From a virus: a DNA stretch of 64,000 nt. The DNA lies in the IMG/VR virus record IMGVR_UViG_3300009545_000002, positions 1-64,000 of that record. One strand, given 5' to 3'. How positions within the stretch are numbered: position 1 is the first letter of the stretch; every line of letters starts with the position of its first letter. The translations under genes and the position numbers were made by a program. The notes beneath the pieces were generated by a model that saw only the letters and a list, made by a program, of their open reading frames with translations, had not been told where the DNA came from and did not search any database. Positions 1-64,000 of the stretch are shown here, one piece after another.

Positions 1-731
1 AGCAATGCCTTCAGGAAGGCGCTGGCGAACGTCTCGTTGACCTGCTGACGCGCGAGCTTGCGGGTGGTGGCCAGGAAGCGCTCCCACTGGTCGAAGACGA
101 TGCCCAGGTCAAGGCGCACGTCCTTGGCGTCGAACTTCGCGTTGTGCGGGATCTTGATGACGCTGCCGACCGGGTCGGTCTCGGAGGCCTTCTGTTCGCC
201 GTAGCCGGCGGCCATGGTGAGCGTGTTGTGGCAGACGACGCGCACGCTGGTGAATTTCGCCGTGGTGCTCATGCTGGCGTCGTAGCTGGTGGCCAGCAGC
301 ACGTAGGGCCGGATCATGTCGGCGTCCAGGATGCACTCGCCGTCGTTCACGCGGGCCAGTGCCCAGATGCGCTTGCCGCCGTCCAGCGCGCCGGCGGTCT
401 CGAGGCTGAAGTGGTTGTGCTCGATCAGCTCGGAGAAGAAGCCGAGGATCTCGGACGGCTGCACCACCTGGTACCACTTCGACACGACCGACAGCGGCGC
501 CTTCGTGTCGCTGCGGTAGAGGACGTCGCGATCCGGGAACGGGATCACCAGGCCGTCGGGCGTGGTGCACGAGACCTGCGACCGCTTGACCGTGTGGGAC
601 AGGCCGGCTTCAACGGCCCAGGTCGCGAGGTCGGCGCCGGCGGTGAGCTGCTTGCCCATGCGATGCCACGGGGTCTTGCCGACAAATGCAATAGCGTCGC
701 GGCCGGCGGTTTGGTCGATCATGTGTGCCAT
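1..731 (-). CDS. DUF932 family protein (phage/plasmid-like TIGR03299), 3' end outside window
   Basis: About 243 codons are present; the C-terminus runs off the left edge. The start at 731 is preceded by AAGGAGT. Recognisable family features are GKTPWHRMG near residue 18, the VVSKWYQVVQP segment and the VCHNTL motif near residue 180, all typical of DUF932/TIGR03299 proteins of phages and plasmids. Molecular function is not established for the family; it is common among early or accessory phage genes. It is the last gene of a leftward group and shares its 5' leader (ACTGTAAGGAGT) with the genes starting at 1471 and 3858. Confidence 0.85.
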   Translation of the reverse strand, partial: MAHMIDQTAGRDAIAFVGKTPWHRMGKQLTAGADLATWAVEAGLSHTVKRSQVSCTTPDGLVIPFPDRDVLYRSDTKAPLSVVSKWYQVVQPSEILGFFSELIEHNHFSLETAGALDGGKRIWALARVNDGECILDADMIRPYVLLATSYDASMSTTAKFTSVRVVCHNTLTMAAGYGEQKASETDPVGSVIKIPHNAKFDAKDVRLDLGIVFDQWERFLATTRKLARQQVNETFASAFLKAL

Positions 732-796
732 TTGGGAACTCCTTACAGTGGTTGAAATGGCGGGCCGTTGGCGCGGCCCGTCTAGGGAAAGTCGCC

Positions 797-1471
797 TTAC
801 GCGACAGACTCGGTTTCGGCCGCCGCGGCGGTGAGGACGGCTGTCGCCGCCTTCCACTCGTCTTGCAGGCCGTAGTTCTTGGCGCAGACCGGGCCGAAGC
901 CCGCTGCTGTGCTGGTTTCATCCTTCAGTGCCGTGTTGCAGAAACAGCAGCGGCCGGTCAGTCGGCCATGCTTCTTCGCGGTACCGGCCGGGTCCTGCGA
1001 GAACGCACGCAGGAAGCGGCTGACCGTTTCCAGGTCCTGCTCGCTCGCCGCCCGGCCTTGTGTCCAGTTGCCGGCAGCGTCGACTCGCCCGAACCACACG
1101 TTCGAGCCGTAGGCGCCGCCGTCGGTCACTTGCACCTGGCCTTCGTACTTGCTGCGCGAGCCGGCCAGCGAGAGCTGAATGGGTTGGTGCTCGACCTGCA
1201 GCGTGATCTTCGGGAATTGCAGCTTCTGCTTCGCGCGGGCGAACAGTTTCACGACCCCGGAGAAGTCACCGACCGATTCGGTCTTCGGCGCCTGCGCTTG
1301 CGGGTCCGCCGCGCGCTGGGTCAGTTTGTCGACCCAGAGCCACTGCTTGTCGGACAGCTCGCGCTTGCGGTTGAAGCTGCTGAGCAGATCACGCGCGAAG
1401 GTCTGGTCGCCCGCGCTCAGGCGCGGGATGGCGTCGGACAGGGCTTCGACTCGGAGGGTGGTGGCGTTCAT
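797..1471 (-). CDS. DUF6011-type zinc-binding phage protein
   Basis: 224-aa protein. The start at 1471 was chosen over a longer frame because AAGGAGT lies 10 nt upstream. The C-terminal part has GRCCFCNTAL then GFGPVCAKNYG, the paired-cysteine signature of DUF6011, probably binding one zinc. The N-terminal half (LSDKQWLWVDKL) is the usual partner segment in phage homologues. No enzymatic function is known. It lies 65 bp upstream of the DUF932 gene on the same strand, so the two are probably co-transcribed from the promoter near 1590. Confidence 0.75.
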   Translation of the reverse strand: MNATTLRVEALSDAIPRLSAGDQTFARDLLSSFNRKRELSDKQWLWVDKLTQRAADPQAQAPKTESVGDFSGVVKLFARAKQKLQFPKITLQVEHQPIQLSLAGSRSKYEGQVQVTDGGAYGSNVWFGRVDAAGNWTQGRAASEQDLETVSRFLRAFSQDPAGTAKKHGRLTGRCCFCNTALKDETSTAAGFGPVCAKNYGLQDEWKAATAVLTAAAAETESVA

Positions 1472-1586
1472 TTCCGGGGACTCCTTACAGTCTTTGGGGG
1501 CAGATCGGGTCTCGGGGCCGTTGGCGCGGCCCGTCGGGCTTTGCGGGAGAGGCAGTCTAGATACTGTTTTCTTTCCCACTGACTTT

Positions 1587-1637
1587 ATTATATCCCGTTA
1601 ATCCTGATATTCGCAGGGTTACGCAAATATATTTGCG
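1587..1637 (-). promoter_or_regulatory. Leftward promoter with palindromic operator candidate
   Basis: Reading leftward, a perfect TATAAT (-10; plus-strand ATTATA 1587-1592) sits in an unusually AT-rich stretch upstream of the 797-1471 gene. The -35 hexamer at 17 bp is poor, suggesting an activated promoter. About 30 bp further upstream is the perfect 16-bp palindrome CGCAAATATATTTGCG at 1622-1637, a plausible dimeric regulator site. Sequence-only inference. Confidence 0.45.
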
Positions 1638-1686
1638 CCCCGGCGCATATTCGCGGCTGATACCAGATACCCGACGCCACAAACAG

Positions 1687-1709
1687 AAAGGCCCCTCGCG
1701 GGGCCTTTT
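1687..1709. terminator. Bidirectional rho-independent terminator
   Basis: AAAGGCCCC-TCGC-GGGGCCTTT is a perfect stem with a 4-nt loop, followed by T-runs on either strand. It lies downstream of the leftward gene ending at 1735 and separates the 3858-1735 operon from the promoter of the 1471 gene. Confidence 0.8.
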
Positions 1710-1734
1710 CGGAAGGGTGGTCAGGGTCAGCCGC

Positions 1735-1902
1735 TCACATCTCGCCCTCGATGATCCAGCCGGCCCACCGGCACAAGGCTTCCTCCGCGGCCATCCGCAC
1801 CAGCACCGGGGCGACCAGGTCCCAGTCGTTGGCAGCAACGAACCGCTCTTGCTCCGCCAGACAAGCTGCCGTTTTGATGACGGTCGCAGCCGAGGCGCTC
1901 AT
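1735..1902 (-). CDS. Small hypothetical protein (55 aa)
   Basis: A 55-aa frame starting MSASAATVIK with GGAGAG 8 nt upstream of the ATG; the upstream gene stops 2 nt before its start, and the bidirectional terminator follows. The product is helical with no recognisable domain. Supported mainly by spacing and RBS. Confidence 0.55.
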   Translation of the reverse strand: MSASAATVIKTAACLAEQERFVAANDWDLVAPVLVRMAAEEALCRWAGWIIEGEM

Positions 1903-1904
1903 CT

Positions 1905-2114
1905 TCACGCTCTCCGGGCGGGCAGTTCCGCCGCGCGGACCATCTTGGCCAGCCAGTCCGGGTCGGCGGCCTCGAGCGCCTTGAACTTCGCCAGGTCGCT
2001 CGGGACGAGCCCGATGTACTTCTTGACGCGGCGCTCGTGCGCCTGCTTCGGCGGGCGCCCAACCGGGTTCTTCGGGCGCGTGTCGGTTGCGGTTGTGTCG
2101 GTTGCGGTGGACAT
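1905..2114 (-). CDS. Small basic hypothetical protein (69 aa)
   Basis: 69 aa, rich in Thr/Asp at the N-terminus, then the basic segment KNPVGRPPKQAHERRVKKY, which contains an AT-hook-like GRP core, then a helical C-terminus. AT-hook-like cores often contact the DNA minor groove, so a small DNA-binding protein is possible. The ATG at 2114 has a Shine-Dalgarno-like AAAGGAG; the gene is tightly coupled to the one at 1902. Confidence 0.6.
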   Translation of the reverse strand: MSTATDTTATDTRPKNPVGRPPKQAHERRVKKYIGLVPSDLAKFKALEAADPDWLAKMVRAAELPARRA

Positions 2115-2125
2115 CTCGGCTCCTT

Positions 2126-2371
2126 TCAGGGGTGGAAGATTTTGATGAGGGCTACCGTCGAGGTCGCGACCGTGATGATCACGGCCGCTGCGGCGGCGAC
2201 GATCGGGATGTAGGGGTACCAGGTCGTTTCGAGGCGCATCTTCGCGGCCTCGGCCGTCAACTTCTCGCGTTCGGCCTCGAACTTGATCGCCTCGGCTTCC
2301 ATCCTTCTGACGGTGGCGCGCATTTCCAAGAGGGACTCTTCCCTCAGGTCTGCGGATTCTTCGGGGGTCAT
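2126..2371 (-). CDS. Small single-pass membrane protein with coiled coil
   Basis: 81 aa. Residues ~5-50 form a charged heptad-like helix rich in Glu/Lys/Ala; residues ~52-77 are a hydrophobic membrane segment (IPIVAAAAAVIITVATSTVALI). Probable inner-membrane anchored protein with cytoplasmic N-terminus. The function is unknown; it could be an exclusion or membrane-sensing protein, but nothing specific shows this. Confidence 0.6.
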   Translation of the reverse strand: MTPEESADLREESLLEMRATVRRMEAEAIKFEAEREKLTAEAAKMRLETTWYPYIPIVAAAAAVIITVATSTVALIKIFHP

Positions 2372-2374
2372 GGG

Positions 2375-2566
2375 TCAGCCTTTCAGGGTGGCGATGGTCT
2401 GCGGGTCGTTGGTGAACCCGAACAGGTACCAGCCGGTCACATGCGCGTTGGGCATGCGGCCGTATGCGCTGATGGATCCGTCTTGGTGGACCTTGAATTT
2501 GCGGGCGCCGAACTTGGCGCGGAGGGCATCTCGAATCTGTCTGCCGCTCATGGTTTGTGTCTTCAT
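2375..2566 (-). CDS. Small hypothetical protein (63 aa)
   Basis: 63 aa starting MKTQTMSGRQIRDALRAKFG, with AGGAG upstream of the ATG at 2566. Four bases separate its stop from the next gene, so translation is likely coupled. A compact alpha/beta pattern (GARKFKVHQDGSISAYG) is visible but no family is recognised. Confidence 0.6.
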   Translation of the reverse strand: MKTQTMSGRQIRDALRAKFGARKFKVHQDGSISAYGRMPNAHVTGWYLFGFTNDPQTIATLKG

Positions 2567-2610
2567 GGGTTGGGCTCCTGTGCTCACAATTATTATCCTC
2601 CGAAAACTGG

Positions 2611-2994
2611 TCAGTCGAGGATGTTGTATCCACGACCAGCGAGGCACCGCTTGATGACCATCTCCTGGGTCTCGTTGGCGCGTTCGGCCATGGCGCCGCC
2701 GCCTGCAGCAGCGCCGTAGGCCGCCGTCTCGTTGCGGTATCCACGGGCGCCCAGAGCTGCGCCGAGCAGCGCGCCGAAGATGGCGCCGGCGATCGCGGCC
2801 TGTCCGGCGCTCGCCTTCTTGTTGGCATAGGTCTGGCACTCGTACAGGTCGCTGCGGAAGCTCTCGTCCGTGTGGCCTTGCATATCGACCATCGGGACAT
2901 ATGCGGCGCCGCGCGGGGCGATTGCGCAGCCTTGCAGGGTCAGGGACACGCAGACGACGCTCAAGAGCAGCTTGGATTTCAGTTGGTACTTCAT
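2611..2994 (-). CDS. Glycine-zipper lipoprotein
   Basis: 127 aa. Starts MKYQLKSKLLLSVVCVSLTLQGC: a signal peptide ending in a lipobox (LQGC), so lipidation at Cys ~23 is expected. Residues ~70-95 form a glycine-zipper segment (AIAGAIFGALLGAALGARG) as in outer-membrane glycine-zipper lipoproteins. Phages sometimes use such lipoproteins for superinfection exclusion or as lysogenic conversion genes; that role is inference. Confidence 0.7.
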   Translation of the reverse strand: MKYQLKSKLLLSVVCVSLTLQGCAIAPRGAAYVPMVDMQGHTDESFRSDLYECQTYANKKASAGQAAIAGAIFGALLGAALGARGYRNETAAYGAAAGGGAMAERANETQEMVIKRCLAGRGYNILD

Positions 2995-3082
2995 TGGGAA
3001 ACCTCGGTTACTACACATTCAGGAAATTGGCGGACACGGCTGCGCCGCGCCCGAGGGCGCTGGGTGGGGTATTGCTGGGTGG

Positions 3083-3658
3083 TTAGGCCTCTTCTGTCAG
3101 GACCGCATCAACCTCGCGCGCGAGGTCTGGGCGATGCAGCTTGATGAAGGCCGCCAGAGCCGGCCGCAATTCCGCGCGGTTGCTTTCGACGAGCACCCGA
3201 AACACGTCGGTGCGCCGCAGTTCGCCGATGGAGTCGGCGGCGCACTTGATGTAGAGCTCGAGGTCGTCGACCTCCGCCGTGCCTTGCTGGACGTCGCGCG
3301 CGTGGTATGGGCAGACGTCGTTTTCGTCGTAGGCGTCGCGCAGCTCATCCGCGAAGACGCGGAACTGGGCGGAGACGCGGAACTCGGCGTCGGGATACTC
3401 CTGGCCGACGCTGGTGGCGGCCGTCAGCGCCAGCAGCGCCAGCGACAGGCGTTCCTTGACGCACTTGGTCAGGCGGGCGTCGAGGGCTTCGAGCCAGTCC
3501 ATCACGAAGGCGCTGCCGCTGACGCCGTGCTCGCGCACGTAGCGCACGCGGGTCTGCGTGATGTTCATGGAGGCGGCCAGGCCGCGGATGGTCTTGCCGT
3601 GCATGCGCATGAGGCGCTGCACCTGGCGGCCGCTGAGGGTTGGGGTGCCGGCGCTCAT
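3083..3658 (-). CDS. Putative HTH-containing hypothetical protein
   Basis: 191 aa. The first 50 residues (LSGRQVQRLMRMHGKTIRGLAASMNITQTRVRYVRE) read as a helix-turn-helix; the remainder is helical with no recognised domain. Its ATG overlaps the stop of the 65-aa gene upstream, so it is co-translated with it next to the divergent promoter region at 3.86-3.96 kb. A regulator role is plausible but unproven. Confidence 0.6.
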   Translation of the reverse strand: MSAGTPTLSGRQVQRLMRMHGKTIRGLAASMNITQTRVRYVREHGVSGSAFVMDWLEALDARLTKCVKERLSLALLALTAATSVGQEYPDAEFRVSAQFRVFADELRDAYDENDVCPYHARDVQQGTAEVDDLELYIKCAADSIGELRRTDVFRVLVESNRAELRPALAAFIKLHRPDLAREVDAVLTEEA

Positions 3659-3660
3659 GA

Positions 3661-3858
3661 TCAGGCTCCGATCCGCAGGGCGGCCAGGTTGGCAACCCGG
3701 AGCGCTTTGGTCGCGCGAGCCCGGAAGAGCGCCGCGGCGCTGCGGTTCCTGATGAAGTCGGCATGCCGCGCGCAGCGGAAATTGATGCGGGCAATCGCCT
3801 CGCAGGCATCCATCACTTGGGCAAGCTGCAGGTGACGATGGGTGCTCAGTCTGCTCAT
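3661..3858 (-). CDS. Small hypothetical protein, first gene of leftward operon
   Basis: 65 aa, Arg/Ala-rich and helical (MSRLSTHRHLQLAQVMDACE). Preceded by AAAGGAGTCAAT, and by the ACTGTAAAGGAGT leader also found before the genes at 731 and 1471. No domain recognised. Confidence 0.6.
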   Translation of the reverse strand: MSRLSTHRHLQLAQVMDACEAIARINFRCARHADFIRNRSAAALFRARATKALRVANLAALRIGA

Positions 3859-3885
3859 ATTGACTCCTTTACAGTCATTGGGCGG

Positions 3886-3928
3886 GTTACTAGTAACTTG
3901 GCAATTACTAGTTGACGTTAATTATACT
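3886..3928. promoter_or_regulatory. Divergent promoter/operator between leftward operon and DNA-modification genes
   Basis: A perfect 12-bp palindrome GTTACTAGTAAC (3886-3897) is followed 8 bp later by the related half-site TTACTAGTTGAC (3905-3916). TATAAT on the minus strand (3921-3926) can serve the leftward operon; the same bases with TTGGCA at 3898-3903 (17-bp spacing) can serve rightward transcription. Repeated ACTAGT cores overlapping the promoters suggest a repressor operator. Confidence 0.45.
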
Positions 3929-3962
3929 CGTTTACCGCATACTCACGGGGTGTATCTCAAAT

Positions 3963-5366
3963 ATGTTTGTCGGCGCTGTGCCCATGCCGGTAGTTAATCA
4001 ACTGCTCGGCGCATCGAATTGCACGAACTGGCGGGAGATATTCGTCTGCTGCTCCGGCTCGTTTCGCGTCGATCGCGCGCTCAAGACGAAATACCCGGAC
4101 AAGGTGGTGCGTGGCAATGACGTCTCGATGGTCTCCTGCGCCGTCGGCGCGCTGCTCACCGGGCGCGCGTTCGACATCAAGTTCAAAGGGCGCCTCGCCT
4201 TCATGGAGGATGCCGGCCTGGCCGACTTCGACACGCGCGTCGCCGCGGTGATCGTGGCCCTCGGGCTTGGCCAGTTCTCCTCCGACAACGCCTACGCCCG
4301 CGGCCACTTCGATCACGGGCAGCGCAACTTCGCCGCCTTGCTCGCGAAGGCCAGGGAGAAGGTCGCGCTGCTCGCGAGCGGCGTGAAGCTCGACGACTTC
4401 TTCGCCGGCGACTTCCGCGTGCATGCGCAGCGCGCGATCGACACCGGCGCGGGCCTTGCCGGGTTCATGCCGACGTACAAGGGCGGCTACGAGCGCCTCT
4501 ATCGATTCATCGACGAGAACGTCGTTTGGGACCGGCCGACCTTCGAGACATGGGACCCGAAGGATCTGCCGGATTGGCTCGCCGGCGTCGCGCGCGCCGG
4601 CGTGCCCTACATGGTCATCACGGACCAGGCCCTGCAGGGCTTCCGCGCGTCGACCGAGTACCGCTCGACGACGAACAAGCCGATCTACGGCTACATCGGC
4701 GAGGGCAAGTCATCGTTTCGCAGGAACCTGAACCGCGGCGCCTCGTTCGCGTACCAGAAGGTCGACCCGTACTCGCTCGGGCCGATGACCGACGTGCAGC
4801 TCGTGCCGGCCAGCAGCGCGGCGATGAACTTCCTGCGCAACGCCTACCTGGCCAAGGGCATCGCGCACTGCACCGGCACCGTCAACTACCTGGTGATGCT
4901 CGACGGCAAGCTCGCCGGCGGCTTCATCTACACGCGCGACAAGTGGGATGCCTCGCACTGCATCTACCTGCTGTCGGACTTCTGCATCGTCCACGAGCGC
5001 CGCATGGCCAAGCTGGTGGCGATGCTCGCGACCAGCTTCGAGACCGTCGATGCCTGGGGCAAGCGCTTCGTTTCGCGGCCGACCTTGCTCTGCACGACGG
5101 CCTTCACCGATCAGCCTGTGTCCATGAAATACCGAGGAATCTATGAGCTCACGAGTCGCAAGCCGGGCGCCCTCAACTACCAGTGCGCCATCGGCAGCCG
5201 AGAGCGAACCGCCAAAGCCATCTACCTCGAATGGCTCGGGCGCTTCGCAAAAGCTGGTGACGCGGATCGTGCGCGTCAAGCTGAAGACGCTGCGAGCGCT
5301 CGACAAGAACGCCCGCTACATGGCCGAACCGGAGTTCAACCGGCTGGTGGACAACCTGCGGCATGA
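3963..5366 (+). CDS. Putative DNA-modification / antirestriction protein (methyltransferase- or Mom-like)
   Basis: 467 aa from the ATG at 3963 (a further ATG at 3984 is possible). The N-terminus (NWREIFVCCSGSFRVDRALK, then NDVSMVSCAVG) resembles phage proteins annotated as antirestriction adenine methyltransferase. The C-terminal half (LDGKLAGGFIYTRDKWD, CIYLLSDFCIVHERRMAKL) looks like an acyltransferase/GNAT core of the kind seen in Mom-like base-modification enzymes. The last ~75 codons lie out of frame over the next gene. In actinophages and proteobacterial phages this gene type is paired with a ParB-like gene as here, consistent with DNA modification that protects the genome. The assignment is by recall of families, not by alignment. 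Confidence 0.55.
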   Translation: MFVGAVPMPVVNQLLGASNCTNWREIFVCCSGSFRVDRALKTKYPDKVVRGNDVSMVSCAVGALLTGRAFDIKFKGRLAFMEDAGLADFDTRVAAVIVALGLGQFSSDNAYARGHFDHGQRNFAALLAKAREKVALLASGVKLDDFFAGDFRVHAQRAIDTGAGLAGFMPTYKGGYERLYRFIDENVVWDRPTFETWDPKDLPDWLAGVARAGVPYMVITDQALQGFRASTEYRSTTNKPIYGYIGEGKSSFRRNLNRGASFAYQKVDPYSLGPMTDVQLVPASSAAMNFLRNAYLAKGIAHCTGTVNYLVMLDGKLAGGFIYTRDKWDASHCIYLLSDFCIVHERRMAKLVAMLATSFETVDAWGKRFVSRPTLLCTTAFTDQPVSMKYRGIYELTSRKPGALNYQCAIGSRERTAKAIYLEWLGRFAKAGDADRARQAEDAASARQERPLHGRTGVQPAGGQPAA

Positions 5367-5955
5367 CGGCGTGCTGACGTCGCTGCCGCTGGTCTACCGC
5401 GGCGAGATCCTCTCGGGCAACCACCGCGTGCAGGCGGCGATCAAGGCCGGCATCGTCGACGCCGACGTGATCGAGATCACCAGCGAGCTCGACGAGCAGC
5501 AGCGCCGCGCCATCCAGCTCTCGCACAACGCGCTGACCGGCAAGGACGACCCGAACGTGCTGCGCGAGATCTACGAGAGCCTCTCGCTCGACTGGCAGAA
5601 GTACAGCGCGGTCTACGAGGAAATGTTCAAGCTCGACGAGGCGAAGGCGGTCACGCTCGGCATCCCGATCGCCAAGTATCAAGAGCTCGTCGTCGCCTTC
5701 CTGCCCGAGGACCGGGCCGCGTTCTACGAATTCGCGATGACGCTCGAGCGGCGCTACAAGAAGGCCGACGTGATCGTCGGCGAGGTCTCGAGCTTCGACG
5801 CGTTCTTCGAGGCCATCCTGGCCGTCAAGGAAGGCCGCAACATCGGCAACACGGGCACCGCGCTGCGCGTGATGGCCGACATCGTGTCGCGCGTGATGGC
5901 CGAAGAGACGGCCGTCGCCGAGACGCAAAAGCTATCGAAGAAGCGCGGCCATTGA
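5143..5955 (+). CDS. ParB/Srx-like nuclease-domain protein
   Basis: 270 aa. After a Ser/Pro-rich leader (to ~residue 38) comes a ParB N-terminal-like fold: KTLRALDKNARYM, LVDNLRHDGVLTSLPLVYRG, then the GNHRVQAA core (catalytic/phosphate-binding motif of ParB/Srx proteins). The ATG at 5143 has GAGGAA 5 nt upstream, which supports the start despite a 224-nt overlap with the upstream gene. Probably works with the preceding protein in DNA modification; many phage ParB-like proteins act as CTPases or nucleases. Confidence 0.75.
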   Translation: MSSRVASRAPSTTSAPSAAESEPPKPSTSNGSGASQKLVTRIVRVKLKTLRALDKNARYMAEPEFNRLVDNLRHDGVLTSLPLVYRGEILSGNHRVQAAIKAGIVDADVIEITSELDEQQRRAIQLSHNALTGKDDPNVLREIYESLSLDWQKYSAVYEEMFKLDEAKAVTLGIPIAKYQELVVAFLPEDRAAFYEFAMTLERRYKKADVIVGEVSSFDAFFEAILAVKEGRNIGNTGTALRVMADIVSRVMAEETAVAETQKLSKKRGH

Positions 5956-6533
5956 GCTCTATCGGCGACCCCGACCGATAGGACACGGCTTTTCAGTTTT
6001 CAGCGATCGCCGGCCGACCGCGATAGGCGGCGGCGATTCAGTGCTCGCCAATCGGCACATCGCGGCCATAGGGCACGGCAATTCAGTTTTCGCCAATGGG
6101 CGCTCTTCGCCGATAGGCGTTGACTTCCGGTGAATTTCAACTATCGGGGCCGTCCGCCGACATGCCCTGACTATCTATTGGCGCCAAATTGCCGATACCA
6201 GGTGACTATCTATCGACGACTCGAATCGATATTGAAAAGTCATCGGTGCAAAAAACTATCGTCGAATCGAGTCGATTGAGGACTATCGGATACCCGAGTC
6301 GTTATGCGATGACTATCCATACGTTTCAAGCATGGAATTTAAGTACACAACGACTCTAAGCTGTTGATTTATAAGAAGAAAAACGACCTTCGCCTACGAT
6401 GCGATCGCAGGTGTGGTAAGGGGGTAGTGAGGAAAAGCGCAAATATTGCGCGGCGAGGCTACACGCGTCTTTGGCGGGGGGTGTGGTTTTGTCCAGTATT
6501 TCAGTCCCAGCCAATCTCAAGCGAGTCATCAAG
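5956..6533. repeat. Repeat-rich non-coding region before terminase: candidate packaging site
   Basis: Four units with an exact 45-bp period begin at 5976, 6021, 6066 and 6111. Each opens with C(G/C)ATAGG; the first three add an (A/T)TTCAGT(T)TTC-type block about 15 bp in. A second family of TGACTATC/AACTATC blocks follows at ~6140, 6170, 6205, 6255, 6282 and 6312, mixed with CGACTCGAATCGA-type near-palindromes. No convincing gene is present. Position immediately upstream of the small terminase is typical for cos/pac sites, and repeated motifs suit TerS recognition (inference). Confidence 0.55.
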
Positions 6534-7007
6534 ATGTCAGGCCCACCGAAAAAACCCACCGCGCTCAAGCTGATCGCCGGAAATCCCGGCGGAAAGAAGC
6601 TGCCGGTCAACGAGCCGAAGCCGAAGATCGAGGTGCCGAGCCAACCGCGCCATTTGAACGCAGAGGCGCGGGCGGAATGGGATCGCCTCGCGCCGGTGCT
6701 CATGCGTCTGAAGCTGCTCACGCGGCTCGATCGCGCGGCCTTCGCGAGTTACTGCGTGGCCTGGGGTCGGCATGTCGAAGCGGAAGAGCAGCTGGCCAAG
6801 GCCTCGGCGCTCGCCTTCACCGGCAACGGCTACCCGATCATCAACCCGTGGTTCATCATCTCGAAGCAGTCGGTCGAGCAGATGTCGAAGTTCCTGTCCG
6901 AGTTCGGGCTGACGCCGGCGGCGCGCACGCGCATCGGCACGCCGGCACCGCCCGAGCCACAAGGCGACGATGGCCAAGAAGAAAAGCGCAGCCACTTCGA
7001 GTTCTGA
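6534..7007 (+). CDS. terS: Terminase small subunit (P27 family)
   Basis: 157 aa from the ATG at 6534; a longer frame using TTG at 6471 was rejected because family members start MSGPPKKPT-like. The segment KPTALKLIAGNPGGKKLP is the P27/Terminase_4 signature, followed by a helical DNA-binding/oligomerisation region (EWDRLAPVLMRLKLLTRLDRAAF). It recognises the packaging site and delivers DNA to the large subunit, whose gene overlaps it by 38 nt. Confidence 0.9.
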   Translation: MSGPPKKPTALKLIAGNPGGKKLPVNEPKPKIEVPSQPRHLNAEARAEWDRLAPVLMRLKLLTRLDRAAFASYCVAWGRHVEAEEQLAKASALAFTGNGYPIINPWFIISKQSVEQMSKFLSEFGLTPAARTRIGTPAPPEPQGDDGQEEKRSHFEF

Positions 7008-8565
7008 AGGCGGCGCCGGCGGCTTCTGGTTCGACACCGCCGCGGCAGACCGAGCGGTCGCCTTCTTCAGCGAGTGCCTGACGCACGCGAAGGGCGAGCT
7101 CCAGGGGCAGCCGCTGGTGCTGGCCGACTGGGAGGCCGACCGGATCGTGCGGCCGCTCTTCGGCTGGAAGCGCGCCGACGGCACGCGCCGCTACCGCAAG
7201 GTCTACGTAGAGGTCCCGCGCAAGAACAACAAGAGCACCTTGTGCGCCGGCATCGCGCTCTACCTGCTGCACGCCGACCGCGAGCCTGGTGCCGAGGTCT
7301 ACTCGGCGGCGGCGGATCGCGAGCAGGCGGCGATCGTCTTCGACGTGGCCAAGCAGATGGTCACGCAGTCGCCGCGCCTCCTGCAGCGCACCGAGCTCTA
7401 CCGGCGCGCGATGGTGCACCTCGAGTCGGCCAGCAGCTACAAGGTGCTGTCCGCTGATGCCTTCACGAAGCACGGGCTGAACGCGCACGGCGTGGTCGTC
7501 GACGAGGTCCACGTGCAGCGCAATCGCGAGCTGATCGACGTGCTGTCCACCTCCGTCGGCTCGCGCCGCCAGCCGGTCGAGGTCTACATCACCACCGCCG
7601 GCTTCGACCGCAAGACGATCTGCTGGGAGCTCCACGACTACGCGCAGCGCGTGCTGAAGGGCGTCATCGACGACCCGTACTTCCTGCCGGTCATCTATGC
7701 GGCCGAGCCGACCGACGACTGGACCGACGAGGCCGTGTGGGCGAAGGCGAATCCCGGCCTGGGCAAGTCGATCAAGCTCGAATACCTGCGCGCCGAGTGC
7801 AAGAAGGCCCTCGAGATCGCGGCCTACGAAAACACCTTCAAGCGCCTGCACCTGAACATCTGGACGTCGCAGGAAAACCGCTGGATGCGCGTCGAGCAGA
7901 CCTGGGATCCGTGCAACGCCGCGACGGTGCCGCTGGAGTTGATGAAGGGCCGCCGCGCCTGGCTCGGCATCGACCTGTCTTCCACGACGGACCTGTCGGC
8001 GGTCGTGGCGCTGGTCGCGGATCCGGATGAACCGGGCCAGTTCGACATCGTGCCGTTCTTCTTCGTGCCCGAAGAGCGCATCGAACTGCGCTCGCGCCGC
8101 GACCGCGTGCCGTACCAGCTCTGGCGCGACCAGGGCTTCCTCATCGCCACCGAGGGCGACGTCGTCGACTACGACGTGATCCGCGAGAAGGTGCGCGAGC
8201 TCGGCGAGATCCTGGACGTGCAGGACATCGCGATCGACCGTTGGAATTCGACGGGTCTGCAGACCCAGCTCACGGGCGACGGCTTCGTCGTCACCAAGTT
8301 CGGCCAGGGCTTCGCTTCGATGAGCGGGCCGACCAAGGAGCTCGAGCGGCTGCTGATGTCCAAGGCGCTGCGCCACGGTGGCCACCCGGTGCTGCGCTGG
8401 ATGGCCGACAACGTGGCCGTGAACCAGGACCCGGCCGGCAACATCAAGCCGGACAAGGCCAAGAGTACGGAGCGCATCGACGGCATCGTCGCGCTCGTCA
8501 TGGCCATCGGCCGCGCTCTCGCGGTCGAGGTCGAGGAACCCGCCTACACGATGCTTTTCGTGTAG
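6970..8565 (+). CDS. terL: Terminase large subunit (Terminase_1, HK97-like)
   Basis: 531 aa. The N-terminal ATPase has a Walker-A-like PRKNNKST (~residue 84) and Walker B VVVDEVH (~177). The C-terminal RNase-H-like nuclease shows GIDLSSTTDLSAV (~335) and the terminal acidic motif TERIDGIVAL (~505). Motor and headful/cos nuclease of DNA packaging, acting at the procapsid portal. Length is normal for HK97-type TerL. Confidence 0.95.
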   Translation: MAKKKSAATSSSEGGAGGFWFDTAAADRAVAFFSECLTHAKGELQGQPLVLADWEADRIVRPLFGWKRADGTRRYRKVYVEVPRKNNKSTLCAGIALYLLHADREPGAEVYSAAADREQAAIVFDVAKQMVTQSPRLLQRTELYRRAMVHLESASSYKVLSADAFTKHGLNAHGVVVDEVHVQRNRELIDVLSTSVGSRRQPVEVYITTAGFDRKTICWELHDYAQRVLKGVIDDPYFLPVIYAAEPTDDWTDEAVWAKANPGLGKSIKLEYLRAECKKALEIAAYENTFKRLHLNIWTSQENRWMRVEQTWDPCNAATVPLELMKGRRAWLGIDLSSTTDLSAVVALVADPDEPGQFDIVPFFFVPEERIELRSRRDRVPYQLWRDQGFLIATEGDVVDYDVIREKVRELGEILDVQDIAIDRWNSTGLQTQLTGDGFVVTKFGQGFASMSGPTKELERLLMSKALRHGGHPVLRWMADNVAVNQDPAGNIKPDKAKSTERIDGIVALVMAIGRALAVEVEEPAYTMLFV

Positions 8566-8638
8566 TCGGCCGGGGCAGTCCCGGACTGAATTACCGCGCC
8601 GCTCTCATCAGCTGAGAGCCGCCCCTTTTCTCCATGTT

Positions 8639-8661
8639 GCCCGCCTTCGTGCGGGCACTTT
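8639..8661 (+). terminator. Hairpin between terL and capsid gene
   Basis: GCCCGC-CTTCGT-GCGGGC followed by ACTTTCATTT. The loop sequence is identical to that of the terminator at 17.75 kb. The T-tract is weak, so it may only attenuate terL read-through or protect the capsid mRNA 5' end; the capsid gene starts 18 nt later. Confidence 0.45.
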
Positions 8662-8678
8662 CATTTGCGGAGTGCGAA

Positions 8679-10667
8679 ATGCTCAAACGCGCGTATTCGA
8701 CTTTCGAGGTCAAGGCCATCGGTGACAACGGCGCCGGCAAGCGAACCTTCACCGGCATCGCCACCACGCCAGCGCCGGACCGCATGGGCGACGTCGTCGA
8801 GCCGACCGGCGCTCAGTTCACTCTGCCGATTCCGCTGCTCTGGCAGCACAACAGCGACCAGCCGATCGGCTGGGTGCGGACCGCGAAGGTCACCAAGAGC
8901 GGCATCGAGGTCGAGTGCGAGGTGGCCGACATCAGCGAACCCGGCACCTTGAAGGACCGGCTCGACGAGGCCTGGCAGTCCATCAAGGCCAAGCTCGTGC
9001 GCGGGCTTTCGATCGGCTTCAACGCCCTCGAGAGCGCGCGCATCAAGGACACCTACAGCTACCACTACCTGAAGTGGGAACTGCTCGAACTTTCCCCCGT
9101 GACGATCCCGGCCAACGCCGAGGCATCGATCGCAACCATCAAGTCGTTCGACCGTCAGCAGCGCGCCGCGTCCGGTGAGCCTGCCTTCGTCGTGCGCTTG
9201 GTTCCTTCTCCCGGCGCTTCGGGATCAACCCCTGTCATTCCGAACAGCCCGAAAGGCAACACCATGAGAACCATTGCAGAGCAGATCAGTGCGTTCAAGA
9301 CGAAGCGCCAAACCGGCGCGGACCGCATGAACGCCATCATGGCGGCGGCGGCCGAAGAAGGCCGCACGCTCGATGAAACCGAGACCGAGGAGTACGACAC
9401 CCTCGTCGCCGAGATCAAGAGTCTCGACACGCACATCGTTCGCCTCGAGCAGCATGAAGCGCAGATCGTCAGGACCGCGGTCGCGGTCACCGCCGGCGCT
9501 GCTGCCGGCGCGACTGCCGGCGCCGAACACCATGGCGTCGAGGTCCGCGGCGGCGTCATCAGCGTGCGCCCGAACATCGCCAAGGGAACGGCCTTCGTGC
9601 GCTACGCGCTGATGAAGCTGCAGGCCAACGGCGACCCGGGCCGCGCCGCCGAGCTCGCCAAGCGCTTCAAGGACACGACGCCGGAGGTCGCCGAAGTGCT
9701 GCGCGCCGAGTACTCGATGGGCGAGAGCGTGCTGAAGGCGGCGGTCGCGGCCGGCAACACCACCGACACGACGTGGGCTGGCCCGCTGGCCTACTACAAC
9801 AACATGGCGGGCGAGTTCATCGAACTGCTGCGCCCGAAGACGATCCTCGGGCGCATCTCGGGTTTCCGTGCGGTGCCGTTCCTGACGCGCATCCCGCGGC
9901 AGACCTCCGGTGTGTCGGGCAAGTGGGTCGGTGAAGGCAGCCCGAAGCCGGTTCAAGCGATGGGCTTCGACGCGATCACGCTGGCCTTCTCGAAGGCCTC
10001 GGTGATCATCGCGCTGACCGAGGAAATCGTCCGCATGTCGACGCCTTCGGCCGAGGCGCTGGCGCAGTCCGACATGATCAAGGGCGTCTCGCAGTACCTC
10101 GACGTGCAGTTCATCGACCCGTCGGTCGCGCCGATCAGCGGCGTCAGCCCTGGGGCCATCACCAACGGCTTGACCGCCGTTGCGTCGAGCGGCTCCACGC
10201 TGGCGCAGATCGAGGCGGACATCTCGGCGGTGATGATGAAGCTCGTCAACGCAAACCTCGATCTGTCGACGGCGGTCTGGGTGATGAACCCGCGCACCGC
10301 GCTCTACCTGTCGTTGGTGCGCACGACGCAAGGCCCATACGCCTTCCCCGGCATCAACGTGCAGGGCGGCGTGTTCCATGGCCTGAACGTGATCACGTCG
10401 AACAACGTGCCGGTCTCGGGCTCGCCCGGCACCACGATCATCGTGCTGATGGATCCGAGCGAGATCCTGATGGCCGATGACGGCGCGGTCACCGTCGATA
10501 TGTCGCGCGAGGCATCGCTGCAGATGAGCGATTCGCCGTCGGCCGGCGCGCAGCAGCTGGTCTCGCTGTGGCAGAACAACATGGTGGGCTTGCGGGCCGA
10601 GCGCTACATCAACTGGCAGCGCCGGCGCAACGCTGCGGTGGGGCTCATCTCCGGCGTCGCGTACTGA
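8679..10667 (+). CDS. Prohead protease-major capsid protein fusion (HK97 fold)
   Basis: 662 aa, about the sum of a protease and a capsid protein. Start ATG at 8679 with GGAGTG upstream. Residues ~1-170 are an HK97 prohead protease (LLWQHNSDQPIG with the catalytic His, VRGLSIGF with the catalytic Ser). Then a linker (GNTMRTIAEQISAFKTKRQT), a coiled scaffold-like delta domain (~200-280) and the capsid domain (RISGFRAVPFLTRIP, WVGEGSPKPV, NPRTALYLSLVRT). In HK97 these are gp4 and gp5; here they are one frame, so maturation must separate them in cis or in trans. Confidence 0.9.
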   Translation: MLKRAYSTFEVKAIGDNGAGKRTFTGIATTPAPDRMGDVVEPTGAQFTLPIPLLWQHNSDQPIGWVRTAKVTKSGIEVECEVADISEPGTLKDRLDEAWQSIKAKLVRGLSIGFNALESARIKDTYSYHYLKWELLELSPVTIPANAEASIATIKSFDRQQRAASGEPAFVVRLVPSPGASGSTPVIPNSPKGNTMRTIAEQISAFKTKRQTGADRMNAIMAAAAEEGRTLDETETEEYDTLVAEIKSLDTHIVRLEQHEAQIVRTAVAVTAGAAAGATAGAEHHGVEVRGGVISVRPNIAKGTAFVRYALMKLQANGDPGRAAELAKRFKDTTPEVAEVLRAEYSMGESVLKAAVAAGNTTDTTWAGPLAYYNNMAGEFIELLRPKTILGRISGFRAVPFLTRIPRQTSGVSGKWVGEGSPKPVQAMGFDAITLAFSKASVIIALTEEIVRMSTPSAEALAQSDMIKGVSQYLDVQFIDPSVAPISGVSPGAITNGLTAVASSGSTLAQIEADISAVMMKLVNANLDLSTAVWVMNPRTALYLSLVRTTQGPYAFPGINVQGGVFHGLNVITSNNVPVSGSPGTTIIVLMDPSEILMADDGAVTVDMSREASLQMSDSPSAGAQQLVSLWQNNMVGLRAERYINWQRRRNAAVGLISGVAY

Positions 10668-10852
10668 TGTCGGCCAAGCGCTCACCCGCCGCCTCCGGGC
10701 GGAAGAAGGGCGACGACAAGGCGCGGCCGGCCGGTGCAGTCGAGGCGACACGTGGTCGCGCCTCTGCACCGGCCGGCAGCCAGACCACGGCCGTCGGCGA
10801 CGCGGCGCCCGTGGGTCGATACCGGCGTCGAGACATGCGTGCGGTCAAATGA
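10667..10852 (+). CDS. Small basic hypothetical protein between capsid and portal
   Basis: 61 aa, very basic and low-complexity (SAKRSPAASGRKKGDDKARP). Its ATG overlaps the capsid stop and its stop overlaps the portal ATG (ATGA both times), so it is translationally coupled. Possibly an accessory head protein; no domain is visible. Confidence 0.55.
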   Translation: MSAKRSPAASGRKKGDDKARPAGAVEATRGRASAPAGSQTTAVGDAAPVGRYRRRDMRAVK

Positions 10853-12327
10853 ACCTCTTCGGCTTGCAGATTTCACTCGGCAAGGCCGGGCCGCCGGCAA
10901 CGGTCCCCGCGCCGGTGATGAACGGCGCTGCCTCGGTGTTCGGCTTCATCCGCGAGAGCTTTGCCGGCGCCTGGCAGCGCAATATCGAGGTCGACTCGCG
11001 AGAGTCGGTCCTCGCCTTTGCGGCGGTCTATGCCTGCGTGCGCCGGATTTCTTCGGACATCGCGAAGCTGCCGATCGACCTGGTGGAAGAGCAAGACGAC
11101 GGCACCTGGCCGGTCGTGCAGATCAACTCGCCGTTCCTGCCGGTGCTGGCCAAGCCGAACCGCTACCAGACGCGGATCCAGTTCATCGCCGACTGGATCA
11201 TTGCCAAGCTCCTCTACGGCAACGCCTACATCCTCAAGGAGCGCGATGCCCGCGGCATTGTCATCGCGCTTTACCCGCTGATGCCGCTGCGGGTCACGCC
11301 GCTGGTCGGCATCGACGGTTCGGTCTGGTACCGCCTCGGCCAAGACCTGCTCGCCGGCGTCGAGGACCAGTACATCGTGCCCGCGAGCGAGATCATCCAC
11401 GACAAGGACGTGACGCTCTTTCACCCGCTGATCGGCATCTCGCCCATCTATGCCTGCGGGTCTTCCGCCACGCAGGGCAACCGCATTCAGGCGAACTCGG
11501 CCAAGTTCTTCGAGAACATGAGCCGCCCGAGCGGCATGCTGACGGCGCCCGGCACGATCAAGGAAGACACCGCGGCGCGCCTGAAGAAGCACTGGGAAGA
11601 GAACTTCTCGGGCTCCAATCTCGGCCGCCTGGCGGTGCTCGGCGATGGCCTGACCTATGCGCCGATGACCATCCCGCCGCAGGATGCCCAGCTGATCCAG
11701 CAGCTCGGCTGGACGGTCGACGACGTGGCGCGCGCCTTTGGCGTGCCGCTCTACAAGATCAACGCCGGGACCATGCCGACGCACACCAGCGTCGAGGCGC
11801 TCGATCTCCAGTATTACACCGGCTGCCTGCAGGTGCTGATGCAGAGCCTCGAGCTCTGCCTCGACGAAGGCCTCTCGCTGCCGCCGCGCTACGACGTGCG
11901 CTTCAACCTGGACAACCTCCTGCGCATGGACAGCGCAACGCGCTTCATCGGCTACCAACAGGCGATCAATGCCGGCTGGATGAAACCGAACGAGGCGCGC
12001 CTGCGCGAGAACCTGGCGCCTGTCCCCGGCGGCGGCACGCCGTATCTGCAGGTGCAGAACTACTCGCTCGCCGCGCTCGCACGGCGCGACCAGCTCGCCG
12101 AGCAAGGCGCTCCGGGCCCTGCCAACGCACCGAGCGACCCGACGGCGGCACCGACGCCCGACGCGACCCCGGTGCTGCCCGCCGCGCCGAACCCGGGGGC
12201 AGGGCAGGCCGCAGCTGAAGCGGCCGCTGCCGCCAAAGCCATGGATGCCGAGTGCGTCGTAGCCGTCGCCGAGGTGATGCGCGGCCTGCTTTTGCCTGAC
12301 GATGAGGAGCACCACGAGCATGTTTGA
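10849..12327 (+). CDS. Portal protein (HK97 family)
   Basis: 492 aa. Typical HK97/SPP1 portal features: VYACVRRISSDIAKLPIDL near residue 60, LLYGNAYILKERD, the HDKDVTLFHPLIGISPI motif and the VDDVARAFGVPLYKI segment. An Ala/Pro-rich acidic tail (~410-492) is longer than usual. It forms the dodecameric DNA channel at the unique capsid vertex. Confidence 0.93.
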   Translation: MNLFGLQISLGKAGPPATVPAPVMNGAASVFGFIRESFAGAWQRNIEVDSRESVLAFAAVYACVRRISSDIAKLPIDLVEEQDDGTWPVVQINSPFLPVLAKPNRYQTRIQFIADWIIAKLLYGNAYILKERDARGIVIALYPLMPLRVTPLVGIDGSVWYRLGQDLLAGVEDQYIVPASEIIHDKDVTLFHPLIGISPIYACGSSATQGNRIQANSAKFFENMSRPSGMLTAPGTIKEDTAARLKKHWEENFSGSNLGRLAVLGDGLTYAPMTIPPQDAQLIQQLGWTVDDVARAFGVPLYKINAGTMPTHTSVEALDLQYYTGCLQVLMQSLELCLDEGLSLPPRYDVRFNLDNLLRMDSATRFIGYQQAINAGWMKPNEARLRENLAPVPGGGTPYLQVQNYSLAALARRDQLAEQGAPGPANAPSDPTAAPTPDATPVLPAAPNPGAGQAAAEAAAAAKAMDAECVVAVAEVMRGLLLPDDEEHHEHV

Positions 12328-13867
12328 CGGCAAGGTTTTCGGCGAACAAATAACGCTCGTCGTGCGCGCCTACATGGCGAAGGCGCTCGGCGGTCTCTCA
12401 CTGCGCATCGCCGAGCTGGAGCGCCGCATGGCCGCGCTGCCCGAGCCGCGGCAAGGCGCGCCTGGCAAGGACGCCGATCCTGCGCTCATCGCGCGCGAGG
12501 TCGAGGCGGCTGTCAAGGCGCTACCCGGCCCGGACCTGGCCGCGATCGCCGATCTCGCGGTGGCGCGGATGCCGGCCCCGGCCGCCGGCAAGGATGCGGA
12601 TCCGGAGGTGATTCGGGAGCAGGTCGCCGCCGCGGTCGCGGCGCTGCCGACGCCTGATCTCCACGCGATCGCTGCGCTGGTGCCGCCGCCCAAAGACGGC
12701 CAGGACGCCGACCCCGCGGTGATCGCCGAGCAGGTGGCTGCCGCGGTCGCGGCGCTGCCGGCGCCGGACCTGGCCGCGATCGCCGCGCTCGTGCCGCAGC
12801 CGGATCCTGCGGCGATCGCGGCCCTCGTGCCGTCGCCCAAGGACGGGCGCGATGCCGACCCGGCGCTGATTGCCGAGCTGGTCAGTGAACGCGTCGCCGC
12901 CGCCGTGGCCGAGCTCCCACCGCCCGAGGCGGGCAAGGATGGCAAGGACGCCGATCCGGAAGTCGTGCGCGCGCTGGTGCTGGAGGCGGTCGCACAGATC
13001 CCGGCGCCGCGCGACGGCCAGGACGCCGATCCGGAGGTGCTGCGTGCCGAGGTCGAACGTGCCGTCGCGGCGCTGCCCGCTCCGGCTCCCGGCAAGGACG
13101 CTGACCCGGAGCTCGTGCGGAGCCTGGTGCAGGAAGCCGTCGCCGCGCTGCCCGCGCCGAAGGACGGTCAGAGCGTCAGCCTCGACGACGTGCGGCCGCT
13201 GCTCACCGAGGAGGTGGCCAAGGCTGTCGCGCTGGTGCCCAAGCCGAAGGACGGCGAGAGCGTTCCGATCGAGCAGGTGCAACGCATGATCGATGAGGCG
13301 GTCACGATCGCTGTCGCCGCCGCCGTCTCGAAGGTCGTCGACGCGATGCCGGTTGCCAAGGACGGCCGAGACGCCATGCAGATCGAGATCCTGCCGGCGA
13401 TCGACCCGCAGCGCTCCTATCCGCGCGGCACCTTCGCCACCCACGCCGGCGGCTTGTGGCGCGCCTTCGAGACCACCACCGAGATGAAGGGCTGGGAGTG
13501 CATCACCAACGGCATCGAGCACATCGGCGCGAAGGAAGCCGGCGACCCGCGCCACTGGGTGGTGTCGGTCAGAACCTCGAACGGCAAATCGCTCGACTTG
13601 CCTTTCAGCACGCCCGCGATGATCTACCGCGGGATCTGGAAGGAAGGCCGCTACGAGCACGGCGATGCGGTCACCCGTGACGGGTCGACCTGGCACGCCA
13701 ACGTCGACACCGTCGGCGTCCCGGGTTCTTCGTCCGACTGGCAGCTCTGCACCAAGCGCGGCCGCGACGGCAAGGACGGGCTGCGCGGCTTGAAGGGCGA
13801 CACCGGCGCTCCTGGCCGGCCTGGCCGCGATCTCACGCAACTCCTCTTCGATGGGCACAAGCAATGA
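12320..13867 (+). CDS. Repeat-rich structural protein with carbohydrate-binding and collagen-like segments
   Basis: 515 aa from the ATG at 12320 (GAGGAG 11 nt upstream; overlaps the portal gene by 8 nt). Residues ~45-350 are about eight imperfect repeats of the type KDGxDADPxxIxxxVxxAVAALP. Residues ~400-480 (IYRGIWKEGRYEHGDAVTRDGSTW) resemble a chitin-type CBM5/12 carbohydrate-binding module. The C-terminus has collagen-like GxY triplets (GRDGKDGLRGLKGDTGAPG). Likely an elongated capsid decoration or fibre; its position suggests head attachment, but a function is not shown. Confidence 0.7.
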   Translation: MFDGKVFGEQITLVVRAYMAKALGGLSLRIAELERRMAALPEPRQGAPGKDADPALIAREVEAAVKALPGPDLAAIADLAVARMPAPAAGKDADPEVIREQVAAAVAALPTPDLHAIAALVPPPKDGQDADPAVIAEQVAAAVAALPAPDLAAIAALVPQPDPAAIAALVPSPKDGRDADPALIAELVSERVAAAVAELPPPEAGKDGKDADPEVVRALVLEAVAQIPAPRDGQDADPEVLRAEVERAVAALPAPAPGKDADPELVRSLVQEAVAALPAPKDGQSVSLDDVRPLLTEEVAKAVALVPKPKDGESVPIEQVQRMIDEAVTIAVAAAVSKVVDAMPVAKDGRDAMQIEILPAIDPQRSYPRGTFATHAGGLWRAFETTTEMKGWECITNGIEHIGAKEAGDPRHWVVSVRTSNGKSLDLPFSTPAMIYRGIWKEGRYEHGDAVTRDGSTWHANVDTVGVPGSSSDWQLCTKRGRDGKDGLRGLKGDTGAPGRPGRDLTQLLFDGHKQ

Positions 13868-14490
13868 ACAATCTCTGGAGCGTGCCGCGCTTTTGGCGTG
13901 GCAAGACGGTCGCCATTCTCGCGAGCGGCCCTTCGATGTCGCCGGCGGTCGCGGCGGCGGTGCGCGCGTGGCGCCTGCCTTGCATCGTGATCAACGACAC
14001 GTTCAAGCTCGCGCCGTGGGCGGACTTGCTCTATGCCGCCGATGTCGGCTGGTGGGATTGCCGGCCGCAGGCGCTGGACTTCGACGGCCTGAAGGTCAGC
14101 CTGCAGCCAACGTCGGGCCGGCTGCCTGCGCAGGTGCTGCAACTCCTCAACAGCGGCGAAACCGGGTTCGACCCGGATCCGCACTGCCTGCGCACCGGCG
14201 GCAACGGCGGCTACCAGGCGCTGCACCTGGCCGTGCACGCCGGCGCCGCGCGCGTGCTGCTGTTCGGCTTCGACATGCGCGGGTCGCACTGGCATGGGGA
14301 CCATGAAGCCCCGCTGCGCAACCCCAAGCCGCACCAGTTCGCCAACTGGATCGAGCGGTTCGCGGCGGTCGCGCCTGAGCTCGCGCGGCGCGGCGTCGAT
14401 GTCGTCAACTGCACGCCCGATTCGGACTTGACGTGCTTCCGCTTCGCGTCGCTCTGCGACCTGCGGCAACTGGACGCGGTCGCAGCATGA
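13864..14490 (+). CDS. Putative sugar/nucleotide-binding protein of the glycan cassette
   Basis: 208 aa, Rossmann-like. AILASGPSMS at the N-terminus and IVINDTFKLAPWADLLYAAD recall the MptE/DUF115-like or sialyltransferase-like folds found in bacterial glycan clusters. ATGA-type coupling to both neighbours. Its substrate is unknown; the context of a GT9-like and a TylF-like gene points to modification of a glycan. Confidence 0.5.
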   Translation: MNNLWSVPRFWRGKTVAILASGPSMSPAVAAAVRAWRLPCIVINDTFKLAPWADLLYAADVGWWDCRPQALDFDGLKVSLQPTSGRLPAQVLQLLNSGETGFDPDPHCLRTGGNGGYQALHLAVHAGAARVLLFGFDMRGSHWHGDHEAPLRNPKPHQFANWIERFAAVAPELARRGVDVVNCTPDSDLTCFRFASLCDLRQLDAVAA

Positions 14491-15380
14491 GGCCGCTCTA
14501 CGTGGCCGGGATGCACGGCCTGGGCGACAACCTGCATCAGCGCGCGGTGATGCGCCAGCTCGTCGAGCGCCGCTCCGTCTGGCTCGAGACGCCGTGGCCC
14601 TGCCTCTACGAAGACATCCACGGCCTGAACGTGGTCGGCAAGGGCTCGCACCTTCGCACGCAGGCGCGCAACGCCGCGCGCGAGGCCGATCGCTACAGCA
14701 AGGAGCCGGTGCCGAAGGATGCCGAGCTGCTCGAGGTGCGCTACATGCCCGACGACGTGCGCCGCCTCGGCTCGGTGCTCGCGGCCATGTGCAAGACCTG
14801 CGGCGTCGACTATGCCAAGGCCGACTTCCGCCTCGACGTCCCCTCGGCCTGGCGCAAGAAAGGCGACGCCTTCCTGCGCAAGCTCCGTCCGCAGAAGCCG
14901 CTGATGATCTTCCGCCCGCTCGTCGAGCGCGCCGAGTGGGGCGGCAACGCGCCGCGCAATCCCGACCCCTACGCCTACCGCGACCTGTACCTCGGGCTGC
15001 GCGATCGCTACCACGTGCTCAGCATCGCGGATCTCGAGCCGCACGCCGAATGGATGGTCGGGGAGCGGGTTCAGGCCGACACCGAACTGCATCGCGGCGA
15101 GCTCGACATCGAGACGCTCGCCGCGGTCTTCGCGCAGGCGGCGCTCGTCTTCACCGCGCCGGGCTTCCCGGTGATCCTCTCGCAGGCCGTCGGCGTGCCG
15201 GTGATCGTGCCCTTCGGTGGCTACGAAAACTCCTCCTCCTACAGCGCCGGCGCGCGCTACAGCCCATACCTCGGTCTCGACGTGATCCGCCCATGCCAGT
15301 GCTTCAGCCATCGCCACGACTGCGACAAGCGCATGGACGTGGCGGCCGCGCGCACGCGCATTCAGGAGTTCCTCCGATGA
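14487..15380 (+). CDS. Glycosyltransferase family 9-like (heptosyltransferase-like)
   Basis: 297 aa from ATG 14487, overlapping the upstream stop. GMHGLGDNLHQRAV near the N-terminus, LYLGLRDRYHVLSI in the middle and FTAPGFPVILSQAVGVPVIVPFGG near residue 240 are the pattern of GT9/ADP-heptose-LPS-heptosyltransferase GT-B enzymes, where the C-terminal domain binds the nucleotide sugar. Could glycosylate virion proteins or host surface sugars. Confidence 0.65.
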   Translation: MRPLYVAGMHGLGDNLHQRAVMRQLVERRSVWLETPWPCLYEDIHGLNVVGKGSHLRTQARNAAREADRYSKEPVPKDAELLEVRYMPDDVRRLGSVLAAMCKTCGVDYAKADFRLDVPSAWRKKGDAFLRKLRPQKPLMIFRPLVERAEWGGNAPRNPDPYAYRDLYLGLRDRYHVLSIADLEPHAEWMVGERVQADTELHRGELDIETLAAVFAQAALVFTAPGFPVILSQAVGVPVIVPFGGYENSSSYSAGARYSPYLGLDVIRPCQCFSHRHDCDKRMDVAAARTRIQEFLR

Positions 15381-15907
15381 GCAGCATCCTCGGTGAAGTC
15401 AAGTTGCAGGCGCTGCGTGGTCTGATGGCGCGTGCCGCTCACGTGCCCGGCAGCGTGGCCGAGTGCGGCGTCTATCGCGGCGGCACCCTGTCGGAGATGC
15501 TGCGGGCCTTCCCGGGCCGCACCGTCTACGGCTTCGACACCTTCGAGGGCCTGCCGGAGCAAGCCTGGGCGCCGGGCGAGGTGCATTCGCCGGGCGACTT
15601 CGCCGACGTGCCCGGACTCGAGGAGATCGCCCGCGGCGCCGCCGGCGCGCGGCTCGTGCCGGGCATCTTTCCGGAAAGCGCCGACGGCATCGAGGGCCCG
15701 TTCGCGTTCGTGCACGTCGACTTCGACTTCGAGGCTTCCACGGTCGCCGCGATCGACTGGTTCGTGCCGCGCATGTCGCCCGGCGGCCTGATCGTCTTCG
15801 ACGATTACAAGTGGGAGCATTGCCCGGGCGTCGAGCGGGCGATCACCGCGGCTGGCCTGGCCATCACCGAGTCGGCCGAGTACCAATGCTTCTGGGTGGC
15901 ACCATGA
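15377..15907 (+). CDS. TylF/MycF-like sugar O-methyltransferase
   Basis: 176 aa. SVAECGVYRGGTLSEMLRAF is the SAM-binding motif I region, VYGFDTFEGLPE follows, and HVDFDFEASTVAAI and GGLIVFDDYKW provide metal/catalytic acidic residues of macrocin-O-methyltransferase-like enzymes. Shorter than free-standing TylF (~270 aa), as is usual for phage and LPS-cluster versions. Last gene of the three-gene sugar cassette. Confidence 0.75.
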   Translation: MSSILGEVKLQALRGLMARAAHVPGSVAECGVYRGGTLSEMLRAFPGRTVYGFDTFEGLPEQAWAPGEVHSPGDFADVPGLEEIARGAAGARLVPGIFPESADGIEGPFAFVHVDFDFEASTVAAIDWFVPRMSPGGLIVFDDYKWEHCPGVERAITAAGLAITESAEYQCFWVAP

Positions 15908-16521
15908 CGCCCCTCGCGAACCTGCGCCAGATCGGCGGCCCGACGGCCGAGCCGCTGACGTTGCTGGAGGCGCGCATTCACCTGCGGCAGGACTTCGACG
16001 GCGACTCGCCGATGCCGCCGGCGCCCGACGACTCCTGGCTCTCCGACAAGATCACCGCGGCGCGCGAGTTCGCCGAGGACTTCATCGGCGTGCCGCTCAC
16101 CGACGCGACCTACCTCTGGCGCGCCGATGCCTTCACCGACAACTTCCCCTTGCCCGAAGGCACCGCGGAGGTCGTCGCCGTCAGCTACCTCGACGCCGAC
16201 GGCACGACGGTGGCGACCGTCGATCCGACGATCTACTACTTCGACGAAGGCGCGCCGCAGCTGGTGCTGCTGCCTGGCGCCTCGTGGCCGGTGATCAGCA
16301 CGCTGCCGGGCGCGGTGCGCGTGACGCTGCGCGGCGGCTACGGCACGGGCGACTCGCCGCCGGCGCCGGTGCCGGCGCGCGTGCGCCACGCGATGCTGCT
16401 GCTCATCGGGCACTGGTGGCTCAACCGCGAGGCGGCCGTCATCGCGCCGGCAGCAACTGATATTCCATTCGGTGTCGAAGCGCTGCTGCGCCCGTTGCGG
16501 GTGCGGCTCGGGATGGCCTGA
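15904..16521 (+). CDS. Head-tail connector (phiE125 gp8 / gp6-like)
   Basis: 205 aa. Starts with the family pattern PTAEPLTLLEARIHLR (TIGR02215), then the helical DSWLSDKITAAREFAEDFIG and the C-terminal RHAMLLLIGHWWLNREA. It forms the adaptor ring below the portal. ATGA overlap with the methyltransferase gene. Confidence 0.88.
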   Translation: MTPLANLRQIGGPTAEPLTLLEARIHLRQDFDGDSPMPPAPDDSWLSDKITAAREFAEDFIGVPLTDATYLWRADAFTDNFPLPEGTAEVVAVSYLDADGTTVATVDPTIYYFDEGAPQLVLLPGASWPVISTLPGAVRVTLRGGYGTGDSPPAPVPARVRHAMLLLIGHWWLNREAAVIAPAATDIPFGVEALLRPLRVRLGMA

Positions 16522-16862
16522 TGCGTGTCGGACAACTCGACTGCCGCATCCGCTTGCAGCGCCGCGTGAAGAACGAGGACAAGCTCGGCACCAACGACTA
16601 CACGTTCGCCGATGTGGACGTGCGCCCGATCGTCTGGGCGGCGGTGCAGCCGCTGCGCGGGCGCGAGTTCTTCGCGGCCAGCGAGATGCAGAGCGAGATC
16701 ACGACGCGCTTCACGATCCTCTACCGCAAGGACATCGACAGCACCATGCGCGTCATCTGGGGCGGCGTGCCGTACGACATCGCGGCGCCGCCGATCGACG
16801 TGGGCGGCAAACGCGTGTGGCTCGAACTGATGTGCAAATCTGGAGTGGGCGATGGCCGCTGA
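16521..16862 (+). CDS. Head-tail adaptor/stopper (SPP1 gp16-like)
   Basis: 113 aa; MRVGQLDCRIRLQRR at the start and WAAVQPLRGREFFAA are typical of the Phage_H_T_join family. It closes the connector channel and joins the head to the tail. Overlaps the next gene by 11 nt. Confidence 0.85.
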   Translation: MRVGQLDCRIRLQRRVKNEDKLGTNDYTFADVDVRPIVWAAVQPLRGREFFAASEMQSEITTRFTILYRKDIDSTMRVIWGGVPYDIAAPPIDVGGKRVWLELMCKSGVGDGR

Positions 16863-17340
16863 ACGCTTTCAACTGACGATCACGGGGCTGGACCAGACGC
16901 TCGCTGCGCTGCACCAAGTGCCGATCACCGTGCGCGACAAGATGCTCGCCAAGGCGCTGCGCGCCGGCGGCCTGGTCGTGCGCGATGCGGCTCGCCGGGT
17001 CGTGCCGATCGGCCGGCGCGTGGTGAGACGCGGCCGCGTCGTGTCCTTGCCCGGCACGGTGCACGACGCGATCTCTGTGCGGGTCAGCAAGAACGACGCG
17101 GCCCTCGGCCTGGTCGGCGTCTTCATCAACGTCAGGCCGGCGCGGGGCCTCAACCGCGGCCGGAACAATCCGAATGACCCGTTCTACTGGCGCTTCATCG
17201 AGTTCGGCACGAGCAAGATGGTCAAGCGGCCCTTTCTCGAGCCGGCCGCGCAGACGCTCGGCGGCCCGGTCATGGACGCGATCACGACGTCGATGACCCA
17301 ACAGATCGCCCGCATCACACCCAAGGGGACGCTCCCATGA
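16852..17340 (+). CDS. HK97 gp10-like tail-completion protein
   Basis: 162 aa; FQLTITGLDQTLAALHQVP and the C-terminal FYWRFIEFGTSKMVKRPFLEPA are the HK97 gp10 signature. Acts in head-tail joining or tail completion. Overlaps the next gene by ATGA. Confidence 0.88.
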   Translation: MAAERFQLTITGLDQTLAALHQVPITVRDKMLAKALRAGGLVVRDAARRVVPIGRRVVRRGRVVSLPGTVHDAISVRVSKNDAALGLVGVFINVRPARGLNRGRNNPNDPFYWRFIEFGTSKMVKRPFLEPAAQTLGGPVMDAITTSMTQQIARITPKGTLP

Positions 17341-17726
17341 ACCTGAAGGGAATGAGCGGCAGCGAGATCGTGCGCACGGTGCTCGCAACGCCCGACACCA
17401 GTGTCAACGGCGTGGTCTACCCGACCGACGCCGGGCTGCGCGTGCGCGCCGACGAGGCAGAGCAGGGCGAGCCTTTCCCGTTCGTGATCTTTCGCCGCGT
17501 CGCGATCGAGCGCGACTTCGGTCTCGACAACACCTTGCTCTCGACGATGGAGACCTTCGCGATCGAGTGCTGGGGCGACACGGCGGCCAGGGCGCAGGCG
17601 CTGGAAGCACAGGTCGTCGATGCCCTCCTCGCTCAGGGCATCCCGCCCTCGCACAACGAGCCAGACGGCAAGGACCCCTACATCGGGGTCAATTGCGTCG
17701 TGATTCGCGCGGACATCTGGACCTGA
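17337..17726 (+). CDS. Tail-terminator-like protein (DUF3168)
   Basis: 129 aa; PFPFVIFRRVAIERDF and ETFAIECWGDTAARAQALEAQVVDAL fit the DUF3168/tail-terminator family. It caps the tail tube at the end of assembly and binds the connector. Followed by a strong terminator. Confidence 0.8.
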   Translation: MNLKGMSGSEIVRTVLATPDTSVNGVVYPTDAGLRVRADEAEQGEPFPFVIFRRVAIERDFGLDNTLLSTMETFAIECWGDTAARAQALEAQVVDALLAQGIPPSHNEPDGKDPYIGVNCVVIRADIWT

Positions 17727-17753
17727 CGACCCGCACCACGTTCCCCCACCAAC

Positions 17754-17780
17754 CCCGGCCTTCGTGCCGGGTTCTTTTTT
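17754..17780 (+). terminator. Rho-independent terminator
   Basis: CCCGGC-CTTCGT-GCCGGG followed by TTCTTTTTT. It separates the connector operon from the tail-tube gene, which begins 19 nt later. Confidence 0.85.
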
Positions 17781-17798
17781 GCCTAAAGGACATTCAAC

Positions 17799-18464
17799 AT
17801 GACTGAAGTCGTCAAAGGACGCAACGTACGCGTCGAGATCGGCAGCACCGAGGGCTCGCCGAAGACCGTCACGGCGGTCTCGCTCGGCAACCCGGGCATG
17901 GCTACCACCAGCGTCGCGCACGGCCTGGCGGTGGGCTCCGTCGGCTATTTCAGCCAGGTGCAGAACATGGCGCCGCTCGATGACCAGGCGGCGCGCGTCG
18001 CCTTGCCGGGCGGTTCGCCCCCTTCGTCGAGCCAGTTCGACATCGAGGGCATCGACACGACCGACTTCCCGGCATTCACCACCGGGCTCTTCGTGCCGAT
18101 CACGGCCTGGGACACGCTCGCGCAGTCCACGCAGTACCAGCTCGGCGGCGGCGCCCCGAAGACCGAGGACATCACCTGCCTGCTCGACAAGTTCGAGCAG
18201 ATGGACACCATCATGCTGGCGGCCGAGACCGTGACGATCGACATCCGCTCGCTCGAAGAGGACAACGATGCGCTCGCCCTGATTCGGAAGTACTCGCGTG
18301 CCCTGAAAAAGATGGTGTTCCGCATCACGCTCAACGGCGGCGCGCAGCGCATCTTCCGCGGCACGGTGAGCCTGCCGGGTGAGAGCGTTGCGCACGGCGC
18401 GACCGGCACTGGCCAGCTGACGGTCACCGTCAAGGGCCAGATCTGCTACCTGCCGGCGCTCTGA
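17799..18464 (+). CDS. Major tail tube protein
   Basis: 221 aa, starting MTEVVKGRNVRVEIG after an AAAGGA-like RBS. Mostly beta-strand pattern; the C-terminus GTVSLPGESVAHGATGTGQLTVTVKGQI is typical of lambda gpV/HK97-type tube proteins. Position between the terminator protein and the frameshifted chaperones confirms it. The strong terminator upstream fits a highly expressed gene. Confidence 0.82.
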   Translation: MTEVVKGRNVRVEIGSTEGSPKTVTAVSLGNPGMATTSVAHGLAVGSVGYFSQVQNMAPLDDQAARVALPGGSPPSSSQFDIEGIDTTDFPAFTTGLFVPITAWDTLAQSTQYQLGGGAPKTEDITCLLDKFEQMDTIMLAAETVTIDIRSLEEDNDALALIRKYSRALKKMVFRITLNGGAQRIFRGTVSLPGESVAHGATGTGQLTVTVKGQICYLPAL

Positions 18465-18469
18465 TCTCG

Positions 18470-18844
18470 GTGGACGCGAAAGAATTGGTCCTCGCGCTTC
18501 GGCGCCGGCGCGAAAGCTGGGTCACGCTCGCCGAAGGCAAGCGCGTGAAGATCCGCCGGCCTCCCGAGACTGGTCTGCGCGAATTTCTGACGATCGTCGA
18601 CGGCAAGCGCACCTGGCTGGTCGGACTCGAGGCCGTGCAGCGCCACGTCGTCGACTGGGATGGCTTCACCGAGGCCGACATCCTCGGCGCGTCCGTCGGG
18701 TCGTCGGATACCGTCCCCTTCGATGCCGACCTCTGGTCCGAGCTCGTCGCGAACAACATCGAATGGCTCAACGATGTTGCCGCGGCGCTGCTCAAGGACA
18801 TCGTCGACTTCCTCGCCGCGAAAGATGAAGTCGCAAAAAACTGA
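18470..18844 (+). CDS. Tail assembly chaperone (gpG-like)
   Basis: 124 aa, GTG start at 18470. RVKIRRPPETGLREFLTIV and the helical C-terminus match phage tail chaperones. It binds the tape measure during tube assembly. The reading frame ends GCA AAA AAC TGA, which embeds a canonical -1 slippery heptamer, so a fraction of ribosomes should continue into the next frame. Confidence 0.8.
   Translation: MDAKELVLALRRRRESWVTLAEGKRVKIRRPPETGLREFLTIVDGKRTWLVGLEAVQRHVVDWDGFTEADILGASVGSSDTVPFDADLWSELVANNIEWLNDVAAALLKDIVDFLAAKDEVAKN
18835..18841 (+). promoter_or_regulatory. Programmed -1 ribosomal frameshift site
   Basis: The heptamer A AAA AAC sits in the zero frame of the 18470-18844 gene one codon before its stop. 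A -1 slip enters exactly the frame of the 18844-19080 gene, giving a gpG-gpT-like fusion of about 203 aa, as in lambda and HK97. Confidence 0.8.
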
Positions 18845-19080
18845 TGGCGCTACTGGACACGCAGGACGGCGTGCGGTGGGACGGTCCTGATGCGCCCGTA
18901 CAGACCCCAGACGATGCGCTTGCCATCCATGTGCACAACCACCTGTCCAACGGCATGGGCGGCATCGACTGGGCTGGCCTGCCGCTTGTCGTCGAGCTCC
19001 TCGGCGTCATCGACATCGAGATGCTGCTGCATCGCCTGCTCGTGATCCGTAGCCACACGCCTGACACCACCTCGCCATGA
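18844..19080 (+). CDS. Tail assembly chaperone frameshift extension (gpT-like)
   Basis: 78 aa if started at its own ATG, which overlaps the upstream stop (ATGA). In lambda-like phages this part is made only as a -1 frameshift extension, where the T domain recruits the tube protein. Contents HVHNHLSNGMGGIDWAGLPLVVELLG. No independent RBS is evident. Confidence 0.75.
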   Translation: MALLDTQDGVRWDGPDAPVQTPDDALAIHVHNHLSNGMGGIDWAGLPLVVELLGVIDIEMLLHRLLVIRSHTPDTTSP

Positions 19081-22000
19081 CTCAACAAATCGGCCACCTC
19101 GGCATCGGCATCACCGCCGACCCCTCGGACCTGGTCGGGGGGATGGACAAGGCTGCGATCGCCACCGAACGCGCCGCGGCGCGCATGGCGGCGTCGCAAG
19201 ACAAGTTCATCGCCAAGCTCGAGAAGGCCGCCGACCGGGTCGGCAAGGAGAAGGCCGAGCTGCTGGCGCTCGAGGCCGCCCAGCGGGGTGTCACCGATCG
19301 CGCGCAGCCGTTCATCGACAAGATCGCGCAAGCCGGGGCCGGCCTAGAAAAGGGCGCCCACATGAGCTCGGGCATGACCCGCGAGCTCATCGTGCTCGGC
19401 CACGAGGCGGCCACCGGCAACTTCAGCCGCTTCGGCGGTTCGTTGCTGGTGCTGGCCGAATACAGCACCACCGCGACCAAAGCGCTGTCGATCCTGGTCG
19501 GCCCGGTCGGTGCGCTCGTCGCGGCGGTGGGCCTGTTCGCCCTCGCGGTCTACCAGGGCGCTCAGGAGAGCAAGGCCTTCGCCAACTCGCTGGTGCTGAC
19601 CGGCAACTACGCCGGCATCACCGAGGGCCAGTTCAACGCGCTGGCCAAGTCCGTCGCCGCCGCCTCCGGTTCCACCATCGGCTCGGCGCGCGAGATCGCG
19701 CAGGGCCTGGTCAGCACCGGCAACATCGGCTCGCGGGCGCTCGCGCCGTTGGCCGCGGTGGCCGTGCAGTACGCCAGGCTCAGCGACCAGACGGCCGAGG
19801 AAGTCGTCAGCGACTTCGCCAAGATGGGCGACGGTGTCGCGAAGTGGGCGCTGGAGCACAACAAGTCGCTCAACTTCCTGAGCGGCCCGCAGTACGACTA
19901 CATCAAGCGTCTCGAGGAGCAGGGCAAGACCGAAGAGGCCGAGCTCGTCGTTGCGAAGGCGCTGAGCGACCACTTCGGCCAGGTCATTCCGAAGAATCTC
20001 GGCTACTTGCAGCAGGCGCTCGCCTCGGCTGGTCATTTCTGGGATGACTTCTGGGACAAGGCCAAGGGCGTGGGGCGCGCGCAGACGCTCGACGACAAGC
20101 TGGCCCAGATCACGTCCCAGCTCAGCGCGAAGCCGAAGACTCAGCAGAACTCGTCATGGCTCGGCGATCCGCTCCCGCAGGACTACGAGAACTACCTGCG
20201 GCAACAGCGCGCGGCGCTCGAAAGCGCCAAGCGTTTCGCGGAGGCAGGCGCGGCCACGCAAGCCCAGTCCGACAAGGACGCCAAGGCGCACCAGGCTGCG
20301 TCGGACTACCTCGATGCGCTGAACAAGCAGATCAAGGGCGTCGATCTCCTGAAGGAAGCGCTGGCCAAACTGCACCGCGAGCAGGACGCCTTCCGCAAGG
20401 ACGGCGGCATCATCACGCCGGAGCAGGCCGCTGCGCAGGAAGCGCAGGTCATCAAGGACAACTCGCCGCCGGCCGGCCCGAAAGACCACTCGCAGGATCG
20501 GCTCGAGACCGCCTTCACCAACCGCATGAACGCGCTCGGCGAGGAGGGCATCAAGCTCGATGCCGAGCGAGAGAGCTGGGAGCGCTACGGCAAGGCGGTC
20601 AGCAACAGCCGGGCCGCGGTCGTCGAGTTCGACATCGAGCAGGGCAAGCTCGCCGGCAAGAACGGCGCGGCGCTGACGAACGAGCAGATGTACGAGGTCT
20701 GGGCGCGCGCCTACGACGACGACCTGAAGCAGGAAGCGGTCGACCAGGCCAAGCTCAACGCCGAGCTCGACAAGCGCATCACGAAGCTGCAGGCGACTTC
20801 GGACGCGCAGGCCATGAACGCGCGCCAGAGCCAGATCGCGAGCGAGCTCGCGGAAGCCGAGACCAAGGGGCTCGTCAAAGGCTCTGCGGCCTACACCGAC
20901 TACGCCGCCCGGGTGGCGATCGCGGTCAACGCCCAGGCCGACCAGGCGCTGCAGCGCAAGCTCGCCTCCGAGCAACTCTCCACCGATGACGAGGTGAGGG
21001 CACTCGAAGCGCAGGCCCGCGCGCTCGGCATGTCGACGCTGGAGCGGCAGAAGGCCGCAGCGGCCCTCAAGCTCTACGACACCGCGCAGAAGGACATCGC
21101 GGCCAACCCGGACCAGGAAACGGCGATCCTCGCGGCGGCGACGTCGAAGTACAACGCGCTGGCCGCGGCCATGGACCGCAACCTGGCCGCAACGCAGTCC
21201 TTCGAGCTCGGCTCGAGCGCCGCCTTCACGAAGTACCAGGAGAACGCGGCGAACGCTGCGTCCTATGCCGAACAGATGATCGGCGGCGGCCTGAAGAAGA
21301 CGGAAGACGCGATCGTCGCTTTCGCCGAGACCGGCAAGCTGAAGTTCGGCGATGTCTTCAAGTTCATGGCCGACGAGTACCTGCGCCAGCAAGCGCGGAT
21401 CCTGGTCTCGCAAGGCGCGGGCGGGCTGAGCTCGCTGCTCGGCGGCATCGGAGCAGGCTACTTCGCCAGGAACACCGGCGCCGCGACCACGGTGGCGAAC
21501 GCGCTGCCCGGCGACAGCATGGACAACCTGATGAAGGTGACGGGCGCCTTCGGCACGTCCGGCGCTGCCAGTGCCGCCGGCGGCGCCGCCGCGCAGACGA
21601 CGGCCACCGCCAGCCTGACGGCGCAGATCACCGCGGAAAGCGCGGCGACCACCGCGATGACCTCCGCGCTCACCGAGCAAACGGTCACGCTGACGGCGTT
21701 CGGCACGGCGAGCTCCGATGCGGGCGCGCTGGTGCTCACCCTGGGCACGGCCGCCGAGGCAGCCACGCAGGGCCTCTATCGGGTCGCAGCGGCTGCGGCG
21801 GCTGGCGGCGGTGGTGGCGGCCTGGGCGGCTTCTTCGGCCTGTTCTCCGGGTCTGGCGGCAGCGGCGCCGGTGCGGGAGCGTCGACGGTCGGCGCCGATG
21901 TCATCGATATGTCCGCGATGGCAGCGAAGGGCCGTGTCTTCGATGGCGCCGGCATGCAGGCCTTCGGGCGCGGCGACGTGTTCCACAGCCCGACCCTGTT

Positions 22001-22325
22001 CCGCTTCGCGCAGGGCGGCGGCTTCGCCACGGGCGTGATGGGTGAAGCCGGCCCCGAGGCCGTGATGCCGCTGCACCGCGGGGCCAACGGCAAGCTCGGC
22101 GTCGTGCTGAACGGCGGCTCGCAGCAGCCGCAGATCAACGTGCAGGTGCTGAACAACCATGCCGGCGCGCAGGTGACGACGCGACCGAAGAGCGGCGGCG
22201 GCCTGCAGGTGATCGTCGACCAGATCGAGCAGCGCATGGGCGACAACATCGACAACGGCGTCGGGCTCGCGCGCAACGTCGGCGGCCGCTTCGGACTCAA
22301 CTCCGCCGCCGGCCTGGCGCGCTGA
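19077..22325 (+). CDS. Tail tape measure protein
   Basis: 1082 aa, the longest frame of the tail region, with a long helical, Ala/Gln/Lys-rich body. MTQQIGHLGIGITAD start, hydrophobic GPVGALVAAVGLFALAVYQGAQ near residue 145, and a C-terminal GVMGEAGPEAVMPLHRG motif common to lambda-type tape measures. It sets tail length and is ejected with the DNA. Start overlaps the chaperone gene by ATGA. Confidence 0.92.
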   Translation: MTQQIGHLGIGITADPSDLVGGMDKAAIATERAAARMAASQDKFIAKLEKAADRVGKEKAELLALEAAQRGVTDRAQPFIDKIAQAGAGLEKGAHMSSGMTRELIVLGHEAATGNFSRFGGSLLVLAEYSTTATKALSILVGPVGALVAAVGLFALAVYQGAQESKAFANSLVLTGNYAGITEGQFNALAKSVAAASGSTIGSAREIAQGLVSTGNIGSRALAPLAAVAVQYARLSDQTAEEVVSDFAKMGDGVAKWALEHNKSLNFLSGPQYDYIKRLEEQGKTEEAELVVAKALSDHFGQVIPKNLGYLQQALASAGHFWDDFWDKAKGVGRAQTLDDKLAQITSQLSAKPKTQQNSSWLGDPLPQDYENYLRQQRAALESAKRFAEAGAATQAQSDKDAKAHQAASDYLDALNKQIKGVDLLKEALAKLHREQDAFRKDGGIITPEQAAAQEAQVIKDNSPPAGPKDHSQDRLETAFTNRMNALGEEGIKLDAERESWERYGKAVSNSRAAVVEFDIEQGKLAGKNGAALTNEQMYEVWARAYDDDLKQEAVDQAKLNAELDKRITKLQATSDAQAMNARQSQIASELAEAETKGLVKGSAAYTDYAARVAIAVNAQADQALQRKLASEQLSTDDEVRALEAQARALGMSTLERQKAAAALKLYDTAQKDIAANPDQETAILAAATSKYNALAAAMDRNLAATQSFELGSSAAFTKYQENAANAASYAEQMIGGGLKKTEDAIVAFAETGKLKFGDVFKFMADEYLRQQARILVSQGAGGLSSLLGGIGAGYFARNTGAATTVANALPGDSMDNLMKVTGAFGTSGAASAAGGAAAQTTATASLTAQITAESAATTAMTSALTEQTVTLTAFGTASSDAGALVLTLGTAAEAATQGLYRVAAAAAAGGGGGGLGGFFGLFSGSGGSGAGAGASTVGADVIDMSAMAAKGRVFDGAGMQAFGRGDVFHSPTLFRFAQGGGFATGVMGEAGPEAVMPLHRGANGKLGVVLNGGSQQPQINVQVLNNHAGAQVTTRPKSGGGLQVIVDQIEQRMGDNIDNGVGLARNVGGRFGLNSAAGLAR

Positions 22326-22329
22326 CTCG

Positions 22330-22911
22330 ATGAGCACCGACATCGCCTTCCCGGCGCAGCTGCCGGTCGGGAAGCTCGCCGGGCACGTGATCGACGCAGT
22401 CGACATCTCGGAGCGCACCATCTATGAGGCTGGCGAGCAGCGCGTGCGCCGCCTCTTCACCATCGTGCCGCAGAAGGCGTCCGTGTCGTGGTTCCTGAGC
22501 CAGGAGCACTTCGACATCTTCGACGACTGGTACGAGAACACGCTGCTCGCCGGCAGCTTTCCCTTCGACGTCCAGGTCGCCGGCGAGGGCGTCGTGGGCG
22601 TCGTCTGGTACACGGCCAACTTCATCACGCCGTACACGATGGAGACGGTCGCGACGCGCTGGGGGCCGATGTACCGCATCGGCACCTCGCTGCTGCTGAT
22701 GGGCGAGTCGTTCGGCTCACGCGTGGCCACATCGCTCTACAGCACCATCGGCTTCAGGATCGGGCTGAACGCCGCGCTCTTCGGCGCGCCGGTGGCGCTG
22801 CGCAGCGCCATCAGAGCCGACCTCTCGATGCGGCCGGTACCGACCGTGCCGTCTGCCGGGCTCCACAGCGAGTTCGACGTGTCGCAGACGCTGCGCGGCA
22901 CGCTGAGCTGA
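22330..22911 (+). CDS. Minor tail protein
   Basis: 193 aa. Contains FDIFDDWYENTLLAGSFPFDV and a DUF-type tail protein pattern; a similar module (YWKDWYENVAGKG) recurs inside the 27345-30440 protein. Follows the tape measure, so it probably belongs to the distal tail. Confidence 0.65.
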   Translation: MSTDIAFPAQLPVGKLAGHVIDAVDISERTIYEAGEQRVRRLFTIVPQKASVSWFLSQEHFDIFDDWYENTLLAGSFPFDVQVAGEGVVGVVWYTANFITPYTMETVATRWGPMYRIGTSLLLMGESFGSRVATSLYSTIGFRIGLNAALFGAPVALRSAIRADLSMRPVPTVPSAGLHSEFDVSQTLRGTLS

Positions 22912-22946
22912 CGGCTTTCACCATTCAACTTCGATAGGGGCAACCA

Positions 22947-23327
22947 GTGGCCATCATCCTCGGCACGCTCGGCGAAGAGATGAACCTGCAGATTCGCCAG
23001 GGTGCGACCTTTGGTCCGTTCCTCTTCGCCATGAAGAACCCGGACAACACGCCGGTCGACCTGACCGACTGCTTGATTCGCGGCCAGATCCGAAAGACGC
23101 CGAAGAGCCTCGAGTGGACCGATCTCGACGTCAGCATCACGGCCCCGTCGCTCGGTGAGTACCAGATCGGTCTCAGCCTCGAGATGACGACCGCGATGGA
23201 TGCGGGCACGACGATCACCAGCCAGGAGAGCCTGTACGTCTGGGACCTCGAGCTCATCGATTCCATGGGCCTGACCACGCCGCTCTACTACGGCACGGCC
23301 ACGGTGTTTCGCGAGGTCACGCGATGA
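22947..23327 (+). CDS. Hypothetical tail/baseplate protein (126 aa)
   Basis: 126 aa with GTG start and AGGGG upstream. NLQIRQGATFGPFLFAMKN and IRGQIRKTP resemble beta-rich baseplate-associated proteins common in fibre regions of siphophages. ATGA overlap with the next gene. Confidence 0.6.
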   Translation: MAIILGTLGEEMNLQIRQGATFGPFLFAMKNPDNTPVDLTDCLIRGQIRKTPKSLEWTDLDVSITAPSLGEYQIGLSLEMTTAMDAGTTITSQESLYVWDLELIDSMGLTTPLYYGTATVFREVTR

Positions 23328-23803
23328 GCGATCGTCAGGTCACGGTGCTGCTGCCGCCGATCATCCGCACCACGCTGCTGACGCCGCCGGTCCCGCGCCT
23401 CACGACGCTCACGGTCGGCCAGGGCCCGGCCGGCGCGCAGGGTGCTTCCGGCGACCTGCTCGAGCGCATCGTCAGCACCGCGATCGGCGGGCACCGCGTC
23501 GTCGTCTCGATCGGTGGAGAGATCTTCTACGCCGACGCCACCAACGACGCGCACCGCGGCCATGTGCTCGGCCTGACTCTCAATGCCGCGAGCGCCGGCG
23601 GCACGGTGCAGATCCGCAGCAGCGGCGAGGTGCTCGAGCCGTCGTGGACCTGGACGGTTGACGACCCCGTCTATCTCGGCACCAACGGCGTCATGACGCA
23701 GACCCCGCCGACCGCGCCGAGCTGGTTGCAGATCGTCGGCTTCGCGACCGCGACGAACCGTCTCTTTCTCGACTTCTTGCCACCGTTCATCCTTTCGGAG
23801 TGA
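23324..23803 (+). CDS. Hypothetical fibre-region protein with short collagen-like motif
   Basis: 159 aa; a GQGPAGAQGASGD collagen-like stretch near residue 35 is followed by a beta-rich domain (HRGHVLGLTLNAAS). Probably a fibre or fibre-attachment subunit. The next gene starts 7 nt after its stop. Confidence 0.55.
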   Translation: MSDRQVTVLLPPIIRTTLLTPPVPRLTTLTVGQGPAGAQGASGDLLERIVSTAIGGHRVVVSIGGEIFYADATNDAHRGHVLGLTLNAASAGGTVQIRSSGEVLEPSWTWTVDDPVYLGTNGVMTQTPPTAPSWLQIVGFATATNRLFLDFLPPFILSE

Positions 23804-23809
23804 TTGACC

Positions 23810-24412
23810 ATGGGTACCGCATCGAGCAAAAAGATCCTCAAGCAAGTCGCCGGAGCACTCACCGAGGAGGCGGCTCTGCTGACCTCCGCCGGCGCCGGCG
23901 ACGCCAACCGCATTCCGGCGCTCAACGCATCCGGCGTGCTCGACGCGACGATCGTCAACGCGGTGGTCGTCAGTAGCGGCGCGGGATCGGCGGGACAGCT
24001 GCCGCAGCTCAACGGCTCGGGCTTGCTCGATGCCACCGTCATGCCGCCCGGCATCGCGGCCGACGTGGCGGTCATCACGGCCAGCGAAGCGCTCTCCGCC
24101 GGCGACTTCGTCAACATCTGGTCGTCGACGGGCTTCAAGGTGCGCAAGGCCGATGCCACGGTGGCCGGCAAGCACGCTCACGGCTTCGTGCTCGCCAGCG
24201 TGTCGTCTTCCGGCGCGGCCACGGTCTACCTGAGCGGGCCCAACGTCGGCGTGTCCGGCCAGTCGCCGGGTGACGCGTGGCTGTCGACGACGGCAGGGCA
24301 GGCCACCTCGACGCCGCCGAGCGGCTCCGGCAACGTGGTTCAGTCCCTCGGCTCGGCCACCAGCGCCACGTCGATCGACTTCAACCCCGGCCGTCCGATC
24401 ACGCTGGCGTAA
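23810..24412 (+). CDS. Fibre-like structural protein
   Basis: 200 aa from the ATG at 23810. MGTASSKKILKQVAGALTEEAAL leads into Gly/Ala/Ser-rich repeats (GDANRIPALNASGVLDATIVN, QLPQLNGSGLLDATVMP) and a beta domain with ASVSSSGAATVYLSG. Repeats of the LNASGxLDATxV type are typical of phage tail fibres. Confidence 0.6.
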   Translation: MGTASSKKILKQVAGALTEEAALLTSAGAGDANRIPALNASGVLDATIVNAVVVSSGAGSAGQLPQLNGSGLLDATVMPPGIAADVAVITASEALSAGDFVNIWSSTGFKVRKADATVAGKHAHGFVLASVSSSGAATVYLSGPNVGVSGQSPGDAWLSTTAGQATSTPPSGSGNVVQSLGSATSATSIDFNPGRPITLA

Positions 24413-24415
24413 GTC

Positions 24416-24616
24416 ATGGCGCTGAAGCCCCCTCTCGCCGCCTACGCCGGCGCACTGACCGAGATGCCGGCGACCGACACCATTCCGCCGGCCAATCTCG
24501 GCACAGGCACCACCGGCGACGCGACCTACGTGCTTTGCTCTGACGGCGTGTTCCGGCAGGTGTCTGCACTGGCGGCCACCAACATTGCCTACTACTCCTT
24601 TGCAGGGGGATTCTGA
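24416..24616 (+). CDS. Short fibre-region protein (66 aa)
   Basis: 66 aa; LGTGTTGDATYVLCSDGVFRQVS resembles the fibre-tip motif GDGTKFLRGDGTW found in many tail-fibre proteins. Stop overlaps the next ATG. Confidence 0.55.
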   Translation: MALKPPLAAYAGALTEMPATDTIPPANLGTGTTGDATYVLCSDGVFRQVSALAATNIAYYSFAGGF

Positions 24617-25035
24617 TGGCCGGCACTTCGACCCCAATTTTTCCGCAGACGATCAAGAACTACTGCGCCCAGATCCTGCCCGCCGACGCCAGCGCGGTGA
24701 AGACCATCGTCACCGGCGCGGCCAACGGCTCCAAGATCGAAGCCTTGACGATCGCCTCGACGGACACGTCGGCGCGTGACGTGCAGCTGGTGCTGACGAT
24801 CAGCTCGGTGACCTACATCCTCGCGACGATCGCGATCCCGCTGAGCTCCGGCAACACCAACTCGGCTGCCGCCGTCGACGTGCTGCGTTCCGCGCTGTGG
24901 CCAGGGCTCGCCTATGACGCGAACGGCAACAAGTGCCTCTTCATCGCGAACGGCGCGGTGCTCGGCATCAAGGCGCTGACGACGGTCACGACGGCCAAGG
25001 AGATCGACATCGTCGCGGTGGGCGGAGACTTCTGA
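24616..25035 (+). CDS. Hypothetical beta-rich fibre-region protein
   Basis: 139 aa, starting MAGTSTPIFPQTIKNY. It is a clear relative of the 139-aa protein at 25917 (same length, same order of TNSAAAVDVL/NASNNSLFE-type and terminal VxAVGGxF motifs), so the two are probably a duplicated virion subunit. No known domain. Confidence 0.55.
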   Translation: MAGTSTPIFPQTIKNYCAQILPADASAVKTIVTGAANGSKIEALTIASTDTSARDVQLVLTISSVTYILATIAIPLSSGNTNSAAAVDVLRSALWPGLAYDANGNKCLFIANGAVLGIKALTTVTTAKEIDIVAVGGDF

Positions 25036-25898
25036 TGTTCGGCACCGTCTCGCCGCGACTCAAGGGCGGCCTGAACCGCGTTCTTGCAGCGGCTTCGGCG
25101 AGCTACTACATCTGGAAGGGCCCGCCCGAGGTTGACTTCCTGATCTCGGCCGGCGATGCGCCCGGCCGCGCGACCTCGCCAGGCGTGGGGCGAAACCTCG
25201 TCTTGCAGGCCGGCACTGGTCCTTTCGGGGTCTGGAACACATACCGCGGGGATGGCGGCACGCTCTACCTTTACGGCGGCCCGGCGGGTGGCTCGTATGG
25301 CAATGGCGGCAGCATCGTCATCCAGAGTGCCGGGCCTGCGAGCTCCGGCGGTACGGCTGCCAGCACCATCACGATCACCGCGGGGGTAGGGGTTGTCGAC
25401 GGCACCGGTGGCGCCATCGCCGTCACGGGTGGGCAAAGCGGGGCCCAGGTCTCCGGCGGCGGCAATGGCGGTCCTGGGACCGTCCAAGGCGGCGACAGCA
25501 CCTACTACAACGGGACAGGCGGCGCCGGCACCGTCATCGGCGGTCACGGCGGCAGCACGGGCACTGGTGGCACTGGCGTCGTCGAGGGCGGCAGCGGCGG
25601 CTCCTACGGCGGCAACGCGATCGTCCGCCCCGGCTCGGGGAGTTTCCGCAGTGGCAACGTCTTGCTCGATGGCGGGCGCGGCGTGGCATTGGCAACCAGC
25701 GCGGTCGCAGGCTTCGTGATGTTCCCGACCTGCGCCGGCGTTCCCACTGGCGCACCCGCAGTCATCCCGACCGGCTCCGTAGCCCTTGTCTGGGACTCCA
25801 CGCATCGCCGGCTCTACTCCAACTCAGGTAGCGGCTGGTCCAGCAAGGTGACCGCGGGGCGGCAATTCGCATTGGCCAACCGCATCAACGCATTCTGA
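25035..25898 (+). CDS. Glycine-rich adhesin-like virion protein
   Basis: 287 aa, ATG overlapping the upstream stop. Residues ~70-215 are glycine-rich repeats (GGNGGPGTVQGGDSTYYNGTGG); the C-terminus LVWDSTHRRLYSNSGSGW is typical of fibre-tip proteins. Glycine-rich loops often form polyglycine-II-type receptor-binding surfaces in tail adhesins. Confidence 0.6.
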   Translation: MFGTVSPRLKGGLNRVLAAASASYYIWKGPPEVDFLISAGDAPGRATSPGVGRNLVLQAGTGPFGVWNTYRGDGGTLYLYGGPAGGSYGNGGSIVIQSAGPASSGGTAASTITITAGVGVVDGTGGAIAVTGGQSGAQVSGGGNGGPGTVQGGDSTYYNGTGGAGTVIGGHGGSTGTGGTGVVEGGSGGSYGGNAIVRPGSGSFRSGNVLLDGGRGVALATSAVAGFVMFPTCAGVPTGAPAVIPTGSVALVWDSTHRRLYSNSGSGWSSKVTAGRQFALANRINAF

Positions 25899-25916
25899 CC
25901 AGCAGAGACACCCCAC

Positions 25917-26336
25917 ATGGCTGCAAACACCGACCCCATCTTCTCGAGCGCGCCCGACGTGCAGTTCGGCTCGATCGCCTCGGGGGCGAGCGCGAACACG
26001 GCACTCGATGGCACCGGCACGGTCACCACCGTTTTCACGGCAGACGCGACCAATGGCGGCTTCCTGCAGCGCTTGCGCGTCAAGGCGCCGAGCGTCTCGA
26101 CGCCGACCGTGATGCGGATCTTCATCAACAACGGCTCGACCAACGCCACGGCCTCGAACAACTCCCTGTTCGAGGAGATCCTGATCCCGACGATCACGGC
26201 AACCAACGTCGCCTCGACGATCTCGATGGAAGTGCCAATGAACATCGCGCTGCCGGCTGGCTACAAGGTCAACGTGTGCCTGGGCACGTCCATCACCGGC
26301 GCGGTCTACGTCACTGCAGTGGGCGGGAAGTTCTAA
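25917..26336 (+). CDS. Hypothetical beta-rich fibre-region protein (paralogue)
   Basis: 139 aa, MAANTDPIFSSAPDVQFG. Parallels the 24616-25035 protein: same length, similar IFxxxP start, TDATNGG block and C-terminal YVTAVGGKF. Likely an alternate fibre component between the two Gly-rich adhesins. Confidence 0.55.
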   Translation: MAANTDPIFSSAPDVQFGSIASGASANTALDGTGTVTTVFTADATNGGFLQRLRVKAPSVSTPTVMRIFINNGSTNATASNNSLFEEILIPTITATNVASTISMEVPMNIALPAGYKVNVCLGTSITGAVYVTAVGGKF

Positions 26337-26339
26337 GCC

Positions 26340-27314
26340 ATGTTCGATCTGCAGCACATGCCGGGGGTCATGGACCCGCGTGCTCCCCAGCTCTACGTGG
26401 GCGGACTTGCCGGCAACCAGTCGACGTCCACCGTGGACTGGCAGTTCTGGGAAAAGCCGAGGGGCATCCAATGGGTCTTGGTCTACCTGTTCGGGGCTGG
26501 CGGCGGCGGCGGCGGTGGCTTTGCCAATGCGGCCTCTTCGCAGGCAGGCGGTGGCGGCAGCGGCGGCGCCGGAGGCACGACACGCTTCATGATCCCGGCC
26601 GCACTGATCCCTGATCGCCTTTGGTTGCACCTTGGCAAGGGTGGCACAGGAGGTGCGAACAGCGCCAATGGCTCGACTGCAGAGGCGAGCTACATCTGCA
26701 TGTACCCGCACATCAGCGCGTCTCTCTCTGCGGGCAGCCCGGAGACAGCCGGCGGTGGCGGTGGACAGACTGGTACAGCTACCACCGGTGGCACCGCGGG
26801 TTCCTCGGGAACGATTGGCGGTGTCGGGGGCGGCTCTCGCATCTTCTTGGCATCGGGAGCCAACGGGGCCCCGGGCGTTGTCGGCGGTGTGAGCAGCACC
26901 GGCACTAACGTAGCCGTCGCCTGGTCACAGATCACCAGCGCGGCAGCAAGCGGGGCCGGTCAAGCGGCAACGGCCGCAGCAGCACCGGGCGGCCTCGTCC
27001 AGGTCGGCAACAACACCTACATGGACTACTCCGGCCTCACTGCGAACTACACCGCGGTCGCGGGCGGCGCAGGCAATGCCGCCGGCAACGGCAGTGCAGG
27101 GCAGGACGGGTACCTGATCTGGACCCCGCAGATCCGTTCGCTCGGCGGCGCGGGCGGCGGCAATGCGGCCGGCACCGGCGCGATCGGTGGCGCCGGCGGC
27201 AAGGGCGGTCCCGGCTGCGGCGGCGGCGGCGGCGGAGCTTCAACGGGCACCAGCGCCGTGGGCGGTGCTGGTGGCGACGGCGGCCCGGCCTTTGCGCTCG
27301 TCTGGTGCTTCTGA
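26340..27314 (+). CDS. Glycine-rich adhesin-like virion protein
   Basis: 324 aa. Starts MFDLQHMPGVMDPRAPQLYVGG, then a WQFWEKPRGIQWVLVYLFGAGGGGGGG segment and long Gly runs, ending GGAGGDGGPAFALVWCF. The order QxxxxPxGxxxVxVxxxGAGGGGG is typical of phage fibre-tip 'glycine-rich' receptor-binding domains. Confidence 0.65.
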   Translation: MFDLQHMPGVMDPRAPQLYVGGLAGNQSTSTVDWQFWEKPRGIQWVLVYLFGAGGGGGGGFANAASSQAGGGGSGGAGGTTRFMIPAALIPDRLWLHLGKGGTGGANSANGSTAEASYICMYPHISASLSAGSPETAGGGGGQTGTATTGGTAGSSGTIGGVGGGSRIFLASGANGAPGVVGGVSSTGTNVAVAWSQITSAAASGAGQAATAAAAPGGLVQVGNNTYMDYSGLTANYTAVAGGAGNAAGNGSAGQDGYLIWTPQIRSLGGAGGGNAAGTGAIGGAGGKGGPGCGGGGGGASTGTSAVGGAGGDGGPAFALVWCF

Positions 27315-27344
27315 TCTCGGCAAGCACTTGATCGCGCGCACTCG

Positions 27345-30440
<3,096 letters not shown>

Positions 30441-30451
30441 AGACTCTTTCC

Positions 30452-32170
30452 ATGCTTCGATTCATTCTGGCGATGCTGCTGTGCCTCGCTGGAGGAGGCG
30501 CGCACGCCACGCACCTGCAGAACGCCTCCTCCGGCCTGTGCGCGAAAGTGGATCTCACGCAGGCGACGTGCGCGGCATCGAGCACGCAGGACGCCGCCTT
30601 CGACCCGATGTCCGGGGGCAAGTACCGCATCCGCTTCGGCGCGGCGTTGTGCCTGTCGGCGAGCGCAGGCACGGTCGGCTCGAGCCTGAGCCTGGTGACC
30701 TGCTCGAGCTCCACGAGCCAGCTGTGGACCGTCTACAAGCGCGCCAGCAACAGCCCGTGGCGCCAGTATCAAAACGACCTCGGCAACTGCCTCGGCGTCG
30801 GCAACAGTTCCGACGCGGCGGGCGCCGCGCTGAAGATCGTCAAATGCAACTCGCACTCGGCGAGCTGGACCACCAAGCTCGAATACGTCTACTCGCAGAC
30901 ATCCGCGTCGACGACGCCGATCTTCGTGATCAGCGGCGGCGTGATGGGAGCGAAGGCCTCCGGCTCGGCCGCCGTCGACGCCGAATGCGACTGCTCCACG
31001 TTCTCGAGCGGCGCCTATTGCGCGCTCGCCGCCACCCCGACGCGCGCGGCGCTGTGCCGGCCGTTCAACGCCCGCGTCAGCGCGAGCAACGAGCCGCTGA
31101 CGCACACGACGCGCGCCGCGCCGAGCATCCCGACGCCCGAGACCATGGCGGCGTTGTCACTGACCCCCTCGGGGCGGATCGACGTCACGAGCGGCACGCC
31201 AGGCTCGCCGCACATCTACGAGAACTTCGCGTTCATCGGCCCGGCCAACGGCTCGCCGTGCGTCTACGTGCCGACCGGCGCGCACGACATCATCATCCGC
31301 AACAACTGGTTCATTCGCTGCACGGTGGCATCGCCGACGGATACCGACCTTGGGGTGCGGGACTTCGGCATTCTGATCGCCGCCGCGGCGGACGGCATCG
31401 TGATCACCGGCAACGTGTTCGAGAACACGTCGGTGCCGATCTACTCGACGGGATCCCAAGGGATCTCGGTCGACCACAACTTCTTCGCCAACTCGCTCGG
31501 CCCGACCTGGGGCGGCAGCGGCGTCCAGCTCGCCAACATCACCCCCGGGACCAACCCGTCGCGCATCACCTGCAACATCTTCGACGGGCGCTGGCCCGGC
31601 GCGACGCAGGTGCGGTCGACGTTCAACCTCGATCACATCAACATCAGCGGGCCCAGCCATGGCACGTCGAGCGTGCCGATCGATTTTTCGTTCAATCGAA
31701 TCCTCGGCGCGAGGACGGGCGGAGACGACAGCGGCACTGGGATGCAGCTCTGCGATTCCAGCAACAACACCTGCGGCTATTTCAACGTCCACGACAACAC
31801 GGTCGTCTACACGGAAGGCCACGGCATCAGCGTTTCGGGTGGCCATGACCATTCGATCACCAACAATCGGGTCGACAACCGCGGCGAGAACACGCTCACC
31901 AATACCGGGCCGTCATTCACTTGGCGCAACTACTATTCGAGCGGCGGCGGCATTTGCACCAACATCACGGTGACGGGCAACACGGGCTCCTACATCCAGT
32001 GGTACTTCAGCGGTGCCAACGAGGGCGTGCTCAACCCCCTTGGCAACAGCGCCGAGGAGGGCTCCGGCAGCAACGTCTGCACCGGCGTGACTCAGAGCGG
32101 CAACACGTTCAACAGCACAGCACTGACAGGCATCGATATGTTCGACGAAGAGTATCCGGACTGCGACTGA
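30452..32170 (+). CDS. Secreted/virion lectin-beta-helix protein (tailspike-like)
   Basis: 572 aa. Residues 1-19 (MLRFILAMLLCLAGGGAHA) form a cleavable signal peptide. Residues ~20-150 are a ricin-type beta-trefoil lectin (GLCAKVDLTQATC, SQLWTVYKR with QxW spacing). Residues ~240-540 are a right-handed parallel beta-helix with NNWF, NVFEN, NRVDNR turns, as in tailspikes and pectate-lyase-like enzymes. A signal peptide is unusual for a virion part; a secreted host-surface enzyme is an alternative. Confidence 0.7.
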   Translation: MLRFILAMLLCLAGGGAHATHLQNASSGLCAKVDLTQATCAASSTQDAAFDPMSGGKYRIRFGAALCLSASAGTVGSSLSLVTCSSSTSQLWTVYKRASNSPWRQYQNDLGNCLGVGNSSDAAGAALKIVKCNSHSASWTTKLEYVYSQTSASTTPIFVISGGVMGAKASGSAAVDAECDCSTFSSGAYCALAATPTRAALCRPFNARVSASNEPLTHTTRAAPSIPTPETMAALSLTPSGRIDVTSGTPGSPHIYENFAFIGPANGSPCVYVPTGAHDIIIRNNWFIRCTVASPTDTDLGVRDFGILIAAAADGIVITGNVFENTSVPIYSTGSQGISVDHNFFANSLGPTWGGSGVQLANITPGTNPSRITCNIFDGRWPGATQVRSTFNLDHINISGPSHGTSSVPIDFSFNRILGARTGGDDSGTGMQLCDSSNNTCGYFNVHDNTVVYTEGHGISVSGGHDHSITNNRVDNRGENTLTNTGPSFTWRNYYSSGGGICTNITVTGNTGSYIQWYFSGANEGVLNPLGNSAEEGSGSNVCTGVTQSGNTFNSTALTGIDMFDEEYPDCD

Positions 32171-32179
32171 GTCTCTCCC

Positions 32180-32749
32180 ATGCCAACCTATCTTCCCCCA
32201 CGCGTCGGCATCTCGCTCAGCGAGGCGCTGGCGGAGACCTACGCGCTCTCGAACGTCGACGAGCCGGTGCTGGTGACGCTCGAGATCCATCACCCGGACT
32301 TCCGGCTGCCGAGCGGTGCGCCGACGGCCGCGCGCGTCGTCAACGACTGGCAGAACCTGACGGCGACGCTCGAGGCCGGCGCGCCGCTCAACGCCGGCGA
32401 AGCGGTGCTGTTCACGGCCTGCCCGTTCACCTACACGAAGCCAGAGCAGACCGACAGCGGGGCGCCGGCGTCCGTCTCCATCGTCATCGACAACGTCTCG
32501 CGGCAGCTGACCATGCTGCTCGACCAGGCGGCCGAATCGATGATTCCGGTGCTCGTCATCGAGCGCATCTACCTGCCGAGCGACACCAGCGCGCCGCACG
32601 AGATGCCGCCCACCAGCATGTACCTCTCCGCGCCGCAGATCACCCCGACCACCGTCACGCTGACGGCCAGCTTCGGCAACCTGACGAACCGGCGTTTTCC
32701 CGGTGCCCGCTACAAGCGCAAGCAGTACGCCGCGCTGAGCAGTCGATGA
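32180..32749 (+). CDS. Minor tail protein (DUF1833)
   Basis: 189 aa; LVTLEIHHPDFRLPS and RRFPGARYKRKQYAAL at the C-terminus are DUF1833 signatures, a distal tail protein usually placed before NlpC/P60 and the tip protein, as here. ATGA overlap with the next gene. Confidence 0.85.
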   Translation: MPTYLPPRVGISLSEALAETYALSNVDEPVLVTLEIHHPDFRLPSGAPTAARVVNDWQNLTATLEAGAPLNAGEAVLFTACPFTYTKPEQTDSGAPASVSIVIDNVSRQLTMLLDQAAESMIPVLVIERIYLPSDTSAPHEMPPTSMYLSAPQITPTTVTLTASFGNLTNRRFPGARYKRKQYAALSSR

Positions 32750-33159
32750 TGGACCAGCCGCAAAAGCACTGGGCTGCGCGCTACATCGGGCTGCCGTGGG
32801 TGCTCGATGCGCAGGGCCCGGACGCCTACGACTGCTGGGCCCTGGTGCGTGCGGTGCAGCGCGATCATTTCGGGCGCACGCTGGCGCCGCTGGATGCCGG
32901 CATCGAGGCCGTCACGGCCGGCTGGCGGCTGCTCCTGAGCCTCGACAGCGGCGGCACCGAGGGCGACATCGTCGAGATGCGCAGTGCCCGCGGCCCGCAC
33001 GTCGGCGTGCTCGTCTTCGCGGATGGCCGCTGGGGTGTGCTGCACGCGGTCGGCTTCCGGGATGGTGACGGCGTGGACCATGGCGACGTGACGTTCACGC
33101 CGTTCCCCGACTTGATCGCCTTCGGCCTCGGGCGGGTTCGCATCTGGACACCGCAATGA
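32746..33159 (+). CDS. NlpC/P60-like tail peptidase
   Basis: 137 aa. PDAYDCWALVRAVQRDHFG carries the catalytic Cys (near residue 27) and GPHVGVLVFADGRWGVLHA the His region, as in phage NlpC/P60 tail proteins that trim peptidoglycan peptides during DNA entry. Length is typical of the phage form. Confidence 0.85.
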   Translation: MMDQPQKHWAARYIGLPWVLDAQGPDAYDCWALVRAVQRDHFGRTLAPLDAGIEAVTAGWRLLLSLDSGGTEGDIVEMRSARGPHVGVLVFADGRWGVLHAVGFRDGDGVDHGDVTFTPFPDLIAFGLGRVRIWTPQ

Positions 33160-36038
33160 ACAGCATCGCAGACGCCCCGCAACAGATCCTGCTCGCGCAG
33201 CGGCCGCCGGTGTACGCCGTGGCCGACGGCATCGAGGTGCATCCGGGCATGTTCCAGCGCGTGCCGGACGGCGCGTCGATCGCGGACCTCTGCCCGCCGG
33301 GCGTCTGGCTCTGCCACGCCAGCGGCGAATGGATCAGCCGCAACGACTGGTGGCAGCCGCCGCGAGGTGGCGATGTCATCGTCTTCTGCCGCGCGCCGAC
33401 CGGCAAGGACGGGATCCGCGTGCTGCTGACGATCGCGGTGATCGTCGCCTCGATCTGGACCGGCGGCGCTGTCGGCGCGGCCTATGGCTCGGCCGCCTAT
33501 GGCGCCGCCGCCGGCGCCGCGGTGTCGATCGTCGGCTCGGCGCTCGTCAACGCCCTGGTGCCGCTCGATGTCGGCAACCTGCAATCCAGCACCGACACCT
33601 CGCCCACGTACAGCGTCACCCTGCAGGGCAACCAGGCGCGCCTCGAGCAGGTCCAGCCGGTGCTCTACGGCTATAACAAGACCTACCCCGACTACGGGTG
33701 CCAGCCCTATTACCGCTTCGACAACCCTTCCTTCGATCAGTATCTCTTCGCCTGCCTCCAGGTCGGTCTCGGGCAGTACCAGGTTCTGCGCGTTTCGATC
33801 GACGACACGCCGCTCCAGAACTTCGAAGACATCGACTTCAAGATCGTCGGACCCGGACAGGCCATCACGTCGCTTGCCGACCAGACGCTGGTCGAAACGA
33901 ACATCATCAGCGCCACCGAGGTCAGCGGGCAGACGATGGTCTACAACGTCTGGGTCGGCCCGTTCGTGGCGACCTCGCCGCAGCAGACGGTCACGGTGAT
34001 CGAGATTGACATCGTCTTTCCCTACGGCTTGCAGGGCCCGACGCCGAACTACGCCGTGTCCTGGCAGGTCCACGCGCGGGCCGTGAACGACTTCGAGCAG
34101 GCCGTGGGCGTGTGGTTCTCGCTCGGCAACGAGACATACGCTGAAGCCAGCGCGAAGCCGATCCGCCTGACCTACCGCTATGCCGTCCCGGCGGCGCGCT
34201 ATCAGGTGCGCGTGCGCCGCACCTCGACGCGCACCACCAACCCGGCGGAGCCGCACGACATCGCCTGGGCCGGTCTGCGCTGCACCCTCTCGCGGGCCGG
34301 CGTGGTGAACACCGACGCGACCTTCGTGGTTGTCAAGATGCGCGCCTCGGAGCAGCTCAACGGCCTGAGCGCGCGGCGCATCAGCGTGCTCAGCCAGCGC
34401 ATGCTCCCGGTGTGGAACGGCAGCAGCTGGTCCGCGCCAGTTGCGACGCGCAGCATCGCGTGGGCCATGGCCGACGTGCTGCGCAACACGGTCTATGGGC
34501 GCGGCCTGAGCGACGCGCAGATCGACCTGCCCGCGTTGCTCGCGCTGGATGCGGTGTGGAGCGCGCGTCAAGACCATTTCGACTTCGTCTTCGACAGCGA
34601 CAACGACACCTGGTCCGCCTTGGCCATCGTGCTGCGCGCCGGCCGGGCCGTGCCGTTGATCCGCGGCAGTCGATACACCGCGGTGCGCGATGCCTTGCAG
34701 ACCCTGCCGGTGGCCGGCTACACGATGCGCAACATCACGCAGGGGACCTTCACCCTGAGCTACACGATGCCGGAACCGGACGAGGTCGACTGCATCCGCC
34801 TCGAGTACCAGGATTTCCGGGTGTGGGACTCGGCGCAGGCGGTAGCGCAGGTCGTCGGTGGATCGATCATCGGCTACGCGATCAACTTCGACGGCGACAC
34901 GCCAGCCGGCGTCCCGGAGCCGGCGAACCCGGTGACGATCAAGATGCCCGGCATTCGCGGCGTCAGCCAGGCGCTCCGCGAGGCCGCCTACCGCCTGGCC
35001 GACCTGCGCTATCGCCGGCGGGTCGCCACGTTCACGTGCGAGATGGACGGACGCCTACCGGCCTTCGGCTCGCTGGTCAGCGTGGCGCACGACGTGCCCG
35101 ACTGGGGCCAGAGCGGGGATCTGGTCGACTGGGACACGGACACGCTCACGGCGTACACCTCCGAACCGCTCGACTGGTCCGGCTCCGCGCCGTTCTTCAT
35201 CCGCCTGCAGACACTCACCGGCGGCCTCACGGCGGCGATCACGGTCTCGCCGCTGTCCGGCGATGCGAGCGGCTGCGTGCTCGCTTCCAATCCTGGCTTC
35301 ACGCCGTTGACGACCGACCCGTCGCGCGAGCGCACGCGCTACCTGTTCGGCCCGAGCTCGAAGTACGGGGCTGACTGCCGCGTGAAGGCGATCAAGCCGA
35401 CCGGCCCGAGCGACAACACGCTGACCGTGGTGCTCGAGGACAACCGCGTGCATGCGGCCGACGCGCCCTGGCTGCCGGGCTCCGGCGTGCAGGATCCGAT
35501 CAACGACGGCAGCGTCAGCCCGGACACCGACGCTGGCGATACCGGCGCCATGGTGGCGCTGTCGCTCTACAGCCTGGCGGCCGTCGGCGAGACCGACATC
35601 CCGACGCCGCCGCGCGTCACGTACACGCTGCGCTCCGACGGCGTCGTCGAGGTCAGTTCCTTCGGCGGCCACGGCACCTTGTCGGACGCCACCCTGACCG
35701 CGCAATGGCTCAACCCGCAGCCGATCGCGCCGGCGATCGCCGGGACGTACCAGGCGCGCGCCACCGCGCTCACGGTCATCGGCCCGGCACCGGAGGGCGC
35801 GCTCAACACGTGGCAGCCGCTCAGCACGAGCCGCACCTGGGCCATCGAGGGCTACACCGAGACCATCAGCGGCGGCGGCGACAGCGGCTTCACGACCCTG
35901 TACTCCCAGCACATCGTCATCCTGTTGATCGAGATCCGCGACACCGCCGGCGTGGTGCAGGGCTCGGCGCGCATCTCGATGGTCGTGCAGCCTGCCGAGG
36001 GCGGCGGCGGCGAGGGCGACGGCGGCGGCGGTTTTTGA
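33156..36038 (+). CDS. Tail tip / host-specificity protein (gpJ-like)
   Basis: 960 aa, ATGA-coupled to the peptidase. Near residues 90-135 is a hydrophobic hinge (IAVIVASIWTGGAVGAAYGSAAYGAAAG); then NQARLEQVQPVLYGYNKTYPDYG and VRVRRTSTRTTNPAEPHDIAWAGLR, signatures of the phage tip-attachment J family. Ends in a glycine-rich tail. Baseplate hub contacting the receptor. Confidence 0.88.
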   Translation: MNSIADAPQQILLAQRPPVYAVADGIEVHPGMFQRVPDGASIADLCPPGVWLCHASGEWISRNDWWQPPRGGDVIVFCRAPTGKDGIRVLLTIAVIVASIWTGGAVGAAYGSAAYGAAAGAAVSIVGSALVNALVPLDVGNLQSSTDTSPTYSVTLQGNQARLEQVQPVLYGYNKTYPDYGCQPYYRFDNPSFDQYLFACLQVGLGQYQVLRVSIDDTPLQNFEDIDFKIVGPGQAITSLADQTLVETNIISATEVSGQTMVYNVWVGPFVATSPQQTVTVIEIDIVFPYGLQGPTPNYAVSWQVHARAVNDFEQAVGVWFSLGNETYAEASAKPIRLTYRYAVPAARYQVRVRRTSTRTTNPAEPHDIAWAGLRCTLSRAGVVNTDATFVVVKMRASEQLNGLSARRISVLSQRMLPVWNGSSWSAPVATRSIAWAMADVLRNTVYGRGLSDAQIDLPALLALDAVWSARQDHFDFVFDSDNDTWSALAIVLRAGRAVPLIRGSRYTAVRDALQTLPVAGYTMRNITQGTFTLSYTMPEPDEVDCIRLEYQDFRVWDSAQAVAQVVGGSIIGYAINFDGDTPAGVPEPANPVTIKMPGIRGVSQALREAAYRLADLRYRRRVATFTCEMDGRLPAFGSLVSVAHDVPDWGQSGDLVDWDTDTLTAYTSEPLDWSGSAPFFIRLQTLTGGLTAAITVSPLSGDASGCVLASNPGFTPLTTDPSRERTRYLFGPSSKYGADCRVKAIKPTGPSDNTLTVVLEDNRVHAADAPWLPGSGVQDPINDGSVSPDTDAGDTGAMVALSLYSLAAVGETDIPTPPRVTYTLRSDGVVEVSSFGGHGTLSDATLTAQWLNPQPIAPAIAGTYQARATALTVIGPAPEGALNTWQPLSTSRTWAIEGYTETISGGGDSGFTTLYSQHIVILLIEIRDTAGVVQGSARISMVVQPAEGGGGEGDGGGGF

Positions 36039-36065
36039 CATCCACGAACGAGCGAGAGAGCAACC

Positions 36066-36524
36066 ATGTCTGACCTGACCAACTACGCGGAAAACAAGCT
36101 CATCGATCTGCTGATGCGCGCCGTAGACCCCGGCTTGCCCTCGAGCTGGTACATCGGTCTGCTGACCGCGATCACCGACGCCGAGGTCGGCACCGTGACC
36201 GAAGTCTCGGGCGGGTCCTATGCGCGCGTGGCGACTGTGCGAAGTCTTACCAGCTGGTGCGGCACGCAGGCTGCCGGCAGCACGACGAGCAGCAACGGCA
36301 CCAGCGGCGTCTCCAGCAACAACGCCGCGCTGACCTTCCCGGCGCCGACGGCCGACTGGGGAACCATCGTCGGCGTCGGCCTCTATTCGGCTTCCACTGG
36401 CGGCACGCCGTGGGCAGTGCACGTGCTCGTCAATTCGGTCGGCGCCACCATCACGCGCGCGGTGCTGAGCGGCGATGCCGCACCGTTCTTCGACGTGGCG
36501 GCGCTGCGCTTCGCGCTCGATTGA
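36066..36524 (+). CDS. Tail-fibre-family protein
   Basis: 152 aa; SDLTNYAENKLIDLLMRAV, WYIGLLTAI and EVSGGSYARV match a widespread small phage tail-fibre family usually placed after the J-like protein. Beta-rich and probably a virion protein. Confidence 0.8.
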   Translation: MSDLTNYAENKLIDLLMRAVDPGLPSSWYIGLLTAITDAEVGTVTEVSGGSYARVATVRSLTSWCGTQAAGSTTSSNGTSGVSSNNAALTFPAPTADWGTIVGVGLYSASTGGTPWAVHVLVNSVGATITRAVLSGDAAPFFDVAALRFALD

Positions 36525-36540
36525 CCGTGTGCTTTTGCCG

Positions 36541-36594
36541 TGATCAAGGTCACTGCCGGGGCAGAAACCTTCGAGCCGACTTGACCCAGATCAA
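36541..36594 (+). promoter_or_regulatory. Candidate FNR/ANR-type boxes before lysis genes
   Basis: TTGACCCAGATCAA at 36581-36594 matches the FNR consensus TTGAT-N4-ATCAA at 9 of 10 defined bases. A weaker related site TGATCAAGGTCA lies 41 bp upstream (36541-36552). The 153-bp gap holds no gene. Anaerobic control of the lysis genes is speculative; chance occurrence of one such box in 64 kb is quite possible. Confidence 0.3.
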
Positions 36595-36677
36595 GAAAGC
36601 GCCCTCTCGTGCTTAAGCACGCAAGCGCCAGGTCGATTGAACCGGTGCGCCATGTGGCGTTCTTATGTTGACGCCTC

Positions 36678-37136
36678 ATGTCGAGTTCTACCGTAGCCGT
36701 CTTGCCTAGCCGCTTTTCCCCGATGCTGGATACCCTCACCCAACAGATTGCAGGCATTGCCGGCGCAGTCACTGCCGCTGTCGGCGGGTTGGCGGTGATG
36801 CGGCGCCGGCTGAGCAGGGATCGAACCGAGATGACCAAGGACCGTGTCGAAAGCGACTTCTTCAAAGTGCTGCTCAAGGAGCGGGACGAGGCCTTGGCCC
36901 AGGCGCGCGAGGCCTGGTTGGCGCGCCGCGTCGATGCGGAGTCGATCGCGAAGCTGACCGCTCAAAACTCCTACCAGCAGGCCGAAATCGAGCGGCTCAA
37001 GCACGACTTCGCGGCGTTCAAGAGGTTGATCGTCCGGCTGTCTCCCTCGCTGCGCCCGTTCATGGAAAGTGAATTCGGCATCCCGACCGACCTCAAGCCG
37101 GAGGTGCCCGCGGAGCTCCACACCGAACGAAAGTAG
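36678..37136 (+). CDS. Putative membrane-anchored coiled-coil protein (lysis region)
   Basis: 152 aa. One hydrophobic helix (~residues 22-42, IAGIAGAVTAAVGGLAVM) followed by a long charged coiled coil (TEMTKDRVESDFFKVLLKERDEALAQ). Six bases upstream of the endolysin. May be a holin-like or spanin-like helper; not a recognised family. Confidence 0.6.
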   Translation: MSSSTVAVLPSRFSPMLDTLTQQIAGIAGAVTAAVGGLAVMRRRLSRDRTEMTKDRVESDFFKVLLKERDEALAQAREAWLARRVDAESIAKLTAQNSYQQAEIERLKHDFAAFKRLIVRLSPSLRPFMESEFGIPTDLKPEVPAELHTERK

Positions 37137-37142
37137 TCCACC

Positions 37143-37637
37143 ATGAGCCCGAACCTGCGCGCCTTCCTCGACATGATTGCCCACTCCGAGCTGGGCGCGG
37201 AGATCCTGGCCCAGAGCGACAACGGCTACAACGTGCTCGTGGGCTCGACGCCTGGCCATGTGCTCACGTTCTCGAGCTACGCGGATCACCCGCGCCGGCG
37301 CATGTCGGTGACGATCAAGGCGCGGGACGGGGCGACTGCGATCATCGAGTCGACCGCGGCCGGGCGCTATCAGATCCTGCAAAGGTACTTCGACGCCTAC
37401 CGCATGAACCTCGGCTTGCCAGATTTCGGGCCTGGCTCGCAGGATCGGATCGCGGTGCAGATGATCCGCGAGTGCCGCGCGATCGCGAACATCGAGGCCG
37501 GCCAGTTCGAGACCGCCGTGCGGCAGTGCAGCAGCCGTTGGGCCTCGCTGCCCGGCGCTCCCTATGGCCAGCACGTGAACCCGCTTGCGCCGCTGCAGGC
37601 AGCCTACGTGGCGGCGGGCGGCACCGTCGTCGCTTGA
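37143..37637 (+). CDS. Lambda R-like endolysin (lytic transglycosylase)
   Basis: 164 aa, close to lambda R (158 aa). Shared blocks: RAFLDMIAHSE (catalytic Glu), NGYNVLVG, YADHPRR, TAAGRYQ, FDAYRMNLGLPDFGPGSQDRIAVQMI, SSRWASLPGAPYGQ. No signal peptide, so it depends on a holin. Confidence 0.93.
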   Translation: MSPNLRAFLDMIAHSELGAEILAQSDNGYNVLVGSTPGHVLTFSSYADHPRRRMSVTIKARDGATAIIESTAAGRYQILQRYFDAYRMNLGLPDFGPGSQDRIAVQMIRECRAIANIEAGQFETAVRQCSSRWASLPGAPYGQHVNPLAPLQAAYVAAGGTVVA

Positions 37638-37648
37638 GGACTCCGACC

Positions 37649-38251
37649 ATGAGCTTCGACCTGTCGACCGCGATTTCGAGCATCGCGCCCACGCTCGCCA
37701 CGATGCTCGCCGGGCCGCTGGCCGGCACCGCCGTCACGGCATTGGAAGGCTGTTTCGGTCTCTCAGCTGGATCCGGTGTCCCTGGCATCACCGCGGCGAT
37801 TCAGGCCGGGCAGATGACGCCCGAGATCGTCGCGGCGATGCGCGCGGCCGACCAGCACCACGCCGAGGCGATGGGCCAGCAAGGGATCGACCTGGTGCGC
37901 CTGAATGCGGACCACGACGCGGCGATGGAGACGAGCGCGGTGGCCGACCGCGACAGCGCGCGCAAGCTGCAGATCGCCAAGCCCTCGCCCTGGCCGGGCC
38001 TCCTGACGGCCTTGCTCACGGTGGCGGTGATCGGCGTCATTGCGGCGCGCATGACCGGGATGTCCCTGCCGAGCGATCCGGTCACCGTGCAGCTGATCGG
38101 GTCCTTGACGACCGGCTGGGGTCTGAGCCTTGCCTACTGGTTCGGCACCACGCGCGGCAGCCAGGAAACGCGCAACCTGCTCGCGCAGTCGGCCCCGACC
38201 GGCGTTGCGGCGGTGTCTATCTCATCGACCACCGGCGGCACGGCCCCGTAG
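37649..38251 (+). CDS. Putative holin (3TM GTA-type)
   Basis: 200 aa from ATG 37649. Hydrophobic segments at ~10-38, ~110-130 (WPGLLTALLTVAVIGVIA) and ~143-165, with a central charged helix (MRAADQHHAEAM), as in the holin family PF11351 (3TM, gene-transfer-agent release). It would open the inner membrane for the endolysin encoded 11 nt upstream. Confidence 0.75.
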   Translation: MSFDLSTAISSIAPTLATMLAGPLAGTAVTALEGCFGLSAGSGVPGITAAIQAGQMTPEIVAAMRAADQHHAEAMGQQGIDLVRLNADHDAAMETSAVADRDSARKLQIAKPSPWPGLLTALLTVAVIGVIAARMTGMSLPSDPVTVQLIGSLTTGWGLSLAYWFGTTRGSQETRNLLAQSAPTGVAAVSISSTTGGTAP

Positions 38252-38317
38252 GCTTGCCAGGATCACGCAGGAGGCGCGATCGGCTGGCGGGTGAGGGGTC
38301 GTGAGAGAATCGCGCCG

Positions 38318-38581
38318 TCATCGGATTGGTGTAGTCGGTAGCACGCCCGGTCCCGCAGTCGGAAAACCCGCTGCGCCGCTCGGTAGGGGAACGTTCAATT
38401 CGGTCACCGGTGACGCTTTGCGCGCGTTGACGGCCTGGAGCTCGAGCCAGCAGGCCGGGCAACGCCAGCGCCGCGAGATGTCAAGGTGGCTCCATCCCTT
38501 GGCTATCGCGGCGTCCTCGTCGGGCACCATGCGCTTGCAGCCGGCGGCGCAGGAGATCGGGTCGGGATCGCTCTGACTCAT
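38318..38581 (-). CDS. Small zinc-binding hypothetical protein
   Basis: 87 aa. CAAGC and CPAC pairs (with RRWRCPACWLEL) suggest one zinc site. The leader ACCCCAAAGGACTGACCC ends at the ATG. It converges with the holin gene and lies beside the tRNA gene. Unknown function. Confidence 0.55.
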   Translation of the reverse strand: MSQSDPDPISCAAGCKRMVPDEDAAIAKGWSHLDISRRWRCPACWLELQAVNARKASPVTELNVPLPSGAAGFPTAGPGVLPTTPIR

Positions 38582-38598
38582 GGGTCAGTCCTTTGGGG

Positions 38599-38675
38599 TG
38601 GTTGCGGCGGATGGATTTGAACCACCGACCTCCGGGTTATGAGCCCGGCGCGCTGCCGGACTGCGCTACGCCACG
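38599..38675 (-). tRNA. Initiator tRNA-fMet (CAU)
   Basis: 77 nt including encoded CCA. Cloverleaf: acceptor CGTGGCG/CGCCGCA with a C1-A72 mismatch, D-stem GCGC/GCGC, anticodon stem CCGGG/CCCGG with loop CTCATAA, T-stem GGTGG/CCATC with TTCAAAT loop. The unpaired 1-72 position and three consecutive G-C pairs above the anticodon loop are the two hallmarks of bacterial initiator tRNA. One departure: position 11-24 is C-G, where E. coli initiator has A-U. Intact tRNA inside the leftward gene cluster. Confidence 0.92.
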
Positions 38676-38692
38676 GGGCGGAAGTATAGGGA

Positions 38693-38872
38693 TCAGCGCT
38701 TCGGTGGTCTATGCAGATCGCGCGCAAGGACGGCGGCGACTTTCAGCCAAAAATCCCGGTGTTCTCCCGGGTCGTGAGCCATGGCATGCCGCCTGCACAT
38801 GGTGAGGGCCTGGTAGCCGAAGCGCAGGCGCCAGGACACCGCGGCCTCTTCGGCGGTGCGGCCCTTCTTCAT
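38693..38872 (-). CDS. Small basic hypothetical protein (59 aa)
   Basis: 59 aa (MKKGRTAEEAAVSWRLRFGYQ), ATG overlapping the stop of the upstream gene. Contains CRRH and a basic C-terminus (HRPPKR). Nothing recognised; supported by coupling and codon pattern. Confidence 0.5.
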   Translation of the reverse strand: MKKGRTAEEAAVSWRLRFGYQALTMCRRHAMAHDPGEHRDFWLKVAAVLARDLHRPPKR

Positions 38873-39114
38873 TGCCGAAACAGCTGCCCGAGCTGCTCTT
38901 CGATGCTCTGTTGGATGTTCTGAATCGTCGCCCATTTGCCGGCAGGGAACCATTCAGGGCGGTCCGGTGCGCGCTTCGCAGCCTCGACGATCAGCAGGGC
39001 GGTCGATACCTCGACGTAGGTTTGCACCAGCTCATCAGCATCATCAGCCGCGCGCATCATGTCGCGCAGCCCGTCGAGCGTGCGCGAGTGGCTGCTGAGC
39101 AAGACCGAGTCCAT
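38869..39114 (-). CDS. Helical hypothetical protein (81 aa)
   Basis: 81 aa, acidic and helical (LRDMMRAADDADELVQTYVEV). Overlaps both neighbours by 1-4 nt. Unknown function. Confidence 0.55.
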   Translation of the reverse strand: MDSVLLSSHSRTLDGLRDMMRAADDADELVQTYVEVSTALLIVEAAKRAPDRPEWFPAGKWATIQNIQQSIEEQLGQLFRQ

Positions 39115-39383
39115 CAAGCCCCCTCTTTGCGTATCGCCTGGACGGCGGCCATGCGGTATCGGATGAGCTGCATGCGGGCCTCCGCGGGCAGCGCGATGTA
39201 CTCGTCGCCGCGCAACTCTCGCAGCGTCATGTCGTCGTTGAAGACGCACATCGTCGCGCAGAAGAGGCAGACCGCGATGTCGCCTGGGCCCGGCTTCTTT
39301 TGATCTTCGCTCGAGGCGTTGTCGGCGTGCTTGCCGCATGAAGGGCAGTGCGCCGCTTCGTTCGTGCCGAAGGTGTTCAGCAT
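39114..39383 (-). CDS. Zinc-ribbon hypothetical protein
   Basis: 89 aa from ATG 39383. CPSCGKHAD (~residue 14) and CLFCATMC (~40) form a four-cysteine zinc ribbon, followed by a helical C-terminus (PAEARMQLIRYRMAAVQ). One of many small cysteine-pair proteins in this cluster. Confidence 0.6.
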   Translation of the reverse strand: MLNTFGTNEAAHCPSCGKHADNASSEDQKKPGPGDIAVCLFCATMCVFNDDMTLRELRGDEYIALPAEARMQLIRYRMAAVQAIRKEGA

Positions 39384-40072
39384 GCCTGGGCCTCGGGCCA
39401 GATCTGCGCATCGAGCAGGGCTGTGGAGATAGCGCGCAGCCGGTCTAGCTCGCGCATCGCTGCATCGCCGCCCTCCTTGCGGTCTTGCTGCTCGCACTGC
39501 TCGACCAGGATATGCACGCCGCTCGCAATCGACTCGTCAACCTCGGCGCGCGTGGCCGGCCGGCCTTCCGCATACCACTCGATTGACTCCGGCGGCCCGA
39601 AGCGGAAAAGCAGGCCTTCATTGCCTGGCTCGCCGCCGCGGCCGGCGCGGAACGCCTTGAAGGTCTTCGTCGTCCAGATCGCGATGCACCCCGGGTTGCG
39701 CAGGATCGGGAAGCCGGCTTGATCGACTGCACCGGCTACCTCGCGGCGCTTCGCGTGCGGCCTGGTGATGAAGGGGCAGGCGGTGCAGGCGTAGCGGGCG
39801 CATTCGAGGTGCGAGGGCGGCTCGGAGATCGTGCCGGTGATGCTGCACATCGGGCCTATCACGAACGACTTGAACACGCCGAGCACGCCGCCGCACTGCC
39901 AGCACAAGCTGTGCTTCAGGGCAAGCGGAATCTTTTTGGCGTCCATCACGCGGTGATCCGGCTTGCCGTCGATCCAGTCGACAAAGAACGGCACCGGAAA
40001 GCCGCGCTCGTCGATGTAGAGGCGCGACATCTTCGACGGCAGCGGCGGCAGGCCTGGGCGTAGCTTGTTCAT
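39377..40072 (-). CDS. Cysteine-rich hypothetical protein (231 aa)
   Basis: 231 aa. CWQCGGVLG near 57 and CARYACTACPF near 90 suggest a zinc-binding core; C-terminal helical segment. Homologues with the same CxxC spacing occur in other betaproteobacterial phage early regions as hypothetical proteins. No catalytic motif seen. Confidence 0.6.
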   Translation of the reverse strand: MNKLRPGLPPLPSKMSRLYIDERGFPVPFFVDWIDGKPDHRVMDAKKIPLALKHSLCWQCGGVLGVFKSFVIGPMCSITGTISEPPSHLECARYACTACPFITRPHAKRREVAGAVDQAGFPILRNPGCIAIWTTKTFKAFRAGRGGEPGNEGLLFRFGPPESIEWYAEGRPATRAEVDESIASGVHILVEQCEQQDRKEGGDAAMRELDRLRAISTALLDAQIWPEAQAC

Positions 40073-40278
40073 TTCGTGCTCCTGCCGGTCATCGCGGCTT
40101 CAGTGTTGGCGGCCTTGCACACGCCGCCGAGGGCCGCCGTGTTGTCGGTCGTGACCTTCAGGAACAGGCTTTCCGCGGTCGGGCCCTTGATGATCTCGAA
40201 CGCATACCCGGACTGTTTCAGGTGGCGCTCGAAGATCGACAACTTCCACGAGTCGATGGCAATAACTCCGGATGACAT
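40069..40278 (-). CDS. Small hypothetical protein (69 aa)
   Basis: 69 aa (MSSGVIAIDSWKLSIFERHL) with AAAGGA upstream of the ATG; the start of a longer frame was rejected on this basis. Compact alpha/beta, no family. Confidence 0.5.
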   Translation of the reverse strand: MSSGVIAIDSWKLSIFERHLKQSGYAFEIIKGPTAESLFLKVTTDNTAALGGVCKAANTEAAMTGRSTK

Positions 40279-40295
40279 GGCGGTCCTTTCAGTGG

Positions 40296-40571
40296 TCACC
40301 GTGGCCTTGGGCCGCGAAAGTTTAGGGCTGCGAGACTGCCCCACAGCGCGGTCTGCAAGCCTGCGTTGATGAAGTCGACTGCCGTGTGGGCGACGAACAG
40401 CGCGACGATCGAAATGCCGGTCACGGCGAGCGCGCCCCACGCGATCTTGAGGCGCGAGTGCTCCATGTGGTTGGCCTCGCGCTCCATGCGTTCGCGGACT
40501 TCTCTCAGCTTCGCGATCAGCTCGTCGAGCTCCGGCAGATGACCATCAGTTGATGGTTCGGTCTCGTCCAT
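40296..40571 (-). CDS. Small membrane protein with N-terminal coiled coil
   Basis: 91 aa; helix ~12-38 charged (LPELDELIAKLREVRERMERE), membrane segments ~46-63 and ~66-84. Overlaps the end of the upstream gene by 26 nt. Unknown; possibly membrane exclusion or signalling. Confidence 0.55.
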   Translation of the reverse strand: MDETEPSTDGHLPELDELIAKLREVRERMEREANHMEHSRLKIAWGALAVTGISIVALFVAHTAVDFINAGLQTALWGSLAALNFRGPRPR

Positions 40572-40965
40572 TCGCGGCCCCCTCGTTGTGCCCGCTGTCC
40601 TTCAGCACTGCGTCCAGATCGTCGCGTAGGCGCGTCAGGTAGGCCGCTGGAAAGGAGCGGCCCTGCAGCGCTTCGATGAGCCCCGCGCGCACGTCGTCGG
40701 TGTTGAGCATGCCGAGGGTCCGGCCGAGGGTCAGCATCAGCATTGCGACGCCGGCGCCCTGCGTCAGCTTGTCCGCGTTCGAGCGAATCTCTTGCGCGAC
40801 CACCTCCAGCCTATCCGGCAGCGACTCGTGCACTTCGAGCGGCCCCTGCACGCAGAACCCGCTGCCGTGCTCGCCTTCGACGACGATCAGCACCACGCCC
40901 TTCGCCTTCGCGCCTTCGCGCGCTGCCGTGCATAGGCTGTCGTACACCCCTGGTCCGATCGGCAT
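40546..40965 (-). CDS. Hypothetical protein (139 aa)
   Basis: 139 aa, MPIGPGVYDSLCTAAREG. VVLIVVEGEHGSGFCVQG suggests a beta-sheet nucleotide- or ligand-binding core; C-terminus helical. Similar small phage proteins are annotated only as hypothetical. Confidence 0.5.
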   Translation of the reverse strand: MPIGPGVYDSLCTAAREGAKAKGVVLIVVEGEHGSGFCVQGPLEVHESLPDRLEVVAQEIRSNADKLTQGAGVAMLMLTLGRTLGMLNTDDVRAGLIEALQGRSFPAAYLTRLRDDLDAVLKDSGHNEGAANGRDRTIN

Positions 40966-40968
40966 GGC

Positions 40969-41190
40969 TCATTCCTTCCTGGTTGATTCGAGTTCAGCGG
41001 CGAGCCGCATCCCCTGCGCGATGGTCACGCAGTCCGTTTTGTCTCGGCAGTGGATGACGCTTTGCAGCACCATGCCCTCGCTCATGCCGGCTTGCCTCGA
41101 GACGTCGATCGTGAAGATCCCGACCTTGACGTAGGGCCGCACTTCGCCGCACACGTGGCAGCGCAAGACAGCCGCCGTCGGATCGCTCAT
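40969..41190 (-). CDS. Small CxxC zinc protein (73 aa)
   Basis: 73 aa; RCHVCGEVRPYVKVG and CRDKTDC. ATGA overlap with the upstream gene. Function unknown. Confidence 0.5.
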   Translation of the reverse strand: MSDPTAAVLRCHVCGEVRPYVKVGIFTIDVSRQAGMSEGMVLQSVIHCRDKTDCVTIAQGMRLAAELESTRKE

Positions 41191-41732
41191 ACGAAGTCCT
41201 TGAGCGAAATGTGAAGGCGCTGCGCGTCCCTGGCTTTGTCCCAGGTGTTCTTCGTGCCGCCGTCTTCCGGTACATCCCAGTCGCCGAACGTGTAGGCGAG
41301 CAGCGAGTCGCAGCCCCTGGCCACGAGCGCATTGCGCGCGAACATGGCGCCGTAACCCTTGGCCGCCGGCTGCTCCGTCACCTCGGCCCCCTTGGCGATT
41401 GCCTGCGCGATCTCGGCGATGCCGTCGACGCGTGTGGCCTGCTTGAAGCGGGCGTGATAGTAGTTCGCCACCGAGCCCGCGCTGGCGTTCTTCGGTCCGG
41501 CGAACTGCCCATCCACCAGCGGCGCCGGCAGGTGAAGAACCAGGTGCTGCACGTCGCCATCGAGGTAGAGGCGCACCGCGAGATGGTCTGCCCACGCCGC
41601 GCCGCCTGATACCAACGTGTCGGTGGAGCTCACGCGAGCCTTCGCATCAGCGAGCATCGCGCGCCACAGCTCGGCTGTCATCGGACGGTTCTTGTCTCGG
41701 CCCGCGGTGCCGATGATGGCGACCACCCTCAC
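41187..41732 (-). CDS. SLOG-domain (YspA/DUF2493-like) protein
   Basis: 181 aa. GTG start at 41732 overlaps the upstream stop (GTGA). VAIIGTAGRDKNRPM, then SGGAAWADHLAVRLYL, is the SLOG-type Rossmannoid pattern of YspA/DprA-like nucleotide-binding proteins, in which the GG.A.GAD-type loop contacts a nucleotide-linked ligand. SLOG domains are common in stress and anti-phage signalling; here it could sense or hydrolyse a nucleotide signal (inference). Confidence 0.65.
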   Translation of the reverse strand: MRVVAIIGTAGRDKNRPMTAELWRAMLADAKARVSSTDTLVSGGAAWADHLAVRLYLDGDVQHLVLHLPAPLVDGQFAGPKNASAGSVANYYHARFKQATRVDGIAEIAQAIAKGAEVTEQPAAKGYGAMFARNALVARGCDSLLAYTFGDWDVPEDGGTKNTWDKARDAQRLHISLKDFV

Positions 41733-42094
41733 AGCGTCGGCTTCCCTCGCACGGTGAGCACCGCGCCGCTCTTGTCCTGCAGGCGCTTCAGCATCGCGCG
41801 CAGCCGCTGCTCTTCCTTCTTCAGCGCGTGCACCCGCTCGGTCACTTCCTTGACCTGGTTCTGCACCTGTCGGTAGCTGGACCAGGCGCTCTCGATCGTG
41901 CGCGCGTTCGACAGCAGGAAGCTGAACGGGTCGAGCGTCGCGCCGCACTTCAGGTTGGCGCAGATCACGGTGCGGTTGTGCTGGTCGAGCAGCACTGCCT
42001 CATGGCTGCAGTATTCCGGGTGCCGCGGCGCGATGGCCAGCGGGTTCTCCGGCAGGGTGTGGCCTGGGAAGGCCTTGATGATGTCGTCGCTCAT
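41729..42094 (-). CDS. Hypothetical protein with C-terminal coiled coil
   Basis: 121 aa from the ATG at 42094. CSHEA and CANLKCGATLDPFSFLL suggest a small zinc site; residues ~65-110 form a coiled coil (VKEVTERVHALKKEEQRLRAML). Unknown. Confidence 0.5.
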   Translation of the reverse strand: MSDDIIKAFPGHTLPENPLAIAPRHPEYCSHEAVLLDQHNRTVICANLKCGATLDPFSFLLSNARTIESAWSSYRQVQNQVKEVTERVHALKKEEQRLRAMLKRLQDKSGAVLTVRGKPTL

Positions 42095-42624
42095 TTCCGT
42101 TTGCGGCCGGCCTGGCCGATCTGCGCGGCGAGCCGCTCGGTTTCGCTCTTGACGTAGGCGATGTCCTTGTACGTCTCCATGCCCCTGCTCTCGAAACCGA
42201 GCGCCTCGCGCACCGCGACCATGTCCGGCACCACGTCGAATAAGTGCCCGGTGTCGAAACCGATCCAGTAGCCGCGCTTCATCTCGCGGCGATTGAACTT
42301 CGTCGCCCAGCTGACGCCGCCGTGCACGGTCAAGCGGCTCAGGCGCCGGCCGTTGATGTCCCGGGTCGCGCGCCGCATGAAGGCCTTGTTCATCAGGTGT
42401 GGGCCTGGCCCATTTGGCGGGCGTAGCGGCGGCCGCCGGCAGCGCGGCGGCGGGTACATCGGATGCCCTCGTGGCACGCGCACGTAGCCGCACAGCTGGT
42501 GCACCGTGCCGCGCAAGATGGCGCACTTCAGCCCGGTGGCCTGATCGATCCAGTGCAGCCTATTCGGCTCGGAGTCCCAGGGTCCCGGGGCGCGCTGCGG
42601 TGGCCATTCCTGTCTCGCCTTCAT
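42091..42624 (-). CDS. Hypothetical protein (177 aa)
   Basis: 177 aa, ATG 42624 shares its A with the upstream TGA. LHWIDQATGLKCAILR, a proline-rich stretch, then GYWIGFDTGHLFDVVPD. A DUF-type structure is likely but not identified. Helical, charged C-terminus. Confidence 0.5.
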   Translation of the reverse strand: MKARQEWPPQRAPGPWDSEPNRLHWIDQATGLKCAILRGTVHQLCGYVRVPRGHPMYPPPRCRRPPLRPPNGPGPHLMNKAFMRRATRDINGRRLSRLTVHGGVSWATKFNRREMKRGYWIGFDTGHLFDVVPDMVAVREALGFESRGMETYKDIAYVKSETERLAAQIGQAGRKRK

Positions 42625-42869
42625 CAGCACGGTTTGATCTCCTGTTCGATAGTCACAACTTCGCCCAGCACCAGGTCGCGATAGACGCCGTCGTCATCCT
42701 GCAGCACCGGCATCGACCCGAAGTAGATGCCCTCAGATTCGCCACCCGACAGCGCACCATCGAAGCTGAACATCAGGCTCTTGCCGTTCGGCGAAGCGAG
42801 GATGACCATCGCCTTGACCGTCTCGCCGCCGTAGGTCAGCCGCACGAACTGGCCGCGTTCGAGCGTCAT
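42624..42869 (-). CDS. Small SH3-like hypothetical protein
   Basis: 81 aa; GQFVRLTYGGETVKAMVILAS suggests an SH3-like barrel, followed by SPNGKSLMFSFDG. Tightly coupled to both neighbours. Confidence 0.5.
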   Translation of the reverse strand: MTLERGQFVRLTYGGETVKAMVILASPNGKSLMFSFDGALSGGESEGIYFGSMPVLQDDDGVYRDLVLGEVVTIEQEIKPC

Positions 42870-42958
42870 GCGTCGCCTCTCGGAAAGCGCTGGGCCTGCA
42901 GCTGCAGCGCGAGCGCGGCGCTGGCGGCGGCAAGTTCGCGTTGTCGGGCGCGCGTCAT
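42866..42958 (-). CDS. Very short translationally coupled protein (30 aa)
   Basis: 30 aa, MTRARQRELAAASAALALQLQ. ATG overlaps the upstream stop and its own stop overlaps the downstream ATG, so it bridges a coupled chain; a helical peptide. May only serve translational coupling. Confidence 0.4.
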   Translation of the reverse strand: MTRARQRELAAASAALALQLQAQRFPRGDA

Positions 42959-43197
42959 TCGGCGAACCCGTCAAAGGATGGATGCTTGCGCTCGATGCAC
43001 AGCCGGCACAGCGGCGGATGCGAGCAGCCGGCCAGCACCATCGCGCCGCAGTCCGGGCAGTGGTACATGCCGATCGGGCTGTTGGCCAGGAGCTCCGGCT
43101 TCTCGTCGCAGTTCGCTTCGAAGAGCGGGCCCTCGGCGTAGCAGCGGCAGCAGAGCGCGCCGCCGGCCAGGCCGCTCACGGTGAATTCAGTGGCCAT
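42955..43197 (-). CDS. Cysteine-rich zinc protein (80 aa)
   Basis: 80 aa from ATG 43197. Cysteine pairs LCCRCYAEG, CPDCGAM and CRLCIERK allow two zinc sites. No homologue recognised beyond hypothetical phage proteins. Confidence 0.55.
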   Translation of the reverse strand: MATEFTVSGLAGGALCCRCYAEGPLFEANCDEKPELLANSPIGMYHCPDCGAMVLAGCSHPPLCRLCIERKHPSFDGFAE

Positions 43198-43501
43198 CGC
43201 CAAACTCCCGGGCGAAGAACAGCTCGCGGATGCGCCACAAAAGCGGGATCGGGCGCGCTCGGTATCCCGGCGGCGTTTCGATCATCTGCCCGAAGCCGTC
43301 GACACCCCAAAGGCGCCGGTCGGCCGGGTCGAGCACGTTCATCACGGTGCCGCACCGCGTGCACTTGATGTTCATCATCCTGCCGCCGCGCGGGCCTGGC
43401 AGGTAGCCGGTCCCGTTGCAGCATGGCCAGCGGCCGCGCTGGTACCAGGCGTGTCGCTCTTCGCGGGTCATCTCGCGCATGACGACGTCGCACTCGCTCA
43501 C
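43187..43501 (-). CDS. DnaJ-type zinc-motif protein
   Basis: 104 aa, GTG start overlapping the upstream stop. PCCNGTGYLPG and KCTRCG form a DnaJ-central-domain-like zinc site (CxxGxG plus CxxC). Helical C-terminus. Function unknown; the same motif type appears in the 62641-63261 protein. Confidence 0.55.
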   Translation of the reverse strand: MSECDVVMREMTREERHAWYQRGRWPCCNGTGYLPGPRGGRMMNIKCTRCGTVMNVLDPADRRLWGVDGFGQMIETPPGYRARPIPLLWRIRELFFAREFGDGH

Positions 43502-43725
43502 AGCCAGAGCTCCATGACGTACTTCTCGTCCCTCGGGTCGCGCGGCACCCTGTGCAAATGCCCTGGCAGCCTGGCGCGCACGTCTTCGAGCGAGCCACCG
43601 ACGATCACGTCGGCCGTCGGTCGCGGGCCGGTGGGATGCACTTCATGCCGCCGCGCAACGTAGCACTCTGGCCGGTCCTTCGGATGGTCGTAGACCACCC
43701 AGATCGAGAGCACGTCTTCGTTCAT
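43498..43725 (-). CDS. Small hypothetical protein (75 aa)
   Basis: 75 aa; ILSIWVVYDHPKD-type beta start (MNEDVLSIWVVYDHP), then DVIVGGSLEDVRARLPG. The pattern SIWVVYDHP...CYVARR is common to small phage proteins of unknown role. Confidence 0.55.
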   Translation of the reverse strand: MNEDVLSIWVVYDHPKDRPECYVARRHEVHPTGPRPTADVIVGGSLEDVRARLPGHLHRVPRDPRDEKYVMELWL

Positions 43726-43964
43726 CAGTGGCCCCCCTCTTTGACGCCGGTCACCACCGTGTCCGGGCCGATCAGGTCGGCCAGTTCAGCCGCGATGGCT
43801 GTCTCGGTCGCGCCGTACATGATGTAAACCTCGCCTTTGCCGCCCATCGGCTCGAGCTGCACGAGGATCCCCTGGCCCCGCTTGAGCCGCCTGATGCTCT
43901 CTTCGGTGATGCCCAGCACGTAGATCGCGCGTCCGTCCGAACTGGTGGCGCTCGCCTTGATCAT
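43725..43964 (-). CDS. Small hypothetical protein (79 aa)
   Basis: 79 aa, MIKASATSSDGRAIYVLGI. GKGEVYIMYGATETAIAAELA suggests a beta-alpha fold. No known family. Confidence 0.5.
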   Translation of the reverse strand: MIKASATSSDGRAIYVLGITEESIRRLKRGQGILVQLEPMGGKGEVYIMYGATETAIAAELADLIGPDTVVTGVKEGGH

Positions 43965-43977
43965 TGTTCGACTCCAT

Positions 43978-44190
43978 TCAGAGGGTTGGTGCGCGCGCAC
44001 CGCAGATGAAACACCGCTTGCCCGGCCGCAAATTGCATTTGCCGCAGGGCGCGGAAGGGTCCGGCCCGTCGTCGTCCGGCAGCGCCAGCACGCGCTCGAT
44101 CTCTGCGATCCACTGATCACCGTAGAGCAACAGCGGGCGCGCGGTGCGCAACTCGTCGAGCAGCCTGCGCATCGCTTCGTACTTGATCAT
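43978..44190 (-). CDS. Small zinc-finger protein (70 aa)
   Basis: 70 aa; CGKCNLRPGKRCFICGA at the C-terminus provides a four-cysteine zinc site; N-terminal helices. Two bases separate its start from the upstream gene. Confidence 0.55.
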   Translation of the reverse strand: MIKYEAMRRLLDELRTARPLLLYGDQWIAEIERVLALPDDDGPDPSAPCGKCNLRPGKRCFICGARAPTL

Positions 44191-44191
44191 C

Positions 44192-44437
44192 TCAGTGCTC
44201 CGTCGGTGGGCGCATCGTCCGCATCGTGTCGTCAGGGATCGGGCCCCACACGTCGATACCCGCTCGGATCAAGAGCTCGATGACCTCAGTCACCTGGGCC
44301 CAGTTCTCGAATACCACGACAGGCCCTACCGTGCTCTTGCTTTCGGCGTGCCGTAGCCATTCGAGCGTAACAACTCGCTCTCCGGGGTTGTTCGCGTTTT
44401 CGAGGACTTCGACGGCGGGCGTTAGAGGCGGCTTCAC
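44192..44437 (-). CDS. Small hypothetical protein (81 aa)
   Basis: 81 aa with GTG start overlapping the upstream stop (GTGA). VVTLEWLRHAES and FENWAQVTEVIELLIRAGIDVWG give an alpha/beta pattern. Unknown. Confidence 0.5.
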   Translation of the reverse strand: MKPPLTPAVEVLENANNPGERVVTLEWLRHAESKSTVGPVVVFENWAQVTEVIELLIRAGIDVWGPIPDDTMRTMRPPTEH

Positions 44438-45078
44438 GGCTTGATCCCTTCGAGCAGCAACTTGGCCAGGTTGTCGGCGCCGTAGACGGTCATCGCGGCC
44501 GAGTGCTGGATCTCGGCTTCGAGGCTGAAAAGTTTTCCGACCTTGCCGCCCGGGTGCTTGTTCATGTCGCAGAGGTCCGGTTCGGTGACCACCAGGTATT
44601 TGCGGCAGTTGCCGGGGCGGTGTTCGTAGACGCGGCAGGCGCGGTCTTCGCCGAGGAACACGCAGCGCTGATCCTCGATCGACAGTTCGCGCCAGGTGTC
44701 CGCGTTCTTCGTCGCCTGCCGTGCGAGCCGCGCATAGTCGATCTCGATGCCGTCGTCGTGGGCCAGCATGAGCAGTAGCTGCGCCTCTTGCGGAAAGACG
44801 TCCACGTGCACGTGGCAGCACGCGGCGCAGCCCTTGCGGCATTGCACGTTCGGCGCGTGCTCCGACGTAGCCAGCATGCGGCGCATGCTGTCGTCGACGG
44901 CATTGTGGATCGAGAATGCCACGCTCTCCGGTATCGCCTCGTGCTCGATGCGCACCCACTCTTTGCGGTAGTGCTTGAAGCACTCGAGCGCGACGCGGCG
45001 CTCATCGTCCTGCATTTGCGCCGTGGCTTCCTTGAGCGTGCTGCTGACGTAGCCCAGGGCAGGGTCAGTGAGCTTCAT
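44434..45078 (-). CDS. YkgJ-family cysteine cluster protein
   Basis: 214 aa. CRKGCAACCHVHVDVFPQEAQLL (~80) and CVFLGEDRACRVYEHRPGNCRKY (~140) are the two-part cysteine cluster of the YkgJ/Fe-S-like (PF03692) family, thought to bind zinc or iron. Found in many phages and bacteria; function uncertain. ATGA coupling with the next gene. Confidence 0.8.
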   Translation of the reverse strand: MKLTDPALGYVSSTLKEATAQMQDDERRVALECFKHYRKEWVRIEHEAIPESVAFSIHNAVDDSMRRMLATSEHAPNVQCRKGCAACCHVHVDVFPQEAQLLLMLAHDDGIEIDYARLARQATKNADTWRELSIEDQRCVFLGEDRACRVYEHRPGNCRKYLVVTEPDLCDMNKHPGGKVGKLFSLEAEIQHSAAMTVYGADNLAKLLLEGIKP

Positions 45079-45308
45079 TGCGCCACCCAGACCGCGCGGC
45101 CGACGAATTCCATTTCATCCCACAGCGGCCGGTAGTACGCCTGCCCGCCGGCTGTTTCGCGCGACTCGCCGAGCGCCTGCACGTAGCCCTGACAGCCGAA
45201 CTTCTTCGGCTCGGACACGATGAGCATGCAGGCGGCGAAAGCCCGATTGCGGACGGTCTCTGGATTCAGCTGCACCACGTCGCCGGGCTGTAGGTCACGA
45301 GGTTCCAT
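45075..45308 (-). CDS. Small hypothetical protein (77 aa)
   Basis: 77 aa; LQPGDVVQLNPETVRNRAFAACMLIVSEPK, a pattern recurrent in phage small proteins (an SH3-like beta barrel). Unknown role. Confidence 0.55.
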   Translation of the reverse strand: MEPRDLQPGDVVQLNPETVRNRAFAACMLIVSEPKKFGCQGYVQALGESRETAGGQAYYRPLWDEMEFVGRAVWVAQ

Positions 45309-45310
45309 GG

Positions 45311-45862
45311 TCAGTGCGTTTCATGGCCGGGTGCGTTCTGCATGACGAAGCGGCCGACCCATTCGCCGCCCACAGGTATGGGTTTGAAGGTCGCGACGCG
45401 TTTGGGGCCGCTGATCGGGCACATGCCGGGGAAGCTGCGCTCGGCGGTGTGGACCGTGACCATGATCATCTCGCCGCGGTCCGGGTGGTCCTCGAGCGAG
45501 TCAATTCCTTCGTAGACATCCGGCGACTTCGACGCCAGGTGCCAGGCCTCGGTCAAGTGCACGACCAGCTTGGGCGCTCCGGACGTGCCAGTCATCCCGG
45601 CCAGGTCGGCGCCCATTTTCGAGAGCAACAGGCGGATGAACAGCATCAGCCGATCCTTCGACTCGCCGGTTTCTTGCAGATCGTTCACCAGACTCGATTC
45701 GATGAAGGTCATGTCGCCGAGCGTGCCTGGCTCGTCGCCAAGGCAGACCGCGACCAGCTGCGGTTGGACTTTCTTCTTCTCGTTGAAGATCTCGACGGCC
45801 TTGCCGGCAAAGAAGTCGTAGGCGGCCGTGATGTCGGCGCCCTCGGGTTCGCGCGTGCTCAT
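45311..45862 (-). CDS. Hypothetical protein (183 aa)
   Basis: 183 aa; ITAAYDFFAGKAVEIFNEK, GDMTFIESSLVNDL, LVVHLTEAWHL and VTVHTAERSF. A compact alpha/beta protein of unknown family, likely single domain. Follows the 551-aa gene. Confidence 0.55.
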   Translation of the reverse strand: MSTREPEGADITAAYDFFAGKAVEIFNEKKKVQPQLVAVCLGDEPGTLGDMTFIESSLVNDLQETGESKDRLMLFIRLLLSKMGADLAGMTGTSGAPKLVVHLTEAWHLASKSPDVYEGIDSLEDHPDRGEMIMVTVHTAERSFPGMCPISGPKRVATFKPIPVGGEWVGRFVMQNAPGHETH

Positions 45863-45865
45863 GGT

Positions 45866-47521
45866 TCAGGCCGCCGCGCGTTGGAGCTCTTCGATCGCTT
45901 GGATCACATGGCCCGCGGTGGACTTGACGTAGATCGGTGAGATCCCGGCGGCCTTGATCTTGAACTTCAGCGAGTGCGGGACGCGCTGCGTGATCATGAT
46001 GCAGTGCCGACCACGGTGCGGCGCATAGGTGCCGCTGTCGGGATCGAAGAAGCGCAGGTCGGCGCCGCCGTTGATGGCTGTCTTGACCTGCTGTTCCATG
46101 CTGCCGTTGTTCAGGCCGACGACATCGACTTTGAGAAGGCGCACGCGCTCGGCTTCAGGCTGCGGTTCTGCTGCTGCCTCGGGCGCTGCAGGGACCTCCG
46201 GATATTCCATATCCATCGCCGGCGCGCTCACCGGGCCCAGCTCGGCCTCGACGATCTTGTGCACCGTCGCGCGCATGCTCTGCTCGATCTGCTGCGCGAT
46301 CTGCTGGCTCGTGATCGCGGCCATCGCGCTCATGCGTTCGGCGATGTTGTGCATCACGGACTGCGCGTGCACCGCCAGCAGGTCATCGAGTGCGCGCATG
46401 ACGGTGGCGCCGAAGGCCTGGGCGGCCGCTGAGAGCGCGCGTGGCGGCTGGGTAGGGGGTAGGTGGCCGGTGGCCGGTTCAGGCGCTTGTGCGGCCTGCA
46501 CGGCCTGCTGGGGCTCTGCTTGCGCCTCTGGTTCTGCTGCTTGCGGCTCGGGCTCCGCCTCGGCAGGTGGCGGGTCGGCCGGCAGCAGCCATTCGTTCGC
46601 TGTGCCGTGGGCGATCAGCTTCTCGAGGTAGCCTCCAGTGGTGCCGCTCTGGATGCTTGGGATGCTGCGGCGTCGGTCGATGTCGAGCACCAGTTCCTGC
46701 GCCTCGATGACGAGCCGCGATAACGCGCGAGTGTCGCCTTCGCTGCGCCATCGGTTGACCTGCCGGGCAATGCGCGCCTTCTCCATCGTGGTCCAACGGA
46801 CAGCCCCTTCGCCGGAATAGTCACGGCCCTCGTCGATCGAACGCTTCGGTGTTTGTGTCGGCTTGAGCGGGGTTGCAGGTGCCGCTGCAGGCGCAGGCGT
46901 CTCCTGCTTCGCTGCCTCGAGCTCGAGCTCATGACGTAGCGTCAAGCGCGCCGCGTGCATCCCTGTCTCATACCAGTTCGCGAAGGACTTCGCCTCGATG
47001 TTCTGCCGGCGTCGCTCGGGCGGCAGGACTATCTCTTGCGCACGAAAAAGGGCATCGCGTGGCTTCGCTTTCGAGAGTTCATCACGCGTCAGGTGGGCTT
47101 GCAGGCGCGCGATGCACTCACACAGCTGGCGCTTCTCGGCGTCGTTCCACTGGACCCGCTTGACGGTCTCTGGTTCGCCTTCAGACGCGCGATCGAGCCA
47201 TGGGGTCACCTGAGTGGCGGCAGGCTTGTATTTCGCGCCCTTGGTGACGCCTGCTAGCTTTCGCTGCCTTCGGATGGCTCGGATCGCTGAGACGAACCAT
47301 TGGATCTTCGCGGTTGTCGTCACCTTGCGTTGCCGGTCCGGCGGAAGGACGGTTGCTTGTGCCAGGTGGAACAGTTCGCTGATCGAGCTGATGTTTCCGG
47401 CGCGTTGAAGGCGGATCCCCTCGTCGCGGACGGCATGTACTTCGGCCTCTGTCCAGTAGATTCCCAATCGTCTCTCCTTGTTATGGCCCTCGAAGGGTAG
47501 GAATGTATTGCCAACTGTCAT
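45866..47521 (-). CDS. Large protein with repeated Trp-containing helical modules
   Basis: 551 aa. Three related helical modules start near residues 22 (IYWTEAEVHAVRDEGIRL), 121 (VQWNDAEKRQLCECIARL) and 237 (VRWTTMEKARIARQVNRW), each followed by a VLPPxR/VLDIDRRR-type block about 35 residues later, reminiscent of SANT/Myb-like DNA-binding repeats. Then an Ala/Glu/Pro-rich linker (~300-350), a long helix (~365-420) and a C-terminal alpha/beta domain (INGGADLRFFDPDSGTYAPHRG). Function not known; a DNA-binding or nucleoid-like role is inference. Confidence 0.55.
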   Translation of the reverse strand: MTVGNTFLPFEGHNKERRLGIYWTEAEVHAVRDEGIRLQRAGNISSISELFHLAQATVLPPDRQRKVTTTAKIQWFVSAIRAIRRQRKLAGVTKGAKYKPAATQVTPWLDRASEGEPETVKRVQWNDAEKRQLCECIARLQAHLTRDELSKAKPRDALFRAQEIVLPPERRRQNIEAKSFANWYETGMHAARLTLRHELELEAAKQETPAPAAAPATPLKPTQTPKRSIDEGRDYSGEGAVRWTTMEKARIARQVNRWRSEGDTRALSRLVIEAQELVLDIDRRRSIPSIQSGTTGGYLEKLIAHGTANEWLLPADPPPAEAEPEPQAAEPEAQAEPQQAVQAAQAPEPATGHLPPTQPPRALSAAAQAFGATVMRALDDLLAVHAQSVMHNIAERMSAMAAITSQQIAQQIEQSMRATVHKIVEAELGPVSAPAMDMEYPEVPAAPEAAAEPQPEAERVRLLKVDVVGLNNGSMEQQVKTAINGGADLRFFDPDSGTYAPHRGRHCIMITQRVPHSLKFKIKAAGISPIYVKSTAGHVIQAIEELQRAAA

Positions 47522-47563
47522 CGAGTCAAAGCCGTGAAGATTGCCACGCGCACGTCATGGACG

Positions 47564-47591
47564 AAAAAAAGCCGCCCTCAGATGGGGCGGC
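47564..47591 (-). terminator. Rho-independent terminator after integrase
   Basis: Reading leftward: GCCGCCC-CATCTGA-GGGCGGC then TTTTTTT. Lies between integrase (ends 47684) and the 551-aa gene, isolating integrase expression. Confidence 0.85.
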
Positions 47592-47683
47592 ATCGATCAA
47601 GGGGACAGTGGCACAGCGTAGCACCGGTGAGACTCCTTGGGTTTGTGGCGATTGACTTGAGACGGTCGGACGGTCTAAAGCGA

Positions 47684-48769
47684 TCAGCGCTTCTTCGGTC
47701 CGCGGCCCGACATCGCCACGCTGTCCGGCAGACGCTTGGCGGCCTCGCTCGCGTCGTAGTTGTAGTAGGTGTCGCGCAGCAGCCGGATGTCCTTCGTGCC
47801 CACCGCCTTGGACAGCTCGATCACGTCCAGGAATCTGCACAGGCGCGTGCAGGCCTCGTGCTTCGTGTCGTGGAAGTGCAGGTCGACGATGCCGGCCTGC
47901 TTCACCGCCTTGCGCCATAGCGCATCGCGCTGGCTGTCGTCGATGCCGACGATGTAGGGCTGGTCCGCGGGCATGGTCGCGAGCAGCTGCTCGATCAGGC
48001 GCCGCGCGCTGCCCGAGAGCGGCACGTTGCGGCTCGCGTCGACCGTGGCGCGGCCGCTCTTCGCGCCCTTGCGTCCGCCCTTCTCGAGTGCCGAGACGTG
48101 CACGTAGTCGTCTTCCGGGAAGAAGTCGATCGGGCGCAGGCGCAGCAGTTCGCCCGAGCGCATGCCGGTCTCCAGGCTGAGCAGGAAGCAGGCGCCGACG
48201 CGTGAGGTCAAGGTGCGCAGCTGCGGATCGAACTTGTAGCCGGTGGCGATGTTGATCGCCTCGACTTCCTTGTCGGTGAGCAGCGGCCGCTTGCGCGGCT
48301 TGCCCTTCGGCGGCCGGCGTGCGCCGTGGCAGGGGTTGACGTCGATCCAGCGGCGGTCCTTCACCGCGTAGGTGAACGCGCCGCTCATCAGGTTCATCTC
48401 GCGGTTGACCGTCGCGTCGCTGACTTCCTCGCCGCGGCGCGCCATCCACTCGTTGATGTCGTGCGTCACAATGTCCGCGAGCCGCCGCTCCGCGAGCGGA
48501 TCCAGACACCAATTGTCGATGCGTATCTTGTTCCACTTCGCCGAATCCGTCTTCAGCGCCACCGCATCGAGGTACGCCTCGAACAGCTGGCCGACCGTCA
48601 CGCCGGCCGCCCTGGTCGGCGTCAGCTGGCCGATTTCCTTCTTCCGCTCCATCTTGTCCGCCCAGGCCTGGGCCTCGACCTGGGTGTCGAAGGTGGCGGT
48701 TTTTCGGGTGCCGCCCGGGATGCGGACGGTCACTCGAAAGGTGTCGCCGCGTGGGGTTATTGCTGCCAT
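47684..48769 (-). CDS. int: Tyrosine recombinase (phage integrase) with altered active-site residues
   Basis: 361 aa from ATG 48769 (a longer GC-rich frame was rejected). Residues 1-55 are an AP2-like arm-binding domain; ~58-140 the SAM-like core-binding domain; the rest the catalytic domain. Visible catalytic residues: R204 (TGMRSGELLRL), K230 region, H300, Y335/Y336. Usual HxxR is H-D-T-K (K303), and the usual G-H before the Tyr is G-T (T325). Flanked by terminators and its own upstream gap, so expressed independently. Integration/excision of the phage; activity with these changes is uncertain. Confidence 0.9.
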   Translation of the reverse strand: MAAITPRGDTFRVTVRIPGGTRKTATFDTQVEAQAWADKMERKKEIGQLTPTRAAGVTVGQLFEAYLDAVALKTDSAKWNKIRIDNWCLDPLAERRLADIVTHDINEWMARRGEEVSDATVNREMNLMSGAFTYAVKDRRWIDVNPCHGARRPPKGKPRKRPLLTDKEVEAINIATGYKFDPQLRTLTSRVGACFLLSLETGMRSGELLRLRPIDFFPEDDYVHVSALEKGGRKGAKSGRATVDASRNVPLSGSARRLIEQLLATMPADQPYIVGIDDSQRDALWRKAVKQAGIVDLHFHDTKHEACTRLCRFLDVIELSKAVGTKDIRLLRDTYYNYDASEAAKRLPDSVAMSGRGPKKR

Positions 48770-49126
48770 GGTGTCGTCCTTGGTGTCATCGAGGGGCCTG
48801 CCCTGGCACCAGCGCCAACCTGGAAATCGTGGTGTCAGCGCTGGTGCCAGGGCTACCGACACTTTACCCGATTCCCCTGGGGCCAGGCCGGGCCCACTGG
48901 GGCCGGGTGACACCAAGACGGGCCGCACCGGACATGAAAAAAGCCCCGTAAATCAACGACTTACGGGGCTTTTTGCTTGCTTACCCTGGTGCCCAGGAGA
49001 AGCACCCAAAGTGAGTGTTTATGCGGCCTGCAGAGAATTTGGTGTCGGACTTGACACCACAGAGTGAAAAGTAGGACTCGATCTCGACTCGAAGCCCACT
49101 CCGGACTCACCTGGTCCGACTCCAAA
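48770..49126. other. Integrase upstream region: promoter, terminator, possible attP
   Basis: 357 bp without a convincing gene. It holds the bidirectional terminator at 48937-48974, the inverted repeat GGTGTC-GGACTT-GACACC (49041-49058), and several GGTGTC/GGCACC and GACTCGA-type direct repeats at 48780-48860 and 49075-49120. Such short repeats around int are typical of integrase/excisionase arm sites, so attP may be here or at the other side of int; the core cannot be fixed without a host junction. Confidence 0.4.
48937..48974. terminator. Bidirectional terminator between xis-like and int genes
   Basis: AGCCCCGTAA-ATCAACGAC-TTACGGGGCT, a perfect 10-bp stem, with A6 before and T5 after. On the minus strand it ends the early leftward operon before int. 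Confidence 0.9.
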
Positions 49127-49441
49127 TTAGCTTTCGACCTTGTTCCTCGGGCGGCCGATTTTGGCCTTGGGGGACTCGTACTCGTGGGCCGAGATCCACG
49201 TCAGGATCGCCGAGCGCCGCCACCTTGGACGGCTCTTTCCCTTGCCCGTCCCGGTGTCCAGATGGATCGCTTTCGGGAAGGTCGGCGAGTGCGCAAAGTG
49301 CTCGGTCACCGAGCGCGGCTCGCAGTTGATCAGGGCGGCCACGTCGTCGGTGTTGAGCAGCGGGTCCTCGATTTCGGCCCGGCGCAGCTCCTTGGCGATG
49401 ACCTTGCCGAGGGCTTCGATTTCACTCGCGTCCATGTTCAT
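49127..49441 (-). CDS. Excisionase/AlpA-like HTH protein
   Basis: 104 aa from ATG 49441 (AAGGGG upstream). LLNTDDVAALINCEPRSVTEHF is a winged-HTH/AlpA-type recognition segment, followed by basic RPRWRRSAILTWI. Position directly before int suggests excisionase or regulator of int. ATG overlaps the HNH gene stop. Confidence 0.65.
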   Translation of the reverse strand: MNMDASEIEALGKVIAKELRRAEIEDPLLNTDDVAALINCEPRSVTEHFAHSPTFPKAIHLDTGTGKGKSRPRWRRSAILTWISAHEYESPKAKIGRPRNKVES

Positions 49442-49854
49442 GCTTCCCCTTCGGTTGGGAAAAGGTCTGTCGTGCGCGCCTGCAGCTTCCGCGTCATGTA
49501 CGCGCTGGTGATGTGATGTGGTTGATCGTAGGCCAGGTGATGCCGCTGGCACCAGGCCCGCAAATTCTCGGGATCGCAATGCTCTGGCACGTGATCCAGA
49601 TGGGCGATCGTCAGCACGATGCGGACGATGCGCTCGTCCTTCTCGATCGACTCCGCCAGCTCGAAGTCGAAGGTGCCCGGCGTGCTCGGGTGCACGATCT
49701 GCTTGAACAGCCCATCGCGCCAGACACCGACGGCAAGGTGTCGCGCGCCGCATCCTTCCCATTCGCAGCGGTAGCCGGCGCGGCTCATGATCTGCACGCG
49801 GACGTCTTGCCAGTCGGCGGGGTAGCGGGCTTTGTTCTCGGGCTTGATCGGCAT
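49438..49854 (-). CDS. HNH endonuclease-like protein
   Basis: 138 aa. YRCEWEGC (zinc half-site), LTIAHLDHVPEHCDPENLRAWCQRHHLAYD (HNH core: the D-H pair, N of ENLRAWC, H of RHH, second CxxxH). Free-standing HNH proteins in phages serve packaging or homing; it lies two genes downstream of the TIGR-Tas gene, which lacks a nuclease of its own, a possible but unproven link. Confidence 0.75.
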   Translation of the reverse strand: MPIKPENKARYPADWQDVRVQIMSRAGYRCEWEGCGARHLAVGVWRDGLFKQIVHPSTPGTFDFELAESIEKDERIVRIVLTIAHLDHVPEHCDPENLRAWCQRHHLAYDQPHHITSAYMTRKLQARTTDLFPTEGEA

Positions 49855-49863
49855 GGGCAGGTC

Positions 49864-50085
49864 TCAGGTCGGGTCGGTGTGGGTGATGGTTCGTGAAGCC
49901 TTGAGCGCGGCGTGAATCTTGGTCAGCGCCTTGTCGTACTGCTCGAGCCAGTAGCGGGCATCGCCGTCGACGCGGCCCATTGCGTCACTGTGGCTGCGCA
50001 GCAGGATCGCCCGGTCGTGCTGGATGACATCCTTCGCGGCGAGCAGGGCGCGCCTGATGGTGGCATGGGCGGGTCTGTCTTTCAT
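49864..50085 (-). CDS. Small helical hypothetical protein (73 aa)
   Basis: 73 aa (MKDRPAHATIRRALLAAKDVIQHD). Its only Shine-Dalgarno is GAGAGCGCC at the last array repeat (plus-strand 50086-50094), directly before the ATG. Unknown function. Confidence 0.6.
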   Translation of the reverse strand: MKDRPAHATIRRALLAAKDVIQHDRAILLRSHSDAMGRVDGDARYWLEQYDKALTKIHAALKASRTITHTDPT

Positions 50086-50896
50086 GGCGCTCTCTCTTTA
50101 CGGTGCTCTCGCGCAAGGTGGCTCGCTCAGCTGAGGTGGTGCTCTCTTGGGATATGGCTCGCACAGGATCTTTGGTGCTCTCGCGCAGGGGTGGCTCGCT
50201 CACTGGGAGGTGGTGCTCTCGCAGATCGTGGCTCGCTCGCTTGACATGGCGCTCTCGCCCTTTTGGCTCGCTCGTCTGTCATGGTTCTCTCCCGCAGGGG
50301 TGGCTCGCTCCAGGGGTAAGGTTCTCTCGGTGAACTGGGCTCGCTCTCAGCTGATGGTTCTCTCTGAGCCGCTGGCTCGCTCCGTGGGATTGGTGCTCTT
50401 CTTCGCTATGGCTCGCTCATTGTCATTGGGGCTCTCCGTACTCATGGCTCGCTCATGGGTTTAGGTGCTCTCGCGCTGAGTGGCTCGCTCATGGACTCGT
50501 GGTTCTCTCTGAGTTCCTGGCTCGCTCCCGATACGTGGTGCTCGTGGTGCTCTTCGAGACGATGGCTCGCTCATCACCAATGGTGCTCTCGGACAGAATG
50601 GCTCGCTCTTGCAGCATGGTTCTCTGCTGGTTGACGGCTCGCTCAACTCGTATGGTTCTCTCGCACTTTGTGGCTCGCTCATGAGCTCTGGCTCTCTTTG
50701 GGCGTCTGGCTCGCTCGTTGTAGATGGGTCTCTCCGGATGAATGGCTCGCTCCGTTCCATTGGTTCACTCACGCTTTCAGGCTCGCTCGGCAGGTAGGGT
50801 GCCCTCTGAAGACTTGGCTCGCTTGCGATCGATGGTGCTCTCGCTAACCGGGGCTCGCTCTTGCAACTTGGTGCTCTCTCACTCAACGGCTCAATG
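50086..50896 (-). repeat. TIGR array 1 (tandem interspaced guide RNA array), 43 spacers
   Basis: Two short repeats alternate every ~18 bp (36-bp unit). On the plus strand they are R = GGCTCGCTC (nearly invariant) and L = GGTGCTCTC (variable at bases 3-6: GGTTCTCTC, GGCGCTCTC, GGGGCTCTC, GGTGCCCTC). Between 50102 and 50896 are 43 unique spacers: 38 of 9 nt, four of 10, one of 8. Examples: gcgcaaggt, agctgaggt, gcagatcgt, gtctgtcat, attgtcatt, atcaccaat, gttgtagat, gcgatcgat. Most spacers end in T, so the repeat may really be TGGNNCNCTC. L is duplicated without spacer at 50537-50554. Leftward transcription with the host operon is assumed, giving GAGCGAGCC/GAGAGCACC repeats in the RNA. Confidence 0.9.
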
Positions 50897-51733
50897 CTTC
50901 GGCTCGCGCAGATGCGCGTGCCCCTGGATCGCGATCGGGTACGGCAGCGGCGGCTCTTTGCCGAAGTGCGTTCGGTACCAGGTCGCATGAAAGTCAGACA
51001 GGAACTGCTTCACCGCGTAGCGCTGCGCCCGCATGTCGATCTGACCTGGTGGCAGCTTGCCGGCGGCGTAGTGCTTGTGCGCCTCCGTCGTCTTGGCCAC
51101 GCGCGCGAGTCCGGCCGCCGCGGCCGCGGTGTTGCCCAGCGCCTCGTTGCGCTCGACTTCATAGGCCTTGCGCTGGCGATAGAGAGCGCCGTACACGCAT
51201 CCGGGCTGGTTGCTGAATTTCAGGAAGGACTGCCCGACCTTCCAGCACAGTACCTTCAGCTTGGCATTGAAGGGACGCTTCGTCTTCTTCTCCCACTTCG
51301 TGGTCGGATCGAGTCCGGCGAAGCGCCAGATATGGCCGACCGTCGGCGCCTTCGTGATATCGATGTGGGCCAGCAGTCCGGCTGCGATCACCGGCCCGAT
51401 GCCGTAGACCTCGTGCAGCCATGGTCCCATCGCATGCTGGCGCGAATAGACGTCGAGCGCGCGCTTGATCTCGTTCTCCATCGTCTGCAGCTGCTTGAAC
51501 AGCCAGTCGAGCATCGCATGTCCGTCGCCCTGATCGGCTGACTGGTCGATGCTGCGCATCTGCGCGGACGATGCGATGCGGTAATCCTGGAGCTGGTAGT
51601 AGGCGTCGACCATGAAGCGGATCTCTTGGCCCTTCAGCGTCTTTGCCGCCTGCAGCACGTCGCGCGCTGGCCTGGCAATGGACTCGAGGGAGATCGGTGC
51701 CTCGGGGATGCCTTTGTCTTCGTCGTCGCTCAT
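50891..51733 (-). CDS. tasA: TasA-like protein: Nop/IS110-C-terminal-domain protein of a TIGR-Tas system
   Basis: 280 aa from ATG 51733 (an upstream ATG at 51766 has no RBS). Residues ~20-105 are helical with a coiled-coil segment (HAMLDWLFKQLQTMENEIKRAL). GIGPVIAAGLLAHI at 111-124 is a helix-hairpin-helix, followed by W136 and AGLDP 139-143, the pattern of the IS110/IS116/IS902 transposase C-terminal domain (Transposase_20), which is structurally related to the Nop domain of box C/D RNPs and of Tas proteins. The DEDD catalytic domain of IS110 is absent; no RuvC or HNH motif is seen, so this fits TasA rather than TasR/TasH. Its RBS is an array repeat (GAGAGGACC). It should bind processed ~36-nt tigRNAs; function (silencing, defence against rivals, regulation) unknown. 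Confidence 0.82.
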   Translation of the reverse strand: MSDDEDKGIPEAPISLESIARPARDVLQAAKTLKGQEIRFMVDAYYQLQDYRIASSAQMRSIDQSADQGDGHAMLDWLFKQLQTMENEIKRALDVYSRQHAMGPWLHEVYGIGPVIAAGLLAHIDITKAPTVGHIWRFAGLDPTTKWEKKTKRPFNAKLKVLCWKVGQSFLKFSNQPGCVYGALYRQRKAYEVERNEALGNTAAAAAGLARVAKTTEAHKHYAAGKLPPGQIDMRAQRYAVKQFLSDFHATWYRTHFGKEPPLPYPIAIQGHAHLREPKH

Positions 51734-51740
51734 TGGGTGT

Positions 51741-52262
51741 GGTCCTCTCGTGGTGATTGGCTGCATGCCAGCCCGGCATGCTGGGTCGCTCTACTTCGAT
51801 GGGTGCTCTCGGCGTGGGTGGCTCGCTCAGGTTCGCTGGTTCTCTCTCAGTGTTTGGCTCGCTCGTTCACTATGGTTCGCTCCGATCGATGGGCTCGCTC
51901 AACACTGATGGTCCACTCCCACTTGTTGGCTCGCTCGGGGATGCTGGTTCTCTCGACCGCAATGGCTCACTCACTGCCTCTGGTGCTCTCGGTAAGTCTG
52001 GCTCGCTCAGTCGCAATGGTCCGCTCGCGAAACCTGGCTCGCTCGTCACGCATGGTTCGCTCGTTGAATATGGCTCGCTCGCAATGCTTGGTCCTCTCGC
52101 TCTGTGCGGCTCGCTCCGCGCTCTCGGTGCTCTCCGGTCTGTTGGCTCGCTCGACCATCTTGGTGCTCTCAGCGAATACGGGCTCGCTCGTTGTGCATGG
52201 TTCCCTCACGGCTCGGTGGCTCGCTCCGGCTTCGTGGTTCTCTCGTGATTTTTGGCTCGCTA
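51741..52262 (-). repeat. TIGR array 2, 26 clear spacers
   Basis: Same alternating repeats as array 1, upstream of tasA. From R at 51783 to the terminal R at 52254-52262 there are 26 spacers: 23 of 9 nt, three of 10. Examples: ggcgtgggt, gttcactat, cgatcgatg, gaccgcaat, agtcgcaat, gtcacgcat, gcaatgctt, gtgattttt. L is more degenerate here (GGTCCTCTC, GGTTCGCTC, GGTCCACTC, GGTTCCCTC). A degenerate L at 51741-51749 (GGTCCTCTC) doubles as the tasA RBS; the stretch 51750-51782 is a decayed unit. The terminal R overlaps the stop codon of the upstream gene. Confidence 0.9.
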
Positions 52263-52703
52263 CTGCGGCGCCGCCAGCAAGTTCGCGGTGCTGACGTGCT
52301 CGAGGACTGTCCGGCCGTTGGGCAGCAGGATCTGACCCAAGAACGCGCCTTCGAAAGTCAGGATGCCGACTTCCACCGCAGTGACCTGGCCCTTGATCCA
52401 GTCGCGCAGCACCGAGCAGACCGAGACCTGGGCCTGGTCCAGCGCGCGCCGCTCGTGCTCAATCTTCGTTCGCCGGTGTCGGCTCGGGTTGTACGGGTAC
52501 TCCTTGAGCCAGGCCGCGGCGTATCCGCGGTAGCTGGCCTTCACGGTCACGTCGCGAGTGCGATAGGTGAACTGCACGATCAGCTCGCCGAGCTCGTTGT
52601 CCGTCATCGTGCCGAAGCGCGAGCAGCCGAAGCGCGTCAAGACCTTGCGGATCTCGTCGAGCGCGCCGGCGCCCGAGGTCGCGCCTTCATACGGCAGGGC
52701 CAT
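52260..52703 (-). CDS. Hypothetical protein (147 aa) upstream of TIGR array 2
   Basis: 147 aa. ALDEIRKVLTRFGCSRFGTMTD, then VQFTYRTRDVTVKASYRGYAAAWLKE, a pattern common in phage proteins of the recombination region. Its TAG stop lies inside the last repeat of array 2. Unknown function. Confidence 0.65.
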   Translation of the reverse strand: MALPYEGATSGAGALDEIRKVLTRFGCSRFGTMTDNELGELIVQFTYRTRDVTVKASYRGYAAAWLKEYPYNPSRHRRTKIEHERRALDQAQVSVCSVLRDWIKGQVTAVEVGILTFEGAFLGQILLPNGRTVLEHVSTANLLAAPQ

Positions 52704-52718
52704 CGCCAGCTCCCGCGT

Positions 52719-53429
52719 TCATGGCTGGCCGATGGCGCCGCTGGTGGTCGTGCCATGCCGCTCGACGAACTCGTCGGTCGCGTCCTTCGGCTTGCGCGAC
52801 TTCTTGTCGGCGGGCTTGTTGATCGGCACGCCGTTGACCGCGCCAGAGCTCTCGGCAAACGGCCAGTTCGGATCGCCGCCGCTCTCTTCGCTGGGTGCGG
52901 AATCGAGCATCGCCTGGCTCTCGGCCGACGGCACCATCATCGCCTGCACTTCGTGCTTGAGCATCGCCGACAGCTTGCCGACCGCGCGTTCATCCGGCTG
53001 CGATCGTTGGACTCGCCAGGTCACTTTGACCGTGCCGCCCTGCTTGCACTCGAGCCTGAAGTTGTTCGCCTTGCAGTCGGTGATTTTCACGTTCGACTTG
53101 CCGGCCAGGCCGTACTCGAAGGTCAGCGTGCACCCTTCTTGATCACCGTGCCATTTCAGGACATCGAGCTCGGGGAAGCGCAGGTCGGGCGCGTCGTTCG
53201 GCTCCTCGAGCTCGAGCGGCACCTGGTCCGGGCGCGGCTGCGGCGTCTTCGACTTGAAGTAGAGCCAGGACTTCAGGCGCGGGTTGAACAGCTTCAGCAC
53301 GTCGTTGTGCATTTCCTTCGACAGCTTGATGTCGATGGCCGGCACCTTTTCGTCGCCGTGGTTCTCGTCGCGCAGGTTGATGTGCTCGATGATGACGGGC
53401 GTCAGATCGGGGAGGGCAAATCGGTTCAC
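52719..53429 (-). CDS. Hypothetical early protein (236 aa)
   Basis: 236 aa with GTG start and AAAGGAGT upstream. RFALPDLTPVIIEHINLRDENHGDEKVPAIDI, then beta-rich LTFEYGLAGKSNVKITDCKANNF. Acidic C-terminal tail with Lys run. The order with RecT/RecE-like genes resembles phage recombination clusters, where this family is of unknown role. Confidence 0.65.
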   Translation of the reverse strand: MNRFALPDLTPVIIEHINLRDENHGDEKVPAIDIKLSKEMHNDVLKLFNPRLKSWLYFKSKTPQPRPDQVPLELEEPNDAPDLRFPELDVLKWHGDQEGCTLTFEYGLAGKSNVKITDCKANNFRLECKQGGTVKVTWRVQRSQPDERAVGKLSAMLKHEVQAMMVPSAESQAMLDSAPSEESGGDPNWPFAESSGAVNGVPINKPADKKSRKPKDATDEFVERHGTTTSGAIGQP

Positions 53430-53455
53430 TTTGGGACTCCTTTGATTGGGGCGAT

Positions 53456-54535
53456 TCAGACTTCTTGCAGGACGATGCGCTTCGACTCGATGAGGCCCCG
53501 GTTGACCTCGCCGAGCACTGCAATCCCGAGCTGACTGATTCCCTTGTTGGCCGACTGGGCCTTCGAGATTGCATCCATGAGCTTGTGCGCGCCGATCTTG
53601 CGCATGCGCGCATTGAGAGTCGGGTTCTCGACGCCGCCCTCGATGCGGCGATCGAGGTAGTCCAAGGCCTTGATCAGCTCGCCGAAGATCGGCGCGCCGG
53701 GCGTGATGTCTTGCATGCAGCACAGCACGGCTTCGCAGCGCCGCATGTCGCGCTTCGCCATGCCGTAGACGTAGGCGATCGCGGCCAGCTGGTTGGCCCC
53801 CTTCGCTGCGCGAGCCACCACGTCGATGCCGAGTGCGCATAGGGCCTGGTCCAGCTGAATCGCGATCGGGTCTTCGCCTGTCACGAGCGCACGATATTTG
53901 TCGGAGGCATGCACGCCGCTGCGGTTGATGTTGATCGCCGCGAAGATGCGCGCTTCGTGGTTGATGCCCTGGCTCTCGAAGACAAGGCAGTTCAACTCGG
54001 TCAACTCGACTCGCCGCTGTGAAGCCATCCAGCGGTTTTGCCCGTCGACGATATAGAATTCGTCGCCGCGCTGCGCGACGGTCAGCGCGCCGAATGCAAC
54101 CATGTCCAGCGCGGCGGCGATCTGATCGACTTTCGTCTGGCTGACGGTGTTGCGCTGGTAGGTCGTGCAGATGCTGAGCTTCGCCTTGTGCAAGCGCATC
54201 GGACGCAGTTCGCCGGTGATGGGGAGCCACTCGCGCTTGAGTGCATCGGCTGCCGAGTCGAGGGAGTGCTCAACGTAGGCCTCGTGCTGCGGCAAAGCGG
54301 GCGGTCCGGAGTCTGAAAGCTGCTGCACGTGCGGCAGCTTGAGTAGCCTCTGCCGGCGCCAGAACCCAGCAGCGCCAGACACCGTCGAGAGCCATTTGCC
54401 GAGTCCGGGATTCGAGGCCAGCATCTCTTTCAGGTAGTCGCGCGAGGTCCAGTGAGCGCGAGCGCCCTCGGGGATCCGCGCGCAGACTCGGCGCAGTTCA
54501 GCTTCCGCTGTTTGTTGCCGGCGAGCTGTGTTCAT
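53456..54535 (-). CDS. ParB-like (DUF6551-type) DNA-binding protein
   Basis: 359 aa. SICTTYQRNTVSQTKVDQIAAAL then FYIVDGQNRWMASQRR, the DGQ(H/N)R core of ParB/Srx-type domains in which this residue pair holds the nucleotide. Helical C-terminus. Overlaps the next gene by 38 nt. Phage versions may act as nucleases, CTPases or partition-like regulators. Confidence 0.65.
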   Translation of the reverse strand: MNTARRQQTAEAELRRVCARIPEGARAHWTSRDYLKEMLASNPGLGKWLSTVSGAAGFWRRQRLLKLPHVQQLSDSGPPALPQHEAYVEHSLDSAADALKREWLPITGELRPMRLHKAKLSICTTYQRNTVSQTKVDQIAAALDMVAFGALTVAQRGDEFYIVDGQNRWMASQRRVELTELNCLVFESQGINHEARIFAAININRSGVHASDKYRALVTGEDPIAIQLDQALCALGIDVVARAAKGANQLAAIAYVYGMAKRDMRRCEAVLCCMQDITPGAPIFGELIKALDYLDRRIEGGVENPTLNARMRKIGAHKLMDAISKAQSANKGISQLGIAVLGEVNRGLIESKRIVLQEV

Positions 54536-55463
54536 CTTGTTCGCTCCGGTTGATGATGGTCAGCGTGTTGAGCACGTTGCGAAGGAAGGGCATCCCCATG
54601 TGCAAGTTAGCTGCGACTCCTATCCGCTGCTCGTGGGTGAGAACGCGCAGCAGCCCATCGGCCGACACATTGGCCCTTGCAAGCACGCGAAGCGCGTCAG
54701 CCACATTCAGCAGTCGCTCGGCAGTCTCGCGGGCGTGCTGGCGTTCTTCTTCCAGCGTGCGCCGAATGGGGACTACCACCGATGAATGCTGGCCAGGCGC
54801 AAGCGCGGCGCGCCGCTGCGCCATGGCTTCTTCGCGTGATGCCTGCAGCGCGGCCTCACGGTCCTTCAGGCGATCACGCGAAGCGAGCCATGCTGATTCG
54901 ATCGTCAGCTCGCCGGCAACCACGCGGACGGCCAGGTCAGGCGACACCTTGACGACGCGCCATAGCTTCTTCTGCGTGGCTTCGCACAACGTGCGCTTGC
55001 CGAGATAGTCTTTCGCACGGTGCTCGATGTCGAGAGCGCATGGGTTTTGATTCCACTGGACTACGCGGGCGCGAAGGTCGCGGCTCGACTTGCCTTCACG
55101 CTGCGCCCAATCGAGCATTTCGTCGGCTACGTCCCCAGGCAACGCAGCGACCTCTGCATGATGGGTGAATGAAAGAACTTGCCGGCGCCGGCAAGTTTCT
55201 TTGAAGGCCCTTGCGGTTGTGGCCGCATGAGCGCAAGTCTGAAACGACGGCCCGCGCCAGTCCGGCGCTTCGGTCAATGCCTTGCGGTTGCCATAGGTGC
55301 GATCACCATAGGCCCAGAGGTCGCCGAGCTGCCATTGGTGCCGATTGTGCTGTTCGCTGATCTGGTGAAGCGCGGCGAGCCAATCTTCTTCGGGCATCGG
55401 CTCCTCTGGCGGGAGCCATCCGTTTTCGGTGAAGGTACCCATATCCATCCTAGGCCCAGTCAT
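54498..55463 (-). CDS. Hypothetical protein (321 aa)
   Basis: About 321 aa; start is either ATG 55463 or ATG 55448. WQLGDLWAYGDRTYGNRKAL and FTHHAEVAALPGDVADEMLDWA resemble a ParB/plasmid-partition-associated helical protein; the C-terminal half is a long charged helix (REEAMAQRRAALAPG). No enzyme motif. Confidence 0.55.
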   Translation of the reverse strand: MTGPRMDMGTFTENGWLPPEEPMPEEDWLAALHQISEQHNRHQWQLGDLWAYGDRTYGNRKALTEAPDWRGPSFQTCAHAATTARAFKETCRRRQVLSFTHHAEVAALPGDVADEMLDWAQREGKSSRDLRARVVQWNQNPCALDIEHRAKDYLGKRTLCEATQKKLWRVVKVSPDLAVRVVAGELTIESAWLASRDRLKDREAALQASREEAMAQRRAALAPGQHSSVVVPIRRTLEEERQHARETAERLLNVADALRVLARANVSADGLLRVLTHEQRIGVAANLHMGMPFLRNVLNTLTIINRSEQDEHSSPATNSGS

Positions 55464-55785
55464 TGTCAAAAGTGATCACCACGTCGCCGACGATCTCGTG
55501 CGTCGTGCCGGGCACGCAGTTCTGCCAATAGAGCTCGGTCGCCTTCCGGTTGACCGGCTTGAGCGCCTTGGTCGGGCGCTGCTCGAAGTGGCCCGGGCTG
55601 TGCTCGATCCACTCGACTTCGTAGCCCTGATCGTCGACGCACATCACCTGCAGCGGCGGGCCCAGGTGGCGCAGGCTGACCACGTCGATCGTCCGTGCGC
55701 CTATCAGTCTGCGGATCTCGTCATGCGGAATCGGCTTGTCGAAATTCACCTCGGTGCCGTCGGTGCGGATGAGGCGCCGGCTCAT
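55450..55785 (-). CDS. Hypothetical protein (111 aa)
   Basis: 111 aa; SRRLIRTDGTEVNFDKPIPHDEIRRLIGA and GYEVEWIEHSPGHFEQRPTKALKPVN. A DUF3846-like or small phage alpha/beta fold is suspected. ATG overlaps the RecT stop. Confidence 0.6.
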   Translation of the reverse strand: MSRRLIRTDGTEVNFDKPIPHDEIRRLIGARTIDVVSLRHLGPPLQVMCVDDQGYEVEWIEHSPGHFEQRPTKALKPVNRKATELYWQNCVPGTTHEIVGDVVITFDNDWA

Positions 55786-56921
55786 GCTTCGCCCCACTCC
55801 TGCTTGTAGACGGCGGCCAGCTGCTCGAGCTCTTCGGGATCCAGCACGCCGCGCGCCTGGTCGAGCACCAGCGCCGCCGTCTCGGCGGATGTCGCGGTGC
55901 GGATGCCGTACTCGCACTCGGCGAAGGCGCGGACCGACTTTTCAGCGCCGGCGGTCTGCTGCTCTTGCTGGCTATGCTCGCGCTCCGCCGGCTCCTCGAC
56001 GGCTGCGCCGCCGCTGCCGCCCTTGCGCGGCCGCGTGGCGCGCTGGCGCGGCGCCGGGGCATCGGGCGCCGGCGGCTGTGGCGGCGGATCGATCTCGCCC
56101 GTGTCCTCGTCGATCGCGGCGAACGGCGGCGGGACGTACGAATTCGAGATCGCGTCCTGCAGGCCCAGCTGCTGCACGCCGCGCGAGGCCGCGTCGTCCA
56201 GCGCGAGCGCGCTCGCCAGCTCCGGCGACTTCGGCAGGTATTTGCAGATCCGGCGCAGCACCGTCTTGCGCGCCATCTCGTCCCAGTCGGTGTCCCAGGG
56301 GGTCTGCTTGCCGAAGCGGGACGCGGTCTGCACGTTCTGCGACCGCGCCTTGATGCGCTGGATGTCGGCGAGCGTCATGAGCTCGGCGTGCGAGCCGCCG
56401 CCCTTCAGGCGCGCCACGGCGTAGACCAGCCGCACCGGGCCGGCATCGCCGTCGAGGAACGGCCGGTGCACGATGCCTGGCTCGGTGCCCCACTGAACCT
56501 CGAACTGGTCGTTCGTGCGCACCAGGTGCGCCGAGATCGACTCCACCAGGCCGGAGCGGCGCACGAGCTCGAGCAGCCCCTGGTAGCCGATCTGCAGCGT
56601 GCAGATGTAGACGCCCTCGCGGTTCTTGTACGGGATCAGGTAGCACTCGCCCATCAGCCCCGGCCGCAGCCCGAGCTGCGAGGCCTGGATCACGCACGAG
56701 AACACCGAGATCGGCGGGCACTCGGCGAGCCGCGGGTTCAGCGAGAAGCACGTCAGCGCGATGCGCATCATCGTGTCGGCGTTGAGGTGCCGCGGCAAGG
56801 CGCGGGCGATCTCGTTCCGGCGCGCTTCGAGCATGGTGCGGAAGTTGTCCGCGCCGCCGCGTCGCGTGACTTCACCGGCGGCGACGTTCTTCAGCGTGGT
56901 GGTCGGGAGGGGAGCGTTCAT
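55782..56921 (-). CDS. recT: RecT single-strand annealing protein
   Basis: 379 aa. ALTCFSLNPRLAECPPISVFSCVIQASQLGLRPGLMGECYLIPYKNREG, then LQIGYQGLLELVRRSG and KTVLRRICKYLPKS, the full RecT signature. The C-terminus after ~290 is a Pro/Ala-rich linker and acidic helix, which in RecT-type proteins often contacts SSB. Anneals strands made by the RecE-like nuclease encoded upstream. Confidence 0.95.
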   Translation of the reverse strand: MNAPLPTTTLKNVAAGEVTRRGGADNFRTMLEARRNEIARALPRHLNADTMMRIALTCFSLNPRLAECPPISVFSCVIQASQLGLRPGLMGECYLIPYKNREGVYICTLQIGYQGLLELVRRSGLVESISAHLVRTNDQFEVQWGTEPGIVHRPFLDGDAGPVRLVYAVARLKGGGSHAELMTLADIQRIKARSQNVQTASRFGKQTPWDTDWDEMARKTVLRRICKYLPKSPELASALALDDAASRGVQQLGLQDAISNSYVPPPFAAIDEDTGEIDPPPQPPAPDAPAPRQRATRPRKGGSGGAAVEEPAEREHSQQEQQTAGAEKSVRAFAECEYGIRTATSAETAALVLDQARGVLDPEELEQLAAVYKQEWGEA

Positions 56922-56927
56922 CAGGTG

Positions 56928-57143
56928 TCATTCCTTCATGAAGGTTGTATTTGTCGGCAGTCCTGGCCATGAGCTGGGCTCGTGCGCGCGCTGCCGCAGC
57001 ATCGCGTCGGCCATTTCGTAAGCGGCCTCGGCGACCTCGTCCAGGGTGATGTCCCCCTTGTAGGCCACCAGAAGCCCCTGCATCGCTTTGCCGGCAAAGT
57101 AGTCGCGCAGGTCGACCAGCATTCCGACCGGAGCTGGGTGCAT
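56928..57143 (-). CDS. Small helical protein between recE-like and recT
   Basis: 71 aa from ATG 57143. GMLVDLRDYFAGKAMQGLLVAYKGDITLDEVAEAAYEMADAML is a known small phage family often next to recombination genes. Function unknown. Confidence 0.6.
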   Translation of the reverse strand: MHPAPVGMLVDLRDYFAGKAMQGLLVAYKGDITLDEVAEAAYEMADAMLRQRAHEPSSWPGLPTNTTFMKE

Positions 57144-57148
57144 GGCGG

Positions 57149-58087
57149 TCAATCGCCGCGGTAGGTGAAGGCCCAGCCGGGCAGGTCGATCAGCTGGATC
57201 TCATCTCCGTAGCCTGGCCAGACGCCTCGGCGCCGGCAGGCCGCGTATCGATCGAGGTTTCGCCGGTAATCTTCACGGCCTTGCTCGCGGCTGCGATCGT
57301 CGAGCATCATCGCCTGCGCCAGAAACGGCCACTCGGTCTCCACCGCCACGAACACGAAGGCCAGCACGTCGACCTTCGCCGCGATCTCGTAGCCGTCGGA
57401 GTAGAAGGCGTCCTGCACGTGGTAGCGCTTGCGTGCGACCTGGCGGCGAAACTCGTTCGCGCTCGCGTCGGCGTAGGTCTTGACGTCGAGCAACCCGACG
57501 CGGCTGCCGCCGAAATCGGCCACCCAGTCCGGGCGGCAGCGGCACGCCTCGCCGGTCTCCTGGTCGATCCACATGGCCGAGACCTCGGAGCGGCCGTGCC
57601 CGAGCGCCTCGGCCACGTCCGGCAGCCGGCGCATGTTCTGCGCCTGGCGCATCGCGGTCTCGTACTGCGCGGCCGTGATGATCACCTTGCCGCTGTGGCG
57701 CTGGCCGAACTCGCTCCACCAGGCCATTGCGGCCACGCTCTCCGAGCTCGGGTTTTTGGCGTTCCACTGCGCCTCGGTCGGCCGGCGCGGCGCGTTCGGC
57801 GGCACGGTGATGTAGCGGGAAAGGAAGGCCTCGGGCTCGAGCAGTGCGCAATGCGCCAGCTGGCCCTCGAGCTGACCGGCACGTTCTTTACGTGGCGGCC
57901 GCATCGGATCGAGGTAACCCGCGAAATAGTGCGCAGGACTGCGGTTTATCAAGTCGAGTCCCGACTTCGAGATGCCGGGCATCGCGTGATACACATCGAT
58001 GTCGATGCCGTGGGCAATACCCGGGAAAGTACTCGGTACCAGGTCGGCGGCAGTGGCCACATGCAGGCGTTCGACGACTTCGTTCAT
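57149..58087 (-). CDS. RecE/PD-(D/E)XK exonuclease-like protein (DUF3799)
   Basis: 312 aa from ATG 58087. HAMPGISKSGLDLINRSPAHYF is the N-terminal motif of DUF3799 nucleases; CRCRPDWVADFGGSRVGLLDVKTYADAS gives the PD-(D/E)XK core (D then DVKT), and FRRQVARKRYHVQDAFYSDGY the Q/Y motif. Digests one DNA strand to supply RecT. Confidence 0.85.
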   Translation of the reverse strand: MNEVVERLHVATAADLVPSTFPGIAHGIDIDVYHAMPGISKSGLDLINRSPAHYFAGYLDPMRPPRKERAGQLEGQLAHCALLEPEAFLSRYITVPPNAPRRPTEAQWNAKNPSSESVAAMAWWSEFGQRHSGKVIITAAQYETAMRQAQNMRRLPDVAEALGHGRSEVSAMWIDQETGEACRCRPDWVADFGGSRVGLLDVKTYADASANEFRRQVARKRYHVQDAFYSDGYEIAAKVDVLAFVFVAVETEWPFLAQAMMLDDRSREQGREDYRRNLDRYAACRRRGVWPGYGDEIQLIDLPGWAFTYRGD

Positions 58088-58239
58088 GTCATGACTCCCG
58101 CGAGATAGCCGAGACCGAAAAAGACCAGGTAGATGATCGCGATGGTGAGTCTCGAGCACTGCCGGCTGATCGCGTCGGGCCGCACCTGCTCGACGGCGCA
58201 GCTGTAGTCGACGTCGTTCGCGTTCGGGCGCCCGCTCAT
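58084..58239 (-). CDS. Small membrane protein (51 aa)
   Basis: 51 aa with C-terminal membrane helix (LTIAIIYLVFFGLGYLAGVM). ATGA coupling to both neighbours. Unknown role. Confidence 0.55.
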   Translation of the reverse strand: MSGRPNANDVDYSCAVEQVRPDAISRQCSRLTIAIIYLVFFGLGYLAGVMT

Positions 58240-58553
58240 GACTGCCCTCTTCGGGCATTGATGACGCGTGCCAGGCAAAGCCAGGCCCGGTCAGGCGTGC
58301 GGTGCGGCCCCTGGCAGGGCACGTGCTCTCCCCCGATGAAGCACTCGTAACTGCTGCCGACCAGGCGCACCACGGCACTCGGCTCGATGCTCAGGACGAG
58401 CGGTTTGAACTTCTGTCGGCGCGGCCGTAAATGCTTGTCTTCGGTGATCTTGAAGCGCGAGTCATACGCGTTGTCATGGCTGGCAATGGCTTGCGCAAGC
58501 GAGTCTGTGCTGTCGCGCACAGACGTCCCACTGATCGTCTCCATCGACGTCAT
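58236..58553 (-). CDS. Hypothetical protein, first gene of leftward early operon
   Basis: 105 aa if started at ATG 58553; ATG 58544 is also possible. IEPSAVVRLVGSSYECFIGGEHVPCQG suggests a small beta fold. The 5' coding part contains the inverted repeat GTCTGTGC/GCACAGAC (58503-58510 / 58517-58524), a possible hairpin or operator near the promoter. Confidence 0.5.
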   Translation of the reverse strand: MTSMETISGTSVRDSTDSLAQAIASHDNAYDSRFKITEDKHLRPRRQKFKPLVLSIEPSAVVRLVGSSYECFIGGEHVPCQGPHRTPDRAWLCLARVINARRGQS

Positions 58554-58790
58554 CCCGTTGTTGTTGGTAGGGGTCGAGTCAATTCGATGACTAGACCGTG
58601 ACAACCGTAGCAACAGAATGCCCGCAGTCAAGACCTCCACGATCGTCGCGGATATTCGAGGCCTGATGACAGCGTCGATCGATCCGCGTATAAGCGCGCG
58701 CGACCGCAGCGGGCGCCCTTCGCACTACGAGCATCAGGGCTTTCACGCTGGGTCTTGACGGGCGGGAAAGCGTTACTACGTTTGCAGGGG
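58554..58790. promoter_or_regulatory. Divergent early promoter region
   Basis: 237 bp between the leftward and rightward early operons. Rightward, TTGACG (58755-58760) and TACGTT (58777-58782; 16-bp spacing) lie only ~9 bp before the GTG of the HTH gene, which would give a leaderless or near-leaderless mRNA, as for lambda cI. No clear leftward promoter could be fixed. Operators are expected here but I see no strong tandem sites. Confidence 0.35.
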
Positions 58791-59114
58791 GTGGACACCT
58801 CACCCAACATCGATCTCACGTTCCCGTTCGACATCGGGGAACAGCGCAGGGCCCAGACGAAAGCGCGGCGGGCAACGCGGCGCACCGTTCGGGTCGATCT
58901 CGGCCTGGATCACGCCGTGCAGCAGCTGCTCGAGGAGCACCGCGGGCAGTGGCGTGCCATCGAGCTCGCGACCGGCGTGTCGCACTCGTGGCTGAGCAAA
59001 TTCACCAACGGCAAGATCGTCAACCCGGGCTACGCGACGCTGAAGCACATCCATGCGCTGCTGAGCCAGCCGGAGCGACGCTCGTCGAGGTCCGCCGAAG
59101 CGGAGGCAGCATGA
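58791..59114 (+). CDS. HTH transcriptional regulator (repressor/Cro-like)
   Basis: 107 aa from GTG 58791 (a TTG at 58755 is the alternative). The C-terminal half WRAIELATGVSHSWLSKFTNGKIVNPGYATLKHIHALL is a lambda-repressor-like HTH; the N-terminus is basic (RAQTKARRATRRTVRVD). Probably the switch regulator between the two early operons. No peptidase domain. Confidence 0.65.
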   Translation: MDTSPNIDLTFPFDIGEQRRAQTKARRATRRTVRVDLGLDHAVQQLLEEHRGQWRAIELATGVSHSWLSKFTNGKIVNPGYATLKHIHALLSQPERRSSRSAEAEAA

Positions 59115-59133
59115 CCGGTCAACGGAGGTATTG

Positions 59134-60204
59134 ATGGCCCGAAGTCGCAACATCAAGCCGGGCTTCTATACCAACGAAGACCTCGCCGAGTGCTCCATTT
59201 GGGCACGCTACATCTTCCCCGGGCTCTGGATGATGGCCGATCGCGAAGGCCGGCTCGAAGACAGGCCGAAGCGCATTCAGGCCGAGCTCCTCCCCTTCGA
59301 TGGCCAGCCGGTGCAGCCACTGCTCGGCGAGCTCGCGACACACGGCTTCATCCTGCGGTACGAGGTCAACGGGTCGCGGTACATCCAGATCCTGAACTTC
59401 GGCAAGCACCAGAACCCGCATCACCGCGAGACACAGAGCACGATACCGCCGCCTCCACCGCCGACTGACAAGCCCCCAAAGGGCACGCCTAGGCGCGAAC
59501 CAGACGGCCCTGCATCAGGGCCAGAGGCACAACCTAGGCACGGCCTAGGACCCCCATCCAAGACATCAGAAGCCCAACCTAGGCACGACCCTGACGGTCA
59601 TGGCAACGGGTCAGAAGCACAACCTAGGCACGGCCTCGAACCTCATGCAACGGGGGATGAAGCACAACCTAGGCAAGGCCCAGCCCCAGGCCAGGCCCAA
59701 CCTAGGCAAGGCCTAGCCGTGCTGATTCCTGATTCCGGATTCCTGATTCCTGATTCCTCCTCACTCCGTTCGGAGGCAAGGTCTGACGACCTTGCTCGTC
59801 GCCAAGACGGCGACCCTCCGGCGCTGGCCCTCGTCGACAAGGCCAAAACCGGGCCGAAGACCGGGCCTCCGGACTGCCCGCACGTGCAGATCCTCGCCCT
59901 TTGGGCCGAGGTGCTTCCGCACCTGCCGCAGCACGAGGCGGAGCAGTGGAAGGGCACCCGAGCCGAGCACCTGCGAGCGCGATGGCGCGAGACAGCCGTG
60001 GTGAAGCGCTGGAAGGCGCCGGCCGATGGCCTCGGGTACTTCCGCAAGCTGTTCGGCTACGTCGGCACTTCCCGTTTTTTGACCGGCCGGGTACAACCCC
60101 GCGAGCCCGGAAAGCCGGCCTTCGTCGTGACGCTCGCATGGCTCGTCAAGCCCGAGAACTGGGCCAAGACGATCGAGGGCAACTACCACCAGGACGCAGC
60201 ATGA
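59134..60204 (+). CDS. Replication initiation protein (lambda O-like organisation)
   Basis: 356 aa from ATG 59134 (GGAGG 8 nt upstream). N-terminal winged-helix pattern IKPGFYTNEDLAECSIWARYIFPGLW, ADREGRLEDRPKRIQAELLP, ending QILNFGKHQNPH. Residues ~105-195 are repeats of EAQPRHGL type encoded by iterons; the C-terminal half (WAEVLPHLPQHEAEQWKGTRAEHLRARWRE) resembles replisome-recruiting domains of phage replication proteins. Binds the origin inside its own gene and recruits host helicase (inference). Confidence 0.75.
   Translation: MARSRNIKPGFYTNEDLAECSIWARYIFPGLWMMADREGRLEDRPKRIQAELLPFDGQPVQPLLGELATHGFILRYEVNGSRYIQILNFGKHQNPHHRETQSTIPPPPPPTDKPPKGTPRREPDGPASGPEAQPRHGLGPPSKTSEAQPRHDPDGHGNGSEAQPRHGLEPHATGDEAQPRQGPAPGQAQPRQGLAVLIPDSGFLIPDSSSLRSEARSDDLARRQDGDPPALALVDKAKTGPKTGPPDCPHVQILALWAEVLPHLPQHEAEQWKGTRAEHLRARWRETAVVKRWKAPADGLGYFRKLFGYVGTSRFLTGRVQPREPGKPAFVVTLAWLVKPENWAKTIEGNYHQDAA
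59488..59765 (+). repeat. In-gene iterons: candidate replication origin
   Basis: CCTAGG cores recur with exact 45-bp period at 59488, 59533, 59578, 59623 and 59668, then at 59701; four share CAACCTAGGCA. Immediately after, 59724-59760 holds five GATTCC-type direct repeats in a locally AT-richer stretch. Iterons plus an easily melted tract inside the initiator gene is the lambda ori layout. Confidence 0.65.
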
Positions 60205-60569
60205 GCACCACCCGCAAGACCTTCGACCCGGACGACGAGACCGTGCTGCCGCCGCACGGCGAGATGCCGGCGACCGAGCAGCGGCTACCTTGCCGGTTCT
60301 GCGGCACGTCGACGCTGCGCCCGATCCTGGTGCAGTACGGCGCGCGTTGCTACCGCTGCTACGTCGCCTACTGCGAGGAACCGCCGACACGGCGCGGGCT
60401 CATTGCCGGCGACAAGCGCCAGGGCGCCAAGGCCTGGGCCTGGGCCCTGAAGGCCAGCGAGGAGCGCGACCCGGCCAGCGTCACGGCAAAGCAGCGCGTC
60501 GAGTGGCGCGCGGCACTGGCGTCCGAGCTCTCGCGGCAGCGGACCATCGACGAGGAGCTGGCATCGTGA
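60201..60569 (+). CDS. Zinc-finger replication-region protein (122 aa)
   Basis: 122 aa, ATGA overlap with the initiator gene. LPCRFCGTSTLRPILVQYGARCYRCYVAYC provides a four-cysteine zinc site; C-terminal helices WAWALKASEERDPASVTAKQRVEWR. Common, unnamed phage protein in this position. Confidence 0.6.
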   Translation: MSTTRKTFDPDDETVLPPHGEMPATEQRLPCRFCGTSTLRPILVQYGARCYRCYVAYCEEPPTRRGLIAGDKRQGAKAWAWALKASEERDPASVTAKQRVEWRAALASELSRQRTIDEELAS

Positions 60570-60961
60570 TCGCGGTGCCGCTCCGCACGACCGGCTCGAA
60601 TGCGCGCGAGACCTGGAAGATGCGGCATGGCCGCGTGAAGCGCGAACGCCGTGCCGTCGCCTGGCTCCTCAAGTGCTCGCCGCGGCCGTCGATCCCGTGC
60701 ACCGTGCTGCTGACGCGCTCGGCGCCGTCGGCCGGGCTCGATGACGACAACCTGACCCACGCGCTGAAGGGCGTTCGCGACGAGGTCGCCGAATGGCTCG
60801 GCGTCAACGATCGCAACTCCAAGCAGGTGCGCTACATGTACTCGCAAGTGCGCGGCACCTGGGGCGTGCTGATCCAGTTCGGGCCGCCGGCGTCCGGTGC
60901 GCAGCTGGAACTGCTCGGCGAAGCGCGCATGCCGGTGATCGAACCCGAGGCGGCGTTTTGA
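60566..60961 (+). CDS. RusA-like Holliday-junction resolvase
   Basis: 131 aa, GTG start overlapping the upstream stop. GLDDDNLTHALKGVRDEVAEWLGVND carries the RusA aspartates (DxDN..K...D) followed by RYMYSQVRG. Cuts branched recombination/replication intermediates. Confidence 0.75.
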   Translation: MIAVPLRTTGSNARETWKMRHGRVKRERRAVAWLLKCSPRPSIPCTVLLTRSAPSAGLDDDNLTHALKGVRDEVAEWLGVNDRNSKQVRYMYSQVRGTWGVLIQFGPPASGAQLELLGEARMPVIEPEAAF

Positions 60962-60978
60962 TCCATGGAGCACGCATC

Positions 60979-61524
60979 ATGCTGAGCGAACTATCCCCGG
61001 AAGTCGCGGTCGAGACCGTGAGCGTCGAGCCTGCGGCCGATGGCGAACCGCGCGTCGACAGCCGCAAGCTCGCCGGCCCGATGGGCGTGCAACATCCGCA
61101 CTTGTTCCGGCTGCTGAAGACGCACGAGGCCGATTTCGCGGAGATGGGAATAGTCAGTTTTCAAAACGGACTAACCGGCAAGCGCGGGATGCCACAGCGC
61201 TACGCCATGCTCAACGAAGACCAGGCGTATCTGCTGCTGGCCTATGTGAAGAACACGCCGGAGGCGCGCCAGCTGAAAAAGCATCTGATCGTCGCCTTCC
61301 GCCGGGCACGTGAGGCGCTCGAAGGCCGCGTGTCGGTCGATAGCGTTTCGCTCGAAGAGGCATTCAAGATCGAACGGGCGCACGGCGCGGCAGAGGAGCG
61401 CGGACGCATCGGTGGGCACCTGCTCAGCAAGTGGCGATATCAGAAACCCATCTACGAAAACGCGATGCAGGCCATCAGGGTCGAGCTGCAGCTGGTGCTG
61501 CCATGGGGCCACAAGGAGCACTGA
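60979..61524 (+). CDS. Rha-family phage regulatory protein
   Basis: 181 aa. VDSRKLAGPMGVQHPHLFRLLKTHEADF, then GMPQRYAMLNEDQAYLLLAYVKNTPEARQLKKHLIVAFRRAREAL, the pRha N-terminal domain. C-terminal helical region. Rha proteins of lambdoid phages interfere with growth in some hosts and regulate infection. Confidence 0.8.
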   Translation: MLSELSPEVAVETVSVEPAADGEPRVDSRKLAGPMGVQHPHLFRLLKTHEADFAEMGIVSFQNGLTGKRGMPQRYAMLNEDQAYLLLAYVKNTPEARQLKKHLIVAFRRAREALEGRVSVDSVSLEEAFKIERAHGAAEERGRIGGHLLSKWRYQKPIYENAMQAIRVELQLVLPWGHKEH

Positions 61525-61814
61525 TGGGCGACATCGCCGACGCCATGCTCGACGGCACGCTGTGCGCCAGCTGCGGCGAGTACCTCGGATCCGGCCTCGG
61601 GTGCCCCACGTTGTGCAGGCGCTGCGCGAACGATCGCCGCTCCGATGGCCACAAGATCGTGCAGGCCGGCGTGTTCTTCATCGATGCGGGCCTGGAGAAG
61701 CCTGCCAGTGCGACGGCGCCGCTGCGCCGCGAATGTCCGAAGTGCGGCCGCATGGTCGCGGGCCTGGCCGACCACATGCGGGCGAAGCATCCCAGCCAGA
61801 ACGACAACCTCTGA
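61524..61814 (+). CDS. Two-zinc-site hypothetical protein (96 aa)
   Basis: 96 aa; CASCGEYLGSGLGCPTLCRRC and CPKCGRMVAGLADHMRAKH (a C2H2-like finger). ATG overlaps the Rha stop. DNA or RNA binding is likely. Confidence 0.6.
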   Translation: MGDIADAMLDGTLCASCGEYLGSGLGCPTLCRRCANDRRSDGHKIVQAGVFFIDAGLEKPASATAPLRRECPKCGRMVAGLADHMRAKHPSQNDNL

Positions 61815-61825
61815 GGAGATCCGCC

Positions 61826-62122
61826 ATGAGCTATTCCTTCATCGTCCGCGCTCCCGACAAGCTCGAAGCGCGAACCATGGTCGCAGCCGAATTCGACAAG
61901 GTCGTGCAGGCGCAGCCCATCCATGCGGCCGATCGGGCGCAGGCGATGGCTGCCGTTGGCGCCTATCTCGACCTGCTCGTCGACGACGACAGCATGAACG
62001 TGCAGGTGAACGTGCACGGGTCGCTGACGTGGCTCACCGAGGCGCCGGCGTCCTTGATCTCCGCCAGCGTCGGCGTCAGCGCATTGCTGACTCCGCGGGC
62101 AGCCCCCACCGTCGTGGAGTAG
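61826..62122 (+). CDS. Hypothetical protein (98 aa)
   Basis: 98 aa, with GAGGAG upstream. YSFIVRAPDKLEARTMVAAEFDKVV, then GAYLDLLVDDDSMNVQVNVHGSL; a compact alpha/beta fold. Common in phages of this type, function unknown. Confidence 0.55.
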   Translation: MSYSFIVRAPDKLEARTMVAAEFDKVVQAQPIHAADRAQAMAAVGAYLDLLVDDDSMNVQVNVHGSLTWLTEAPASLISASVGVSALLTPRAAPTVVE

Positions 62123-62126
62123 CGCC

Positions 62127-62429
62127 ATGACCGACTGCCCGAATTGCGTCGCCGCGAGCGAGCGTGAATGGCACCACTACAACGCCAGCTGCATGGTTTG
62201 TGAAGCTCGACGCATCTCGCGCGGCAAGCTCTGCGCCGAAGCGAAGGCGCTGGGCGTCATCACGCCGGCGTACAAGGACGAGCTCTGCGCCGTCGCCGGC
62301 GACGTGCATTGGTACGCGGTGCACGAGCTCGTCTGCGCCTGGCAGCGCGGCGATGCGCTCACGCAGATCTCGTCCGACGCGGCTGCTCGGCTGCCGTTCA
62401 GCTACCGTCCTCGCGCCGCAGCGGCCTGA
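62127..62429 (+). CDS. Cysteine-motif hypothetical protein (100 aa)
   Basis: 100 aa; CPNCVAASEREWHHYNASCMVCEARR forms a zinc-type motif, followed by helices DELCAVAGDVHWYAVHELVCAW. ATG shares a base with the next gene's start region. Confidence 0.55.
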   Translation: MTDCPNCVAASEREWHHYNASCMVCEARRISRGKLCAEAKALGVITPAYKDELCAVAGDVHWYAVHELVCAWQRGDALTQISSDAAARLPFSYRPRAAAA

Positions 62430-62644
62430 TGGGGCGTCTCGTCTACCTGCACGACGGCACGCCGTGCGACAGCGGCAGCGAGGACTGGCGCCACGAGTGC
62501 GAGGCCCGCTTCATCGGCCTGCTCGGCCGCCGCGCGCAGTTCCTCTGGCTGCAGGACATCGCGATCAAGCGCGGTGCCGCTGCCGTCGTCGAGCTGCGCA
62601 AGACCATGTCCTCGATCGAACAATCCAGAAAGCGTCAAGCGTGA
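62429..62644 (+). CDS. Small hypothetical protein (71 aa)
   Basis: 71 aa, MGRLVYLHDGTPCDSGSEDWRHECEAR. Helical C-terminus. ATG overlaps the upstream stop (TGATG). Unknown. Confidence 0.5.
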   Translation: MGRLVYLHDGTPCDSGSEDWRHECEARFIGLLGRRAQFLWLQDIAIKRGAAAVVELRKTMSSIEQSRKRQA

Positions 62645-63261
62645 GCGAATTCGTCACCGTCGGAGAGCGCTACATCGGCGCGGCGCGCAGCGGCAACCTG
62701 CGCATGGCTCACGGGGCCTGCGATGCGGAAGTGATCCTCGCTGCCGGCTACGCCACCGGCGTGACCTGCGGCCAGTGCAACGGAGTAGGGCGCATCGATC
62801 TGCACCGGTGCGGCGCCTGCGGCGGCGTCGGCCTGTTTCCGAATCGGCGCAAGGTGCTCGGCCTGAAGCTCTACCGCATGCAGGTCACCGGCGACCTGGC
62901 CAACGTGGCCGAGGTCGAAACCGAAATGGCCCGATGGCTTGCCGGCCGGTTATCCCGCGGTGGACACAAACCCATGCCCGCGATGCAGCGGCAAGAGCTC
63001 GTGCGCGACGTCATCCGCTGGTGGATTCATCCTTCCTGCGACTACTGCGGCGGCCTCGGATACTCCATCCTCGAGGGCACACCATCGCTCAGCGAGGTCG
63101 AATGTCCGAACTGCTTCGGCATGGGCATGATTCCTGTTCGGCGTGCCGTGCCACCCCGCCTCGGCAGCCATGCTGTATTCCTGGTGAGCGAGCTCGATTC
63201 TCTCTGCGGCGCCGTGCTCGGTGATCTCGCTGATGTTCTTCGCCGCGGCATGGACCTTTGA
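62641..63261 (+). CDS. Q-like late antiterminator candidate (DnaJ-type zinc motifs)
   Basis: 206 aa, GTG start overlapping the upstream stop. TCGQCNGVGRIDLHRCGACGGVGLF and CDYCGGLGYSI...CPNCFGMGMIP are two CxxCxGxG pairs, the zinc layout of lambdoid Q proteins (phage 82/21 type). Last gene of the rightward early operon, where Q normally sits. Q activity is inference from motif and position. Confidence 0.55.
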   Translation: MSEFVTVGERYIGAARSGNLRMAHGACDAEVILAAGYATGVTCGQCNGVGRIDLHRCGACGGVGLFPNRRKVLGLKLYRMQVTGDLANVAEVETEMARWLAGRLSRGGHKPMPAMQRQELVRDVIRWWIHPSCDYCGGLGYSILEGTPSLSEVECPNCFGMGMIPVRRAVPPRLGSHAVFLVSELDSLCGAVLGDLADVLRRGMDL

Positions 63262-63855
63262 GCGCCGGATCACGACCCTGGTCCAGTCGTGCAAAGGTGA
63301 TGGAATCAACCTGCAGAAAGTCTATACTGCCGCGCAGCATACAAAAGGCGGGTGTTCCGTCTCTAACAGCAAGCGGCCATGAATCGAGCCGCCGGCGTGC
63401 TCGAATCAGTTCACTGCGGGCCAAGCATTGGTAGCGATGCGCGGAGCCTACCAGCCCCGAGAGTCTGGCTAGCGACCAGAGGCCCGCTCCACCACTTCAC
63501 CACCCGCCGCGCCGCCGCCGATATTCCCCGGATATCCCTCCGGAATGGATTCGCGGCCCAGCGCGGAAATCCTGTTGTGCCGAGCCCCGGGTGATTACCG
63601 TGCGGCCGCTGCCTCTCCAGCCGCCTTCACCGGCCACTCGCCGGCGACCCGTCGCCTCCCGGCGCCGCGTCGGCCCGGCCCGACCGCGACGGCCACCTCT
63701 CAGCGGACCGCCACCTCTCAGCGGACCGCCACGGCCATCGCCGTCAGCGCCAGCAACCGCCGCGACGGCGGCCACCGTGCCGTGGCCTCTCGAGCTGGAA
63801 TTGCTCCACAGGCCTCAAGGCCCCTCGCGGAGGCCCTGAAGCTGGTGGAGAAAGA
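63262..63855. other. Non-coding, GC-rich region after the early operon
   Basis: 594 bp. No frame with a plausible RBS and codon pattern; the open frames are compositional. TATACT at 63323-63328 could be the -10 of a promoter downstream of the Q-like gene. An 18-bp tandem duplicate (ACCTCTCAGCGGACCGCC) lies near 63695-63735. A weak hairpin (GGCCTC-AAGGCCCC region, ~63810-63835) precedes the stop of the convergent gene. Confidence 0.4.
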
Positions 63856-64000
63856 CTAGGCGCGGCGGGCCTCGAACGCGGCTTTGTCGGCGATGGCGCG
63901 GCGCACTATGAACTCGATTTCGCGGACCGCTGCGGTATTGCCGAGTCGTACCCCCAGCTTCTGGTCGCGAACGATCCAGGGATAGGCCTTGGACTCGCGG
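63856..64000 (-). CDS. C-terminus of a minus-strand gene cut by the window edge
   Basis: 48 codons ending in TAG (plus-strand CTA 63856-63858). The peptide RESKAYPWIVRDQKLG...FIVRRAIADKAAFEARRA is charged and helical. Not recognised. Codon use resembles the other phage genes. Confidence 0.5.
   Translation of the reverse strand, partial: RESKAYPWIVRDQKLGVRLGNTAAVREIEFIVRRAIADKAAFEARRA

What the first reader, a model, noticed from the sequence alone, without database searches (positions are those of the whole stretch)
50086..52262. Phage-encoded TIGR-Tas system: two dual-spacer arrays flanking a tasA-like gene
Seen: alternating 9-nt repeats (GGCTCGCTC and GGTGCTCTC-type) every ~18 bp with about 9-nt unique spacers, 43 in one array and 26 in the other, in 36-bp units; between them a 280-aa protein with an IS110 C-terminal/Nop-like helix-hairpin-helix (GIGPVIAAG, then AGLDP) and no DEDD, RuvC or HNH motif. 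Known: TIGR arrays are processed to 36-nt guides with two short spacers, bound by Tas proteins with a Nop domain, found largely in phages and parasitic bacteria. The match of unit length, spacer length and partner fold is specific. A nuclease-free Tas suggests RNA-guided binding without cutting, such as silencing of rival phages or of host genes.
Basis: partly seen in the sequence, partly recalled or inferred. Interest (0 to 1): 0.97.

Follow-up and report, generated by a model that had tools for sequence, protein, structure and literature searches.

The report
Nuclease-free TIGR-TasA system in a phage
This temperate phage carries a compact RNA-guided DNA-binding system (one protein and two long arrays of paired short guides) of the TIGR-Tas kind described in 2025; it belongs to a large group in environmental phages, and what its guides aim at is still unknown.

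Summary
On the minus strand, two arrays of 36-nt units (edge GAGCGAGCC[A/G], ~8-nt spacer A, loop GAGAGnACC[A/G], ~8-nt spacer B) flank a 280-aa gene. They hold 27 and 46 repeats, about 35 guides. The protein's closest solved relatives are TasR and TasH, by sequence profile (E 4e-24, 3e-14) and by fold (top ten Foldseek hits). No nuclease domain was found, so it is a TasA. TIGR-TasA with dual-repeat arrays was published in 2025, so this is a new member, not a new kind.

New here:
- Arrays lie on the tasA strand in 161 of 162 cases, often starting flush with a stop codon.
- Box C covaries between edge and loop in 102 of 102 unambiguous loci.
- In partly diverged arrays, A-loop-B pairs stay together while order and neighbours change; units also duplicate and diverge.

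No natural target was found: spacer pairs show no excess matches in own contigs, sister phages or sampled host DNA. TasA most likely binds DNA without cutting. Competition between mobile elements is my best guess for its role, but that is inference.

The parts
51783..52262 (-). TIGR array 2, upstream of tasA: 27 alternating edge (GAGCGAGCC) and loop (GAGAGnACC) repeats, about 13 guide units. It begins with a truncated edge repeat (CGAGCCA) flush with the TAG stop of ORF 52703..52260
51763..51781 (-). Perfect 7-bp inverted repeat (GCATGCC-GGGCT-GGCATGC) between array 2 and tasA, no T-run; role unknown
   Evidence: read; not reported as a terminator
50891..51733 (-). tasA, 280 aa (ATG at 51733; a longer 291-aa reading starts at 51766). 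Nop/IS110-C domain, no nuclease
50086..50890 (-). TIGR array 1, downstream of tasA: 46 repeats, about 22 guide units. It begins GCCG directly after the tasA TGA and ends against the start codon of ORF 50085..49864; one irregular unit near 50527-50572
52260..52703 (-). 147-aa ORF of unknown function (phrog_17260), same strand, directly upstream of array 2; apparent operon neighbour
53456..54535 (-). 359-aa ParB-like protein (phrog_1033, DUF6551), same strand, upstream; a clear relative was found near only one other tasA locus and a weak one near another, so the association is not conserved in this clade

Best explanation
This is a TIGR-TasA system. The two arrays are transcribed on the minus strand, probably together with tasA and its upstream neighbours, and processed within the edge repeats into about 35 guide RNAs of about 36 nt. 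A TasA dimer binds each guide. Spacer A pairs with one strand of a target and spacer B with the other over an adjacent 16-18 bp site, and the complex stays on the DNA without cutting it. The identity, array geometry, strand and guide unit are shown or strongly supported by sequence. Processing and two-strand DNA binding are inferred from experiments on other Tas systems (PMC12045711). The biological role is a guess: interference with other mobile elements by blocking transcription or replication about 0.5, regulation of host or own genes about 0.25, help with DNA bending, segregation or integration about 0.1, other about 0.15.
For: Array geometry and significance. Profile search of solved structures: TasR 3.7e-24, TasH 2.8e-14, IS621 7.6e-7. 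AlphaFold2 model pLDDT 87; Foldseek top ten hits are TasR (9mty) and TasH complexes, with IS110-type recombinases far weaker. Array strand equals tasA strand in 161 of 162 cases, and 44 of 92 loop-first arrays start flush with a stop codon followed by a truncated edge repeat. The third base of box C covaries between edge and loop, r = 0.95, 53 A-type and 49 non-A loci, none discordant, 21 mixed. In partly diverged arrays, A-loop-B pairs are shared 59 times against 29 for B-edge-A; leaving out the two comparisons sharing long blocks (L024/L057, L029/L107), 37 against 8. The record carries terminase, capsid, portal and tape-measure genes and an integrase.
Against: No RNA data. No natural target found in any tested place. 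Repeats start with GAG rather than the UG box D of TasR arrays. No terminator-like site was reported after either array.
Confidence: 0.9

Rival explanations
1. The gene is a degraded IS110 transposase and the repeats are unrelated tandem DNA.
For: Pfam names the domain Transposase_20; PHROGs calls the family transposase.
Against: No N-terminal DEDD domain. Nearest structures are TasR and TasH, not IS110. Protein and array co-occur in more than 80 loci on the same strand. The protein is conserved and open.
Confidence: 0.02
2. The arrays are repetitive coding sequence (ERAxxxESTxxx-type repeats, 36 bp = 12 codons).
For: Long open frames run through parts of the arrays.
Against: Across 1,963 distinct units all three sense frames contain stops (0.16, 0.30 and 0.70 per unit), close to a letter-shuffle null (0.21, 0.32, 0.65); repeat spacing varies from 15 to 21 nt in about 8% of steps.
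Confidence: 0.02
3. The TasA-guide complex regulates the phage's own genes or the host's genes rather than rival elements.
For: TasA lacks a nuclease; some guides are kept in different phages, as expected if a host target is conserved.
Against: Best own-contig matches equal mispaired and wrong-geometry controls. 42 guides of a Latescibacterota locus show no excess in 2.0 Mb of that chromosome, 7 near-matches against 3-10 for shuffled pairs; 7 Halomonas guides show none in 0.4 Mb. Host coverage was partial and the window's host is unknown.
Confidence: 0.25
4. TasA bends DNA or assists phage integration or partition, with guides choosing the site.
For: Suggested by Faure et al. (PMC12045711); integrase, RecT and a ParB-like gene lie nearby.
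Against: No gene other than tasA is conserved beside the arrays in this clade; the ParB-like gene has a clear relative near only one other locus; about 35 fast-changing guides are more than one attachment site needs.
Confidence: 0.1

Closest known systems
TIGR-TasA with dual-repeat array (Flavonifractor plautii type; Faure et al. 2025, PMC12045711)
   Same: Solo Nop-domain protein; alternating edge and loop repeats; two short spacers per ~36-nt unit; truncated edge at array start; phage carriage
   Different: Repeat sequence GAGCGAGCC / GAGAGnACC; 8-nt effective spacers (10-nt repeats), where the F. plautii array has 18 nt of spacer per guide; about 35 guides in two flanking arrays, where 5-15 units was given as most common
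TIGR-TasH (Salicola phage CGphi29) and TIGR-TasR
   Same: Same C-terminal fold and guide layout; best solved-structure matches; the TasH array also has 16 nt of spacer per guide
   Different: They carry HNH or RuvC nucleases and cut DNA; this protein has none
IS110 / IS621 / ISCro4 bridge-RNA recombinases
   Same: Related Nop-like C-terminal RNA-binding domain (7.6e-7 and 1e-5 by profile)
   Different: No DEDD catalytic domain; short-guide arrays instead of a single bridge RNA
Type IV and V-M CRISPR systems
   Same: Mobile-element-borne guide arrays, interference without target cleavage (functional analogy only, as drawn by Faure et al.)
   Different: Unrelated protein; here 9-10-nt repeats and split guides

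Membership tests
TIGR-Tas (TasA subtype) | Nop / IS110-C domain effector related to Tas proteins | tested here: met
TIGR-Tas (TasA subtype) | No HNH or RuvC nuclease domain | tested here: met
   no other domain in Pfam or PHROGs; all-helical model of 280 aa with a disordered N-terminus
TIGR-Tas (TasA subtype) | Adjacent array of two alternating 8-12-nt repeats with ~9-nt spacers, 36-nt unit | tested here: met
   4,042 of 4,408 repeat-to-repeat steps in the clade are exactly 18 nt
TIGR-Tas (TasA subtype) | Box C/D motifs shared by edge and loop and covarying between them | tested here: met
   CCA/CCG third base r = 0.95, 0 discordant loci. Box D is GAG here, not UG; the authors report that the motifs can diverge but almost always covary
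[quoted passage not shown]
   both window arrays; 44 of 92 loop-first arrays in the clade have this flush with a stop codon
[quoted passage not shown]
   no terminator-like site near either array end; array 1 runs up to the next gene
TIGR-Tas (TasA subtype) | Array transcribed and processed to 36-nt tigRNA bound by Tas | not testable with these tools
   needs small-RNA sequencing
TIGR-Tas (TasA subtype) | Two spacers pair with opposite strands of adjacent target DNA | tested here: inconclusive
   no excess of matches in the expected geometry anywhere tested; A-loop-B is nevertheless the conserved unit
IS110 transposase | N-terminal DEDD RuvC-like catalytic domain | tested here: not met
CRISPR-Cas | ~25-36-nt repeats with a Cas effector | tested here: not met
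   repeats are 9-10 nt; no Cas family among the neighbours scanned

The most novel reading that the evidence does not exclude
In this clade the guide repertoire may be built mainly by duplication of 36-bp units or blocks followed by spacer change and selection, rather than by copying pieces of targets as CRISPR does. That would explain both the duplicated, diverged units inside arrays and the lack of recognisable source sequences.
Probability: 0.2. Interest if true: 0.8.

Novelty: new member of a known kind. Interest (0 to 1): 0.5.

Why it matters
What nuclease-free Tas proteins do, what their guides target and how the arrays grow are stated open questions of the 2025 description. This window anchors a clade with an easily searched repeat signature, giving about 2,000 guides from more than 110 phage contigs plus isolate genomes. 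That makes the questions testable by comparison: it already shows which pair of spacers is the unit kept by evolution, that units duplicate and diverge, and that self-targeting was not detectable. It also shows that an existing phage protein family annotated 'transposase' (phrog_4285) contains TasA proteins.

Tried and rejected
(1) Own-phage targets: not supported; best own-contig matches equal controls. For the window, one 15/16 match against one per ten shuffles: not convincing.
(2) Targets in the fetched sister-phage loci: exact A+rcB pairs 27 against 15-21 for shuffled pairs over gaps -3 to 12; the small excess is partly one low-complexity guide (GTGCTGCTG/AAGCCACAG) counted four times, and gaps 0-2 total 7 against about 4 expected. 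Not convincing.
(3) Targets in host chromosomes: Latescibacterota 2.0 Mb and Halomonas 0.4 Mb, negative.
(4) Viral-contig scans with four guides kept in several phages. ATGGCCTTG/GGATAAGGA gave 41 gap-0 hits, mostly unrelated genes that happen to encode DKDKA. GCACTCACT/GAACGTAGA and GTTGTTGAT/GACGTTTTC gave scattered hits. AGAAAGTCG/[AG]GCGTTCAA hit one family of 29 near the start of a capsid-like gene, but no other guide hits that family; unproven.
(5) Mycobacteriophage guides against phage records: by my estimate of the scoring, the two pooled queries could not have reported an 18-nt match, so they say nothing; two single queries found no mycobacteriophage match.
(6) Conserved partner genes: none beyond tasA.
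(7) Plasmid records: no relative.
(9) One search was a malformed alignment and is not used.

Full report
Observation. Reading the window directly and with a tandem-repeat finder confirms two arrays of short alternating repeats around an ORF. On the minus strand the repeats read GAGCGAGCC and GAGAGnACC, mostly 18 nt apart, each followed by a conserved A or G and about 8 variable bases. A chain model counts 27 repeats at 51783-52262 and 46 at 50086-50896, with scores of 248-356 against at most 25 in shuffled windows. The gene between them, 51733-50891, encodes 280 aa. Array 1 starts at the base after the tasA stop codon, and array 2 at the base after the stop codon of the upstream ORF, both with a truncated edge repeat.

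The protein. Pfam finds only the IS110-type C-terminal domain above its cutoff. Against solved structures the single sequence matches TasR (2.4e-12) and TasH (1.4e-8). A 31-member profile gives TasR 3.7e-24, TasH 2.8e-14, IS621 7.6e-7 and ISCro4 1e-5. The AlphaFold2 model (pLDDT 87) is all helical, and its ten best Foldseek matches are TasR and TasH complexes. It is a Tas protein without a nuclease, hence TasA in the published scheme (PMC12045711). TM-scores are moderate (about 0.5-0.7), in line with 18-24% identity.

The phage. The record is an IMG/VR virus contig of 73,387 bases. It carries terminase, capsid/protease, portal, tape-measure and tail proteins, plus integrase, RecT and a ParB-like protein. 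The system lies between the integrase and the recombination genes. The last 9.4 kb outside the window hold no further array. No near match to 44000-60000 exists among phage records, and the host is unknown.

The clade. From these and the first relatives I parsed 2,086 regular units, 1,863 distinct, on 113 contigs, median 15 and up to 80 per contig. The window, with 32 regular units, is on the high side. TasA homologues of 30-56% identity are present in 86 of the fetched loci. Relatives lie in 17 genome records, including isolates of Halomonas and Acidobacteriaceae and several MAGs, many with recognisable arrays. Arrays and tasA share a strand in 161 of 162 cases. No other neighbouring gene is conserved, so TasA plus array appears to be the whole module.

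Evidence for the guide unit. The base after CC is A in both repeats or non-A in both repeats in 102 of 102 unambiguous loci, r = 0.95. This is the edge-loop covariation expected if both repeats bind the same site in a symmetric dimer. Arrays of related phages differ in order and content, yet particular spacer pairs recur. Pairs joined through the loop repeat are shared 59 times, and pairs joined through the edge repeat 29 times. Leaving out the two comparisons that share long blocks, the counts are 37 and 8. These counts include near-duplicate contigs, so they are not independent events. Together with the truncated edge at array starts, this makes GAGCGAGCC the edge repeat and A-loop-B the heritable guide, matching published processing.

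How arrays change. Within loci, 29 unit pairs differ at 3 or fewer of 16 spacer positions among 24,247 comparisons, including tandem copies and a duplicated block in L045 with diverged flanks. Duplication and divergence is therefore one route of growth. Whether new spacers are also captured from targets is unknown. Closely matching units show fewer differences per site in spacers than in repeats (0.050 and 0.086), but the pairs were chosen by spacer similarity, so this is only suggestive of constraint on guides.

Targets. I used the published geometry (spacer A, then the reverse complement of B, gap 0-2). Own contigs, sister phages, parts of two host chromosomes and the window's own genome show no convincing excess over mispaired controls. 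The power is limited: most contigs are only partly held, hosts were sampled in part, and 16-bp sites occur by chance in large collections, as the viral scans showed. Absence of targets here does not show that none exist.

Rivals. A coding repeat is made very unlikely by stop codons in every frame. An IS110 remnant is made very unlikely by the missing catalytic domain, the structural ranking and the conserved array partnership. CRISPR is excluded by repeat size and protein.

Mechanism and verdict. Shown or strongly supported: array structure, strand, guide unit, Tas identity, no nuclease domain, phage carriage. Inferred from characterised relatives: co-transcription, processing to 36 nt, dimeric guide complex, two-strand binding without cleavage. 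Guessed: the role. Blocking of competing mobile elements seems likeliest, because arrays are large and fast-changing, self-matches are not in excess and the carriers are mostly phages.

Noticed in passing
L150:2784-3121 and L340-L344 (mycobacteriophages SarFire, Ohno789, Rhynn, Marsha, Rufus, Pelly): A TasA-like gene annotated 'transposase', HTH protein or hypothetical is preceded by about five palindromic units with conserved stems, CCA and CCCA motifs and variable stretches in the spacer positions: they look like the published stem-loop TIGR arrays, in phages that grow on M. smegmatis. tblastn found 74 Mycobacterium phage records. Faure et al. cite a mycobacteriophage review, so this may be known to them.
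   Followed up: partly
L151:2620-2880 and 3725-3860 (Gordonia phage Morrissey): Similar stem-loop units on both sides of a TasA-like gene (gp42).
   Followed up: partly
L340, L341, L342, L344: In four of the mycobacteriophages examined a gene annotated Cas4 exonuclease lies directly or one gene downstream of the TasA-like gene. Cas4 acts in CRISPR adaptation elsewhere; here it may simply be a phage recombination exonuclease.
   Followed up: no
L345-L412 (29 clustered contigs): The guide GAAAGTCG/GCGTTCAA, shared by L061, L092 and L105, matches with gap 1 a conserved site near the start of a capsid-like gene in one phage family. No other guide matches the family, so this may be chance. The same spacer A occurs with a different B in Halomonas locus L136.
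   Followed up: partly
L017, L070, L080: Apparent 450-490-aa TasA ORFs look like open frames running in from the upstream array rather than fused domains.
   Followed up: partly
L145 (Woesearchaeota MAG): A TasA relative of about 40% identity in an archaeal MAG, with no GAG-type array detected by the chain model.
   Followed up: no
window 38602-38675 (-): A tRNA gene, the only Rfam match in the window.
   Followed up: no
window 59488-59758: A 45/90-bp tandem repeat followed by a CTGATTC heptamer repeat.
   Followed up: no
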